Source of the DNA: Anadara kagoshimensis
Lineage: Eukaryota > Mollusca > Bivalvia > Arcoida > Arcidae
Length of the DNA: 64,000 nucleotides
Assembly: GCA_021292105.1 (NCBI GenBank)
Contig: CM037868.1
Coordinates: 29,462,403-29,526,402, forward strand
Direction: 5' to 3'
Part shown: one piece after another, positions 1 to 64,000 of the stretch
Layout: each line of letters begins with the position of its first letter
Numbering within the stretch: position 1 is the first letter of the stretch
The notes under the pieces: generated by a model
What the model was told of the DNA's origin: nothing
Database searches by the model: none
The model's input: only the letters and a program-made list of their open reading frames with translations
Made by a program: the position numbers and the translations under genes

Positions 1-149
1 CGGTCAGTTGTTGGTCAGTTTATAATGTTGTGAAGCGATTAAGAATAGCACCCTGCTACGTTGCACAATCATTCATTAATTCAAAATTTAGGAAATTTGA
101 AACTAAGTGTAAAAATAAATTTTGACAAAACTAAAAACAGATGTTATAA

Positions 150-408
150 GCTTGTAGTGATCTTCATAATGACACGTCAAATTTCCGAATATCTTGGCGT
201 GATCTTCATAATGACACGTCAAATTTTCGAATATCTTGGCGTGATCTTCAAAATGACACGTCAAATTTCCGAATATCTTGGCGTGATCTTCAAAATGACA
301 CGTCAAATTTCTGAATATATTGGCGTGATCTTCAAAATGACACGTCAAATTTCCAAATATCTTGGCGTGATCTTCAAAATGACACGTCAAATTTCCGAAT
401 ATCTTTAA
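150..408. repeat. Minisatellite, 42-bp unit
   Basis: About six tandem copies of a 42-bp unit that includes TGACACGTCAAATTTCCGAA and the linking segment ATCTTGGCGTGATCTTC. The period is divisible by three, so both strands stay open. The resulting 14-residue repeats are a by-product, not a gene. Confidence 0.93.
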
Positions 409-504
409 AAATAACAAAATTATAATGGTATCAAATTTTGCAGATGTAAGCTACTGAAAATTACCGTAGATTGACCCGATTGATTGAAATGCAACTAAGG
501 AAAA

Positions 505-897
505 TAACCTAGACCGACCCTGTCCTACAAAACATACATATAACCTAGACCGGCCCTGTCCTACAAAACATACATATAACCTAGACCGACCCTGTCCTAC
601 AAAACATACATATAACCTAGACCGACCCTGTCCTACAAAACATACATATAACCTAGACCGACCCTGTCCTACAAAACATACATATAACCTAGACCGGCCC
701 TGTCCTACAAAACAACATAACCATTAGACCGGCCCTGTCCTACAAAACATACATATAACCTAGACCGACCCTGTCCTACAAAACATACATATAACCTAGA
801 CCGACCCTGTCCTACAAAACATACATATAACCTAGACCGGCCCTGTCCTACAAAACATACATATAACCTAGACCGGCCCTGTCCTACAAAACATACA
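505..897. repeat. Minisatellite, 36-bp unit
   Basis: About eleven tandem copies of a 36-bp unit containing CCTAGACCGACCCTGTCCTA followed by CAAAACATACATATAA. One unit near 712 is shortened. The array stops at the left end of the inserted element at 897, and one further copy lies beyond that element's right end. Confidence 0.95.
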
Positions 898-1427
898 TGG
901 GTCATTCTCAAAAAATGTAGAAATTCCACAAACCAAAATAACGATAAAAAAATAATTGAATCCCGTCATTTCATTGGTTGGAAATCAATATTTGAAACAT
1001 AAAATTTCATTCTGAGAAATATGCACACAAGACATTGGTTCTTTTTGACAGAATATCAAATTGAATTTAAAATTGTGCTTAATAATGTCCTCTGGAGTAA
1101 CCATCATTTATGTTTTTGAAAATATCTATATTTAAGTAGATTTTAAATATGAAACCTATTTCTATACATGAATAACAAACTAGCTGACATATCATTTAAA
1201 ATTTGAGACTGTATTTTTCATTTTAACACTTAAATAACAATCTTAAAATCTCGAAATGATAAACAAAAAAAAAATGCAAGAACGGAATTTTATAATAAGT
1301 TACTGCCTTTTTGTGGCACGCGTTCTTTACTGGTTCATAGAAAAATACTTAATACGTAATTTATAATTAATTATAAGTTAACAAAATTTATTTACATTGT
1401 GCAAATTAATGAATGAATAGACCATGG

Positions 1428-1847
1428 CAACACCACAGACATTTAGAAGTTATACCAAAGACAAAAAGAATAACACCAAAGACAGCCATTTAAAATACTG
1501 AAATTTCAATGCGTGTTGGGGAACAAAAGTAAGACAATACATCTTACATTATATTCTATCTCTCAAAAATGGAGTTTGAACAGATATTTGAATAGAAAAA
1601 TTTACATTCCTCAAGATTATCCAATGTTTACCAATTGTTTTGTTAACACCAGAGACACCTTTGTAACACCAGGGACAATATTGTAGTATTTTGATTTGAT
1701 GATCTTTTATTTAATCTTAAAACTCGCGATTTACCTAGTAAATTAAAATAAATAAATAAACGATTGAAATATAATATTTCCTTGTAAAATTTGTACCATT
1801 TGGTGTCATTTTATATATTGGTAACACCACAGACAACACCAAAGACA
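1428..1847 (+). repeat. Forward cluster of the GTAACACCAnnGACA motif
   Basis: Copies at 1428, 1451, 1471, 1643, 1663, 1821 and 1833, all in forward orientation and separated by unrelated AT-rich DNA. The core is AACACCA, two variable bases, then GACA. The spacing is irregular, so this is not a simple tandem array. Confidence 0.7.
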
Positions 1848-1850
1848 GTT

Positions 1851-1972
1851 GATCTGTCGTATACCACTTTTTTAATCATAAAATACATTCAAAAAGTGGT
1901 ATATGATACTGTCATATACCACTTTTTGAGTGTATTTTATGATTAAATTAAAAAAGTGGTATATGACAGATC
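1851..1972. mobile_element. Double palindromic MITE, copy 1
   Basis: A near-perfect 122-bp palindrome bounded by GATCTGTC and GACAGATC. Each half is itself an imperfect inverted repeat ending in TCATATACCACTTTTT. The same family recurs at 15615-15673 (one unit) and 50068-50185 (two units). Confidence 0.85.
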
Positions 1973-2229
1973 TACCAAATAAAAATGCTAAACTACACTT
2001 AAAGTGCACGCTCACAGATCACAGTGCTTCTTATCTCACAGATTTGAATCCAACTCGGACAGACTCTAGTGTGATCAAAGTTGTCAGTTCTCATGCCGGA
2101 TGTCAATGGTTTTTTCCAGGCACTCTGGTTTCCTCCAGAAACTGACCGCCTCGGTATTATTTAAAAGAATCTTGACTGTGAAATTTCAAAATGTAGCAAA
2201 CATCAACAATCACAGTAGGATTTTAACGA

Positions 2230-2830
2230 AAGTATCAGCAGCTATATCAGTCATCAAACCTGCTGTTGGGTTATGTCTGCTTCTCGGTAGCTATATCTGT
2301 CAATGTGTCTGCTTTAGGGTCATCTATGTTTCTCAGTATCTATATCTGGCAATGAGTCTGCTTTCATCTGTCTGTTTCGCAGTAGCTATATCTGTCAATG
2401 AGTCTTATATAGGAAAATCTGTCTATCTGTAGCTATATCTGTCACTGAGTCTGCTGTAGGGAAAATATATCTGTACCGGTAGCTATATCTGTCACTGAGT
2501 TTGTTATAGAGAAATATGTTGTCTATCCGTAACTATATCTGTCACTCAGTTTTATATGGTCATCTGCCTGTCTATCTGTAGCGATATCTGTCACTGACTT
2601 AGCTATAGGGTCATCTGTAGCTATATCTGACACTGAGTCTGCTACAGGGTCATCTGTCTGTCTATCTGTAACTATATCTGTCACTGGGTCTGCTATAGGG
2701 TCATCTGTCTGTCTGTCTATCTGGAACTATATCTGAGTTGTGCTAAAGGGTAATCTATCTGTTTATCTGCAGCTTTATCTGTCACCGAGTCTGTTATAGT
2801 GTCGCCTGCTATATCTGACATAGAGTCTAC
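2230..2830. repeat. Degenerate tandem repeat rich in CTGTAGCTATATCTGTCA
   Basis: Roughly ten diverged units of about 50-60 bp containing GTAGCTATATCTGTCACTGA, GTCTGCTATAGGGTCATC and TGTCTGTCTATCT. Open frames crossing it are repeat-driven. Confidence 0.8.
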
Positions 2831-3187
2831 TAAAAGGTCAGTCTGTTCAACTATTGTTTGGTCTGTCTAAATATGTCCTTTGGACTCGTGTAGCCACATA
2901 TTTCACCGTATCTGTTGTAGAGTTATCGGTCTGTACAAATTCTCCTAATTTTGTATCAAATTCTGTAGTAGGTCTATTTTTTTAGTGCATCTGTCTTAAA
3001 TATTGAATGCCCCTTCGCAACGACGTGTCTATGTCTCAATATCTACTGTGTGTCCTACTGTCTGCGTACTTACTGTGGTTTTATTTGTTTTCGCTTTTTA
3101 GGTCCACCCTAAGGATCTGTTTTACTCTGTCGTAAATCTATGACATTCTTTCTCTTTCTTATTATATCTTGTCTGTGAACAACTCGG

Positions 3188-4350
3188 TGGTGTTACTTGT
3201 TTGTCTCTGATGTTACTTCATTTTCAATATGATATCTCTGATAACATAGCGCAAAATCAATTGTTCATGGTAAGCAAAGACCCATATATGAATCTAGAAT
3301 ATGTGATAGCCACCGTGATATAACTCAAATGGTATGTATTACATAAAACAATTCAAAATATATACCAGTAGTCCATGGTGTTACTAATTGTGTTACTGGT
3401 GTAACTAACATTTCAAAATTCAGGAATATACAAACCATTTATTACTTTTACAGCAAAAGAACAACCAAAGAACCTTATTTACATTCAAAAAATCAGTCAA
3501 AATAAGGGAAATTTACGTATTTCTGACAATGCATATATTATTAAAAGTATAATTAATATAAAGTCCCTGGTGTTACATTTTTGTCTTTGGTGTATCTAAA
3601 AATTCTCATCATACGTAAATAGATAATTATTTCTGTAGTACGACGAATTATAACTAAAGGATAGGTCAGTTGCTATTGCTCAAAATATACATAGTTATTG
3701 TTTGCTAATTTCTACTAGGTGTAGGAAAAATATACAAAATAAAAGTCTCTGGTGTTACCGTATCCAGTCATTGGTGTAACCAGAATAGAATAACAGTATG
3801 ATAACCGGTCATCTAATATTTTCTTTCACCATAATTGTACAACTAAAGGTGTGCCAATGTCTTTTAAACATTTGTTTTCAATATTTTTGACAAAATTACA
3901 AAAAAAATCCACTTAATTAGTTTTAATGTCTGTGGTAACACTAAATTTGTCTCTGGAATAACCAATTTCTACAGTAATACCAAGGACAGTTACACAATGG
4001 ACATATTTTCAGATATTAACGCATGGTTTAAAAAACAATGCCTCCTTCAGCATAAACACATGCTACATCTGAACTTTGAACGTTGCCAAAACTTTAGAAA
4101 GGTGTATTTTTCTTATTTCTTTCTTGGTATTGTATACACAACGGTAACACCACAGACTTAAAATAAATCTACTGTTAAATGTAAACTAATCTTTATCAAT
4201 TTTTACTAATTATGTTTTTACTGATGTTTGATTTTTGTCCAGATGCTGAATACATGATGTCTGCAGACTAGGGAGCATATACCATCTTTTATATGCAAAG
4301 AGCAGTAACTCGTATATATGCACTTTTAGTGTTTGGTAACACCAAGGACT
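3188..4350. repeat. Reverse and forward clusters of the GTAACACCAnnGACA motif
   Basis: Reverse-complement copies lie at about 3202, 3371, 3394, 3563, 3582, 3745, 3766, 3927 and 3948. Forward copies follow at 3974, 4144 and 4336. The middle of the TIR element therefore carries the motif in the opposite orientation to its two ends. Confidence 0.65.
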
Positions 4351-4729
4351 GTGCAACATTGTACACACTATTTATCCAAGAAAAATATCATTCGTCGACA
4401 TATTAAACTGAATAATTCGTCATATTTAGTCAGTATACGTGATTATCTAATGGCCAAAACCCAAATTTGATTTATAAATCAACAATTAAATAAAGTATTT
4501 TGATGACAAACAAAAAACTTGTGTCGAAAGACAGTAACAAAGTAACAGAATCACACCTCAAATGATTACACAATTTTATAAAGTATAACTATTTATCAAA
4601 TATTTTGAGAACATTTTACAGTTCCGAACCTGTACAAACTATTTTAGCCTTTAAATTGATAAAATTTAAAACATATCTGCATGTTTATTGCTGGTGACAT
4701 GAATTTCTACATTTTTTGAGAATGACCCA

Positions 4730-4772
4730 CATATAACCTAGACCAACCCTGTCCTACAAAACATACATATCG
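4730..4772. repeat. Orphan unit of the 36-bp minisatellite
   Basis: One unit, ACATATAACCTAGACCAACC continuing into CTGTCCTACAAAAC, directly abuts the right end of the TIR element. It is the part of the array cut off by the insertion. Confidence 0.9.
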
Positions 4773-5731
4773 CATCAATTTATAACTGACGAAATGTTAT
4801 AAAAAACAACAAGTTAAAATTGTGCTTTGACGTTAGTCTATGAAATCGTGAACTAAAATCCGAATGAACGAGACTAAAATATCTGATGGTTGCACATTGA
4901 ATTTGGTAGGAAAATGTCTTACGCGTCAACTCGTTTTTCGATCTTCAGTCTTGCCCAGGTAGTGATATTTATCACCTACCACGACTTTTCTTCTTTGTCC
5001 TTTTTTGTGTGATTGCACTTAGAACAGTTGTAATGTTTAACGTACACGAAACACACGGGAAAATGATAAGACCATGCAGTGGCCTTTAATTGACTGTAAT
5101 GTATATATGTATAAAGCAAATATGTGTGCATGTCTTTATTTCTTTATGTTATTTGTGGCAGAAATAAATGTTATTATATAGTAATATATGTGTCGCATAG
5201 AAATTAAACGATAAATCCCGAGGTGTTAGCGTGCAATAAATATCGATATTTGCACGCTAACTTTGTTCCAGTCCGAGGTTTCTTCAATGATTTTTTTTCA
5301 TATTGCACGCTTTGTCACATGACGCTGTCGTTTTTTACGTCAAACGATTGTTGTCGACGCCATGGCTGTGTTGTTGTCATATTGGACTAGTTTTTAGAAC
5401 TATGTTTTGTACAACAAAATGGTATTTTAGATAAAATATTTGACGGAAGTAAACAAAATTTATATTGCTATATAATAAAAGGGTTATTGAACTGATATTG
5501 AACTAGCAAGCTCGTGCAAACGTCGAGTCAACTCGGGACAATATTTCACAATATCAGTTCAATAATTCTATAATATTGCAATTAAATTCTAACACAAAGT
5601 AAGATAAAAAAAGAAATAAAGCCGTAAAATATACGTTTTATTAAAATGAATTAACACTAAAAATAAAATGGTTATTTGGGGATTCGAAGCCACAACGCAA
5701 GACATATTATTCACTACGTATATACACTACG
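4773..5731. other. Non-coding DNA with two small inverted repeats
   Basis: No supported gene. A 37-bp palindrome with GTTAGCGTGCAA arms is at 5225-5261. A second inverted repeat with 17-bp arms (TTATTGAACTGATATTG) spans 5484-5565. The rest is AT-rich and unassigned. Confidence 0.6.
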
Positions 5732-6414
5732 TTTATATAAGAAATAACTAGGACACTGTAAATAAAAATTTTAAATTTTTTATTAATCAAATACAAATAT
5801 ATATAATTTGCCCTATGGGCTTGCTCGGTTAAATATAAAAACATGCTTATGTCACATTGTAACAGATATGTTTTGTTGAATACTTGAGTGAATTGTGGTA
5901 ATGTGACATAAGCATGTTTCAATGTCATAATATGATCACACCAATACATTCACTTCAGGACAGAAGTGAGCCATCCCTCCGTGAAAGATGGTAACTGCAT
6001 GTGTCACTTATTGGTATGATCATGAATGTTCAAATGTTTGAATCACACGATTTGACCATGTCCACTACAGACCTGAATAGTGTTAACCATTTATACCATA
6101 TGATGATATGACAAGTTACTGGTCGGAGTGATAGCATTCAACCACAGCATGATCACACCAATACATTCACTTCAGGCCAGAAGTGAGCCATCTCTCTGTG
6201 AAAGATGGTAAATGCATGTGTCACTAATTGGTATGATCATGACTGTTAGAATGTTTGAATCACACGATTTGACCATGTCCACTACCGGTCAATAGTGTTA
6301 ACCATTTATACCACATAATGATATGACAGGTTACTGGTCGGAGTGATAACCAATGACTAAAATGAAAATGATTTGGTAAATTGTTAAAATTAATGAATAT
6401 TTGCTTGGGTAATG
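5732..6414 (-). repeat. DIRS-type split direct repeat, copy B2 (left end)
   Basis: Nearly identical to 7402-8080, differing by a 3-base indel near 5781 and a few other bases. It starts TTTATATAAGAAATAACTAG. It contains internal sub-repeats around TGATCACACCAATACATTCA that carry partly palindromic TGATCA ends. Confidence 0.9.
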
Positions 6415-7000
6415 TACTGGTCGGAGTGATAGCATTCAACCACAGCATGATCACACCAATACATTCACTTCAGGCCAGAAGTGAGCCATCTCTCTGTGAA
6501 AGATGGTAAATGCATGTGTCACTAATTGGTATGATCATGACTGTTAGAATGTTTGAATCACACGATTTGACCATGTCCACTACCGGTCAATAGTGTTAAC
6601 CATTTATACCACATAATGATATGACAGGTTACTGGTCGGAGTGAGTGATAACATTCGACTATCATGCTGCTAATCAACAGATGGCACCGGTTGTCGAGAT
6701 TCCATATAGTACTGGTGTGCTACAACTGCTTGTAACTAACCACTTACAGGTCAGTAAATGGTTGACCAGTCGATGGCCTCTGACCATGTAGCCCCATATA
6801 GTACTGGTGTGCTACAACTGCTTGTAACTAGCCGTTCACATGACCGTAAACGGCTGACCAGTCGATGGGTACAGCCTTAAATTAAAACTGCAGCATATCT
6901 TTATAATTAGCAGGCATGACATTTGTGACATTTTTTTGTTAAAACAGAGCAAGCCCTTTTGGCATTGAAGAATGGTGGCATAGGTGGGGATGGTGGTGGT
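6415..7000. repeat. Extra segment between B2 and A2
   Basis: 6415-6650 duplicates the inner part of repeat B. 6703-6778 and 6793-6868 are tandem copies of a unit containing CCATATAGTACTGGTGTGCT. 6870-7000 is unique. This segment makes B2 and A2 non-adjacent, unlike the textbook arrangement. Confidence 0.7.
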
Positions 7001-7401
7001 TAGACTGGTTTAAAATTGCATCTAGCTTGTATACACAAGATATTGAGACTGATAGTTGATTCCCAAGCATAAACATGCTGAGCAGTCACATGACCTATTG
7101 ATACCTTGATCTGGTGTCATCTTGACCTATAATGTGGTGTCCTGCTGAGTGGTCTTTACCAAGAGAATATCAAAGAAATTAACCTTCTTATTTATATTTT
7201 TATAGTTTGTTTGTAAACATGACCTAGCCCTTACACTGTAATTAAAGTGTAGTAACTGTGAAAGTTTAAAGTGGCACCCTGCTGAGTTTAACTGTTAAAA
7301 GGGGATGCATGGATGAAATTTAACACATGTTTGACCCTTAGAGTTGACCTGATTTATTTCTATATAAACAAACATATATAACATACTATATATATGAAAA
7401 A
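7001..7401 (-). repeat. DIRS-type split direct repeat, copy A2
   Basis: A 401-bp direct copy of 13623-14023, starting TAGACTGGTTTAAAATTGCA and ending TATATATGAAAAA. It directly adjoins B1. Confidence 0.9.
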
Positions 7402-8080
7402 TTTATATAAGAAATAACTAGGACACTGTAAATAAAAATTTTAAATTTTTAATCAAATACAAATATATATAATTTGCCCTATGGGCTTGCTCGGTTAAAT
7501 ATAAAAACATGCTTATGTCACATTGTAACAGATATGTTTTGTTGAATACTTGAGTGAATTGTGGTAATGTGACATAAGCATGTTTCAATGTCATAATATG
7601 ATCACACCAATACATTCACTTCAGGACAGAAGTGAGCCATCCCTCCGTGAAAGATGGTAACTGCATGTGTCACTTATTGGTATGATCATGAATGTTCAAA
7701 TGTTTGAATCACACGATTTGACCATGTCCACTACAGACCTGAATAGTGTTAACCATTTATACCATATGATGATATGACAAGTTACTGGTCGGAGTGATAG
7801 CATTCAACCACAGCATGATCACACCAATACATTCACTTCAGGCCAGAAGTGAGCCATCTCTCTGTGAAAGATGGTAAATGCATGTGTCACTAATTGGTAT
7901 GATCATGACTGTTAGAATGTTTGAATCACACGATTTGACCATGTCCACTACCGGTCAATAGTGTTAACCATTTATACCACATAATGATATGACAGGTTAC
8001 TGGTCGGAGTGATAACCAATGACTAAAATGAAAATGATTTGGTAAATTGTTAAAATTAATGAATATTTGCTTGGGTAATG
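7402..8080 (-). repeat. DIRS-type split direct repeat, copy B1 (internal)
   Basis: A direct copy of 5732-6414. Homology ends abruptly after TTGCTTGGGTAATG at 8080, where the unique 3' region downstream of the recombinase ORF begins. Confidence 0.9.
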
Positions 8081-9515
8081 GCCAAAAATTAATTGTAGCA
8101 TAATATATGTGTATGAATAAATGTAAGAATAGCATATATTATGTGAAAGAAAAATCCCCAAGGAAGTATGAATTTGGTGTTGTGCGGGGAGGTAATATTT
8201 TATGCCACCTATCTTCAATGCAAGATGAGATAAGAAAATTGACATGCATACAATGATTATCCTGATGATACTAGTACATATAAACAAATGCGTAAAAGTA
8301 ATATATAATGATATACAATGATATTGTTGGTACTCATCTGAAAGTTCGACTATGAAACCAAGAGAACCACATTACTAAATGTAATATATAGTCCACTACC
8401 TTACTTAGTAGTCTGAAGAATTAGTCCTATTTAAATGTATGTAATGTCTTTAAAGACACAGATGAAAATGAACATGTATTCGATAAACAAATGATAGTTT
8501 GATTCACATGTATATGATAAACTACCTACAGTACCACGGGTTACCGCATACTTAAATTCACATATGTATGATAATCCAAGTGAAAATGACACAAATTTAA
8601 ATGCATTGTTGTATGAAAATCCAATTGAAATGACACAAGTAATTGCTTGCATATATATTAATTTATATATGTATGATAATCCAAGTTCAATTACGAAAGG
8701 TAAATTTCACAGGTATATGATACTCCAATTGGATTGACACAGTTTAAAGTACATATAATTTATATAATAATCCAAGTCAAGTGACCTAACTAATGTAAAT
8801 ATATATGACAATTCAATTTGAAATAAACAATTTCATTTCATGTACATGCATAAAATAATCCAAGTTCAGTGATGTCACTTAAATGTATATATAATAATCC
8901 AAGTCAGTGATGTCACTTAAATGTATATATAATAATCCAAGTCCAGTGATGTATCTTAAATGTATATATAATAATCCAAGTCCATTGATGTCACTTAAAT
9001 GTATATATAATAATCCAAGTCCAGTGATGTCACTTAAATGTATATATAATAATCCAAGTCCAATGATGTATCTTAAATGTATATGATAATCCAATTCAAA
9101 TTATAGTTGTATACACAGGTATATGATAATCCAGAGACACAGTTTTTAAAAGTGTTTATAACTTAGGTTTTCAGACAAATGTTTTAATTGTATTTTTCAA
9201 GCTAAATTAATAAAAACTTTCTAGATTTGTCATGTATTACTCGTCATTTAAGAAAGTTACACATAGCTAATAAGTGAGAATGATAACCTCATTAGATTGC
9301 TAATTAAACCATCAATGTTATCTTGATTTGGACTACAACTCCAAGCCTATGTCTCGATATAAGATGTAACTTAATACTTATATTGTTAATCATCTAGATT
9401 TAATTGATCAGATGATAAAGAAAGAATTCATAAGCATGAAAACCCAATGATGTATGGGTATAATAAAGTATGATCAGCAATAAATAACATTAATTATAAC
9501 CATGGTTAGTAAGTT
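8081..9515 (-). other. 3' non-coding region of the DIRS-like element with 39-bp minisatellite
   Basis: AT-rich DNA between the recombinase stop codon and repeat B1. 8650-9110 is a tandem array whose best copies (8870-9080) have a 39-bp period containing TATATATAATAATCCAAGTC and GTGATGTCACTTAAATG. No gene is supported. Confidence 0.7.
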
Positions 9516-10538
9516 TTAATTTCTTTGAATTAAGGACATTTGAGCATTTTTAATCACTGAAGCTGGGGTGTGGATATATCTAGTATAACAATCTGAAGAC
9601 CACCTGCCAAGAGTTTTAATTAGATGGTCTTCAATTCTTGCTGTGGCTGCTGATGTAGCCCCACCCATTCTAAATGAATGACCACTATACTGCTGAGCAT
9701 CTATACCAATAGTAGTTAAGAGACATTTTAGTTCTGTTATGAAATATTCCCTGGTTATGGGACTTCCATCAAGCATGACAAATAAGGGTTTATCATTACC
9801 TTCATGCTTTTTATCTCTAATGGACAAATAAGCCTTTATGGCATTAACTGGGCATGTGGTATCTCCAGATGAAAATAGTTGAATTGAAATTCCTTTTCTA
9901 AAGGGGTCAGTTTTAGAAATTTTTAGCTTTAAAGATACCCTTCCCTCTTCAAATTTTAAATCATTATTTGTTATGTGAATAGATGGATCAAATGTAGAAA
10001 TATTATCACAAGTTATTTCTCCACATCTCAAAAAACCAAAAAATGCAGTTGAATATACCGCTGCTAATAAGGCATCTGTATGTTGTGACTGATACCCACG
10101 TTTGAGACGTTTGATTAATTTATCAAGAATGTTAAACGTAATCGGAAGTCTTACATTTTTTGTTGTTTGATTACATTTTTTGATGGCTGACATAATTGTC
10201 TTTAATCTATGAAATTCTTTCCCTGTATCAGATTCCAAGGGGTTCATGTATCCGGCTGCCAGGTAATTAAATCGTATCCCACAAAGGTACAATTTAATTG
10301 TGCAATGTTTTAAACTTAAATGCTTATGACAATGTGCCACAAAATATATTAATATATCTTCTGATACCGAAGGCAGATGTAATTGGCAAGGAATGTTGTT
10401 TAAATTTAGAAATGTTTTAAAACATTCAAAACCTGTGTTATAAGCATTCCTAGTTTTTGTAGAAATTGCTCTCTTCCATAAATCATTCACCGTGTTGGTG
10501 AGCTCCAAATTACTTCTCCGAGTTGTGGGCAAGTGCAT
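9516..10538 (-). CDS. Tyrosine recombinase of the DIRS-like element
   Basis: 340 residues, apparently full length. The N-terminal part (about 1-110) resembles a SAM-like core-binding domain with WKRAISTKTRNAYNTG. The catalytic part carries the four-residue signature. The first Arg is in FFGFLRCGEIT (about 170). The His and second Arg are in YSGHSFRMGGAT (about 290). The nucleophile Tyr is in GRWSSDCYTRYIHTP (about 315). The enzyme would integrate the circular DNA copy by strand exchange. The start ATG overlaps the end of the RNase H frame by 52 bases in a different frame, an overlap also seen in DIRS1-type elements. No inactivating change is visible. Confidence 0.93.
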   Translation of the reverse strand: MHLPTTRRSNLELTNTVNDLWKRAISTKTRNAYNTGFECFKTFLNLNNIPCQLHLPSVSEDILIYFVAHCHKHLSLKHCTIKLYLCGIRFNYLAAGYMNPLESDTGKEFHRLKTIMSAIKKCNQTTKNVRLPITFNILDKLIKRLKRGYQSQHTDALLAAVYSTAFFGFLRCGEITCDNISTFDPSIHITNNDLKFEEGRVSLKLKISKTDPFRKGISIQLFSSGDTTCPVNAIKAYLSIRDKKHEGNDKPLFVMLDGSPITREYFITELKCLLTTIGIDAQQYSGHSFRMGGATSAATARIEDHLIKTLGRWSSDCYTRYIHTPASVIKNAQMSLIQRN

Positions 10539-11383
10539 GGTTTCAAGTTTGCTTCGGGGACTAGCTCTCTGAAGCGTTCCATCTGAAATCGAGATAGAGA
10601 ATCTGCAATGCTATTGTCTAGTGTAGAAATATATTTAGATTTAAAAAAGAAATTGGATTTTGCAGCTACCCATGTTAATTTTCGCATAAGTCCCATGATT
10701 TCAATAGTTTTTGATCTACCTTTGTTTATTATTTCCACTGTTGCTTGGTTATCGCACATAAATAAAACTCTTTTTCCTATCCAAAGGTGTCCCCATAATA
10801 TTGCAGCCACCACAATGGGATAAAGTTCTAAAAATGCCATAGACAAATTTTTGCTCACTGATGGTAAATTACTAGGCCATGCACTACAAAACCACTGTTT
10901 ATTGTAATAGCCACCATATCCACATGTTGATGAGGCATCTGTAAATAACTTCATATCTATTGATGAAGTCATTTGTTTGTCATAAAACACGGATAAACCA
11001 TTCCATTGCTCTAAAAACTTCAGCCACATATATAAATCTTCTTTACACTCCTTGTTTAAATGAACATAATGATGCAGTTCTGTTACCGTAGTTGACAAAT
11101 TGATTAAATACGAAACAAAAGATCTACCAGGTAGAATTACTCGGCATGCAAAATTCAGATGACCCAATAACTGTAAAATTTCCCTCTTTGTACAGGAACG
11201 TTTTTGAATTATAGTGTGAATGAACTCTATTATCCTTGTAACTTTCTCTCTTGGAAGTCTAGCTTCCATCTTTTGTGTATCTAATATAATGCCTAAATAT
11301 TCAAGGCAACTCGTGGGGCCTTCTACTTTCTTTTCTGATAGAGGAATTCCTAATTTTTTGAATAACATAGTCATGATCGCCAT
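10487..11383 (-). CDS. RT thumb and RNase H of the DIRS-like element (frameshifted from the RT start)
   Basis: 298-codon open frame holding the end of the reverse transcriptase (LFKKLGIPLSEKKVEGPTS, then CLEYLGIILDT) and an RNase H domain. RNase H acidic motifs are visible as LFTDASSTCGYGGYY, AFLELYPIVVAA, LFMCDNQATVEIINKG and DNSIADSLSR. Together they supply the D-E-D-D type residues. The ATG at 11383 is probably not a true start. The reading frame is shifted relative to the upstream RT frame (12129-11371), and homology crosses the join at about 11380-11395. It ends EVIWSSPTR, overlapping the recombinase start. Confidence 0.88.
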   Translation of the reverse strand: MAIMTMLFKKLGIPLSEKKVEGPTSCLEYLGIILDTQKMEARLPREKVTRIIEFIHTIIQKRSCTKREILQLLGHLNFACRVILPGRSFVSYLINLSTTVTELHHYVHLNKECKEDLYMWLKFLEQWNGLSVFYDKQMTSSIDMKLFTDASSTCGYGGYYNKQWFCSAWPSNLPSVSKNLSMAFLELYPIVVAAILWGHLWIGKRVLFMCDNQATVEIINKGRSKTIEIMGLMRKLTWVAAKSNFFFKSKYISTLDNSIADSLSRFQMERFRELVPEANLKPCTCPQLGEVIWSSPTR

Positions 11384-12126
11384 GGACCGAAACCATTTTC
11401 AATGGTTTTATCAATTGTCAAAAAATCATCTAATAAATGTAAGATGTGATGTATTTCATATCTATTTTTTGCAATCCAACATACAGCTTGAGACAAATGA
11501 TCAAATATAAATGGACTGGATCTACATCCCATAGCCAATCTGTGTAAAACATAATATTTTTTATCCCACTTGATACAAAATAGAGGTAGTTGTTTTGGAA
11601 GGATTGGTAATAATTTAAAAGCATCTTGTATATCAAATTTACAAAGCTGTGCACCTTTACCCAAAGATTGGATGATGTTTATAGCATCATCAATTTTTAT
11701 GTATGAAAGGCTGCATTGTTCTTTATCAATTAAACTATTTATGCTGTATGTTTTTGAGTTATTATGGGGCGAGGATAAATCTATGATAAGTCTATGTTTT
11801 CCAGAATATTTTCCAGTAGCAACCCCAATCGGTGACACTCTGTACTTTTCAAATGGTGGTATTTTGAATGGTCCGAACATAAATTTTTTTTGTAATTCTT
11901 TGTGTAAAAGTTCATTAACGACATCTGGCTGAGATCTAGCCGAAACCAAATTTTTTAATTCTTTTTGTTCTAAGTCAGTGTCTGATACAAGTGTGTCAAA
12001 CCCATTCCTAAAACCACCACATAAATATGAAACAAAGTTTCTGTTTTTGTGAAATTGGAGTTCAGATTCCAACTGATTAACATTAATAGGTGTAGAGGGG
12101 ATTTCAAATTCTTTTGGTCGTGCCAG
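11371..12126 (-). CDS. Reverse transcriptase fingers and palm of the DIRS-like element
   Basis: Open from just after the gag stop codon, in the same frame, to a TGA at 11371. Motifs in order are KHRLIIDLSSPHN, then KFDIQDAFKLLPI (motif A, first catalytic Asp), then LHRLAMGCRSSPF, then HLLDDFLTID (motif C, with LLDD where many RTs have YxDD). It breaks after TIENGFGPWRS. The thumb continues in another frame from 11383, so one short indel near 11380-11395 separates the halves. No independent ATG lies upstream in this frame, so expression would need readthrough of the gag TGA. Confidence 0.88.
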   Translation of the reverse strand: MARPKEFEIPSTPINVNQLESELQFHKNRNFVSYLCGGFRNGFDTLVSDTDLEQKELKNLVSARSQPDVVNELLHKELQKKFMFGPFKIPPFEKYRVSPIGVATGKYSGKHRLIIDLSSPHNNSKTYSINSLIDKEQCSLSYIKIDDAINIIQSLGKGAQLCKFDIQDAFKLLPILPKQLPLFCIKWDKKYYVLHRLAMGCRSSPFIFDHLSQAVCWIAKNRYEIHHILHLLDDFLTIDKTIENGFGPWRS

Positions 12127-13362
12127 TCATTTCTGTGCTCCTGTGTTTGAACTAGCCATTGATTTGTTTATTTCGGATGAATTGCATATGGCTGCACTAT
12201 GCAACTTTGACTTGCATTTTAGACATATATGCAAAAGTGTGCAGGTTTTCCAACTGCATCCTAGATGAGAATTGAAATTGTTACAAATTTCTTGCCCCTT
12301 ATAACTTATCTTGGATCTTCCCTTTCTGTCTAAACTGATACTATTTTGACGAAGGTTCCTATTAAATTTCTTGTTTTTAACTTGAACATCTTGCAAATTG
12401 TTTTTAGTGACCGGATTTATACTGTTAAGTCCATACTGTTGAAGCATCTGTGAGATATAAGATGGTGTTACATTGTTAAACTGTGGAAAGGGTTGCCATT
12501 GCATTGGGCAGAAATGTGTGACATGGTCTACACCTTTGCATAACTCACAGTGAGTTATGTCTGCCCCAGCTGACACTAATTGTAATAAACCCTTATCAAC
12601 TATACTCCAGTCAACTTTAATCTGGAATTCTTCTAAAGCCATAGCTGCCTTAGCTGAGAAAAGTTTGTGATATTCATAAAAACATTTTGGGAAAACATTT
12701 GCAATTTCTATGATAGAGGCTTCATACCTGTCCAGTTCCTCTCTTCTTTCTGGGTAGGCCTTGGCCATGGTTCTTTTATATTTACCGAAGGCTGTCATGA
12801 ATTCATTAATCGATAATTGTCGGCTCAGACGAGGGTCTGGATGAATTTTTGTATTGTCAGAAATTTCAGACTTAGACTGGACAATTTCAAAATTAGGTAT
12901 TAATAATGATGCAAGGTTTACGTTCTTACCTTGAAGAATTTGCTTTTTGACAGATGGTGATATTATGTCCATGTGAGGTAGAAGCTCTGATGCCATACCA
13001 TTGTTTCCTATAAATCCTAATTGTTGTCCTAATCCTGAACTAGAAATGTGTGGCCTCTGTTCTGAAGCAGTACATGTATGGGCCTCGTTGCCATTTTTTA
13101 GCCTATTCATCGCTATGTTGAGTGGATTTACCTCGGTTAGATTTCTTTCTTGTGTTCCTTGGTTAGCCATAACTGATGACATCATAGTCCTGAAACTAGA
13201 CATTGTTTCACTAACCATATTGCACATGCTTTTTAAAACAGTTGATGTTGTGTCTTCCGAGTCCTCTGGAGGCGTAACACATGTGTTTTCCCTCACCATT
13301 GAATCTGATGGCTCTTGGTTTATAGTTGTTTCCTGTGTAGTAGGCCCTGTATCTGTATCCAT
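12127..13362 (-). CDS. Gag-like nucleic-acid-binding protein of the DIRS-like element
   Basis: 411 residues starting at the ATG at 13362 (MDTDTGPTTQ). The first 100 residues are Ser/Thr-rich and low in complexity. The middle (about 170-270) is helical, as in DIRS-order gag proteins. There are two C-x2-C-x4-H-x4-C zinc knuckles, at about 277-290 (CELCKGVDHVTHFC) and near the C-terminus (CLKCKSKLHSAAIC). Just before the second knuckle is a CCCH-like C-x8-C-x4-C-x3-H finger. This array is typical of gag-like proteins that coat the RNA template. The ORF ends in TGA followed by CTG, with the RT frame open immediately after. Confidence 0.88.
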   Translation of the reverse strand: MDTDTGPTTQETTINQEPSDSMVRENTCVTPPEDSEDTTSTVLKSMCNMVSETMSSFRTMMSSVMANQGTQERNLTEVNPLNIAMNRLKNGNEAHTCTASEQRPHISSSGLGQQLGFIGNNGMASELLPHMDIISPSVKKQILQGKNVNLASLLIPNFEIVQSKSEISDNTKIHPDPRLSRQLSINEFMTAFGKYKRTMAKAYPERREELDRYEASIIEIANVFPKCFYEYHKLFSAKAAMALEEFQIKVDWSIVDKGLLQLVSAGADITHCELCKGVDHVTHFCPMQWQPFPQFNNVTPSYISQMLQQYGLNSINPVTKNNLQDVQVKNKKFNRNLRQNSISLDRKGRSKISYKGQEICNNFNSHLGCSWKTCTLLHICLKCKSKLHSAAICNSSEINKSMASSNTGAQK

Positions 13363-13622
13363 AGAATCATTTGGGATCGTTATCCTTTGGGTATGCAGGT
13401 TCGCCAGATACAGCTGTTTTAACGTTGCTTTTGTGAAGAGTCATGGCAGTTTATTCCTAAGTTCCTTAACTCGTTCAGTAATTTCTGCCTAGTCCAATTG
13501 CTGGGATTCTGTGTGTCATATGGTGTTTTTTGCTTCCTGACACTTTTTCTTTGTCTTTCGGCCATGACTATATATAGTGGTAATATATTGATAAATTGTT
13601 TTACAAAAACTAATTTTTATAT
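13363..13622 (-). other. 5' leader of the DIRS-like element
   Basis: Unique sequence between repeat A1 and the gag ATG. It would hold the leader and possibly promoter elements. No clear TATA box was identified. Confidence 0.55.
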
Positions 13623-14023
13623 TAGACTGGTTTAAAATTGCATCTAGCTTGTATACACAAGATATTGAGACTGATAGTTGATTCCCAAGCATAAACATGC
13701 TGAGCAGTCACATGACCTATTGATACCTTGATCTGGTGTCATCTTGACCTATAATGTGGTGTCCTGCTGAGTGGTCTTTACCAAGAGAATATCAAAGAAA
13801 TTAACCTTCTTATTTATATTTTTATAGTTTGTTTGTAAACATGACCTAGCCCTTACACTGTAATTAAAGTGTAGTAACTGTGAAAGTTTAAAGTGGCACC
13901 CTGCTGAGTTTAACTGTTAAAAGGGGATGCATGGATGAAATTTAACACATGTTTGACCCTTAGAGTTGACCTGATTTATTTCTATATAAACAAACATATA
14001 TAACATACTATATATATGAAAAA
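13623..14023 (-). repeat. DIRS-type split direct repeat, copy A1 (5' end of the element)
   Basis: A 401-bp direct copy of 7001-7401. The outer end is TATATATGAAAAA, beyond which flanking DNA (ATATATACACCGCG) begins. It probably carries the element's promoter, which is inference from position. Confidence 0.9.
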
Positions 14024-14078
14024 ATATATACACCGCGCAGTTGACAATGAGAGTTTATTAATATCAAGTATGAGTATA

Positions 14079-14167
14079 GTACTGTTATGTGCTACTTTTG
14101 AATTTTTATGAAATAATATAAGAATTTTTATGAAATAATATAATTCAAAAGTAGCACACGACAGTAC
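14079..14167. mobile_element. Palindromic MITE, GTGCTACTTTTGAATT family
   Basis: Inverted repeat from GTACTGTTATGTGCTACTTT to its complement. The centre holds a duplicated AGAATTTTTATGAAATAATAT. Half copies with the CAAAAGTAGCACATGACG end occur at about 18210-18242 and 23802-23853. Confidence 0.8.
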
Positions 14168-14746
14168 GTTATATTGGGGAAACTCTCTAAACATTGATTT
14201 TTTTTACAAAATTCACTATCAGCGCATATCTCTCCATTAATCTAACAATAAACAAGGTAGTGTTTTGTATTCAACACATCTTTAACGGAGAGGAATGTGC
14301 TCTATGTGTTGTTTCATTTTTGTATAGAGTAATACGAAGACAAACCTAATGGATTACATGCTTTAAACATATGATGTAATGTGTGGGAAATGCGTTTTAA
14401 TGACATGCCTTATATTTTATTTTTTGTAATTTTGTTATGTAGGTATTGAATATCAAGTATAAATATATTGTTGTAATGCCCTGACACTTACATTACTTAG
14501 TCTAACAACATAAGAAACTATCGGAAATACCGTAGTTTATAAATGAAACGAATAAATTTATTTCCACTATTCGAAAATTGAAAAAATATGTGTAAACCCT
14601 TTTTAGGCCATATATGCTAATTTTTGTTTCTAATGAAAGTTTCAAGCAAATGCGCTTACAATAATGATAAAATAAGCTTCAAGGATTTGTGTTATTACAA
14701 GGAAATATAGATCTAATTTACAGGTAAATGTTATCTATCATAGTGA
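14168..14746. other. Unassigned AT-rich DNA
   Basis: No gene, splice-flanked exon or clear repeat boundary was seen. 14500-14580 resembles 15870-15950 (GTCTAACAACA, then GAATAAATTTATTTCC), suggesting an old dispersed repeat. Confidence 0.5.
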
Positions 14747-15067
14747 CCACTGCGGTAGCTCAGTTGGTAGAGTGCTCGCTCCGCAAGTGGAAGGTCGTGG
14801 GTTCTATCCCCGAGCGGGTCTGACCCAAGACTTGAAAGTGGGTATTGACTGTTCTTACGAAATGAAAGTCACGGTTCTTTCGGATGGGAACTTAAAATAA
14901 ACGAGGTCCCGTATCAGGGTGGGCTTGGCACGCTAAAGAACCCTGCTGTATAATTGCCATCAGCGCAACGCACAGGCAAAATTTCTGCACCTTCGCCTAT
15001 AGCTGACGACGTCTCGATATAAGTGAAATATTCTTGACTGGGACGTTAAACACCATTACTCACTCAC
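14747..15067 (+). mobile_element. tRNA-derived SINE with MetaSINE-like body
   Basis: The head holds a pol III A box (TAGCTCAGTTGGTAG) and a B-box-like GGTCGTGGGTTCTATCCC. The body holds TTCTTTCGGATGGGAACTT, GAGGTCCCGTATCAGG and GGCACGCTAAAGAACCC, which I recall as the conserved domain of MetaSINEs. The tail is TTGACTGGGACGTTAAACAC followed by a CACT-rich end. This is the most complete SINE in the window. Confidence 0.85.
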
Positions 15068-15745
15068 TCTATCCTAGTGAGCTTGAAATAAAAGGCACGA
15101 CTGAATTCCCAAGTACTGCTTCATATTTAGACTTATACCTGAATTATGACGCACACGACATGCTACATTTGAAACTTTATGACAAACGTGATGACTTAAA
15201 TTTTTCTATTGTCAACTTTTCTTTTTTATGCAGCAATATACCTGCTTCTCCTGCTTATGATGTATTTGTTTCCCAATTAATACGCTATGGTAAAGCTTGT
15301 TCCCACTTTGTACAACGAAGTAGTCTGCTTGCAAATGAATTGTTGATTCAGGGATATTGCAAGCCTAGGCTTATCAAGGCCCTCAAAAAGTTTTATGGTC
15401 GTCATCACAGTATTGTTGATAAGTTTGATGTCTCTGTGTCCAGGATTGCCCTAGATATATTTGACGTCTCATAGTTTCGCGTTCCTTTCACACAATTTTG
15501 ATTACACGCGTGGCGGGTGTAGCTAGCTAAACAGGAGGTGCTTACCCCGGCTTCTGGAGCACCCGGCCTCACTTCCCTGGTGGAAGTCCACGTGTCTAAT
15601 CAAACTTGTCAGTTCTGTCATATACCATTTTTGAATGTATTTTATGATTAAATTCACAAATGGTATATGACAGTTCCCAAGTTTTTTTACTTTGCTTCTG
15701 GATTGTGATTCGGAATTGATTAGTATGTTTGTTTTTGATTACATG
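15068..15745 (+). mobile_element. 5'-truncated retroelement: RT C-terminus plus 3' UTR
   Basis: Begins abruptly where the SINE ends. It encodes about 134 residues of a retroelement polymerase C-terminus: EFPSTASYLDLYLNYD, LYDKRDDLNFSIVNF, SNIPASPAYDVFVSQLIRYG and ALKKFYGRHHSIVDKFDVS, ending at a stop near 15472. The 3' UTR runs through GTAGCTAGCTAAACAGGAGG, CTTCCCTGGTGGAAGTCCAC and TTTGCTTCTGGATTGTGATT to TTTTTGATT. The family (Penelope-like or non-LTR) cannot be decided by eye. Its 3' end is the most abundant dispersed repeat here. Confidence 0.8.
15615..15673. mobile_element. Palindromic MITE, single unit
   Basis: A 59-bp palindromic unit (CTGTCATATACCATTTTTGA to its complement), inserted in the retroelement 3' UTR where other copies read straight through. 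Confidence 0.85.
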
Positions 15746-16880
15746 GTAATATTGCGTATTTATTTTATTATATGTAAATTGTTATAAGAAAAAAATGGAG
15801 CTTCACCCCTTGTATTTTTGTTATATAAATAGGGCTTAAATCTCAATTATTATACATTGACTTCATGTACACCAGTCTAACAACACCAAAATCTTTTGGA
15901 ATACCAAAGCTTATAGATGAAGCGAATAAATTTATTTCCCCTAGGCCTCCCCCACAAATCTTTTTGGACCACGGATGCGAATTTGTGATATTGGTTAAAG
16001 TTTTAAGCAAGTGTGCCTGCATTAATTTAAAAAATATTTTATTCAGGAATTTAAAATATTCCATTACTGCGCGCGCCCACATTTGTGTGTCTTTGTTTCT
16101 TTTTTTCTTTTTTCTTTTTTTTTGTAATTTGCCCCCCCCCCCCCGCCCGTGAGTTTGTGCTGTATCACAAGGTGCGGTGCGGGCTGTGTCTACGGTGTGT
16201 ATCACGGCGTGTTAGTGGTTTTTGAAAATCAAGATTTACTTTAATTTAACGTCTAACTCTGGGCTAAGCTAATTTCACGTTAAACATAGGTAAACTCGCA
16301 TGTTTTCCACCTGTAACTGTGTTCACCATTAATTAAATAATTTTGTGGTATGTAAGAGTTACGTGGTATGAAATAACCAATAATATTTGAATAATTTTAA
16401 TTTATAATTATCGATTACTCAATAAGTCAAAATAAAAAGTAAAAAAAAATACACAAAAATAAAACTAATATTTATCTATATATCAGGATAAAACATGAAA
16501 TATAAAATGTATCTACAAAGTTGATATTAGATAAATTACTATACGATACCACAATGAAATGATTACCGAGACCATTATAACACATCGTTACTCAAAGTTA
16601 TTCAATTCTGTTTCCCGTGCTGTTCTTTTAATTGAGAATAGTGAAGATGTCGGAGCAGTCTCCGATATCAAACGGGAAGGTGGTTCATTATGTCCGTGAT
16701 GGATACTTTGACCACTCGCCCTTTCGGGGGCGCTCTCTCAATTCTTATACTATTTCTGACTTTTTACTTTTCTGATTTCTGTCTTGCATTGTACAGTTGG
16801 TGTTCTATTACTTCCAATAGCCATCATCTGCCCCTGGACTACTGTTGCCTAATGGCATCTGTGGTCCAGGGTCAACTCCC
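15746..16880. other. Unassigned DNA with simple sequence
   Basis: No supported gene. 16085-16150 combines a T-rich tract with a C run (CCCCCCCCCCCCCC), which accounts for the open frames on both strands there. The remainder is AT-rich and shows no domain. Confidence 0.5.
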
Positions 16881-16884
16881 CTGG

Positions 16885-17222
16885 GCTACGATTGCCTAGT
16901 GTTTAAGGCATAAGCCTTTCATCACAGGGCGTTTGTGTTTCAGGGTTGAACTACTCTGGGCTACGGTTGCCTAGTGGTTAAAGCATCAGGCTTAACCACA
17001 AGGCATCTATGGTACAGGCATTAAGAAATGAAAGCCACGTTTTTTCGGATTGGAACTTAAACGATTTCCCGTGTCACGGAAGGTTTGGCACGATAAAGAA
17101 CCCTGCTGTCCATCAGCGCAACGCACAGATAAACTTTACGCACCTTCGCCTTCAGCTGGCAACATCTCGATATAAGTGCAACATCTTGACTGGGACGTTA
17201 AACACCATTACTCAGCTTCTCC
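16885..17222 (+). mobile_element. SINE with duplicated tRNA-like head
   Basis: Two A-box-like segments, GGGCTACGATTGCCTAGTG and GGGCTACGGTTGCCTAGTGG (16885 and 16954), precede a shared body. The body has CGGATTGGAACTTAAACGA and GGCACGATAAAGAACCC and ends TTGACTGGGACGTTAAACAC. Both heads are degenerate. Confidence 0.75.
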
Positions 17223-17559
17223 TTTAATCACAAGGCGTCTATGGCCCTGGGATCAACTGGGTGCAGATGGTTGCTTTACTATCTAAAATTCTCCTACTTC
17301 ACGGGTAGAGACTTTAATCGTTCCGCTGTTTTGAATTTCTCTGTAATCGAAATATATATAAGTGTCCATTTAAGCACTCGTGTACTTAACCAACAAACTA
17401 GGATAAATTGTAACAGAAAACCGCACTTAAGTAAGTACATGTAACTAACTTTAAAAGAAAACATATCCTAAGTATAAATAATTAAATGTATAAAAATGGT
17501 GTCGTGTCGATTCCAGATATTAGGGATGGGACAGGGTAATCGTTATGTGGCGTACCGGA

Positions 17560-17860
17560 CTTGCTGGGAAGCTCAGTCAGTATACATATAGAGCGTCAAG
17601 CTAGTATTTGGGAAGGTCTCGGGTTCCAGTCCCGGTTTTGCCGCTGTAGTTTTTTCTTCCTTGTTACAACTGAGGCCCCGAGAAGTGTCAAACCAAGAGA
17701 CTGGCCCCGGGATGGAACCTAGTAGTTTCGGTTCAAAGTAGTTGAATCAAAAAAGGAGGGGGGAATGCAACAGACCGGGCTTGATATGTGGTCATGCAGC
17801 TCAGTCGGTAGAGCTTCGCACTAATATTGGGAAGGTCCCGGGCTGAGCCACTATAGTTTT
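17560..17860 (+). mobile_element. Two tRNA-like SINE fragments
   Basis: AAGCTCAGTCAGTATACATA with TCTCGGGTTCCAGTCCCGG (17570-17640), and CAGCTCAGTCGGTAGAGC with AAGGTCCCGGGCTGAGCC (17795-17850). Both are tRNA-head-like but mutated, with no matching tRNA fold. Confidence 0.6.
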
Positions 17861-18204
17861 CCTTTTCCTTTAACAGTTATTTTTATCACGGATATTAATA
17901 CTAATTGATCGACTACCCTGTTAGTGAAATAATTACATTTGTTAAAATTAAATCTAACAATTCCGGAAAAAGTCAAAAGTTTTCACCCTCATAATTCACT
18001 GGAGAGGCGCTCCTAGAATAATTGGCGGAAGATACAGACCGGAAACAAGCCGAGAGATAATCTTGATTAGGTACATTGGAGCGAAAAATTAAACACTCGC
18101 GTAAATCACAAGTTAAACGGTGCTATGCGCTGTTGAACAGATATATTTCCCTTGCTACCGACACATCTTAAAAATAAGTAAGGGGAATGACCGTATTTTA
18201 TCAG

Positions 18205-18480
18205 AAGACTGTTTTATGACATTCAAAAGTAGCACATGACGGAGCTACCGTAACAAACAAGAAAAAGATTGAGAAAACTGGAGCATTGCTGTTTCACGTC
18301 CCAGTCAAGATTCTCTGGCTTACATCTAGACGGTTTGTTTCTAGATGGTAGAGCAAACCGGAATAGTCGGAGAAGAGCAATGATATCGCCAAGCGAACTG
18401 GCAAACCTTCCTGCACTAGGATTTATCCCTAATAGGATTCGAACCTAAAGAGCCGCTGTGATCTGTAAGTGTGAGCTTTA
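18205..18480 (-). mobile_element. MITE half-copy and reversed SINE remnant
   Basis: 18210-18242 carries the CATTCAAAAGTAGCACATGACG end of the palindromic family. 18300-18480 holds reversed SINE pieces: CGTCCCAGTCAAGATTCT (tail) and TAGGATTCGAACCTA (B box). Confidence 0.5.
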
Positions 18481-19075
18481 ATATAGACAACTCGTCCATA
18501 TAGGCCTCCCCCAGAACTAGCAATCACAGAAACATACAAGTCACAAAGCGGGTTTTAATCAGATAATTGCTGCTAAATTTAACCTAAAACCAGTAAATAA
18601 ACACAAATTAATGTCGATCTATTTTAGATAAGGTGTTAAGTTGCATTTATAAAACGTCATGAACCATTTAAACCAGACTTACCTATATATTTCCCCTATA
18701 TGCGTGACTGCGTATGTCGTGATTTTTTTAAAATTAGTCTTGTTGTAATACTCATCCTCAATTTGAAAAAAACACAGACGAAAATACACCTGTTTATAAA
18801 TAAGAACGAAATATCCGGGTCTATGACACTTAACGCTTTATTTAAATATCAAAAACGTTTACTTATAAGAACAATTATCAATGGTACATTATGAAACAGG
18901 TAATGGATCAAATAGTAATATAAATTGAATATTACAACCTTTTTTTGGACGTGTAATGTCGTACAAGCCGATATGGCAGTACAAATAAATGTGTCATTTT
19001 TTTAAAATGCATTTAGGGTAATTTAAATAGAGTTTAGCAAGTAGATGTTCATGTTGTTTTCATATATATAAACCT

Positions 19076-19184
19076 GGGCTGGGTAACTCGAAGCTATCTT
19101 AGCAGTTACGAACACTTAACTCCTTTGTGTTATATAGGCATTAAGTGTTCGTAACTGCTAAGAGAGCTTCGAGTTACCCAGCCC
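19076..19184. mobile_element. Hairpin MITE nested in the left arm
   Basis: Inverted arms of about 43 bp (GGGCTGGGTAACTCGAAGCT and complement) differ at about one position around a short loop. The matching right arm reads AAACCTGTTTTT without it, giving an empty site. Confidence 0.88.
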
Positions 19185-19202
19185 TGTTTTTGAATTAATA
19201 TA

Positions 19203-19483
19203 CCACTAGATGTGTTACTTAGTTATAGAAAATCACTTTCAAAAAACACCTCGTATTTCTTTAACAAACTCTGGCACCTATGCACTAGATTGGTCTTTTC
19301 CAGATTAATTGGTAAACATTATTTTAAAATTTGTTAAGTGCTCACAGCAAAAACTGTTTTACCGCGGAGGTCCTAAAACGTCGATTAAAAATCATATTAT
19401 ATACATGAATTTCAGATATTTTCAAAAATAATTTCAGATATGTGATTTTCTATAACTAAGTAACAAAGTAACATATCTAGTGG
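19203..19483. mobile_element. Second MITE nested in the left arm
   Basis: Ends CCACTAGATGTGTTACTTAG and its complement. The right arm lacks it. Its interior, from TTGTATTTCTTTAACAAACT-like sequence, recurs at about 43880-43990, so it is a dispersed family. Confidence 0.8.
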
Positions 19484-20270
19484 CACTGTGTATAACCGCT
19501 ACCGGAAATTGGTATCTGTCGAAACCAAATTGCTACCATTTGAAGCGAGCGGTGTTGTCAGTTAAGGTAAGAAAATCCAATATTGCTAGATTTTGAGGAA
19601 GTGTGCCATGACGAACTATTTGCGATTTTATTGCTATGACATAGCACTATACACACACACACAACTTCTTAATTTGTTTGCTTCTAAATACTTGAAAAAC
19701 GTCTGAAATCAGGACCTGGTACTTTCATTTATTGACGTCTGCCGACTTCAGCATGTGCGTATGTCGCACAGGTCCAATATTTCGCTAATGTTTTGTTGTG
19801 AAAAGGACACAAAGTCATAAAATATGCGCCCGAAGTCACCAGTTTCAGTAATTTAGTCTTGGTAAGAGAAATATTTGATAAATTCAAAATGCTCCGGTTC
19901 ACGGCGACTTATTAGTGTAGTACACGGCGTATTGCAAATAATACATTTTTACTTTACGGCAACTTGTGGTTTTCAGTCTGAAAGTATTTGTGATTATCTC
20001 TTACAAAGATCGCTTTAATTGCACCTTGCTCTTTTAAAAAACATTCTACATGGATTTTATGACGTTTTGTTACATGCAAAATATTATTCATATAAGTAAA
20101 CAGGTCTATACCATGATTCTTACCAGATATATATAGTATATGACCATCATTCATATTGAAAGGACACTTTATTTATAACTATTTAATTCTGTTATTTTCA
20201 GAAATGAAACACAACAAATTATAGAAAATCACTATGTAAAAGAAATGGAAACCACAAATGACTTTTTGTC

Positions 20271-20481
20271 TTAGAGAGCGATGAAGCTTACCACATACTT
20301 CTTCTATTTTAGAGACCACATGTTCGATTTAAAAGACCGGTCAAAAAGAAAAGCTCGACGGAAGTTGGCAACAATAGCGAATCCCGATGAGGCTGCTAGA
20401 GGTGTTGCTCCTATTCGACAATACCACAAGCTGGACGAAAGCAAAATTTTGCCACATAAAAGACTTGGACTTCAGTTGTAG
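20271..20481 (+). CDS. Candidate terminal exon of an unrecognised gene
   Basis: A splice-acceptor-like CTTCTATTTTAG ends at about 20311. It is followed by 56 charged residues beginning RDHMFDLKDRSKRKARRKL, through PDEAARGVAPIRQYHK, to GLQL and a stop at 20481. AATAAA sequences lie about 50 bases downstream (near 20532 and 20543). Codon content looks more protein-like than its surroundings. I do not recognise the product, and no upstream exon could be assigned. It sits inside the long-inverted-repeat element, so it may be a relic of that element's protein or captured host sequence. Confidence 0.35.
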
Positions 20482-20637
20482 TGTGTAGAACAAACAAAAG
20501 TTGGACTATAGCTTAGCACATTACTTTATGTTAATAAATGCAAATAAAATTATGTAGAAAAATTACCACCTTACACAAGATCTTTTATTCTTCAATCGTT
20601 GCGAAAGCTGAACTAACTTTTGATACCTCGCCACAAC

Positions 20638-21013
20638 TACTGTAGATCCGGTTATTTTACCAGATACTTTATTTTCGCGAATCCAGTGTTCAGAGTTATT
20701 TCGCAAGTTGAAATGTTCGCGATTGGTGGCATATTATCATTTAAATGCGTTAAGCTCAGCAGGCCCGTAGGAAAAGGGGGTGGGGTGGGGTACCCCCCCC
20801 ACTGTTTTGAAAGTTTTTAAATTTTACATAGAAAATCAGTGAAAAATTGATCTAAAGTACACTTTGGCCCCCCACTTTTGGGTTGGCCCCCTCACATTGA
20901 AATTGCTTGCTACGGCCCTGAGCTGTAGGTTTTCGCGATAATGCTGAATTCTCGAATGAACCCTATCGCGAATCATTGAGAAATTTACGTTCTCGATAAA
21001 ACCGGATCTACAG
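20638..21013. mobile_element. MITE with TGTAGATCCGGTT ends
   Basis: Left end CTACTGTAGATCCGGTTATT, right end AAACCGGATCTACAGCA. Subterminal TTCGCGA-type motifs occur near both ends. It is split by the insertion at 20760-20920. Confidence 0.75.
20760..20920. mobile_element. hAT-like MITE nested in the previous MITE
   Basis: Ends CAGGCCCGTAG and CTACGGCCCTG, the CAG...CTG form common in hAT-derived MITEs. The flanks AGCTCAG and AGCTGTAG could be a decayed target duplication. Confidence 0.6.
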
Positions 21014-21044
21014 CAAGTGGCAGGGCTTGAGATAGTGTACGTCC

Positions 21045-21300
21045 GTCTGGTTTAAAATGGGTATTGGCTGTTCCTATTCCAAACGCCCAGCATAAGATGT
21101 GAAAGTCATGGGTCTTTCGGATGAGACCTTAAAAAACTCCGTGTCATAGTAGGGGTGACATGACAAAGAATCCTCACTGCATATGCCATAAGCGCAATGC
21201 ACAGGTATAAATTTCTGTACCTTCATCTACAACTTGTGATGTCTCGATATGAGTGAAATAAACTTGACATGGACGTAAAACCCCAAACAATCAGTCAATC
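21045..21300 (+). mobile_element. SINE body lacking the tRNA head
   Basis: Contains GGTCTTTCGGATGAGACCTT, GACAAAGAATCCTC and the tail CTTGACATGGACGTAAAACC followed by CAATCA repeats. Confidence 0.75.
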
Positions 21301-21924
21301 ACAATCAATCAACCAATCGGTCAATTATAAAGTATCTGATTGCGGCCATCTCGTCTATCGTGTTGAGCCTTTCCTTTGGTTCACGAAAAATGGTGTCTTT
21401 TATCCTGTGTCGATTAATATTATTATTTGACGTATTTAGTGTGTTTGTTTTGTCTTTGTGCACTATAGGTACTTCGCTTGACTTTCCGCATTAAAGAATT
21501 ATGGAAACTGGTTGGCTTAAAGACAAGATAATGGTTACAGTGGGTGTTGTATATATATATCTGCGGGGCAATGCCTCATTTAACTAGCATTCTGAAGCTG
21601 ACTTTTGCTAGGCTAGTATAAGTAGATTATACACTCACTTGCACAAGACTCAGTTACCTCTTGAAAAGTTTATATTCTAAAACTCGGTCTCGTCACAAAT
21701 TGCTGAAAATTGCAACGTGGAAATAGAAAGGCTGAATTAACATAATTAACTTGGTTTAAATGCCATTTTATTTAACGGGTCTTATCTTAATTGATAATAC
21801 AGTAATTTTATTCACTTTCTGTGGTTTTTAGTTGTCTGTGGTGTTTCAAAAACTCCAATAAACCCTTCTGAAAAATTAACATTCTTCACCAGAATTACCA
21901 ATTCGCCGGAAACTTTTCCATCAA
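21301..21924. other. Unassigned DNA within the long-inverted-repeat element
   Basis: No supported gene or clear repeat. Confidence 0.45.
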
Positions 21925-22622
21925 CACGCCGTGATGCAAATTTTGTTTACCCCACAAGTCGCCGTGAACCGGAGCATTTTGAATTTATCAAATATTTCTC
22001 TTACCAAGACTAAATTACTGAAACTGGTGACTTCGGGCGCATAGTTTATTACTTTGTGTCCTTTTCACAACAAAACATTAGCGAAATATTGGACCTGTGC
22101 GACATACGCACATGCTGAAGTCGGCAGACGTCAATAAATGGAAGTACCAGGTCCTGATTTCAGACGTTTTTCAAGTATTTAGAAGCAAACAAATTAAGAA
22201 GTTGTGTGTGTATGCATAGTGCTATGTCATAGCAATAAAATCGCAAATAGTTCGTCATGGCACACTTCCTCAAAATCTAGCAATATTGGATTTTCTTACC
22301 TTAACTGACAACACCGCTCGCTTCAAATGGTAGCAATTTGGTTTCGACAGGTACCAATTTCCGGTAGCGGTTATACACGGTGAGTGGTACAATAATTCAA
22401 AAACAGGTTTATATATATGAAAACAACATGAAAATGCTCTACTTCCTAAACCCTATTTACATGACCCTTAAAATGGTATATGACAAAAATATCAACATGT
22501 GAGGCGATCCCTTTAATTTGTATCACAATGTTACATTCTAAAGTTATCATGTCTGGAATGATAGAGGAAACCAGAGTCAGATATGATTACCCAGTAATTT
22601 GAGTTTAAATAATAATAATAAA

Positions 22623-22905
22623 AAAAACCTAACATACTAATCCATGTCCGAATCGCAATCCAGAAGCAAAGTAAAAACTTTGAAACTGACAAGTTAGGTT
22701 AGGCACGTGAACTTCCAACAGAGAAGTGAGGCTGGGTGCTCCGGAAGGGTAAGCACCTCCTGTTTAGCTAGCTACACCCGCCACGTGTGTAATCAAAATT
22801 GTGTGAAAGGAACACGATACTATGAGACGTCAAATATATCCAGGGCAATCCTGGACACAGAGACATCAAAGACAATAAGTTCGATTTCCTGCCGAGTCGA
22901 ACATA
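22623..22905 (-). mobile_element. 5'-truncated retroelement 3' end
   Basis: On the minus strand it encodes FDVSVSRIALDIFDVS and a stop, followed by the same 3' UTR as 15472-15745, ending in AATCCATGTCCG-type tail sequence. The plus-strand frame through it is antisense noise. Confidence 0.85.
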
Positions 22906-22949
22906 AAATTAAAAGTAAAAACACCCTTTTCAATCCAGTGTTTGTCTAA

Positions 22950-23515
22950 CGGAATTTACAATAAACATGTTAAACAATGCATGATAATTTTGAATAAAAC
23001 AAGTATTAAAATACAATAGAATAATTTCCTTAATATTCCGTTTTAGGCTAAGACCTCTAGAGACGATTTAGTTATATTATCAATATACAATTTGAGTTCT
23101 GAATGCAAACTAATCCAATTCTTGAAAAAAAAATATTTATAATTTCCTTTAAAATTAATACAGTGGATTAATATAACAGAACAATGTATTATATTATTTC
23201 ATGGATTTTGTAAAAATAATCCACGTCTCAAGTTAAACTTTGCTACAGTACACACTTATAGTGACACTGATTCTTTCGCTGAAAACTTGGTACTTCAAGG
23301 GGGGGGGGGGGCAGACCATCTATATCATTGGTAAATGTGGCACCGAGGCGCATTTCAAATAATGTATAGAATTCTGCAGCTTTACTTGAAGTATTTGGAG
23401 TAATAATTCGCTTATCATGGTCCTTAGAAAGCTTCATGCCTTCATCACAATATTATTGAAAAATATGTTGTATCCAAGGTTTTGACGTCACGTACTAGTA
23501 GTTCTATTTTAATTC
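22950..23515. other. Unassigned DNA with a G run
   Basis: A run of 12 G at about 23300. A 64-codon minus-strand frame crosses it but shows no domain or splice context. Confidence 0.45.
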
Positions 23516-23519
23516 TCAC

Positions 23520-23660
23520 ATGACGTGTGCAGGAATGTTACCTTTCCGGGGCACCTGGTCTGGTGGAAGTCCATGCTTTTTAACTTATTTGTCAGTTTAT
23601 GCTTTGATTTTGTGCCGATGGTTTGAACATGGACCGGTATACTTTATGTTTGATTTGGAC
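23520..23660 (+). mobile_element. Diverged retroelement 3' end
   Basis: CCTTTCCGGGGCACCTGG, GGTGGAAGTCC, TTGTCAGTTT and a tail with ACATGGACCGGTATACTT match the 3' UTR family imperfectly. Confidence 0.6.
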
Positions 23661-23801
23661 GCACAAACCTATAGATTAACAAATAATTACAAAATAACAT
23701 TTTTGCTTACAAAACTATTCAATTTGCGATCTAGCCGCTCGCCGTGGAGTTCACTTGGCCAGTATATGGAATTTTTCACAGATGCTGACAGACTGATGAA
23801 C

Positions 23802-23853
23802 AGCTCTGTCATTTTTTATGAAATAATGCATTCAAAAGTAACACATGACAGCT
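23802..23853. mobile_element. Short palindromic MITE relic
   Basis: AGCTCTGTCATTTTTTATGA to CAAAAGTAACACATGACAGC. It has only short matching ends and belongs to the same group as 14079-14167. Confidence 0.55.
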
Positions 23854-24299
23854 CTAATTCCGAGGAGGAAGTTAAATAACTGTTGATGGAAGGTTTAATT
23901 ATACCACGTGATTATGCAATATTAGGACAGCTACCATAGGTTGTTGCGTTAACCAATTTGTATTTTAGAATACTAGACTTTCCGATTATAACCCAGTTAC
24001 ATTTATCAAGAATATAAAAATCACTTGGCTGATAAAACAGCTTCAGCAGTCATTTGGAATCAGACTACGCTTGACTCTAGTATTAGTAAGCTGGGGTTTA
24101 ATCTAAAAAAAGACAGGAAGACATCCAAAAATGAACAAAAATATTCATCCAGTCGGTCATTATAAAGTCTTGAATATGGAACGAAGTATTCTTACTGCAA
24201 ACGACAAGATGCTTAAATATAATGTATCTGCCAAATAATGTAAGTTTAAGAATATACTCAACCAAATCTAAAAATCTAATGTTGTAATGGTTTATCAGT

Positions 24300-24675
24300 C
24301 AAGTAGAGATAAGTATCAAGCATGGTCCATAGCCAAATCACAATCCCAAAAATTAACCACAAACATACCGGTCTATGTCCAAATCACAATCCCTAAAGTC
24401 AACCACAAACATACTGGTCCATGTCCAAATTACAATCCCAAAAGTCAACCGCAAACATACTGGTCCATGTCCAAATCACAATCCCAAAAGTCAACCACAA
24501 ACATACCGGTCCATGTCCAAATCACAATCCCAAAAGTCAACCACAAACATACCGGTCTATGTCCAAATCACAATCCCAAAAGTCAACCACAAACATACCG
24601 GTCCATGTCCAAATCACAATCCCAAAAGTCAACCACAAACATACCGGTCCATGTCCAAATCACAATCCTGATAGC
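24300..24675 (-). repeat. 46-bp minisatellite derived from a retroelement tail
   Basis: About eight copies of a unit holding GGTCCATGTCCAAATCACAA and TCCCAAAAGTCAACCACAAA. This is the terminal segment of the retroelement 3' UTR on the minus strand, amplified in tandem. A 46-bp period shifts frame at each copy and keeps all three plus frames open. No protein is implied. Confidence 0.93.
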
Positions 24676-24965
24676 AAAGTTAGAACTTTAAAATGGCAGC
24701 AAACCAGATGAAACACGCGATTTTCCTCTAGGAAAATGAGTCCAGGTGTTCCGGAAGGGTAAGCGTCTAGCTAACCACAGCAGTCATATGTGGAATTAAA
24801 ACAGAGGGTGAAAAACATAGAACTATGAGATGCCAAATACATAAAGGATAAATTTAATAATTTGGATATAGAGACATCATACTTATCAACAATATTGTGA
24901 TGACGCCCATAAACTTTTTGATAGCCGCGTTAACGTAGGCTTGAGATATTCCTGAGTCAATCATT
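24676..24965 (-). mobile_element. Retroelement 3' UTR and eroded coding end
   Basis: GTTCCGGAAGGGTAAGCGTC, CTAGCTAACCAC and the eroded FDV...-type C-terminus continue from the minisatellite. It is the parent copy of the amplified tail. Confidence 0.7.
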
Positions 24966-25039
24966 TTGAAGCAGCTTAAAAAGATGTGACGAAATCATGT
25001 CAATTAATGACGTAATAAAATTAATTAATCCTGTTATTA
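24966..25039 (-). other. 3' flank of the cysteine-rich modular gene
   Basis: AT-rich DNA just downstream of the predicted polyadenylation region. No feature recognised. Confidence 0.4.
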
Positions 25040-25052
25040 TTTTGTAAAGATA

Positions 25053-25058
25053 TTTTAT
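25053..25058 (-). promoter_or_regulatory. Polyadenylation signal of the modular gene
   Basis: AATAAA on the minus strand, about 65 bases past the predicted stop codon in the candidate terminal exon. Confidence 0.5.
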
Positions 25059-25124
25059 TTGCATCATCAAAAATCTTTGTACTTGAAGTACAGGTTTCGT
25101 CTATAAAGATCCAGATTTCTCCAC

Positions 25125-25135
25125 TTACTTATAAA
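25125..25135 (-). CDS. Modular gene, candidate terminal exon
   Basis: A strong acceptor (ATTTTATTTCACAG) precedes TTTATAAGTAA. Joined in phase 1 it adds V-Y-K and a stop. It is supported only by the acceptor, phase and AATAAA downstream. Another terminal exon remains possible. Confidence 0.5.
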
Positions 25136-28100
25136 CTGTGAAATAAAATAAAAATACATTATTGATTTAGACATTGTAAATTAGCTTTGACGACAATAAC
25201 ATGCTGTTTTTTGCGAACTAAGAATTTGCATCCACCCAAAGCGAAAATGAATGTAAGATAACAGAGCCAAACAAAGAAGAACGAGACTCCGGTTTTACAA
25301 TCACTCCTCAACTCGGAGTTTTACAATCATTCCTGAACTCAGAGTTTTACAATATTCCTCAACTCAGAGTTTTCTTAATTTATATCAGGCAAAACTGAAA
25401 TCTGGATAAATTTGTTATTTTTCAAGAAATGCGTCATTTTAAGGTATCCTTTTCAAGATCAGTCATATAACATCCGTATTTTAGTTTCTGTATCTTGAAA
25501 TCTATAAAACATTGCCAAAATTAGCTATATCTAAGTAAAACCATAACTAAGGAATTATTGTGAGACTAGGTTGCAGACATCAACATTTCTCAAGAACAAC
25601 CATTCTTTTTGTAGAATCGTTAGTTTTATTGTAATCGACCTTTACTATTTATTTGTACAATTTTGTTTCTATAGTATATTATTACATATAAATACGGGTT
25701 TTTAAAAATAGAATTAAGCACATTGTTTATTTATAAATCAATTGAAAACGGTCAACATAGGAAAAACATGCTATCACATTACATACATACCGATCTCTCG
25801 ATTTCACTGTAAACAACCTACAGTACAGACCTGTCAGACGTTTAACGCCAAGCTTACGACTTATTTCACATTGTCTCGACCCTTTGTTACCTATATCTAA
25901 ACAGGTTTTCCACAGCTGTTTTCTATATCGTTGGAGGCCTTCGGCAACTAGTTATCCATCTCTCGGCCACTCGACAGCAAAGCTTTTTGTTAGCTCTTTG
26001 TTAAACTTTCGACATGTCTGTACCGTAGATATTGATGTTATGATATTTCATAATGAATCATAAAACTCACCTTTACATTCCTTATTCGGATCTCCATAAC
26101 AATTTGTATCACAAACACATTTTCCCAGTTCACAGTGTGCATGTAATCCACAACCCCCACAACATGGCTGTTCTGTAATGTAGCACATGGGGCGATTAAT
26201 ATGTTGTCAGACTCATATTTGAAAGTTTGAATTCTGCCGGACAAGAGGTGCCAAACCTTCTTGGTGCAAATATTGTATCACCGCTTTTCGCTGATTTTGC
26301 TCATTTTGCAAAAATCACTTAACTCGTTTATTTTAGTATGCTGCTTCGTCTAAATAACTTGACCAAATGGCACTACTCGTCATAAATGACATTAAATTGA
26401 AAAAGAGTATTAATGGTCACCTCCTTCAATACAAGACTCACAACATATTAATCAGTCCTAGCATCTTCTTATTAATAAAACTTCACTTATTAAAATGTAC
26501 TCAATTCATTAAAAGGAACACCATAGAAACACCTAAATTTAAAGTTGCCATTTTTATAGCGACGGACTTCTCAATAATTGCAAAAAGAAATAATTGTAAA
26601 CTTATTAAATCATGTGCTTGAAAGCTACTTCAATATTCTGCTTGAAAGAATACAAAACAGAACATAAGTTTAAAACGTTATTAGAGTTGATTGAGTTGAG
26701 TAATGCATATGGCGTTTAACGTCCTACGACCTCACGACTCGCGTAGAGAGCACTCTACCAACTGAGCTACCGCAGTGATAATTATTAATTACAATTGTGA
26801 AGCTAAATCAAGTACATGCACGAGACAAAAACCAATGTAATAAAACACAGAACAACTAATTACAAATGTTAAACTGCCTGATTTGAATGAGATTTTATGT
26901 GGTTTTCTCCATTACTACTAGTATTAAAATCAATGAGAGTAACATTTTGCATACAAATGACCATTTTATCAGAAAATTGTAATTTCACATTTCTCAAATA
27001 ATAGTGTGTCAGTCTCCATTGTTGTGTTTTCCCTAGAATTGGAACACTATTCCAGTATTCAGCAGAAATATATATATTCTTCTCATATATTCAAGCATGT
27101 TCGGAAAACAAAACAAAACTTTAGTCAGATAAAAGTTCGTTGATAATTGGGATACTAACCGTAGCATTCCGTTTGTGGGTCACCATAGTGACAATATTTA
27201 CAATGACAACGGTTATTAACACACATGGCGTTAATCCCACATCCACCATTACAACAATGTCGATCAGCTGAAATATGTTGTTAAACAATCTTTATTACTG
27301 GAATTAATATTCAAAATCAAACATACCAGTCTATGTTCAAATCATAATCTAATACACAAGGCAAAATCTTAAAAACGTAATATATTTTCTTCTTTACTGA
27401 CCAGATTATGGATCATAACAAAATAAGGAGAGAAACAAATTACTACATGAATTTGTGTTCAAAATCATTCAGAATTTAACATTAGTTATTCTGGAATAAT
27501 GACATTTGTGTTAGTACCAGTGCATGATCAAATCGCAACTCAAAAAATGTAAAAACTTTTAAAACGGGCACATAACATTTAACATGTGATGTTCAACCAG
27601 GGAAGAAGTGTAAGCATCTCCTGTTTAACTGAAAACAACATCGACGTAAGGGACATCAAATATATAGTATTATTTTCACCAATATTTTGAGGATGGCCAA
27701 ACAACTTTTTGAGGGCCTTTATAAGCCTAAACTAGTCTTGCTTCATTATATAAATATATAAGAAAGAAAAAAAAAAATGCCCGAAACAGGAAATATTAAG
27801 ACCATTTAGAAGAAACTTGGATTTAAAAAGCAAAATAAACATCAAAGGGAATTAAAAGGAGTGTGTTTTATGTCTTATACACTTTAATTTAAACGTTTGT
27901 GGTTTTAAAAAAGAACATATATAACATTTTTTTAAAAAATAAAAACGAATATTTTTCATTTGCTATAACAATGTCTGGAGGTGCGGATTTAAATGTTATG
28001 ATTATGGTTGATTTATCTAGTTCACCGATTATAGATCGGGATATTTGTGCACTACTAAATTAGTGTTGCATACCCTTTAATGCAGAACAAATTTCATAAT

Positions 28101-31100
28101 ACATGCACGGTTGAAGAAATATTTTAAATTAAGGAAATTATGCAGACCGTTATATTTAAATATACTTAAATATATTTGATTAACATGAATTTTAAAGGTA
28201 CTTTTTGCTACTTTTACCTGTACAACCAGTTTTTGGGTTACCGATAAAACATTTTCTACATTGACATTGGTTATTTACACACTCGGCATTTCTACCACAC
28301 GGTCCGCAACATGGTACAGCTGAAAAGAAAGGAAGCTAATTTATTTTTAAGTGAAATATCATGTACTTGGCAAAGGAAAAAAGTTAGTTTATAAGTGAAA
28401 TAACATGTACTTGTGTACTTGGTCAAAGCCAATGCAACCAAGATCATATAACAATTCAGTTTAATTACACATTTCTTAATCACAGTTCCAAATTAAACGT
28501 CGACACTGGCAAAATTAAGTTAAACACGTGAAATCAAACGAGGGAAGTGAGACCGGGTGCTCCGGAGGGTAAGCACCTTAAAGTATACAACACTATTATG
28601 AAACTTCCGATTACTTAAGAAAATGACCAGTGCAGTGACGTGGTAATTGGAGTAAATAGAAAGTATATGGAAGCTCCAACCATTCATTCCTCTCACAAAA
28701 CAATGAACAAACAACCCCACATGCATACATGTATATTCATAATATAAGAAAACATTTAATTTTTTTATATGAAGTAAAAAGCAGGTTCACATTACATTTT
28801 GGCAAATTACAAAAACCACCGACGTCACAATGATTTGCACAACACCGAAAATACATTGGAATGACCCTAAAAGTAACATAGTTTGTTTAATAGTAAGGGT
28901 TTAAAAAAGAATATTCCTCTCGTTAGGTAGTTGAACATGCTTATCTGGAAACTCGGGAATCAGATGCAATCATGTGATCGCAAAAATTGACACTTGAGAA
29001 ATTATTTAAGGGAGTCTAGATAAACTAGTCCAACCCATAAAACCGGGAGATAACATTAATATTTTTACCTGTGCATGCGGTATTGGGATTTCCTGTAAAA
29101 CACCGTTTACATCTGCATTGGTTGTTGACACATTCTGCGTTAGTACCACATTTTCCACAACAGGGTATGGCTGAAATAATATGAGTTAAACTATTCTAAA
29201 ACAAGACCGTACATTTATGGACCTAAATCATACAACTGACGTTATTCCTATGGCTAACAATTTGTATTGCATTTGATTTAATTTGAACCGTTAGCATATA
29301 CAAAATCATGACCAAGGCAGGTTTAAAAAATCTTTGATGAAACAGATATTATATTGCATTCCAAATAGTAACCATCTCAGGTTTTATTGGAGATGTTGAT
29401 AGAAGCTTGCAATAAATAAAAGATAAATATTATTTCTATATTGCCATAATGTACATGTATTTCAAATTGCTATTCCTGTACATTTACGTATCTTTGTAAT
29501 AACAAACGTTTGAGATGATTTCCTTACAAATTTACATGGGAAATCTTTATATCATTGTACATAATATTCAGCCATTCTACATGCGACGCGAGTCTGTAAC
29601 TGTCGTCTATAATCAACGGATGTAAAATGTTTTGTTAAGTGTGGCGTCAGAGACAAAACATTTTCCATCAGATACGTCAAAATACAAAAGGATTACATAA
29701 CGTAATTTTAATTTCACTCCAGGTCTCTGGAATGTTACTGTAGAGTAACTCTGAAGACTAAATACTCCTGAATGTCTTTGTATAGACTCGATACTAAATG
29801 AAAAAGTTTAAATGATCAACACAAACATTCCAATCTATAAATAATATCAACAGGGTTATCTTATCTTGGTATATTGTTATTCTTCACATTACCTGCACAT
29901 CCAGTATTGGGATTTCCTGTATAACACCGTTTACATCTGCATTGGTTGTTGACACATTCTGCGTTAGTGCCACATTTTCCACAACATGGTATGGCTGTAA
30001 TTATAATTATTGAATTTCCTAAATATTTGCACAGTGTTCCTTATTATCGTATAAGGAAATATGTCGACCGTTATAGGAGGCGTAAAAACATTGTTTTGTC
30101 AGGTAAACAATGTTCATAAAATTATCTGCTTCTTAAATTTTAAAATTCATCAAAAACCAAAGCAATGCTTAATCGTTCAAAGTATTGCCATAAGTGGACT
30201 TGGTAAGATACATTTTTGTCTTTTTTTATTTCAACATCGTTAAAATATACATTTTTTTCTTAAATTTGTTTCAAGTACTACTGATGCGAAAGCTTATTCT
30301 GCAAAATTATCACGTTTAGTAATAAAAAATTTAAACATCAACAAAAAAAAAAATCGACATATAAATATTCCTACCTGTACAACCTGTCATAGGATTTCCT
30401 GTATAACATTGTTTACATCTACACTGGTTGTTTACACATTCGGCATTTCTGCCACACTCTCCACAACATGGTATTGCTAAAATTATACAAATAAATAAAT
30501 GGGTAAATAACTAAAAAAACTAGTCGGCACCTAAAGATGAACAAATAATAACTATAACCCTGACACCAACCCATTAAGTTATACTTTTGACTTTGGTATT
30601 TCTTGAATGGGTTCTGTGCAATTTATCGGTCTAATGTATGCAACGAGGGCAAAAAGCTGTGCTAATGAAAAAAAAAAAAAACGTTAACCACGTCCAATTC
30701 ACAAATCAAACTAACCAATGAACCTCAAACAGGTAATCCAGAAGTAATTCATGTTTAGCTAGCTAAGTAAGCTATATGTATGATTATTTCTTGTTTTAGA
30801 CTACAAAACTGCCACACTTACAAATACAGTGACCACTTCTGTCTTACCATTGGATGCACTTTAAAGATTTTATGGTTGCCAATAAGGTACATATACATTA
30901 CCTAATTAAAATAAAGTAATACCAAAGTTTTGTAACAGTTATAAGTTAGGAAGTGGGTCCTTCAATGATTTTTTAGACCATTTATGATTTCAAAATATGG
31001 ATGAATACCCAATATTTATGAATTCAGTCCGCAACATGGTATGGCTAAAATAGAACAAAATGAAATCTTTTAAATAAACTCCTTTAAAATGAATTGAATG

Positions 31101-34100
31101 TTAATTGAAAAGACATAGAAGCAATCGGGTGCTATATTATCATTATGCTTGCAGTTCTAAGTCCATTGAAAGCCTGGGGTGTTGAAGGAACGGGGGTTGA
31201 GGTTTGATTTTAATTTATTGATCTAAATATCTGCTTATCTCCTGGTGTTTTCCTGTTTGCCAATACTATGCTAAGTTATATATTCGTTAAAAGCTAATTG
31301 TGTAATACATGGATATAATCCCAGCAGGGACAATTGTCAGTAGTTAACTTCAAATTAAACTGCGATCGTGAAACATATTGTAAAGCTCAACATTCAAATA
31401 TTTAGGCATTTAAGTCGCGCAATTCCATATTATTGATGTAAAAGTCGAGCGCAAATTTTGTCATAATAATATGTCATAAAATTGCTGATAACTCGATGTT
31501 CCTTGTAATATTTGTAGAAATTTTCTAGGCGAAATTAATTTTCAAATACAGTTTTCATACATCGCAGTCAACATTAACCAGAATTATTTTCAAAAAGTAT
31601 GAAAATCATTATTGTCACATAGTTTTCTTGCGAAAGTTTAAAGCGTTCATCTATTGATATCACGTGTAAACCAACGTTAGAGTCACAAAGGGAATTGGTT
31701 TTTAATAAGGTAATACCTGTACAGCCAGTGGTAGGATTGCCTGTGTAACATCTTTTGCATTTGCATTGATTATTTACACATTCTGCATTTCTGCCACATT
31801 TTCCGCAACATGGTATTGCTGAAATTAAATGAATAAAAATCACGCTAAAATATATCAATCCAGAGCAAAATCCCAAAAGCAAACTAAAACATTTTTGAAA
31901 ATAGGGAAATAAAGTGAAACAAGTAAACGTAAATCAAAGGATATGAGACCTGTAGCTCCGACAGAGTAAGCACCATCTGCCTAGCTAGCTTTATACGCCA
32001 TGTGTAACATCAAACATGGTATTTCAAATATATGCATGGTAAATTTATATAGGGACATCATGCTTATTTATATTCATTTGTATAATGGTCTCGATAGTCT
32101 GCACACGTAAAGAACACAATAACCCACATGTAATATGACAACTAGTTGTAAAATCTGTAAAAATATGGATGTAAAAATATGACTGTAAAACTATTACCTG
32201 TACAGCCACTGTTAGGATTGCCTGTGTAACATGTTTTACACCTACATTGATTATTTACACATTCTGCATTTCTACCACATTTTCCACAGCATGGAATTGC
32301 TGAAAAAAATGAATGAGAAAATGAAATGGAACCTAAATACACCGGTCAATGTACAAAACAAAATTCCAAAAGCAAAGTTAAAATGCGAAAATTAAGAAAA
32401 CACGCAAACTTCAACCAGGGAAGTGAAACCAGGTGCTCTGGAAGTGTAAACACCCCCTGCCTACTGAGCTACCATCACACATATTTGTAACACAAAAGGG
32501 AAGTATGGGACGTAAATTACATCAAGGATAATTTTGTATAGATACATAATATTTATGTACTGACAGTTTGCACACTAAAAGAACACAATGACTCACATGT
32601 AATATGACAACTATCTGTAAAATCTGTAAAACTATGACGGACAGCGGATATAGATCTACACAATATTGATATAGTGTATTACCTGTACAGCCACTGTTAG
32701 GATTGCCACTGTAACATGTTTTACACCTACATTGATTGTTTACACATTCTGCATTCCTGCCACATTTTCCACAACATGGTATTGCTGAAATAAAAGAAGT
32801 CTGTTAGCTACTGCTCATTTCGTATATCCCCGCTTTTAACTTCAACAATTGACCGTAATTATTGAATAAATAAATCAAGTTGGTAAACAGGAAGTAAATG
32901 TGAAGTTAATCCCCCTCTTCTTCAAAGCGGGGGTATAAAATAATAAACTAAGTTGGTAAACAGGAAATAGATGTGAAGTACATCCCCCTCTTCTTCAAAG
33001 CGGGGGTATAAAAATAATAAACTAAGTTAATAAACAAGAAATAGATGTGAAGTAAATTCCCTCTTCTTCAAAGCGGGGATAAAAAAATAATAAACTAAGT
33101 TGGTAAACAGGAGGTAGATGACCGGCAACATCGGAATACTGCGGAATATAATGGGACCTCGCACTGAACTCAAAATACTTATGTATTACCTGCACAACCA
33201 GCGGTAGGATTTCCATTATAACACCGTTTACATCTGCATTGATTATTTACACATTCAGCATTCCTGCCACAGCTTCCACAACAAGGTATTGCTGCAATAA
33301 AATAAGAGGAAAACCTTACAAATCATTTGAATGACGTTATCTTTTCCCTAAACAACAAAGGAAAACACACGGTTCACACGTTATAAGACAGTTTTTTATT
33401 TTAACTCCCAACTATGACGGAAACGAGGTATAATGATACATAATATTGGTTTTGGATAAGTCCTAATGAAGGAAAAAACGTAAACTTCTACCAGGGAAGT
33501 GAGACCGGGTGCTTCAAAATGTCCAGTTCCTGTCTAGCTAGCAACCATCTCCATATTATGTAATATCACATGTAGGACGTCAAATACACTGTATATCTAC
33601 GTAGATATATCATATTTATTTATTCATAAAAAATGCCCGAAAGCCTGCATAAATTAGGAACATAATGGCCCACATGTAATATGAGAATTAGTTGTAAAAT
33701 CTCCTAATTATGACGGACACCGGTTATAGTTACAGTGTATATACAATGTTGATACAAAAAATTACCTGTACAGCCACTGTTGGGATTGCCATTGTAACAT
33801 CGTTTACATCTACACTGGTTGTTGACACATTCTGCATTTCTTCCACATTTTCCACAACAAGGAATGGCTAAAATAAAATGAAAAGATAAAGTGAAATGAA
33901 ACACAAATACACCGGTCAATGTACAAAACAAAATTCCAAAAGCAAAGTTAAAATGTGAAAAAGTTAGTAAAAATGTAAACTTCAACCAGGGAAGTGAGAA
34001 CAGGTGCTCTGGAAGTGAAGGCACCTGCTTCCTACTTAGCTACCACCCCCATGTGTAAAACAAAAAATGGAAGTGTGGGACGTTAAATATATCCAGGGTA

Positions 34101-37100
34101 ATTTTGTTTAGAGACTTACAGATGTATTTGTATAATGTTCTTGATACATGTAGTCTGCACAATAAAAGAACACAATGACCTACATGTACTCTTACAACTA
34201 GTTATAAATATACACATTATTGACATAGTGTATTACCTGTACAGCCACTGTTAGGGTTGCCACTGTAACATGTTTTACACCTACATTGGTTGTTTACACA
34301 TTCTGCATTTCTACCACATTTTCCACAACAAGGAATTGCTGAAATAAATGAATGAAAAAATGAAATGGAATGCAAATACACCGGTTGTAAAATCTGAAAA
34401 ACAATGACGGACAGCGGATATAGATATATACACTATTGATATAGGATATTACCTGTACAGCCACTGTTAGGATTGCCACTGTAACATGTTTTACACCTAC
34501 ATTGATTGCTCACACAATATGCATTCCTACCACACTTTCCGCAACATGGTATTGCTGAAATATAATGCAAGAACAACTAATACTTGGTTAATAGCGAAAT
34601 ATTTTCGCCCAAAAAACAACGAAAACAAAAGAATGGTTCAACTAATTGTCCACGCCTCAGACTTATGGCTGTATTAGCTATCCTAATTAAGAATGACACT
34701 GGACTGGATACTGCGTAGATAAAACTTTGTTCAGAGAGATAGTTTGGTAGTAAACTATGTTGCTTTTTGAACATTTTAGAAAATTAGGGAGAAGTTCTTC
34801 ATTCACGAATTTTAAATGGCTGGTTATATAATAGAGATTGTTAGATTTGAATATTAATGTGCGGTCAATTCGATGTTTTTTTCAACTCTACATCTGTTAA
34901 TTTTTTTAATTATACCTGTACAACCACTTTTAGGATTGCCTGTGTAACAACTTTTACATCTACATTGGTTGTTTACACATTCTGCATTTCTACCACATTT
35001 CCCACAACAAGGAATGGCTGAAATAAAATGGAAAGTAAAACAATTTACTTTTCATTTTTAAGCATTTATCGATAACTATGAGAATCAAGAATGAATGACA
35101 GTCTATAAATATAGACATTGAAAACCGAATGCCAAAGACCACACGAACGGTTAGTTAAATTATAAAATAGTATGATAATTTTGATAATTTTAGCCAATAA
35201 GATTAAATTATTGAATCAGTTAGATAAAATGGAAACATACGACAATTTGTTAATATCGATTGAAACAACAAAATTTCTTTGATAATTTATATATAACAAA
35301 TGGTTTACATGTTGACAGGTGAATAAAATACATACTCTAATACAAATAAAATTTACTAAATAAAATATGTTATATCGAAAATAACTAAATACAATGTGAT
35401 TGTTTCACATAGACCATGTACATAAACATTGTCTGAAGACACATTTAGCAATTAATGAACGTTTGCAGAAGAAGCATATATCAAAGTGGACATATTTTTA
35501 GAAGTTTCCGATAGGTAGAAACAAAATATTTTCTAAAACATACGTGTGCAGCTTGAATATGGGTTTCCTTGGTAACATGAGTTGCATTTACAACGGCTGT
35601 TACTGCAATAAGCATTGGTACAGCATTTACCGCTGCATGGTTCTAAAATAAAACCATAAAAATTAATGAAACACCTTGCCTTGTGGTGTTAAACATAATT
35701 TATGTTTGGTATTTCTATTTTAGTGATGAGAAAAAAATACATCTGCTTGTTCTGAAATGCATTCATTCATTTTTTTTAACATGCTTAATTTATATATTGT
35801 AACAAACTGTTTTTGATGTATATTTGCAGTATATTAGTTGAATCTAGTTGTAAATAAATTACTTGCAAAAATTAATATGATGCAATACACAGCACCCCAA
35901 CTGTTAATATGTTTATATAGATGTATGTTGATACTGAGTTTGTCAAATGAAACGCATATTTCCAAGAAATATTTCGAAATTGAACACGCTATTTGTAAAT
36001 AAAACGAAAGGTCTATCTTTAGATGCAATTTGAAAGATTTCTTTTTAACGCAAAATGCAAATATTCAAACCTTGAAGGTTCAAACACTCTGTAAATATGA
36101 GTTCTAACCTTAAGATGTTAATGTAGATATTAATTTTGTCTGCTATAGTGACTATTATATAGTCAATAAACATTGTAACTACTAGAAATACATAGACTTT
36201 AAAGCAAAGCAGAAAGTAAAGTAACCATAGATCATATCTTTTTATACCACTGGCTTGATATTTTTCTTATTCAGAGTTGGAACTCGAGGCGTCAAAATTC
36301 TTAATGAAAAGACGATTTCAATAGAGAAATGAACATCTCTACTATCTTATTGAAAAGATTTACCCTTAAGATTAAAAATTATCGTGCTCATGTTCCTCAA
36401 CACGTTTTAATTTTTTTAAATTAAAAATGAGAAATATGTTTATAAAACAAGAAGTGTATATTCATTCTTGTCATAAAATAAGAAGGTTAATTGAAGATCA
36501 TTATGTAGATATGTCAACTTACTTTAAAGATCATTATGTAGATATGTCAACTTACTTTAAAGATCATTATGTAGATATGTCAACTTACTTTTAAGATCAT
36601 TATGTAGATATGTCAATTTACATTGAAGATCAATATGTAGATATGTCAACTTACATTAAAGATCATTATGTAGATATGTTAACTTACTTTGAAGATCATT
36701 ATGTAGATATGTCAACTTACTTTAAAGATCATTATGTAGATATGTCAACTTACTTTAAAGATCATTATGTAGATATGTCAACTTACTTTTAAGATCATTA
36801 TGTAGATATGTCAATTTACATTGAAGATCAATATGTAGATATGTCAACTTACATTAAACATCATTATATAGATATGTCAACTTACTTTGAAGATCATTAT
36901 ATAGATATGTCAACTTACTTTGAAGATCATTATGTAGATATGTCAACTTACTTTTGTTCGACAACCAGGATGATTTCCTTGTTCCTGTGGTTCTGTAACC
37001 TGTAATTGAAGATCATTATGTAGATATGTCAACTTACTTTAAAGATCATTATGTAGATATGTCAACTTACTTTGAAGATCATTATGTATATATGTCAACT

Positions 37101-39153
37101 TACTTTGGAGATCATAATATAGATATGTCAACTTACTTTGAAGATCATAATATAGATATGTCAACTTACTTTGGAGATCATAATATAGATATGTCAACTA
37201 ACTTTGGAGATCATAATATAGATATGTCAACTTACATTGAAGATCATTATGTAGATATGTCAACTTACTTTGAAGATCATTATGTAGATATGTCAACTTA
37301 CTTTGAAGATCATTATGTAGATATGTCAACTTACTTTGAAGATCATTATGTAGATATGTCAACTTACTTTGAAGATCATTATGTAGATATGTCAATTTAC
37401 TTTGAAGATCATTATGTAGATATGTCAATTTACATTGAAGAGCAATATGTAGATATGTCAACTTACATTTAAGATCATTATGTAGATATGTTAACTTACT
37501 TTGAAGATCATTATGTAGATATGTCAACTTACATTTAAGATCACTATGTAGATATGTCAACTTACTTTGAAGATCATTATGTAGATATGTCAACTTACTT
37601 TGAAGATCATTATGTAGATATGTCAACTTACATTAAAGATCATTATATAGATATGTCAACTTACTTTGAAGATCATTATGTAGATATGTCAACTTACTTT
37701 GAAGATCATTATGTAGATATGTCAACTTACTTTTGTTCGACAACCAGGATGATTTCCTTGTTCCTGTGGTTCTGTAACCTAAAGTAAAAGCCAACAAAGG
37801 TTTTAAAAGTTTAGGAATTTTTACAAAATCATGAATGAAAAACAAAAAAAAAAAAAAAAAAACATACCAATTCATGTCTAAACCATAATCGTTATCATCT
37901 CCTGTTTGATTGAAAATATCCATCTAGTATATTTCGACGAAGTCTTCAATGTGACCACAAATATAAACGTACTAGCACTGCATCTTAAGTTGTGTTATGA
38001 AGGATAATTAAGCATTGTACTGTTGAGATATGTTAATTGTGGTCCTATAACTTCGCATATACAACATGACACTGTGTGACGCCATTACATTTAACAGCCG
38101 ATGAAAAAGAAGTGCGTGGAAAAACAAAAATGACAATAAATTTGTATCAGTATTTCATTTTTATTGGTGATTATAGATGAAATAAACGAAAAAATAAATA
38201 ATGATTGATAAGTCATCGCCAGAAATCAATAATCATTTTGATATTGCTCGTGGCTTGTAATGGATTTGACCGATGGTTTGTTTACATTAAAGATAAAAGT
38301 ACATAGTGTATTGCTTGCGTATACAATGTATCCATCCATACACAGCCGATGTATTGATTACGTCATATGTCGTTTACGCGCTGGACGACAATCATGGTTT
38401 GATAATGCAATTACAGTCATACCTGTATAAAGGACACCAATTGGAACCAGTAAAAGTGGTCTTTATGGGCAGGTGACAAATAATATGAATAAAGAACAAG
38501 TGGAATACAATTCTACCGGGCTTTATTTAACCATTGAACTGTCTAGAAAAGGCGTTTATAGTGCTATAACTTCCATTGCTGTGCAAAGCGAACTGAATAA
38601 CGCGCGTCATATCAAGAGAGTTCAATGCTTATATTTTTCAAAAATCTTATTTTTGTTTTTGAATCCTGAAATAAATTTAAACAGCTGTCCTGTACGACAT
38701 GCAATTCCAAGTGCTAGAACAGCCGATCAATGACGTCACGGGCATAGGCGTAAGCAAAAAATGAGTGACGTCACATTAGCAAATGTAATTATAGCCCTAT
38801 AACTTCATTTGGTTTCAATCAAACATCATACATGTAAATATAATACAATAAAGCATCAAAAGTATACATCTATATTAAAAGCTTTATCAATGAACATTTG
38901 TATTTTGATTAGATTTTACTTTTTTTTGAAATAAAACAAACTTTTTTTAAAAAAAGCTATCCTATGCGTAAAAGTTTGGTTATTTCGTAAACCACTGTGT
39001 GTGAAGGAGTATTCCTTTTTGTAATCTGAAATAATCTGGTATATTCTACTTTATTTTATTGATACTTGCTAAGTCTTCTGTTTGTATAAGTTCTATATGA
39101 CGTCTTCCTGTAACTTGTTCTTCTGAGGGTGTGACCTAAAATAACAATATACA

Positions 39154-39208
<55 letters not shown>

Positions 39209-40349
39209 ACATACAATAGAGTCCTGTCGAAAATTTAACACTGGGCTAATTAATTTGTGCCGAACCGACAGATTATTTCGATTCTTCCTCGGCTATATTT
39301 CAGCGGCTGTTTCTATCTTTTGACAGTTTTTAGGTCACTGGTTATCCATATTTCGTCCACTCAGCAGCTCAGCTTATACTTCTTTTTGTTAGCTCAATGG
39401 TCAACTTTCGACTTTCTGTACTTTATATATATTGTAAATACACCAGAATAGTCAAATCGTATGTTTCTTTGTAAAAAATAAAAAAAATGTCAAACGAGAG
39501 ATTCGATTGGTTTTAATAGCGGTCTGATCTGCTGAAGAATTAACTCGAATCGAAAAATAATAATCATACTCACAAATGATTCAATATTATGTAAGAAACT
39601 AATTTTGACTGATTGAACGACTGTGTAATCAATAATTTTAGTGGCGTTCCAATTTTGCATGTTTTTGTTAACACCCTTATCCAGAATTTTACATATCAAC
39701 AAATAATATATATTAGGAATTTACTTTAAAGAGTAGCAAAAGAAGAATTTACCAAAATGCTAGTTTATTCTTAGAACCAAGAAATATACGACACGACGAA
39801 AATGACCGATTTCGCAGTAATAACGCTTCACACAACTGAGTAGTGGGGTTAACAGTAGTGCGAGATAAAGATGACCTAGCCAATTAGTCAAAATTGTTAG
39901 AAGTTTTAGTAGTATTTTATCAGAAGTTGGTACCACCAGTAAAATGGAGGACAACATACCCTTGCGCCATAATCCTCTCGTACGACCAGTCCTATAAGAT
40001 CTTCTTCTGTAATCTATTAATAAATTTGATAATCAGTAATCAAGTATTACACTTATTGATTGAATGGGGTTTTTCGTCCCAGTCAAAAATATTTAACTTA
40101 TTATGAGTTAGAAATGAAATGGCAGATATGTCGACCTTTATGCAGGGAGTTTTTTTTTAAAATGCCACGTATGCCATGATAGAGGTATCCGTTACTTGCA
40201 ATTCCAAACGCCGTGTACTTGGCGAAAGAACAGTCACCATCTTTGTTCAAGTCTTGGTCAGACACAAGCCGGGAATTCGAACACACGACCTTCCACATAC
40301 AAAGCGAACACTCTGTGGTCTGAACTACCACTGTGGTCAAGTATTAAAT

Positions 40350-40398
<49 letters not shown>

Positions 40399-41221
40399 AA
40401 AATAACCATTCTTCAAAAGAACACATCACATTCTTGGTTGCCTTCTTGAAAATATGATGGCTGTGTAGACGAATGCTTCCAGGAATATAAGATGCCACAC
40501 TCGCCGTAAGATAGCATAATCCATACTCCATTAACACTTTACTCAGTCCTATTTTGCAAGAGCTCACTCTACTCGAATTCAACTCATCCCTAGGTAGTAT
40601 AGTGCAACTCCACTCACATTACACTCATCCACATAAAACATCACATATTCCTCTCACTTTACACTCAACTCGCATTCCACTCACCTAGAAAGTATATTCT
40701 TACCATTCTTTTCATCCCTTTGTATACTAGTATCACTCCACTCACAATCCAGTCACCCACATATAACATAACACCACCCCATTCACATTAAACTCACAGC
40801 CCAAGATAGCATAGTATCACTCCACTCACAATCCAGTCACCCACATATAACATAACACCACCCCCCATTCACATTAAACTCACAGCCCAAGATAGCATAG
40901 TATCACTCCACTCACAATCCAGTCACCCACATATAACATAACACCACCCCATTCACATTAAACTCACAGCCCAAGATAGCATAGTATCACTTCACTCACA
41001 ATCCAGTCACCCACATATAACATAGCACCACCCCATTCACATTAAACTCACAGCCCAAGATACCGATGATAGCATTATATCACTCCCTTCTCACACACCT
41101 GCCCAGAAAAGAGTTTCGAATGATGTTCTTGAATATAGCCATAACTTCAAAACTTACATGTTCCGTCGGCAATTAACACAATACAAACACAAGTAACTAA
41201 AAAGAGGAGACTTATCTTCAT
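25125..41221 (-). CDS. Secreted cysteine-rich protein with 15 EGF-like modules (gene span)
   Basis: Reconstructed from splice sites: signal exon (41158-41221), basic linker exons (39960-40013, 37731-37778, and possibly 36952-36999), fifteen module exons from 35544-35642 down to 26071-26172, and a terminal exon (25125-25135). All internal exons begin and end in phase 1, so any may be skipped or duplicated without loss of frame. Summing exons gives about 569 residues, or 585 with the second linker copy. The usual module is CC-x2-C-x5-C-x4-C-x-C-x2-C-x8-C with a GNPxxGC end, which recalls EGF repeats of the CGxNAxC...GYxGNPxxGC type but has extra cysteines. The protein would be secreted. Function is unknown: adhesion, matrix, ligand-binding or defence roles are all possible. 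Confidence 0.8.
25273..25378. repeat. Short tandem repeat, about 30-bp unit
   Basis: Three to four copies of ACTCGGAGTTTTACAATCAT with CCTCA linkers, in the last intron of the modular gene. Confidence 0.75.
26071..26172 (-). CDS. Modular gene, module 15 (last)
   Basis: 102 bp, phase 1-1, between TATTACAG and GTGAGTT. Encodes QPCCGGCGLHAHCELGKC, then VCDTNCYGDPNKECK. All eight cysteines are present, but it is among the most diverged copies (GDPNKEC in place of GNPNSGC). Confidence 0.85.
26690..26785 (-). mobile_element. Internally deleted SINE
   Basis: A reversed tail (GGCGTTTAACGTCC) is joined directly to a reversed tRNA-like head (AGAGCACTCTACCAACTGAG, then CTACCGCAG). The body is missing. 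Confidence 0.7.
27160..27267 (-). CDS. Modular gene, module 14
   Basis: 108 bp, phase 1-1, acceptor TATTTCAG, donor GTTAGT. Encodes DRHCCNGGCGINAMCVNNRC, then HCKYCHYGDPQTECY. It has one extra residue between the CC pair and the third cysteine and lacks the usual Ile-Pro lead. Confidence 0.85.
27505..27740 (-). mobile_element. Retroelement 3' end in an intron
   Basis: A diverged copy: CATGATCAAATCGCAACTCA, CAACCAGGGAAGAAGTGTAA and an eroded coding end (TTTTTGAGGGCCTTTATAAG). Confidence 0.65.
28218..28319 (-). CDS. Modular gene, module 13
   Basis: 102 bp, phase 1-1, acceptor CTTTTCAG, donor GTAAAAG. Encodes VPCCGPCGRNAECVNNQC, then QCRKCFIGNPKTGCT with all eight cysteines. Confidence 0.9.
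28470..28610 (-). mobile_element. Retroelement 3' UTR fragment
   Basis: GAGGGAAGTGAGACCGGGTG, CTCCGGAGGGTAAGCACCTT, then an eroded coding end (ACTATTATGAAACTTCCGA). Confidence 0.65.
28790..28866 (-). pseudogene. Possible decayed module exon
   Basis: After an ACTTTTAG acceptor-like site, one minus-strand frame reads YFRCCANHCDVGGFCNLPKC. This recalls the first five cysteines of the module, but the phase does not fit and the second half is absent. It may be coincidence. Confidence 0.3.
29069..29170 (-). CDS. Modular gene, module 12
   Basis: 102 bp, acceptor TTATTTCAG, donor GTAAAAAT. Encodes IPCCGKCGTNAECVNNQC, then RCKRCFTGNPNTACT. Confidence 0.92.
29893..29994 (-). CDS. Modular gene, module 11
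   Basis: 102 bp, acceptor AATTACAG, donor GTAATGTG. Almost the same as module 12 (IPCCGKCGTNAECVNNQC, RCKRCYTGNPNTGC), suggesting a recent pair. Confidence 0.92.
30375..30476 (-). CDS. Modular gene, module 10
   Basis: 102 bp, acceptor ATTTTAG, donor GTAGGAAT. Encodes IPCCGECGRNAECVNNQC, then RCKQCYTGNPMTGCT. Confidence 0.92.
31029..31044 (-). pseudogene. Truncated module exon relic
   Basis: An intact acceptor (CTATTTTAG) is followed by CCATACCATGTTGCGGA, the exact start of a module exon. Homology then stops. The other 86 bases and the donor are gone. Confidence 0.75.
31717..31818 (-). CDS. Modular gene, module 9
   Basis: 102 bp, acceptor AATTTCAG, donor GTATTA. Encodes IPCCGKCGRNAECVNNQC, then KCKRCYTGNPTTGCT, close to the consensus module. 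Confidence 0.92.
31920..32080 (-). mobile_element. Retroelement 3' end in intron
   Basis: GTAGCTCCGACAGAGTAAGC, TGCCTAGCTAGCTTTATACG and an eroded coding end. It occupies the same intron position as the copies at 32345 and 33905. Confidence 0.65.
32198..32299 (-). CDS. Modular gene, module 8
   Basis: 102 bp, acceptor TTTTTTCAG, donor GTAATAG. Encodes IPCCGKCGRNAECVNNQC, then RCKTCYTGNPNSGCT. Confidence 0.92.
32345..32540 (-). mobile_element. Retroelement 3' end in intron
   Basis: CCGGTCAATGTACAAAACAA, CAACCAGGGAAGTGAAACCA and GGTGCTCTGGAAGTGTAAAC. It matches 33905-34100 closely, flanks included, so the two were copied with their exon. Confidence 0.75.
32683..32784 (-). CDS. Modular gene, module 7
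   Basis: 102 bp, acceptor ATTTCAG, donor GTAATACAC. Encodes IPCCGKCGRNAECVNNQC, then RCKTCYSGNPNSGCT. Confidence 0.92.
32866..33115. repeat. Minisatellite, about 72-bp unit
   Basis: Three full units and one partial unit with AAACTAAGTTGGTAAACAGG and CCCCTCTTCTTCAAAGCGGG, inside an intron. Confidence 0.88.
33190..33291 (-). CDS. Modular gene, module 6
   Basis: 102 bp, acceptor TTATTGCAG, donor GTAATAC. Encodes IPCCGSCGRNAECVNNQC, then RCKRCYNGNPTAGCA. Confidence 0.92.
33480..33610 (-). mobile_element. Retroelement 3' end in intron
   Basis: CTACCAGGGAAGTGAGACCG, GGTGCTTCAAAATGTCCAGT and CTGTCTAGCTAGCAACC. Confidence 0.65.
33766..33867 (-). CDS. Modular gene, module 5
   Basis: 102 bp, acceptor ATTTTAG, donor GTAATTTT. 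Encodes IPCCGKCGRNAECVNNQC, then RCKRCYNGNPNSGCT. Confidence 0.92.
33905..34110 (-). mobile_element. Retroelement 3' end in intron
   Basis: Near copy of 32345-32540 (CCGGTCAATGTACAAAACAA, CAACCAGGGAAGTGAGAACA). It lies at the same distance from its exon. Confidence 0.75.
34237..34338 (-). CDS. Modular gene, module 4
   Basis: 102 bp, acceptor ATTTCAG, donor GTAATACAC. Encodes IPCCGKCGRNAECVNNQC, then RCKTCYSGNPNSGCT, the same as module 7. Confidence 0.92.
34453..34554 (-). CDS. Modular gene, module 3
   Basis: 102 bp, acceptor ATTTCAG, donor GTAATATC. Encodes IPCCGKCGRNAYCVSNQC, then RCKTCYSGNPNSGCT. The intron to module 4 is only 114 bp, much shorter than the others. Confidence 0.92.
34916..35017 (-). 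CDS. Modular gene, module 2
   Basis: 102 bp, acceptor TTATTTCAG, donor GTATAATT. Encodes IPCCGKCGRNAECVNNQC, then RCKSCYTGNPKSGCT. Confidence 0.92.
35544..35642 (-). CDS. Modular gene, module 1 (variant)
   Basis: 99 bp, phase 1-1, acceptor TTATTTTAG, donor GTATGTTT. Encodes PCSGKCCTNAYCSNSRC, then KCNSCYQGNPYSSCT. Eight cysteines remain, but the adjacent pair has moved: CC-x2-C becomes C-x3-CC. It is the first module after the linker region. Confidence 0.85.
35643..36482 (-). other. Intron of the modular gene
   Basis: AT-rich intron sequence between module 1 and the minisatellite. Nothing recognised. Confidence 0.5.
36483..36951 (-). repeat. 33-bp minisatellite carrying splice donors, block 1
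   Basis: About 14 units. On the minus strand each is GTAAGTTGACATATCTACAT followed by AATGATCTTCAAA. The array begins exactly at the donor of the linker exon copy at 36952-36999. Most units keep AAA|GTAAGT, a strong donor consensus. Confidence 0.95.
36952..36999 (-). CDS. Modular gene, duplicate linker exon (copy b)
   Basis: 48 bp, identical to 37731-37778, with acceptor TCAATTACAG and donor GTAAGT. In phase 1 it encodes YRTTGTRKSSWLSNK. It may be spliced after, instead of, or not with copy a. All choices keep frame. Confidence 0.55.
37002..37730 (-). repeat. 33-bp minisatellite carrying splice donors, block 2
   Basis: About 22 units of the same repeat, starting at the donor of linker exon copy a. 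Plus-strand reading gives an 11-residue MSTYFEDHYVD-type repeat and minus-strand reading gives SKLTYLHNDLQ. The minus frame is continuous with the linker exon for about three units, until a TAA near 37635. Confidence 0.95.
37731..37778 (-). CDS. Modular gene, basic linker exon (copy a)
   Basis: 48 bp, phase 1-1, acceptor TTTACTTTAG, donor AAAA|GTAAGT. Encodes YRTTGTRKSSWLSNK after the split codon. It has no cysteine of its own. The composition is rich in Arg, Lys, Ser and Thr and resembles the exon at 39960-40013. Use of a donor in the minisatellite would add 11 residues per unit. Confidence 0.6.
37779..39065 (-). other. Intron of the modular gene
   Basis: Contains an A run (37843-37861), a faint retroelement tail (37862-37915) and a repeat-like stretch (CCTGTATAAAGGACACC) at about 38420. 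No exon is supported. Confidence 0.5.
39066..39135 (-). pseudogene. Probable decayed linker exon
   Basis: Acceptor TATTTTAG, then a phase-1 frame reading HTLRRTSYRKTSYRTYTNRR. It shares SYRT and the basic character with the other linker exons. The length, 70 bp to a weak GTATCA donor, breaks frame, so it is probably unused. Confidence 0.4.
39155..39206. repeat. (AG)n microsatellite
   Basis: About 25 uninterrupted AG dinucleotides in an intron. Confidence 0.97.
39960..40013 (-). CDS. Modular gene, first basic linker exon
   Basis: 54 bp, phase 1-1 if the acceptor is TTAATAG and the donor is GTATGTTG. Encodes YRRRSYRTGRTRGLWRK after the split codon. It aligns with the later linker (YRT...W..K), giving a short highly basic stretch directly after the signal peptide. 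Confidence 0.5.
40030..40345 (-). mobile_element. Reversed SINE
   Basis: The reversed tail (GGGGTTTTTCGTCCCAGTCA) is followed by a body and a reversed tRNA-like head with the B-box complement GGGAATTCGAACACACGACC and an A-box complement near 40330. Confidence 0.75.
40350..40396. repeat. (GAT)n microsatellite
   Basis: About 15 GAT units next to the SINE head. Confidence 0.97.
40725..41072. repeat. Minisatellite, 84-bp unit
   Basis: Four copies of a unit with ATCACTCCACTCACAATCCA, CCCACATATAACATAACACC and TTAAACTCACAGCCCAAGAT, in intron 1 of the modular gene, close to the signal exon. Confidence 0.93.
41158..41221 (-). CDS. Modular gene, signal-peptide exon
   Basis: Starts at the ATG at 41221 and encodes MKISLLFLVTCVCIVLIADG, then T, plus one base of the next codon, ahead of donor GTAAGTTTTG. 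It has a hydrophobic core of about 15 residues and a likely cleavage near ADG. About 47 of 64 bases match the C1q gene's first exon at 62460-62523. Confidence 0.85.
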
Positions 41222-41276
41222 GTTTGCTAGAAAAAAACTGAGGTGAAATAAAACACCTTTCTATTACATGCCTACG

Positions 41277-41308
41277 TCTTTATCTTATGAATGAAACATC
41301 TGGTCATG
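41277..41308 (-). promoter_or_regulatory. Putative core promoter of the modular gene
   Basis: The minus strand holds CATGACCAGATGTTTC, followed by CATAAGATAAAGA at a TATA-like distance from the ATG. The first block matches GTGACCTGATGTTCC upstream of the C1q gene. The TATA box itself is weak. Confidence 0.5.
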
Positions 41309-41639
41309 TTGAAGGATACAGCAACAACTAATTAAAATGGAATTACACCTTAATATAGACTTTGTGGTATATATTTTATTTTGCAGAAACAAAGAAAAAT
41401 ACGGTTAAAAACATAACTAGTTTAATGTTAATACGATAAATATATATTACATGCAATAGTTATAAGTAAGCTACAACATCAATTAAGTTCGTGTGAAGAA
41501 AACAACTGAACTTGTGTATCCATTATCGTGTGAAATCTTTATTCAATACAGCTTATCATTTTTACTTAAACCTTCAAAATGGACTTCCACCAGTAAAATT
41601 TCACACCCTTTTGTGTATGTGTGAGTAGTATGTAAATGA

Positions 41640-41965
41640 AGTGAAAAATTGAAATTTTGATATATATCTATATTACAATCCGTAAACAAAGTAAAAAATG
41701 TCAAGTTATGTAAAACATGTTAACTCCCACCAGGGAAGTGGCGTAGAACACCTGGCGGGTAAAGCTCGATCAGAGAATAATTAACAAATAGAAGCGTCAA
41801 CCGAAGCAGTACTGCTTATCAATGACACTAGATAAAGTAAGTTTCAGTTGCACCTGGCCTTACTTCCTTGGCGGAAGTTCACTAAACTTAATTTGCCAGT
41901 TTTTATTTTTTTTTACTTTGCTTTTTGGATTGTGATTTGGCCATGGTCTAGTGTGTCTGGTTTTT
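41640..41965. mobile_element. Two retroelement 3' ends in inverted orientation
   Basis: 41670-41760 is a minus copy (ACTCCCACCAGGGAAGTGG). 41848-41965 is a plus copy (CACCTGGCCTTACTTCCTTG, then TTTGCTTTTTGGATTGTGAT). Confidence 0.7.
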
Positions 41966-43840
41966 TTTTACTAACATTCAGTCGAGAAATGTTGAACAGT
42001 CCGCAGCAAGACAATATTTAAGTGCGGTTATTGTCATCTTAAACATTAAGGAAACTGGTTCACTAGAAGAAAATCATCGTTCTCTATTCAGAACTCCCAA
42101 AATTGCATTTTCAGAAAGTGGCTTTGTGTACCAGGCTTAAAAGTGGGTTTCGTAGACGAGAAGGCATCTCCTTTGACTATGTGTTCTTGTGTACTCGTCA
42201 GTCTTATATACATTTGTGCTACACTAGTTCTTATAATACAATTGCTCAATATGAACTTAACTAGCTGATACAGAATACAGGGCTTTTTGTGAAAACAGGC
42301 GTGACAAAAACGGCTGAAATGTTGAAGAATTAACTGAAAGATTCGTTAAATTTTTTCTCGATACACTACATTTCCATGTGTCAAGAATTGTAATTAACGG
42401 GTATACAGTAAGTTTGAACAGATTCTAGTGTGAGAAAATTTGTAAGTTCGCTTGTCAAAAGTAGTTGGTTTTTTATGATAACTCCGATTACCTTCACGAT
42501 CTTTGAACTGATCACCTGTATAGAAGTGGAAGAATCTTAATAGGGACACAAAACTACCTTTCTCCATTCTACTCTACTCCTCTGATACGTATCTATAATC
42601 TACTTGACACCACTTGTTACATAAAGAACTTTAAAGTTCATATTAAAAGTGGGTTATGTAATAATTGTTATTTAGAAAACGAGACGTTGCAAGTCATACA
42701 TTGTTATAATTTTACCTATATGTACCCATCCATCGTGACTGCCCTATTTAAAAATTGAAAACGTCTACCAATTCAGTAGACGTAAGATAAAAAGTATTTA
42801 AAGATCACACAATTATTTAAGCAGAAACATCATTTACTAGTATTTTAGCAATACAATCACAACAGTTAAGGCCACGCCTAAGTAAATAAATTAAAATAAT
42901 CTGTGCCTGATCCATCAGATATTTTCAAGAACAATTTTCTCTTACTTTTATTGTATTATTTTGACATTGTAATCAACATTTAACTTTAAACAATTTTATA
43001 AACCTCCGCCAAATACTTAATCACGGATCTTTCCTTTAAAGCCAAATTTCGGCTTGGTCCAAATTGGGATTCTCTGTACCTAAATGGTCTAAACCTTGCG
43101 TTTATGGACCACAAGGCTTCTCCGACGTGGACGTCTAATTTATATACCACTAGGACAGATGTAAATGAGGAATTTGTTAGTTGTCTTGCCGAAGGTTAGT
43201 ATTTTTCCGGCATCTCGGGTGTCCTTAACCATCCAGTGACTTGTAACATCATTAGTCTTTTTCACTCTATATGCAAATTATTGTATATAGAAAATTATGG
43301 AAAAGATAAACTAGACTATATTTGGTATGTATGCTATATACAGAATGGACCTGTCCAAATGTAAACACTATTATAACGAATTAGTATTAGCAGCTCATCT
43401 CGGCCTCCCATTGGCTATACATGTATCGCGACAGCTGTTTTCTATGTCTAGGCAGGTTGTCGGTCACTTGGTCACTAGCTATCCGATCCCTCGGAAACCG
43501 AGCTCTGTCACCTCATAGGTTTAGTGTTAAACTCTCGAGAGTTCTGTACTGTATCTGTAGAGCAGACTAAAAAAACCTTGTTTTGTTATTTGATAAGGGT
43601 CAATCTAAGTAGGATAATTCAAGTTAAAACTATTTTGTTGAAAAACGTGAAAGAGGGGTACATGTATGAAATAACCTTCACAAGTGTGAAAATTTATGAA
43701 TAAAAATAAAGTAGAAATTGATAATTTAAGAATTTTTTAAATATTTGTTGCATTCTTAATGGTAATTGTGCAAAAATACACGTTCAGTGTACATTTTAGA
43801 AGGAAAATAAATCAAAGAAGACATCAACCGTAAATTGTCC

Positions 43841-43844
<4 letters not shown>
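41966..43844. other. Unassigned intergenic DNA
   Basis: About 1.9 kb with no supported gene or clear repeat. Short open frames lack splice context and domains. Confidence 0.5.
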
Positions 43845-43880
<36 letters not shown>

Positions 43881-43990
43881 TGTATTTCTTTAACAAACTC
43901 TGGCCTCTATACACTAGATTGATCTTTGCCTAATTGATTAGTAAACTTTATATTAAATTTTTTGTAGTCCTCAGTATGAACTGCTAGAAA
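43845..43990. mobile_element. A run plus fragment of the 19203-19483 MITE family
   Basis: About 35 A residues, followed by TTGTATTTCTTTAACAAACT and CACTAGATTGATCTTTGCC, which match 19250-19320. Confidence 0.7.
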
Positions 43991-44042
43991 AGGCTAGGGC
44001 TAACCAAACATCAATCCTTAAATACACAAATACATACATATT

Positions 44043-44200
44043 ATATACACAGTGTGTATATACAACCCTCCGTATCAGGTCGAGTCCCTTTTTTTAGTAG
44101 TCGTATCACTACGAGTTGAGCTTGCGCGACGAGTAGTAATACGACTACTAAAAAAGGACGAGACCTGATACGAAGGGTTGTAAATACACACTGTGTATAT
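44043..44200. mobile_element. Palindromic MITE with ACACAGTGTGTATATACAAC ends
   Basis: Arms of about 60 bp around a GCTTGCGCGACGAG centre. The match covers CCGTATCAGGTCGAG and AGTAGTCGTAT. Confidence 0.85.
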
Positions 44201-44406
44201 TATAATTTTATCTAACATTTCCAACCAGCTTATTTAAACTCGTTAAAAACAACACTTCATTTGAAAAAAAATCAAATTTACCACAGAAAAACGCTGAGCT
44301 GTGTTATGATATCTGTTCTGTAGTAATGACGTCATTATTTACATTTGACAAATCGGAGACTTCCCAATGACGTCACAATGAGAAAGTGCACGTGTACTTA
44401 ACCGCC

Positions 44407-44440
44407 AATGTTGTATCACCACAGTGTGTGGTGATACAAG
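44407..44440. repeat. Short palindrome TTGTATCACCACAGTGTG
   Basis: TTGTATCACCAC and GTGGTGATACAA arms around a short AGTGTGT centre. Confidence 0.8.
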
Positions 44441-44503
44441 ATTCTATATCATTTGTGTTCGATAAAACTTGTATTTCGTCAAATCAGATAGAAAAACTAG
44501 TCT

Positions 44504-44662
44504 AAATAAGAAATAAAGACAATTGTATTGTTAGTTATCATGGTATAACTAACAATGGTCACTCATAAATTGAATGAAATGAGCATTTCATGATTAATTT
44601 ATGAATGACAATTCTTAGTTATACCACGATAACTAACAATACAATTGTCTTTATTTCTTATA
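44504..44662. mobile_element. Palindromic MITE with AAGAAATAAAGACAATTG ends
   Basis: Arms of about 65 bp with a few mismatches (TTGTTAGTTATCATGGTATA against its complement). Confidence 0.88.
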
Positions 44663-45499
44663 TTTTCAATATTTCCCACGGTAATTTTGGCAAACATAAA
44701 CAATGTATATTTCAATGGTTCTCACGGCGGAAATGGCGCAGAAAAATGCCGATGATACTGTCAACGTGAAAAAATAGTTCAGACTATTCCTTCTTTATTA
44801 TTTTTATTGAATAATTATAAATTGGTTTACATTCTTATGTTAAAAGTGAACGTGCAGTTTGGAAACGTAGAATTTGTGAATATACCTGACTGAAGTAATT
44901 GGACGTAGTGTGAATATCTTTGGGTTTTCCCGTTTTTAACGTTACACGTAACGCCAAAGTGGGGATCTAGAAACCCGTTGACACACATATCCACGTTCAA
45001 CAAAGCCGGAACTACTTTCTATTGTTGTTATCGCCAGATAACATATAATGACAATTAAAGTGTTATTGTAGTAGTAATAATGGAATTGTAAATATTGTTA
45101 GATAAATCCATGCCTATGTAAGTAATTAGAAGTAATTCAGACAAAAGTCTAGAACTTTTATAATGTGTTACAACAGGCGTTTGTCTTTTTTGTCTTTTTC
45201 TTTCTTGTAAAATAGTTTCATTGTTTGTTGCATTTGGTTTCATCGGTATGATGTTGCAGAACATGTTTGTCATTTTCACATTTAAGATTCTATTTTAAGG
45301 GGCCACCATGTCCTCGAGTGGTCTAATTCACACACTTGTACTAATCAGAACAACCCTCGTTCTCGCATTCGGAGCAGATTGCCAGACTGCTTACAGAATG
45401 TTGACGGTTTTATCTGGATACTCCTGTTTCATTTCCCATTCTTGAGCTCAAAGCCTCGAACAAGCAAAAGAACCTTGCTTGACTGGCGCGTATAACTTC
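44663..45499. other. Unassigned intergenic DNA
   Basis: No supported gene. Confidence 0.45.
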
Positions 45500-45742
45500 A
45501 TTGTCTAACCTAACTTGTCAGTTCCAAAGTTTTGACTTTGCTTCTGGATTGTGATTCGGACATGGATAAGTATGTTTGTTTGTTTTTTTTTTGCTTCTGG
45601 ATTGTGATTCGGACATGGATTAGTATGTTTGTTTGTTTTTTTTGCTTCTGAATTGTGATTCGGACATGGATTAGTATGTTTGTCTTTGACTTCTGGATTG
45701 TGATTCGGACATGGATTAGTATGTTTGTTTTTGATTACTCCA
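45500..45742 (+). repeat. Retroelement tail amplified in tandem
   Basis: CTAACCTAACTTGTCAGTTC leads into four copies of about 50 bp containing GCTTCTGGATTGTGATTCGG and ACATGGATTAGTATGTTTGT. It parallels the 46-bp minisatellite at 24300. Confidence 0.9.
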
Positions 45743-46032
45743 CTCTTTCTATTGTAGGTTGTTCATTACGTTTGACCTGGATTTTTCATCATGTACTGAT
45801 TTGAATTTCTATTAAATTAATGCATTTAAAATCAGCAAGTTGTCATTTTAATGAAAATTCAAAATCAGCATATGACATTTCTTTAGTGTAATGATCATTG
45901 GCATGTCATCTTCTTTTGTTATTTCAGAAGATTCTCGTTTGGTCAGTTACTCACCCCCGAATTCTGACATACGCGCATTGTTCATGAAATTGAAAGTCAT
46001 CAGTAAACATCCAAAAATATCGGTATGGATGT

Positions 46033-46035
<3 letters not shown>

Positions 46036-46120
<85 letters not shown>
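46036..46120. repeat. (GA)n microsatellite
   Basis: About 42 GA dinucleotides with a single C interruption. Confidence 0.97.
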
Positions 46121-48902
46121 ATTCCTGATGTTTAACGCAATGTATCAAATATAAATATAAAATCAAGATCTAGGTCATGACCCTGACCTTTTATAGGTCT
46201 ACAACAAGAAACTATTAACCCTTTTTACAAACAGGGTTAAGTTTTATTCAGCAACAATTTTGTTCCAATTTTAAATTATGATTTCATGAACCATATGCAA
46301 CTGAGTGGCCCGAGGGGAAATTTCGTTTCAGAATCTCTGAGTAGAGTTGGGACCTCTTTGTCATTTTATAACCAAAAGATAATTATATCTTTAACTTTTT
46401 CTGTATTCTGTTTTCTGTATTAAAACATACTTTACATTATGGCGACATAAATTAACGGTATAAAATGTCAAAAATATGATAAAACTTACGAGAAGTTGAT
46501 AAATGTTAAAAAGTTCAAAGTTACTAAAAAGTCCGCTGTTACACACATACAAAAACATTATTCACTTCTTATTCTTTTACAAAAACAACAAGTCAAGACC
46601 AGTTCTGACCATTGACCGGCAAAAACCGCATTTCAAATTCACAGCGGATTTGGTTCAAGGTAATTTTCAGAAATACAGTTTCCTATGAAATCCACATAGA
46701 TTTCGATCCAATTCCGTACGTTCATTCTTATTTTAAATGTACAAAACGACTTTTTGCTCATAAAATCTTCTTTAGGAAATTCTAATTCAAAATATTGACT
46801 ACAAATTATTCAAGTTATTTGTAGAAGCTAAAAAGTCATGTCTTCATCAATGTCAAATTTGAGTTTTTATATTCGCCCTTAAATCGTCGTTTTGTTAAAA
46901 TGATTCAGTTTCTGTTTGTAAGATCTTACTTATCTAATACTTTTGGTGATGTTTTGATGATCTATCCAATTGCATTTTTGAGAGAAATCTTATTTCCAGC
47001 TTATGGAACAAAAACACGAAACAACACGAATGAAGCAAGATAAATGGTAAAAAATCAATACTTATTGAAATTGAACCCTCCAGATATTTTTTCCTATTTC
47101 CAACGATGAAATTGGAACATGCCGTGTCAAAATGACATCATAGAAACAGTTGCAGACCTTCAGGGAACTAAACAGCTTTATTAATTTTTGAAATGGTTTC
47201 TCCCTTTAATATTGTAGGAATGTTATAAAAGGCCCCTATAATGTTATTCCATTTCGTTTTTACAATGCCGCAGTGATCCTGGCGTCTAGATATTTGTGGT
47301 TTTAGGACCTTTGTGTTAATGTCGAGGATTTATCATGAATGACTTGATAAACATTTCTTACACCTGTGACATGGAAATCCTGCGTTTTTACCCATTTGGG
47401 ATTTCCTTGTCTCACCCTAGGGTTGAGACAGGCTACACGCTTAATTTCCCGCGTAGTAATACCTTCTTTGGATTTATCGATGAGAGGATTTTAATAAGTT
47501 GAGAGAAGTTCCGAAGTCAACCAACAATTTTGCAACGTCACAATCACTTACACACGCTAAACTGATGACGTCACAATCATTTTACGTGAAAACGTCAACA
47601 CAAATCGATTACGTCATGTTTAGCAGGCACGGATAGCGACATTGAACATTTGATGCAATTTTTCGTTCACAAATCATGTTCAAATGTTGCAAATGTGTGA
47701 GAAAAAGAATACTACACGAGTAACAGGTTCATCCTTGTTTGAGATATCTCTGTCTTACCCTGTTACCGGTGTAAGATTCTATTATTCTCGCACCCCAGAT
47801 AGAAAAATCCATAAAAAGAGAGGTGCAAGATATCTCCATCTTGTACCCCACATCCATGTGCAAGATAGCCTACACGCCGTTTTTTCTGCAAAATTTTATC
47901 GACAAAATCAGAAGTTTATCGAAATTTGAAATTGATTTGACACTGAAAAAATTGTACTTTGTGATGCAAGAAATAGAACCAATTACTACTTGTAGTAGCA
48001 GATAAGGTAATATCAACGCTCATTCTAATATATTCGGCATCGGCAAGCCTTGTTTTGGGCCAAATATATTAGAACTAGGGTTGAGATTTCCCTATCTGGC
48101 ACCATAGTCTGGTGGAAAAAAATTGAAATTTCACAATAGGGGGACATGAGTGTTCAAAGCTGGCAACATAGCTGTCTTATATCATCATAGGTTAGGGGTC
48201 AAGAATCAACCTGTTGCCAAGCTGATCGACCCTTGGTTTAGTAGATAAAAGGTCAAAGGTCAGATAGTGTTTTTCCCCAAAAAATTAATCTTTATTAGTT
48301 TATAGCTGTCCAAATATATACTTTCTGAGATTTAAATAAATCAAATAAATCTGTTCTCATGCAATCATAGCAATTCATGTATTGTAACATTGACTAGGAA
48401 GCTAATTGAGACTGTTAAGGCTAAAATTTAAATATTTAAATGTTATTTTTCAAAATTCTGACACAAGCTTCAAGAAAGAATAAAATAAAAGTATACATTC
48501 AACATCAAAGCATGAATCAAAATGCTAAAATATAATTCTTTTGTAATATATGACTGTGATTAAAACAAATATATTGTCTAAACCCAGCTGATAATTTGAA
48601 ATTTATTAAAAGTTTAAAATCAAAGTACTGCAAGTACTGTAATCGGCAAGGCATAGTCACGAGAATCTCTGGAATATATCAGTCACATCTAACGATTTCT
48701 TTTCATTCATCAATATCACTATTTGTGGCATTATCATTCAAAGGGTTCAACCAATCAACGGTTCAACGGTCCCATAACAAGTGCGTACAGTCACTCACTT
48801 TAAATTGTATGTCCTACATGTACAATTTGTAGTGCAACATGATTTATACTTACATTTCAGCAATGCATGACATGATTTTGGTAAAGGTTATTTTCTCATA
48901 AA
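46121..48902. other. Unassigned intergenic DNA
   Basis: About 2.8 kb with no supported gene. 47740-47880 contains repeated AGATATCTC and GCAAGATA-type words that suggest an old MITE. Open frames here show no domain. Confidence 0.45.
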
Positions 48903-48904
48903 CA

Positions 48905-49138
48905 ACCCTACTATAGCTCAATTGGTATAGCGCTCACTCCCCGTATGTGGTGAGTCCTGGGTTCGAACCCTAGTTGGGTCTGACCAAGACTTGAAATAAG
49001 GTAGTGACTGTTCTTTTGCCAAACACTCGGTATTTCACTGCAAAGGTCAAAATTTCTGCCACTTCAACTATAGCTGATGAGGTCTTGATATAACTGAAAT
49101 ACGTAAAAGCCCGTAAAACCCCATGCAATCAATCAATT
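48905..49138 (+). mobile_element. tRNA-derived SINE
   Basis: A box ATAGCTCAATTGGTATAGCG and B box GGGTTCGAACCCTAG, followed by GTCTGACCAAGACTTGAAAT and a short tail with AAGCCCGTAAAACCCCAT. The MetaSINE-like centre is mostly deleted. Confidence 0.8.
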
Positions 49139-49429
49139 CATAAGTTTATCATCAAAACTGTTTTAAGTCACATTCAGACTCACACTAACTTAACTGTCTG
49201 AGAATAATCGTGAACATCAGGAAAATAATTAACTTAAGTCCAGAAAGTTATGTTTTGTTCATGATCCCTTGACCTGTAATTGCCTTAAAATAAGTTAAAG
49301 TTCAAAGTAAGATTTGGGCAAAAAAATAATAAGTTTAATTTGTGAAAAAAAACTCAGATTTAAGTATAAAAACTAGTATTGTTCGTGGTCCTGTTGCCAG
49401 ATGACAAGAAAAAATTAGTAACGAAAAGT

Positions 49430-49690
49430 TTATGGTGGATCACAAAACAAAAGCGACATTGGGGATGGATAGGTCACACCATCAAGACACCTGCCAACAA
49501 CATCACAAAACTTTGAAATGGAACACAAGAATAAATGACACCTTAAGACAAGTTTCTGGAATCGAAACAGAGGGGATAAAATTACGCAGAACAGAGCCAG
49601 TTTGAGGGATTTTGTCGATGGACTAACCTCCACTGGGAGTTAAAGGCATACAGTACGCAAGTTAGTGAGACTAGCACCATCCGTGGCCTA
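49430..49690 (+). pseudogene. Eroded non-LTR retrotransposon C-terminus
   Basis: A frame reading KRHWGWIGHTI-like, then NNITKLWNGTQE-like sequence, recalls the Trp-Ile-Gly-His region near the end of LINE RT proteins. Several stops and frameshifts interrupt it. Confidence 0.35.
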
Positions 49691-50067
49691 TAGGTGACGG
49701 GAGATCCTGAACAAATACCAGATATGACTAAATGCAGCCAAAAAGCAGTTTAATAGTGTGCACGTTGAATATGTAGGTCGGTTGCATATGATGTTGGAAG
49801 CAAATTTTCAATTGTACTTTTCCCCTGAGAGGAACATTTTACATCGTAGATGAGACATCTTCGCTAGGTACATTCAATGAAGGCATCTGCACTCACAAGT
49901 TCAAAAAGTTCCCTCTTGTAAGAGTGGGAAGAAGACCTGTGTTTTCCCTGGAAACACGGAATGCTGTATTTAGAATGTCCAGAACGTTAATTGACAGTCT
50001 TACAGTCTGTAATTGCATGAAATATTGGGAGCTTATTCCTCTCCAGAGGTGATGATTTTATGCTGTT
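49691..50067. other. Unassigned intergenic DNA
   Basis: No supported feature. Confidence 0.4.
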
Positions 50068-50185
50068 GTCATATACCATTTTTTGAATTTAATCATAAAA
50101 TACATTCAAAAAATGGTATATGACAATAGTCATATACCATTTTTTGAATGTATTTTATGATTAAATTCAAAAAATGGTATATGAC
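50068..50185. mobile_element. Double palindromic MITE, copy 3
   Basis: Two 57-bp units, exact reverse complements of each other around AATA. Each has its own GTCATATACCATTTTTTGAA ends. The 118 bp form a near-perfect palindrome. Confidence 0.92.
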
Positions 50186-50589
50186 ACTGTGAACAGGGAC
50201 GCTAGATGTCCCGGTCTGGAATCATACTTCCTCATTTAAAAGAACAGAAGAATAAGTTCATCAGTATTACGACAGTCAACAACTGTTCTTTTATAGCCTT
50301 GCATGTAAGCATCAACACCATGGGGAACAATTCTAGTATCGGCTTCCTTGTTTAAAGCTTTAAAAACGGTTACACTCCTTCCTCTTTATGAATTAAACAT
50401 GCTGTCTTTTGGACCCCCTGAAACCCTCAGCTAAGCTAAGAAGTGTCTTGGATTATTACGAGATCCTATTTGTTTTCTTGGTGACTGATAAAATCTTACC
50501 AATTTGATGGCAGAGGGACATTTTAATTATCAATAATTCTTCTAACAGAACGGGGACCTGATTCTCTTTTATCTCTAGATGGTTTCACC

Positions 50590-50968
50590 TTTTATGGATT
50601 AGTTGTCATATCCATCATAATGACATCAATTTTAATACATTTATCTTTCGCGTGGATAAAAACAGTTTGTGCGGTTCCTAACTCGCCGAATGAATAGATG
50701 CCTTTTCGTTTTCCCAGTGCTACAACTAAAGTGTGACCATTAATTATTTTGGTAGTAATGTCTCCATGCAAACTTCTACCTCAGGGATATTTTGAAGATC
50801 CGACTCGTCGGCTGCAGATAACAAGGGTCCTGGTGTATCAGGTATAGACGACACTGGGAATAGTTCGTGTTTCAACAGTTCACTAATATTTCCACCAGAA
50901 AAAGAGAACACACTCGATAGTATTATACAGATGCAGTCATTATAGCTAATCAAATCTTTCAGTACCAC
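50590..50968 (-). pseudogene. Broken coding relic of unknown origin
   Basis: Two minus-strand open pieces: about 74 residues with NISELLKHELFPVSSIPD and PGPLLSAADESDLQNI (50744-50968), then GKRKGIYSFGELGTAQTV (about 50640-50700). Stops lie between them. The HELFPV...L segment has the feel of a transposon-associated protein, but I cannot name the family. Confidence 0.3.
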
Positions 50969-52984
50969 CAGTACTTTGATTTCTTTTTTTTTAAAGTGGA
51001 TACTTATATAAATACGGGTAATATGATTCAGTAAAATTATTTTAACAGAAGTCTAAAGTTTTGTTAAACAATTTCAAATGTGTTTATACTGGTATTTATT
51101 TGCCACAATTAATCATATTTGTAAAGGTCAAATTTGTGCAAGCGTCTAATCTTATTTTTCATGGAAAACTTTGAAAATAAGTGACTGAATTAGTTGGATA
51201 TGACTTTCTATTAATTTGAAGATACCACTTACATATTTAGAAGACAAAACGTATAAAGAATAACCTCTGTAAGCCACCTTGAATTTGTGTATAGGTCAAT
51301 ATGGGCATTTTCACTTGAACTTTGCACCCATTCCCCTTTAGCTGCCCCCACAATGGCCCCTGGGTAAAATCTTGCTTGGCAACAAGCCGATTCTTCCAAA
51401 GTAAAGTTCAAAGAAGGTTATGACATAACTTGCCATCTTTGAACACGTTGTCCTACCTACATCGAAAAATAAGCGGCTTTTTCAAAATCCTCTACCAGAC
51501 TACCACAAGTTGTAATAGATTCTATTAATCTGATGGAACCGCACTGATGAATTTTTGATACGAATTTTTGTGACAGATTCTGTGTAGGTATTTTTCTTTA
51601 GAACTTTCTGATTTACAAAAGGTAAAATTCAAACGAAAAGTGTTAATAGGCTGTCATCGACGGTAATAAAATTACTTTTTACAAAAATGACCCATATTCT
51701 AATAAGTGCAGTTTACACAGAGTTATCAAACTAAGCTCATTATAGGTCATTGGCTGAGAAAGTTCTCATCCATAAAGTCATTCTTATAAGTGATATTACA
51801 CGTACATAAAACATTGCTTTATTACATACTTAGAAACACAATTTGGTATAATCCGCTTACTGAATGGTTCACTGTAACCTTTAGTATCTTGAGTACCAGA
51901 AAGCGTATTACCATGCACCTGTCACGTTCAGAGTGTTCGAATATATATCTTATTAACACTTGAAAATAACTTTCTTCATTGAACTACTGTATATTGCATA
52001 TGCAAAGACAATAATCTAAATATACTGCAGTCAGAAAGCTTAGCACTGTATTGTGTAGAATATTATTATTTATTATATTTAAATTTAACAACAAAGAAGG
52101 AGACCTACTACATTCTTTTAACGCAAATGTCGTTATTTTTGGGCTTCAATTGACCAATACAAAAATGACCTTCATTTCACGATTAAAGTGGAAGTGTCAA
52201 ATTCTAGTGGGAGACTTCTGTTAAACTGTCTGTCAAAATCACAAATCAGGTTTATAATTGAAACCCTACATATTTGCTGCCCAAAGTGGTTTGACTGGGT
52301 AGTACAATTCGAGTTGATTTAATATTTACAGCTAGTTTATATATGATATTTATATATCTATAAATTGTATGGATAAAACACACAAGAAAAGGGCACTGAT
52401 TAAACTTTAATATTGTGAAATCAGGCAAGGAACCAGAGTCGTCAACACAATGAAACATTTATCAAAATATGAGTAGTTCTTGCTTTTTCTAATAGCATGT
52501 AAAAATGATTGTTATTTAGACAGTGTACGTAGATTTAGAATATATATGTTGTTTGTAATTTTGGAGTTTAGAATTGTTTTCTGCATTTCAGTTAAACAAA
52601 TTCTTAAATTGTAATGTTAAGTGTATTATTCAGTTGTCGCCCATTGTTGTGTAAGAAAACTACACAATTCAGCTTTTAATTTCAAACAGAAATAGAAATA
52701 CAGGTTTGACTAATTTGAATGTTTTGTACTGTACAGTTAAAATCTTTATTTCACCGACACAATATAAACGTAATGCTAGGATTAATATTTATGTAACCGT
52801 AAATTAACTATATCTGATACAACCAAAACATCGTCAGAAACGTTACCGTGTGGCCTATGTTTCCAGAAGAAATAACATTTTGATAACTGATGTGGCACTA
52901 TCTTGTTTGAGGAGCACATTGATTTTTGTTTTTTTTTTAGAATTTAAACAAACTGGAACACCATTTAAATTTAGTAATTTTCGT
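50969..52984. other. Unassigned intergenic DNA
   Basis: About 2 kb with no supported gene or clear repeat. Confidence 0.45.
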
Positions 52985-53165
52985 GAAATTGGAGTCTTAC
53001 TGGTGTAGCTAGCTAAACAGGAGGTGCTTACCCTTCCGGAGCACCCGGCCTCACTTCCCTGGTGGAAGTTCACGTGTCTAACCTAACTTGTCAGTTTCAA
53101 AGTTTTTACTTTGCTTCTGGATTGTGATTCGGAAATGGATAAGTATGTTTGTTTTTGATTATATT
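52985..53165 (+). mobile_element. Retroelement 3' UTR, well preserved
   Basis: GTAGCTAGCTAAACAGGAGG, CTTCCGGAGCACCCGGCCTC, CTTCCCTGGTGGAAGTTCAC and TTTGCTTCTGGATTGTGATT, to TTTGTTTTTGATT. This is the cleanest consensus-like copy of the tail. Confidence 0.85.
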
Positions 53166-54289
53166 TAACATCTAAGAGATTTAACTGCGCATAGAACATT
53201 GGTTACTTTGAATAACTATTGTAGCTCAGTGACCCGCTTGATCAGATTTTGCATGTGGAATAAATATAACGAGAACATGTAAATGCTGGTCAAAATAATA
53301 TCAAAATGTTGTAGTGATTAACCTGGTTTGTCAATTGAGTTGACAGTTGATTCACAAATTTCAAAGAAACCAAATTATGGCAGTGAAAAAGTGCTGTAAA
53401 TAATTGAGAACACAAAAAAATATCTACTTTTTTAAAATTAATTTTAAAAGTTTTAGTAATTTTAAAATTTTTGCATTTGTCTAAGCGACTTAATACGACA
53501 AGTATTTGCTAAACAATTAAAAAAGTTACATCGGATCTGTCCCCTACGCACCGTGCTCCATGATTTCTCTGTAATTTACAAATACGAATACGAAATTCAA
53601 TTGATAACATGTCGAATAACAGGTGGATAGGTTAGTTCAAACCCTTGCTCAATTCTGACAAAATACGTATGTTTATGTGTTTTAATCGACAAAGACGCGT
53701 CTGTAACTCTACTAAAGACAGCAGCATAAGAAATGTTTCTGGTATCGGCTTCGAGCTCTGGTCTGCATGGGGATGAGTTTGACAAAAACGTGACCATCGG
53801 TTTCGAGAAAGAGCATCAGCCTTGAATGTGTAAAAATAATAGATAAATAGCAAACTTTGTAAAATCATTGGTATGAGGAACTACGTTACTCTTTTTGTTT
53901 GAGGTTTTTTATTCAAGACTGGTACTAAAGCTTCATTGTTTAAAACAGTATCCAAAGTTTGCGTTTATTTCATTGTTAACCTGACAGTATGAAAAAAGTT
54001 TAGATTTTCCTGTCATTGAATCATAAAATACGACGAATGCAGGGTCAGAAGGAAAAACTCTTGTACAAATATTCAGGTAACCAACTGGGGAATGAGAATT
54101 TTTATTGCCCTTATTTTATAAAGAAGTAGTGTTAAATTGTCATTTTGTTTAAGTAGTATTTTATTGGAATTTTAACACTCATTTCAACTGTTTTTATTAC
54201 CTTGAGAAAATGAATTAACTTCAGCTATCATTTCAAGTGCAGAATCGAATAGATTGTAACAAAACAGAACAATGCTTTTAATCTATCAA
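53166..54289. other. Unassigned intergenic DNA
   Basis: No supported gene. Two overlapping minus-strand frames at 53597-53868 show no recognisable domain or splice pattern. Confidence 0.45.
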
Positions 54290-54590
54290 AACAAACATAC
54301 AAATCAATGTCTAAATCACAATCCAAAAGTAAAGCAAAATCTTTGAAACTGACAAATGAGTTAAACACGTGAACTTCCACCAGTAAAGTGAGGTAGAACA
54401 CTCATGAACGATAAGCACCCCTTATTAGCTAGCTACTTTTGTCACATGTGTAATTGGGACTTGGAACTATGGGGTCTCAAGTATATTCAGAACAATCCTG
54501 GACACAGACACATCACAATTATCAACAATACTGTGGTGACGGTCATAAAACTTTTTGAGGGTCCTAATAAGCCTTAGCTTGCAAAATCCT
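54290..54590 (-). mobile_element. Retroelement 3' end
   Basis: AATCAATGTCTAAATCACAA, CTTCCACCAGTAAAGTGAGG, AGCTAGCTAC and an eroded coding end beginning ACTATGGGGTCTCAAGTATA. Confidence 0.75.
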
Positions 54591-55269
54591 TGGGTCGACA
54601 ATTTATATTTATAAATGAAATTATTAACTTTTTCATCTTTGTTAAAAAACAGATGATGTATTTTTCGCCATGAACCGTCTATCGTTTTAGGAACTAAACC
54701 AACTTGTGGTAATCTAAGATCAAAATAAATGGAGCAGCTATACCCAAATTTACTTCTTTTACAATAATATTAAGTGTCTTTTGATGCATTTAAGACATAT
54801 TACATACTTACATGAAGTTACTAGCCTTAAAGGTAAGCAATTGTATTTAATTGCGTTTACAAGCCAATTTTGCTGATTTCCAAACAAGGAACTAATGCTT
54901 TAAAATGGAATAAATCTATCTTTTTATGTGGATGAGCTGTAAATACTGAATGAGTACATACGTATCGATACTGACATAAAAATCTTAAAAATTGCCGTTA
55001 TAATTATAATTATAACACTAAAGGGAATTGTGAGATACATTTTTTACGGAAGTTACATTGTTTGAGGAGGCCTTCACATTCACATAAATTAGCCATAAGT
55101 CTTGATTGACAGTATCCCAAGACACAGTATAATTAAACATTTTTTTAAACCTAGAATGGATATCATAGTTTTTCCAGCCTAAACTCACAGTGCGACTAAT
55201 GTCATGGCCAGCATACTGATGCATTTAAGAAACAGCTTAATTGCAGTTGTATGAGCAGCAGTATATATA
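54591..55269. other. Unassigned intergenic DNA
   Basis: No supported feature. Confidence 0.4.
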
Positions 55270-56307
55270 CAGGTCCTTCCACAAAATAAAATCACTCCGT
55301 AATTTCCATAAAAAAAGTTCACCCCTTAGTGGAAATATATTCTACAGAATTCCAATCACAATTTATTCATTTATTCAAATTAATAAATTATTTTTTCCAA
55401 TAATCATTTCAGTCACATTAGTATTATGTTTAACCACCTCGAGCTTTTATAAAAGCCATTATTCTTTTTGGGAGACTGTCATAGAGTTGTTTACATAAAC
55501 TTTTGGGGTGTTATACCAATGTTTTTGTTACACATTCCCATAGCGAAATGGATGTCTTCGGATTGCCCATTGCAACTTTCAATTCATTTCATAGATTTCC
55601 TATTGGATTCATATCGGATGAATTTCATTGTCGAGCTGTGTTGTTATTTCTTTCCATGTTAAACCAGCATTTTTTAATGTGACAATCTGTATTCTAACCG
55701 TATTGGGAACACGCATTTTGTAAGAGCTGTAAAAAATAGAAAAATACTCAGAAAAGAAGTCATAACAGGAGTACAATTTTAGCAAATGACTCCATTAAAT
55801 TGACAAATATGCAAGTAAGTCATGCATAAAAATAAGAGCCTGAACCAAAATTCGAAAAATCAAAAGAATGTAGAAGTTAACACTTACCTCAGAAAAGTTG
55901 CTTTATCTGGTTATGGCATTGCTTTGTCTGATTTTGAGTATGGTGGAAAATTTCATTCCTGTATCTGTGTACTATATCAAATTGTTACTGACAATGCTTA
56001 TGAGTAATTTTTTTCAAAAGTTTTACAATATAATTTATATTCTGACATGGTATTATGAATATCAATATATATGTTTGTAATAGCAAAAACAATAGAAAAC
56101 GTTTGCAGAAATTTTTCTCTCTATGGAAATATTGTTTTTTTAGAAAATATTTTAGGGGAGAGAAGTGTTTATGAAATTAATTTCAAACTGTGCAGATTTT
56201 TGCTATGCATTGCTACAAACAAAGAAAATATGGTAACAATATTTTTAAAAGGGGGTGAACTTTCCTTATGGAAATTACGGAGTGATCTTATTTTGTGGAA
56301 GGACCTG
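55270..56307 (-). mobile_element. Internally deleted Tc1-like transposon
   Basis: TIRs of about 55 bp start CAGGTCCTTCCACAAAATAA and are flanked by TA on both sides, the Tc1/mariner target. The minus strand keeps the transposase N-terminus (MRVPNTVRIQIVTLKNAG, then LTWKEITTQLDNEI) joined to the C-terminus (PIGNLWNELKVAMG-like, then LYDSLPKRIMAFIKARGG). The central catalytic region is missing and stops and frameshifts are present. It cannot encode an active enzyme. Confidence 0.9.
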
Positions 56308-56604
56308 TATATATTAGAAAAGATCAACAAGGAATGGATCCACTGATAAATATCATCTATTTTACTCGATTGACATTTTTTCCATTTTTAACAATAGGAT
56401 AGTGCCTTTGCATATATCATCTTGGTCAATTTGTTTTGCCACGATCCAAGATCAATAAATTCACCATTAAATTTTATAATTTTCAACCTTATCATATTGT
56501 GGCCATTAAATGACCTTCGTCATTGTTACTATTAGTTTGATAACGATAATAAATGTCCATTACTTGAATCCGAAATGATGAGAGTTTGTGTCTTTTACTA
56601 AGTA

Positions 56605-56685
56605 TACCGGTTTCAAAGATTTTACTTTGCATTTATTTAGATTGTGGTTTGGACATGGATAGGTATATTTGTTTGATTTGTAACC
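56605..56685 (+). mobile_element. Retroelement tail fragment
   Basis: CCGGTTTCAAAGATTTTACT and TTGTGGTTTGGACATGGATA match the terminal 80 bases of the 3' UTR. Confidence 0.7.
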
Positions 56686-56844
56686 AGTGTGGATGTTTCA
56701 TTTATGTGCAGCACATCTGTGAATAGGAGGTGGTCCACTGTTTTATCTATTATATTATGGAAAATATAAATAAAGATTCTAAAATGAAACAAAATACTAA
56801 AACAAACACATATGATATTTATAGACTGTTTAATACATATCCAA

Positions 56845-56850
56845 TTTATT
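56845..56850 (-). promoter_or_regulatory. Polyadenylation signal of the C1q gene
   Basis: AATAAA on the minus strand about 10 bases after the stop codon. The implied 3' UTR is very short. Confidence 0.6.
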
Positions 56851-56859
56851 TCATAATGG

Positions 56860-57091
56860 TTAACTCAATGAAAACCCGACAAATGAGTTATAACCGTTAC
56901 CGTGAAGATAATTTGTACAGCGATTTCCTGTGCGAATCCATACCTTATTCCCGGCTTTTAAATTCAGTATAACCGTTTTACTTGCACTGTTCCAACCCTT
57001 TGAATTTCCAGACCAACAACGGCTGATGTGTTTCCCATCCAGTACTAATTCTGTTTGTTGATATGTATTAGGTCTTCCCATTGTTGTCCAA
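56860..57091 (-). CDS. C1q gene, exon 3
   Basis: Acceptor TATATTTTAG, entered in phase 2, to a TAA at 56860-56862. Begins WTTMGRPNTYQQTELVLDG and includes SASKTVILNLKAGNKVWI and GNGYNSFVGFSLS. This is the C-terminal half of the C1q jelly roll. Confidence 0.95.
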
Positions 57092-58240
57092 CTAAAATAT
57101 ACATAATTTCTGCCTTTTTATTTAGCACCACTATCGTGGTAGCTCAGTTGGTAGAATGCTGGCGTCATATTGGGGAGATTTCCGCCGGAGTCTTTGAAAG
57201 ACTTGAAAATAGATCGTGACTGTCCTTTCGCCAATCACTCGGCGTTTAGAAAGAAAATTCATAGCATCTTTCGAAAGAGACCTTAAACACCGATGTTCCT
57301 TGTGACAACAGAGGTTTTGTATTGAATAACTCTACCTGCTGCACATTGCCCAGAACACAAGGCAAAGGTAAAAATTTCTACTATTACACCTTTGACTGGT
57401 GGCGTCCCGACATAAGTGAACAATTCTTGACTGAAACGTAAAACTACATTCAATAAATCAATCGTTATTTGGTTTTTGACTATATGAGCCGGTGCATGCG
57501 AAAACCTACAACTTGGTCAAAATTTTCAAAATTGAGATTTTTATATATTATGAAAGTCCATTATGTTTTATACATGTAAGAATTTTTTTAAAGTAAAACA
57601 CAAATCCTAAAATGTAAAAATGACGTCACAAAAACTTGGATGACGTCACAATTTATTGGTCAAGTGTTCATGAGTGCTTTCAAATTTCCACTCAATTTTC
57701 AATACTCGAACATCGTTTAACAAAATGATTGCCACTCTTCCGACGGTGTTGTACATGTAATATCTTGATACAATAACCTGACATGGTGTAACTGAGTTTA
57801 ATCAGTATTTTTAGATTTTGTCGGTCTCTGTTTTATCGACTTGTAGCAACTTGATCTGGTCAATCCGTAAAGGTACATGATCAACAGACCTCTTTACAAG
57901 TGTAAAGGTAGTCTCAGAACCATCGATATTACGGTCCCTGATCAAAAAATTTTACGGGGTTCTATACTTGGAAATCTTAAATGTATTGGATGTTTCTGTA
58001 TAAAAATTCAGAATAATTATTACAGATAAATCTTATTCCCTTTTTAAATCTCCCTACAATATCATGCCGACACCCACCATAAAGTTTAGTTGTGATTGGT
58101 CATTTTACAAGAAAAGTAGTTTCAATTATTAAAAACATTTTGTTTACAATTTTTGAAACCCATTGTATTTTATAATTCTTGACTTATGTGGTCATTTAAA
58201 TGAAGCGCGTGCATTATAATTCTAGATTTAAAAATAAATA

Positions 58241-58276
<36 letters not shown>

Positions 58277-61200
58277 ACAAACTTCTTGAATGCACTGGTG
58301 CTTGTGCATTCCAATAAACATGCTATCGATTTGATACTTTGATCTTATTTTTATCTCAGTTAAATTTTACAGCTTATTAAATGTGCTGATAAAATGATCC
58401 AAAATGATACAGGACCGATCAGATATAAGCTGATTAAAATGTTTTCCATCTTTAAATTCCCGGTTTCTGGGTCCATAAACACTATATGCAATGCTTTTTA
58501 TTGTTATATGCAGATTTTGTAACAGTACTAATTTCCAAGAGTGCCAACATCGATCCAACAGTATTGACACTTTAATTTAAATCCTATAGATCTCCTGTCT
58601 ATGAGGCATCGTACATGTCATGCAATCTGCATTTATTAAAAAAGTGACTGCAGTGTTGAGTCCTTCCAAAATGCACCATTCGAAATTAGTCATTGTATAC
58701 ATATTTTTGTTCTGTCTTGTAAAAATATTCTAAATTTTCGTAATAGCACACAAACTGCTGTATATTTGGAATTCGCCCGTATCAATGTAAGACATTGGAA
58801 ATAATACATTTTTTTAATTATACAGACCAGTTCGGTACTGTTTGCCATCTTCATCCAGTGCCTGTTTCTCGTCCATTAAGTAATTCAGATAATCGTACAT
58901 AAACAATCTAGATTTTACAGGGTGTCAGAAAATAAAGTGTACCCATCTGTCTATCAAAATATGGTTTATTGATCGATTGATTAATTAATTGATTGATTGA
59001 AAGGCGATCTACGCCCTAGTCAAGAATATTTCACTTATATCGAGGACGTCGCCAGCTATAAGTAAAGTAGTAGAACATTATTTTACCTTTGTATTGTGTA
59101 TGTTATATGAAAAAATATACTCCTTGTACCATCTCCAGTGGTTTAGAGTGAAAAAAGTTTGAATTGAATTGCCACGTGCAATGAACAGGGAGGATTTTTA
59201 AAGACGCCTGCGATGACACGGGGCATCAGTGTTAAAGGGCTCTTCCGAAGGATTTCGTGATTTTCATTTCTAAATGCCGAATGCATTTTCAAGTTTTTGT
59301 CAGACCCTGTCTGAAATCGAACCCACGACCTCTCACACAAGAAGCATGCTTTCTACCAATTAAGCTACCGTTGTATACATACATTCTGTGCGAAGTCAAA
59401 AGAAAAAAATTGTTATGGTACAAAGGCGCAACTGGTACACTTGGTATTAAGATTCTGGATAGTTCTTCTTGTGTCTTTGTAAGACAGGTCTTAAAAGCAT
59501 AATTTTTTCTTCCTTTTTTTTACAAATATGAGGGAAAAAAAGAAACGGAAATTCTTTATTAGAAAAGCTGTATTCCTTCTGTTTTGCCCATCATATCCAA
59601 ATTAAAATCAAAACATACAGATATGGGCTTTTTAGGTGTTTGGTCAAGGTATGTTCAAAACGCCCTAATGCATATCTTAGCATAGCATGCGCAAGTGACC
59701 AGGTTATTTTCCGCCGATACAAAGTACATACATGTGGTATTTAAAACAAATAGTAAATAATTAAATAGATAAAATTTAAACAACAATTATGAATAACATA
59801 GGCAAATGGCCCTTTATCCTTTAGCAAAACACGTTTTCTGATATAATTCATGAATTGACCTCTTACTTTTGTATTGTTGCAATTTCATCTAAACCTCTAA
59901 GTGGGGAAGAAAATGGCACCTCGTTCTCATCTGCATAATCAATAATATGCAATTCACAATTATTTCAACACCATTAATATTGATTAAGAGGCCGCGGTTG
60001 CCTAATGGATAAGACGTTAAGTCTACAAATCCAGGGCCTCTCACCGCTGTGAGTTCGAGTCCCGCTTAGACCACATGTGGAAAAGTGAATTTTCCTTGCT
60101 GTTGGCCTTTTCTGGTTAACCTGGTATCAGTTTAATGGACTGGGGTAATGGTACGCTTGTCTGCGGCGTACTCGGTGAGCTAGCACCTTAAAAGTCGCCC
60201 TGAGTGCGCGCTAGTACAAGGCAGACCATACAACACACTCGCAATTCACATGCAAACACGAAATTGTTCATAGATTAATCCATAGAGATTGATAAAATAG
60301 TTCTCGTCGCGAATAGCTGAAAAATTGTTGATGCGACGTGAAGCAACATTCACCCAACTAAGCCATTAATAATGAAGTCATTATCAGATTTTTTAACCCT
60401 ATTCCCATGTGTTCTTGGATCATTTAAATTATTCTTCACATGACGGATGATGAAGCTTAAAACAATTTCTCTAGTGGGTTACCGTATCTTAAACACTACC
60501 CGACAAATTACTGTACCGTTTAAAGTGAAATTATGGCGCTTATTCTGTCTCTCTCCTCGTTTTGTTTGTTTTCTTTAGGTGTCTTATACTTCATACTAAT
60601 GGACCCTATCATGCAACCTCCGGTATTTATTAAAATTATTAAAAAAAAAAAAAAAAACACGTCAGAGGGATTCGAACTCCCGGAGCCTGTGTTTGAAAAA
60701 AAAAGGTGTAAGCCCAAAGTCATATCCACTACACCACGACGACAACTTATGCAGCGCAATCTTATACAATGTATAAAATGTGTTATGAAATGTGTTATGT
60801 CACAGCTAAGGCCAGTAACTCTTCATTTGTTTACATTCACAAACTGTTGCTGGATCTTATCACCCGTTATATTTAATTTAGTCGCTACATCTTCATTGAA
60901 AAGACACATAAAATCGTAAGACACATTTTATTAAACATGTTGTTTGTTATTCCCCGGGTGATACACACATAATTTTCCCGGGTGATATAGCGCGCGCGAT
61001 CTCTCTCTCTCTCTTATTTAGAAAAAAAATTGGGAAGATGTTTGTATTTATTATAATTTTGTATTATATTATTAATATTGATAAAAGGGTTTAAAAAACG
61101 TTACCAATATCAGTTTCGAAATATTGTTAATACTATCATTTCCATACTCCGAAAATACATGACCAAACCGAGTGCTCGTCTACATTTACTTTAAACCGGT

Positions 61201-62523
61201 ATAAATGCTGTAAAAACATATGGATGAACTAAAAAACGCAACCTCATCTGTCTCCGCTCTTCAGTTCCATATGTTACCACCCAACACTTAAAATCACTCC
61301 GTTAAATCAATTTTAACTTCAACTCGTTCTAAAAGTTAAAACGTCAAACTTTTAAATTGACGCACAATACTTGCAGTTGACTTCCGTGTATGTGACGTAA
61401 CTCGTCGTGATTTTTCTCATTGTGACGTAATTGCCAAATTGTAGGTTTTCGCATGCACTGGCTCATATGGTTTTTAAAACTTATTTCATGTTTCAAATCG
61501 ACGTGAGATTACTACAATATGGTTTGAAACGGGTTATTGAATATTTTCCTTATTCGAATATATCCATACAAAGTAATTATTATAAATCGTGTCGCTATTT
61601 TGCAACACTAGTTGGTCGTATTGGAATAAAATTCCGCATTAGTAGTGCTCGAACCGAAATTGTGGACTAATTTAATGATAAACAGAAACTAAGTCATACC
61701 TGAAAAAATAAAGTCCATCCACTGGAGCAGTAAATTTGCCATCACTCTTGTCGTAGGCATCACAGTTCGTGATAATGTTATCATATACAATATTTTGAAG
61801 TTGCCTCACGTTAGATAATGTACTGGATAACTCGGCATTGAACGCCACACGTTGTTTTGAAACATGTGGAACATGTGATATAAGAACGTGTGGAATCCAT
61901 GAACCTGAAATATAATTCATTTCAGTTTTAAAATTTGAAGGACTAGACGTATAGCTTAATAAACATAAACATACATGTCCAAATCTGAATCAATGCCAAA
62001 ATGAAAATAAACTGATGAATTTAACAGGTTAACGCAAGCATGTAAAATAGCAACATTTATAAGTATCTTTAAACATTTCTGAACATCCAGCTGTACAATA
62101 CAAGCAATTTTGAAATACATTACGCTTAAAAGTTATATTGTCTAAATTAAATGTGTAATTATGTGCCTAATTTGGCCAATAGAATTCGAGTGTAAAATTC
62201 ATACCTATTATACACAACATGAAATTTGTTTGGGATCAACTTTGTTTTGATTAGCCGAAACGAATGGAAATTTAAACAAGATATAATAATGAATATATCT
62301 TTTCCATATGATAGAATGTCAGTTCGGTATATCATGTTGCATTTATCTAGTTCATAATGTGTAGCGTTATAATGATACCAGCTACGATCTGTGAATGAGT
62401 TTTAGACTCACGAATAAAAAGGGATGAATCTCAGAAATAAACAATATACATAAACTTACCTGTTCCCTCGACTGTTAATACAACACAGCCGCAAATGGCA
62501 AAAAACAGGTGACTGATCTTCAT
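56860..62523 (-). CDS. Secreted C1q-domain protein (gene span, three exons)
   Basis: Three exons with good splice sites: 62460-62523 (signal peptide), 61700-61904 and 56860-57091. Joined they give about 166 residues: a signal peptide, about 15 residues of linker, then one globular C1q domain and no collagen stalk. C1q hallmarks are QRVAFNAELSS, KSDGKFTAPVDGLYFF, SWTTM, SKTVILNLKAGNKVWI and GYNSFVGFSLS at the C-terminus. Short secreted C1q proteins are strongly expanded in bivalves, where several act as pattern-recognition lectins, so an immune or binding role is likely but inferred. The 4.6-kb second intron is full of SINEs and other repeats. No frame damage was seen. Confidence 0.93.
57130..57465 (+). 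mobile_element. tRNA-derived SINE in the C1q intron
   Basis: Head GTGGTAGCTCAGTTGGTAGA, a body with CTTTCGAAAGAGACCTTAAA, and tail TTCTTGACTGAAACGTAAAA followed by CAATAAATCAATC. Confidence 0.8.
58232..58278. repeat. (AAAT)n microsatellite
   Basis: About 11 tetranucleotide units. Confidence 0.95.
58965..59070 (-). mobile_element. Reversed SINE tail
   Basis: ATTGATTGATTGAAAGGCG, then CTAGTCAAGAATATTTCACT and TATATCGAGGACGTCGCCAG, the complement of the SINE 3' end. Confidence 0.7.
59195..59375 (-). mobile_element. Reversed SINE body and head
   Basis: GACACGGGGCATCAGTGTTA (body complement), GAAATCGAACCCACGACCTC (B-box complement) and CTACCAATTAAGCTACCG (A-box complement). Confidence 0.7.
59988..60245 (+). 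mobile_element. tRNA-derived SINE, second family
   Basis: A box GCGGTTGCCTAATGGATAAG and B box GTGAGTTCGAGTCCCGC, followed by a body unlike the GACTGGGACG-tailed SINEs (GTACTCGGTGAGCTAGCACC). The head resembles a tRNA-Arg-like sequence. Confidence 0.7.
60659..60746 (-). tRNA. tRNA-like pseudogene or SINE head
   Basis: On the minus strand: GTCGTGGTGTAGTGGATATG (A box) and GGAGTTCGAATCCCTCTGAC (perfect B box), then a long T run that would terminate pol III. The anticodon arm and variable region are interrupted by an insertion-like T run, so a working tRNA is unlikely. Confidence 0.4.
61700..61904 (-). CDS. C1q gene, exon 2
   Basis: 205 bp, acceptor TATATTTCAG, phase 1 in and phase 2 out, donor GTATGACTTAG. 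Encodes a linker (SWIPHVLISHVPHVSK), then the first half of the C1q domain (QRVAFNAELSSTLSNVRQL to KFTAPVDGLYFF). Confidence 0.95.
62460..62523 (-). CDS. C1q gene, signal-peptide exon
   Basis: Starts at the ATG at 62523. Encodes MKISHLFFAICGCVVLTVEG, then T, plus one base, ahead of donor GTAAGTTTATG. It is homologous to the signal exon of the cysteine-rich modular gene, and the intron phase (1) is the same. Confidence 0.92.
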
Positions 62524-62568
62524 GTTTCTGGAAAGGGAAAAACTCAGCCTGTAAGGTGACATGGATCC

Positions 62569-62595
62569 TATTTATATTTGGAACATCAGGTCACG
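62569..62595 (-). promoter_or_regulatory. TATA box and upstream element of the C1q gene
   Basis: TATAAATA at 62569-62576 on the minus strand, 46 bases upstream of the ATG. Just upstream is CGTGACCTGATGTTC (62581-62595), which matches a block in front of the modular gene. The implied 5' UTR is about 20 bases. Confidence 0.7.
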
Positions 62596-64000
62596 CATAA
62601 AAATTCCAAGCAATAAAAAAGGAATTAAAGTAATAGTGATGTAAGGCTCAGTTCAAATATGTCACACCCTTTATATTACAATGAAATGATAATGAGCTAC
62701 ACCAGTATTTACATGGATTTAAATTGCAAACAATCATGCACAAACATATGGATCTATGTTGGAATCACAATCCGGAAAGATAAAGATATTAACTTTGTAC
62801 TGATTTAAACTAAGGTCGTGTTCGTTTGTGGACTAGAACACAATGGATTAAAAAGGTAAAGGATACAACGAACTCGTATAAGCCGATGGTTATTTGATGT
62901 CACAAAGACTTCAATAATAGTAACAAGTACACTACTATGAATTAACAAAAGACTCGTTCTGAACGTTGTACAGCAAAATTGCAATTCCAATTATGAAATT
63001 TATTGATTGTAAATTATTCAAGTTTGTTCTAGAGATGCTGAAATGTCATATCGTCCTGATGAAATAGTGAAATAAAATTATTTTATATTCGTTTTTAAAT
63101 ATAATCGTTATGATTAAATGATCTCGGTATGGTTTATAAGACATCTCTGATCTTATGCCTTTGATGATGTTTTAGGATCATCTGTATTATATTATTCTTC
63201 AAGGGAACATAGACAGTCGCTTTTTTGTCAATTAAACTTTTATGTTTAATGTTATACATATTGAATCTAATTATAAAACCCTAATTAAATGTAAAAAATA
63301 AGTGTTTTACAGCCCTCTGGTTTTGCTCTACATACCAAACTTTTGTTGTTTTTTAAACACTGCACATGCGTCCCTTCTTTACCCGTGCCTCGTATGCAAA
63401 TTTAGAGCATTGTATGTAGGGTTTTATATATGCATATACATGAGTATGAGTAAAATCCGAACCGCACATCTGAAAGCCAACCTGGTTTTACCGTGTGATA
63501 ATAATTAATAAGCAGGTCATCCAGGTGCGATTTACACACTGAGTTACATTTAGGTATATATACAACACATTGGTTTTCTCTTTCTCTGTTATGAAAAAAA
63601 GACAAAAGTGTCGGTATATGCCTGTTTTGTTATTTAAGCTCAAGTAAGCAAACCTCATACGTTGGATAGATGATATGATTTATTTACAGAAATACAATAA
63701 TACAACACTTGATTTATATTAAAGATAAATAGACTATCTAAGTTCCCTGGAACAATAGTAAGTATTTTTAGATCACACTTTCAACATGCCCTGTATTTCT
63801 AGCCAAAATTATGTGTTATCTTAAAAACTGTGGCACGACCGTTTTTATATGAGGAATAACACGATATTTAGAAATTCTGTGACGGCTATCGTTCTGTTTC
63901 AGAGAAGACAAACTAGGATTAAACAACAAACCATTAAATAAAATTAAGAGAATTTAAAAAAAAAACAAACCACTTAATTTTAGATTTGAAATTTACATAA
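62596..64000. other. Unassigned DNA upstream of the C1q gene
   Basis: A faint retroelement tail on the minus strand at about 62750-62800 (GATCTATGTTGGAATCACAA). Nothing else is supported. Confidence 0.5.

Follow-up and report, generated by a model that had tools for sequence, protein, structure and literature searches.

A 33-bp minisatellite of splice-donor-like units beside a candidate 48-nt exon in a predicted cysteine-rich-repeat gene of Anadara kagoshimensis

The 64,000-nt stretch of contig CM037868.1 analysed here (the window) contains a 33-bp minisatellite, most units of which start with a sequence resembling a 5' splice site. This raises the question of whether the array takes part in splicing of the gene in which it lies, or whether its units resemble splice donors by chance.

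The array is located in the first intron of a predicted minus-strand gene, which would encode a secreted protein of cysteine-rich repeats. The coding part of the signal-peptide exon (41158..41221, minus strand) encodes MKISLLFLVTCVCIVLIADGT and ends with one further base, T, at the donor CAT|GTAAGT; homologues of this exon are present in a neighbouring C1q gene and in an older paralogue. The first cysteine-rich exon (EGF0, 35544..35642, minus strand; EGF-like by eye) starts with AA and is 80-81% identical to its homologue in the older paralogue. It is followed on the same strand by 12 further cysteine-rich exons (28218..35017, phase 1-1, 102 nt each, AIPCCGKCGRNAECVNNQC...), and by two extra modules downstream of this ladder, at ~27253 and ~26173. 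A Pfam search with the cysteine-rich modules gave a single match that was not credible (E 0.24), a PDB search with them gave no match, and a Pfam search with ten selected minus-strand ORFs from 39.7-55.8 kb gave one match (E 0.26).

A scan for first exons restricted to phase 1 (35660-56800) returned five candidates on the minus strand and none on the plus strand. Extended to all phases and the whole window, it returned 18, two of which are the mutually similar MKIS exons. The other 16, including an ATG at 37875 that runs into the 48-nt segment described below, were attributed to chance, to repeats or to read-through of AT-rich sequence. Comparison of the signal exon and EGF0 with the older paralogue gave a dS of 0.8-1.1 and a dN of 0.14-0.16, with a dN/dS of ~0.15 for the two exons pooled; by this sequence comparison both are under constraint. 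The introns showed no match to those of the older paralogue at E 0.1.

On the minus strand the minisatellite consists of 36 gapless units in two blocks, which begin at the 3' ends of two identical 48-nt segments. The first segment (L1, 37731..37778) is followed by block 1 (37730-37005, 22 units, 19 starting with GTAAGT), and the second (L2, 36952..36999) by block 2 (36951-36490, 14 units). Both segments are preceded by AG (L1 acceptor TTTACTTTAG, L2 acceptor CTTCAATTACAG) and followed by AAAA|GTAAGT, and as predicted phase 1-1 exons would encode C-YRTTGTRKSSWLSNK. Each unit is AAAGTAAGT plus 24 bases, with the donor 9-mer varying among AAAGTAAGT (25 units), AATGTAAGT (6), AATGTAAAT (3), AAAGTAAAT (1) and AAAGTTAGT (1). 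GTAAGT occurs in 31 of the 36 units, and 25 times in the rest of the window (10 plus, 15 minus). An in-frame TAA is first met in the third unit of each block (37632..37664 in block 1; 36885-36853 in block 2), leaving three in-frame donors per block. The earlier note was thus correct that the repeat begins exactly at the donor of both 48-bp copies, that most units carry GTAAGT, and that about three units are in frame before a stop.

The two blocks are collinear at their ends (units 1-3 match units 23-25, and units 21-22 match units 35-36). Block 1 and the five bases that follow it (TACAG, 37004-37000) make up the whole putative 731-nt intron between L1 and L2, which reads GTAAGT...TTACAG; the L2 acceptor is accordingly formed by the final unit of block 1 together with TACAG, a pentamer with no counterpart beyond the AG in the sequence preceding L1. 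Because the two blocks represent one duplicated event, the presence of the arrangement in both does not provide independent support.

The reading frame supports the view that the 48-nt segment is an exon. Since the signal exon ends in T and EGF0 starts with AA, joining them directly creates a T|AA stop (...ADGT*). Inclusion of the segment gives ...ADGTCYRTTGTRKSSWLSNKKPCSGKCC..., which is open across the first module and 12 more, and the frame is preserved with donor 1, 2 or 3. The segment fits a symmetric phase-1 exon, as had been proposed, and from this frame logic we infer its candidate status; its being stop-free in all three frames makes openness alone uninformative, and its GC content of 0.42 is no test, being reached by 21% of other 48-mers.

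We searched the window intron for exons that would rescue the frame (acceptor score at least 3, donor score at least 5, length 18-220 nt). There were six single-exon rescuers, all of them one or the other linker copy joined to donor 1, 2 or 3, and no two-exon chain bypassing the linker was found at these cut-offs. Judged from the rest of the window at the same cut-offs, with 8 true ladder exons counted in, acceptors that rescue the frame are expected ~1.5 times per 5.4 kb. Cassettes that rescue the frame and also score as high as both copies of the linker use one other acceptor (41751, a 21-nt piece) in ~121 kb of strand, an expectation of 0.04 per 5.4 kb, at thresholds chosen after the linker scores were known.

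These results bear on the alternative that this is an ordinary intronic minisatellite, in which the 48-nt segment is not an exon and GTAAGT arose by chance; a different small exon of intron 1 would then serve the gene, or else both of its copies would have died recently through T|AA. Linker-free solutions do appear elsewhere: in a sister copy of the gene, which lies 187 kb away on this contig and may be a duplicate or an unmerged allele, they account for 2 of 10 single-exon rescuers and for 20 two-exon chains at the same cut-offs. At laxer cut-offs (1, 3) they account for 10 of 16 single rescuers and 84 two-exon chains in the window; the sister-copy figures are 14 of 22 single rescuers and 167 chains. 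Pseudo-exons of linker quality also occur in the window: outside the array, 29 acceptor-donor pairs meet both linker cut-offs, likewise set with the linker scores in view. Of these, 17 are open in some frame, and three, the signal exon itself among them, are symmetric with phase 1 open. Recent death of the gene is disfavoured by the modules, as AG, GT and open frame are intact in 13/13 tested here (the 12 ladder exons and the one at 26173) and in 15/15 tested in the sister copy.

Minisatellites are also common in this region, with 11 arrays having units of at least 26 bp in 64 kb. Among 20,000 random 33-bp units drawn from the window outside arrays, 2.8% carried a donor this strong on one strand and 5.8% on either strand, and 0.7% contained GTAAGT on one strand. 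Another array (24324-24668, minus strand) carries a higher-scoring donor-like unit (CCGGTATGT), so a donor inside a minisatellite is unremarkable by itself. Arrays on C9 and C15 were considered as possible paralogues of this array and rejected, having other periods (mainly 36, 60 and 30 bp); searches of them with the linker, signal exon and modules gave no match below E 0.01, and the 33-bp unit had no match in viral contigs. Against the chance reading stands the coincidence it needs, of a donor, on the gene strand, at the array edge, in symmetric phase 1, avoiding T|AA. We consider this reading rather unlikely, while giving it serious weight.

For scoring the candidate splice sites, 14 exons of this gene served to train a local acceptor matrix, and the other splice-site matrices and the U1 end followed the general consensus. 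Of the AG sites in the window, the L1 acceptor is in the top 1.6% with the local matrix and in the top 2.1% with the general one; the L2 acceptor is weak on the local matrix, with 6.8% of AG sites equal or better. Predicted U1 pairing of the array consensus donor is -5.6 kcal/mol, compared with -7.2 to -10.7 for the 13 later modules, -5.5 for the signal exon (comparable) and -2.1 for EGF0 (weaker), and 6.6% of other minus-strand GT sites match it in strength.

We turn next to what the array might do, given a linker exon. Our preferred reading, which we hold to be somewhat probable, is that intron 1 holds a young, gene-specific exon of 48 nt whose 5' splice-site region is the array. The first unit would supply the real donor of the exon, and each later unit would be a near-identical spare. 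Tandem duplication of the exon together with its array would have left block 1 as nearly the whole intron between the exon copies, its last unit with TACAG providing the acceptor of the second. With the final T of the signal exon making skipping fatal, at least one linker copy would be obligatory. The exon-proximal donor would serve for most splicing and the two after it at a low level, adding 11 or 22 residues, while later donors in the window copy would lead to a premature stop. The gene anatomy, the frame logic, the lack of a detectable linker in the older paralogue and the array variation between copies are read directly from sequence; transcription, inclusion of the exon, the donor used and the order of events are all points that we infer.

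The gene specificity of the linker was examined by several searches. A whole-genome DNA search with a 70-bp probe found four copies among the best candidates scored, two of them in the sister gene copy, and within the window blastn matches to the 48-nt segment other than L1 and L2 were all of at most 12 bases. In the older paralogue, where the junction reads A|AA (Lys), neither the linker nor the 33-bp array was detected. Smith-Waterman comparison of the linker with the paralogue introns gave a score of 12, at chance level (p 0.19-0.23). By comparison, pieces of 48 nt from EGF0 and the signal exon reached 28, 26 and 22 in the region of the paralogue gene, where shuffled sequences scored at most 14, 15 and 17. 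One EGF0 piece gave p 0.01 in the paralogue introns, showing that small p values arise there without expected homology. No other gene was seen to carry the linker, which thus has no cross-gene conservation. Among six signal exons whose last base was read, both paralogue copies have A and both C1q copies G, and T is confined to the two copies of the present gene.

Comparison with the sister copy separates unit number from unit sequence. The linker and the 60 intron bases preceding L1 are identical in the two copies, and the introns near the linker diverge by 0.7-1.7%; the copies are too similar for selection on the linker to be testable from this comparison. The array has 18+10 units in the sister copy and 22+14 here, with GTAAGT in 25 of the 28 sister units. 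In-frame donors per block number 16 and 8 there, and 3 and 3 here. As the sister copy has fewer units and more in-frame donors, the cap is determined by the sequence of the units and not by how many there are: on the sequences of these two copies, extension is limited by stop-bearing units, here to +22 residues per block. The earlier suggestion that array length tunes protein length thus fails for the window copy.

The related proposal, that donor choice would add multiples of 11 residues, agrees with the reading frame within limits. The 33-bp unit is divisible by three, there are no indels across the 36 units here or the 28 in the sister copy, and donors 1-3 are the same in sequence and keep frame (+0, +11, +22 residues); donors beyond the TAA of the third unit would not extend the protein. 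The shared sequence and frame of donors 1-3, with the 16 and 8 in-frame donors of the sister copy, speak for a functional length ladder, in which several donors are used and selection acts on a set of isoforms that matters (linkers of 16, 27 and 38 residues, or combinations of these where both copies of the exon are retained). The resulting exon lengths of 81 and 114 nt are also closer to the usual size than 48 nt. Across the 64 units of both copies, the first six donor columns hold 8 of 94 variants versus 17.1 expected, whereas all nine hold 28 of 94 versus 25.6 expected by length, with units that are not independent. Extra conservation of the donor within units was accordingly judged rejected or weak, the nine columns being near expectation. 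A neighbouring 73-bp array also varies between the copies (3.4 versus 5.5 repeats), and in-frame caps as different as 3/3 and 16/8 in very similar genes suggest weak constraint. Since nearby minisatellites vary too and the donor columns lack clear protection, there is no demonstrated selection for length tuning. A selected ladder is in our judgement unlikely, and variation in array length is probably neutral.

The spare donors could instead act as decoys, sequestering U1 or competing with one another and so slowing or regulating splicing of intron 1 while themselves unused. Many equal donors stand in a row, and those of block 1 are predicted to be partly accessible (mean unpaired probability 0.21-0.62); the array number, however, differs between the copies without other sign of constraint, and we regard such a role as very improbable. 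Coding on the plus strand, where 157 codons are open (36999-37472) with the 11-residue repeat MSTYFEDHYVD, can be given next to no credence, because any stop-free 33-bp unit yields long open frames and the array lies inside the predicted minus-strand gene.

Arrangements of this kind are already known. The repeat in human IFI6 (6-16) reportedly sits at the edge of an exon and has 12-nt units that add 4 residues in frame. The literature describes the IFI6 minisatellite as a source of multiple splice donor sites. Two downstream repeat units act as donors and three mRNA species result (PMC4526556). The Anadara array would be a variant: most units carry the donor consensus in both gene copies, unit length is divisible by three so that donor choice keeps frame, and the array starts at a donor-like site ending a segment whose candidacy as an exon comes from frame logic, the donors being candidates as well. 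Repeat number differs between copies 187 kb apart, which may be duplicates or unmerged alleles. Unlike in IFI6, the unit is 33 bp, the predicted 48-nt exon is internal and occurs twice, and the array forms two blocks, one nearly a whole intron, with a TAA in unit 3 capping the in-frame donors. Only IFI6 stood out among the literature matches listed for other donor-carrying repeats, which cannot show absence.

Two further systems offer partial parallels. As in intron gain by tandem duplication, a duplication across an exon-intron boundary is predicted to have supplied the splice signals of a new intron; here, in contrast, the duplicated block is an exon plus a minisatellite, and the putative intron is 22 units plus 5 bases. 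TERT VNTR6-1 is an intronic 38-bp VNTR that is reported to act as a splicing switch with an expandable G-quadruplex (PMC11830802). It shares with the present array an intronic position, a variable number of units of similar size and a potential effect on splicing. The array, unlike what is described there, is not G-rich, with GG on the gene strand in 0/36 units (junctions counted), and its candidate action is via donor sites.

A further step is possible, if doubtful: the minisatellite may have created a new exon and then locked it in. A repeat-borne donor would have led to inclusion of the exon, the last base of the signal exon could then have drifted to T, and the exon would have become obligatory, with its donor present in dozens of near-equal copies, one block now a repeat-made intron and the gene copies differing in in-frame donors. 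If so, array mutations would directly alter which protein lengths are possible and how much nonsense product arises. If confirmed by RNA, the locus would be a natural experiment on spliceosomal choice among dozens of near-identical donors spaced 33 nt apart, in a pair of very similar gene copies that contrast in array length and in-frame donors. In addition, it would clearly exemplify both a young exon rendered indispensable by one base of its neighbour and an intron built from a minisatellite.

The gene lies on the minus strand of the window (C12:29462403-29526402, in a genome of 1.115 Gb and 36 contigs whose genes mark it as animal, probably from a bivalve mollusc). Upstream of the 33-bp array is a signal-peptide exon (41221-41158, minus strand; MKISLLFLVTCVCIVLIADGT), with one extra base, T, at its phase-1 donor; downstream, on the same strand, is a ladder of phase 1-1 cysteine-rich exons (AIPCCGKCGRNAECVNNQCRCKTCYSGNPNSGCT and relatives). 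All 13 ladder exons tested in the window retain both splice dinucleotides (AG, GT) and read open. The modules look EGF-like by eye; a search for them gave no credible Pfam family and no PDB match. A decayed ladder exon at 31028-31067 still has its acceptor and its first six codons (AIPCCG), the remainder being unrecognisable; an AIPCCG fragment occurs in the sister copy of the gene too. Among the matches listed to the cysteine-rich modules, all 99 lie on contig C12. A 499-aa open frame at C12:34275847-34277202 (plus strand) contains several adjacent matches and is seemingly intronless, unlike the one-exon-per-module ladder.

An exon at 62523 (minus strand; MKISHLFFAICGCVVLTVEGT) is a homologue of the signal exon (84 bp, 77%, E 2e-11), and C1q-domain exons (Pfam C1q, E 1e-9 and 2e-6) follow shortly downstream of it. 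The two genes apparently have a common signal-peptide exon (MKIS...), homology stopping soon past the donor, and this would appear to be exon sharing between unlike secreted proteins.

From 37778 to 36490 on the minus strand, the order is a 48-nt linker (L1), 22 units of 33 bp, TACAG, a second 48-nt linker (L2) and 14 units of 33 bp. The two linkers have the same sequence, and no further copies were found within the window. GTAAGT opens 31 of the 36 units, 25 of 36 contain AAAGTAAGT, and the register is kept throughout, with no indels. The earlier note is correct on the array's position, its phase and the roughly three units open in each block. The blocks align collinearly at either end, as expected of one tandem duplication followed by gain and loss of units.

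A donor of array strength occurs in 2.8% of random 33-bp units drawn from the window on a given strand (5.8% on either strand). Given that we counted 11 arrays with units of at least 26 bp in the window, a donor inside a minisatellite is by itself unsurprising; what calls for explanation is where this donor sits. Donor-like units (CCGGTATGT, GCTGTGAGT) occur on the minus strand in two further minisatellites, at 24324-24668 (46 bp) and 40728-41062 (84 bp). Opposite the gene, the plus strand at 36999-37472 is open for 157 codons, reading as an 11-residue repeat (MSTYFEDHYVD). Elsewhere, open frames at 9516-13492 (minus strand) resemble, by eye, a DIRS-type retroelement, with a reverse transcriptase with RNase H and a tyrosine-recombinase-like protein. 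A dispersed repeat with a common translation (about FHQGSEAGCSGRVSTSCLASYT...) occurs at 15599-15405 (minus), 22698-22949 (plus) and 53082-52855 (minus), with look-alike pieces in ladder introns at 32397, 33473 and 33968.

The first module (35642-35544) starts with AA, and joining the signal exon straight to it creates T|AA, a stop. Inserting the 48-nt linker creates T|GT (Cys) and A|AA (Lys) at the two junctions instead, leaving the frame open through the first module and 12 more. The intron was searched for single exons of 18-220 nt that keep the frame, with an acceptor score of at least 3 and a donor score of at least 5. Six rescuers were found, three per linker copy (L1 or L2 spliced at donor 1, 2 or 3), and no two-exon chain lacking both linkers passed these cut-offs. 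Elsewhere in the window, one acceptor (41751, a 21-nt piece) per ~121 kb of strand gave a rescuing cassette matching both linkers' scores, or 0.04 per 5.4 kb. Over the remainder of the window, cut-offs of 3 and 5 admit 34 rescuing acceptors, including 8 that belong to true ladder exons; at ~1.5 per 5.4 kb, a rescuer of that level alone is not rare. Among the sister copy's rescuers at the same cut-offs, 2 of 10 single exons and 20 two-exon chains bypass the linker; at laxer cut-offs (1, 3) it is bypassed by 10 of 16 single exons and 84 chains in the window, and in the sister copy by 14 of 22 and 167. Outside the array, 29 acceptor-donor pairs reach both linker scores, of which three, including the signal exon, are symmetric and open in phase 1. 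The segment is open in all three frames and ordinary in GC content. Because of these background rescuers, comparable pairs, open frames and ordinary GC, we regard the 48-nt segment as likely an exon, short of proof.

An older paralogue and its own duplicate lie ~50 kb from the gene. There the signal exon ends in A and the first module starts with AA, giving A|AA (Lys), open without a linker. The corresponding intron, 3.7 kb long in one copy and 4.0 kb in the other, lacks a 33-bp array (one copy has a two-unit 159-bp repeat) and any detectable linker, even though fragments of the signal exon and first module, likewise 48 nt long, were readily found in that gene. These two exons differ from the paralogue by dS 0.8-1.1 and dN 0.14-0.16, indicating purifying selection. 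Since the last base is A in the paralogue and G in both copies of the C1q gene's signal exon, the terminal T is probably derived. It would be tolerated only with the linker or some other exon spliced in, or in a dead gene. No broken module or splice site turned up in the tested set of the two copies, evidence against a long-dead gene.

A whole-genome search located the sister copy 187 kb away (C12:29676000-29705999), with the signal exon, L1, L2 and first module, and the same T|AA. The region also holds at least the C1q gene's signal exon. All 15 modules tested are intact. Intron divergence is low (0.7-1.7% near the linker, 4.8% in the next intron), suggesting either a recent (segmental) duplicate or an unmerged allele. 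L1 is identical (48/48), and L2 differs by a single change (Thr to Ile); since the 60 bases preceding L1 are unchanged as well, the identity of L1 says nothing on constraint. The sister array comprises blocks of 18 and 10 units, and GTAAGT is present in 25 of these 28. Block 1 there has its first in-frame TAA in unit 16 and block 2 in unit 8, leaving 16 and 8 in-frame donors, compared with 3 and 3 in the window.

With the linker included, the exon-proximal donor would give most product. Donors 2 and 3, of the same sequence as donor 1, would see low-level use, each step adding 11 residues (SKLTYLHNDLQ-type); in the window copy, donors past the third would bring a stop and a nonsense product. 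By usual standards a 48-nt exon is short, so exon definition could favour donors 2 and 3. As each linker is 48 nt and phase 1-1, both may be included, separated by a predicted 731-nt intron of 22 units and TACAG. The L2 acceptor is of modest strength: its score is reached by 3.3% of AG sites with a general matrix and by 6.8% with a local one. TTGAC, which fits the branch-site consensus, directly follows the donor in 34 of 36 units. U1 pairing of the consensus array donor, in which A precedes GT, is -5.6 kcal/mol, close to that of the signal exon (-5.5) and weaker than 13 of 14 module donors tested.

Other nearby minisatellites also vary between the gene copies (a 73-bp array has 3.4 units in the window and 5.5 in the sister copy; an 84-bp array has 4.0 in the window and none among the matches listed in the sister copy). 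Of 94 array-unit variants, 8 fall in the first six donor columns (17.1 expected) and 28 in the nine-base donor (25.6 expected); conservation is not clearly higher in the donor columns than elsewhere in the unit. Together with the collinear blocks, this leads us to favour a real exon flanked by a neutral array rather than a length ladder kept by selection.

A minisatellite carrying multiple splice donors is already a known concept. Intron gain by tandem duplication is described in PMC4974935, and an intronic VNTR in TERT is proposed as a splicing switch in PMC11830802. Compared with known systems, particular to this locus are a duplicated predicted exon with a predicted intron built of repeats, an in-frame stop capping the donors, and a single-base lock that would make the linker exon obligatory.
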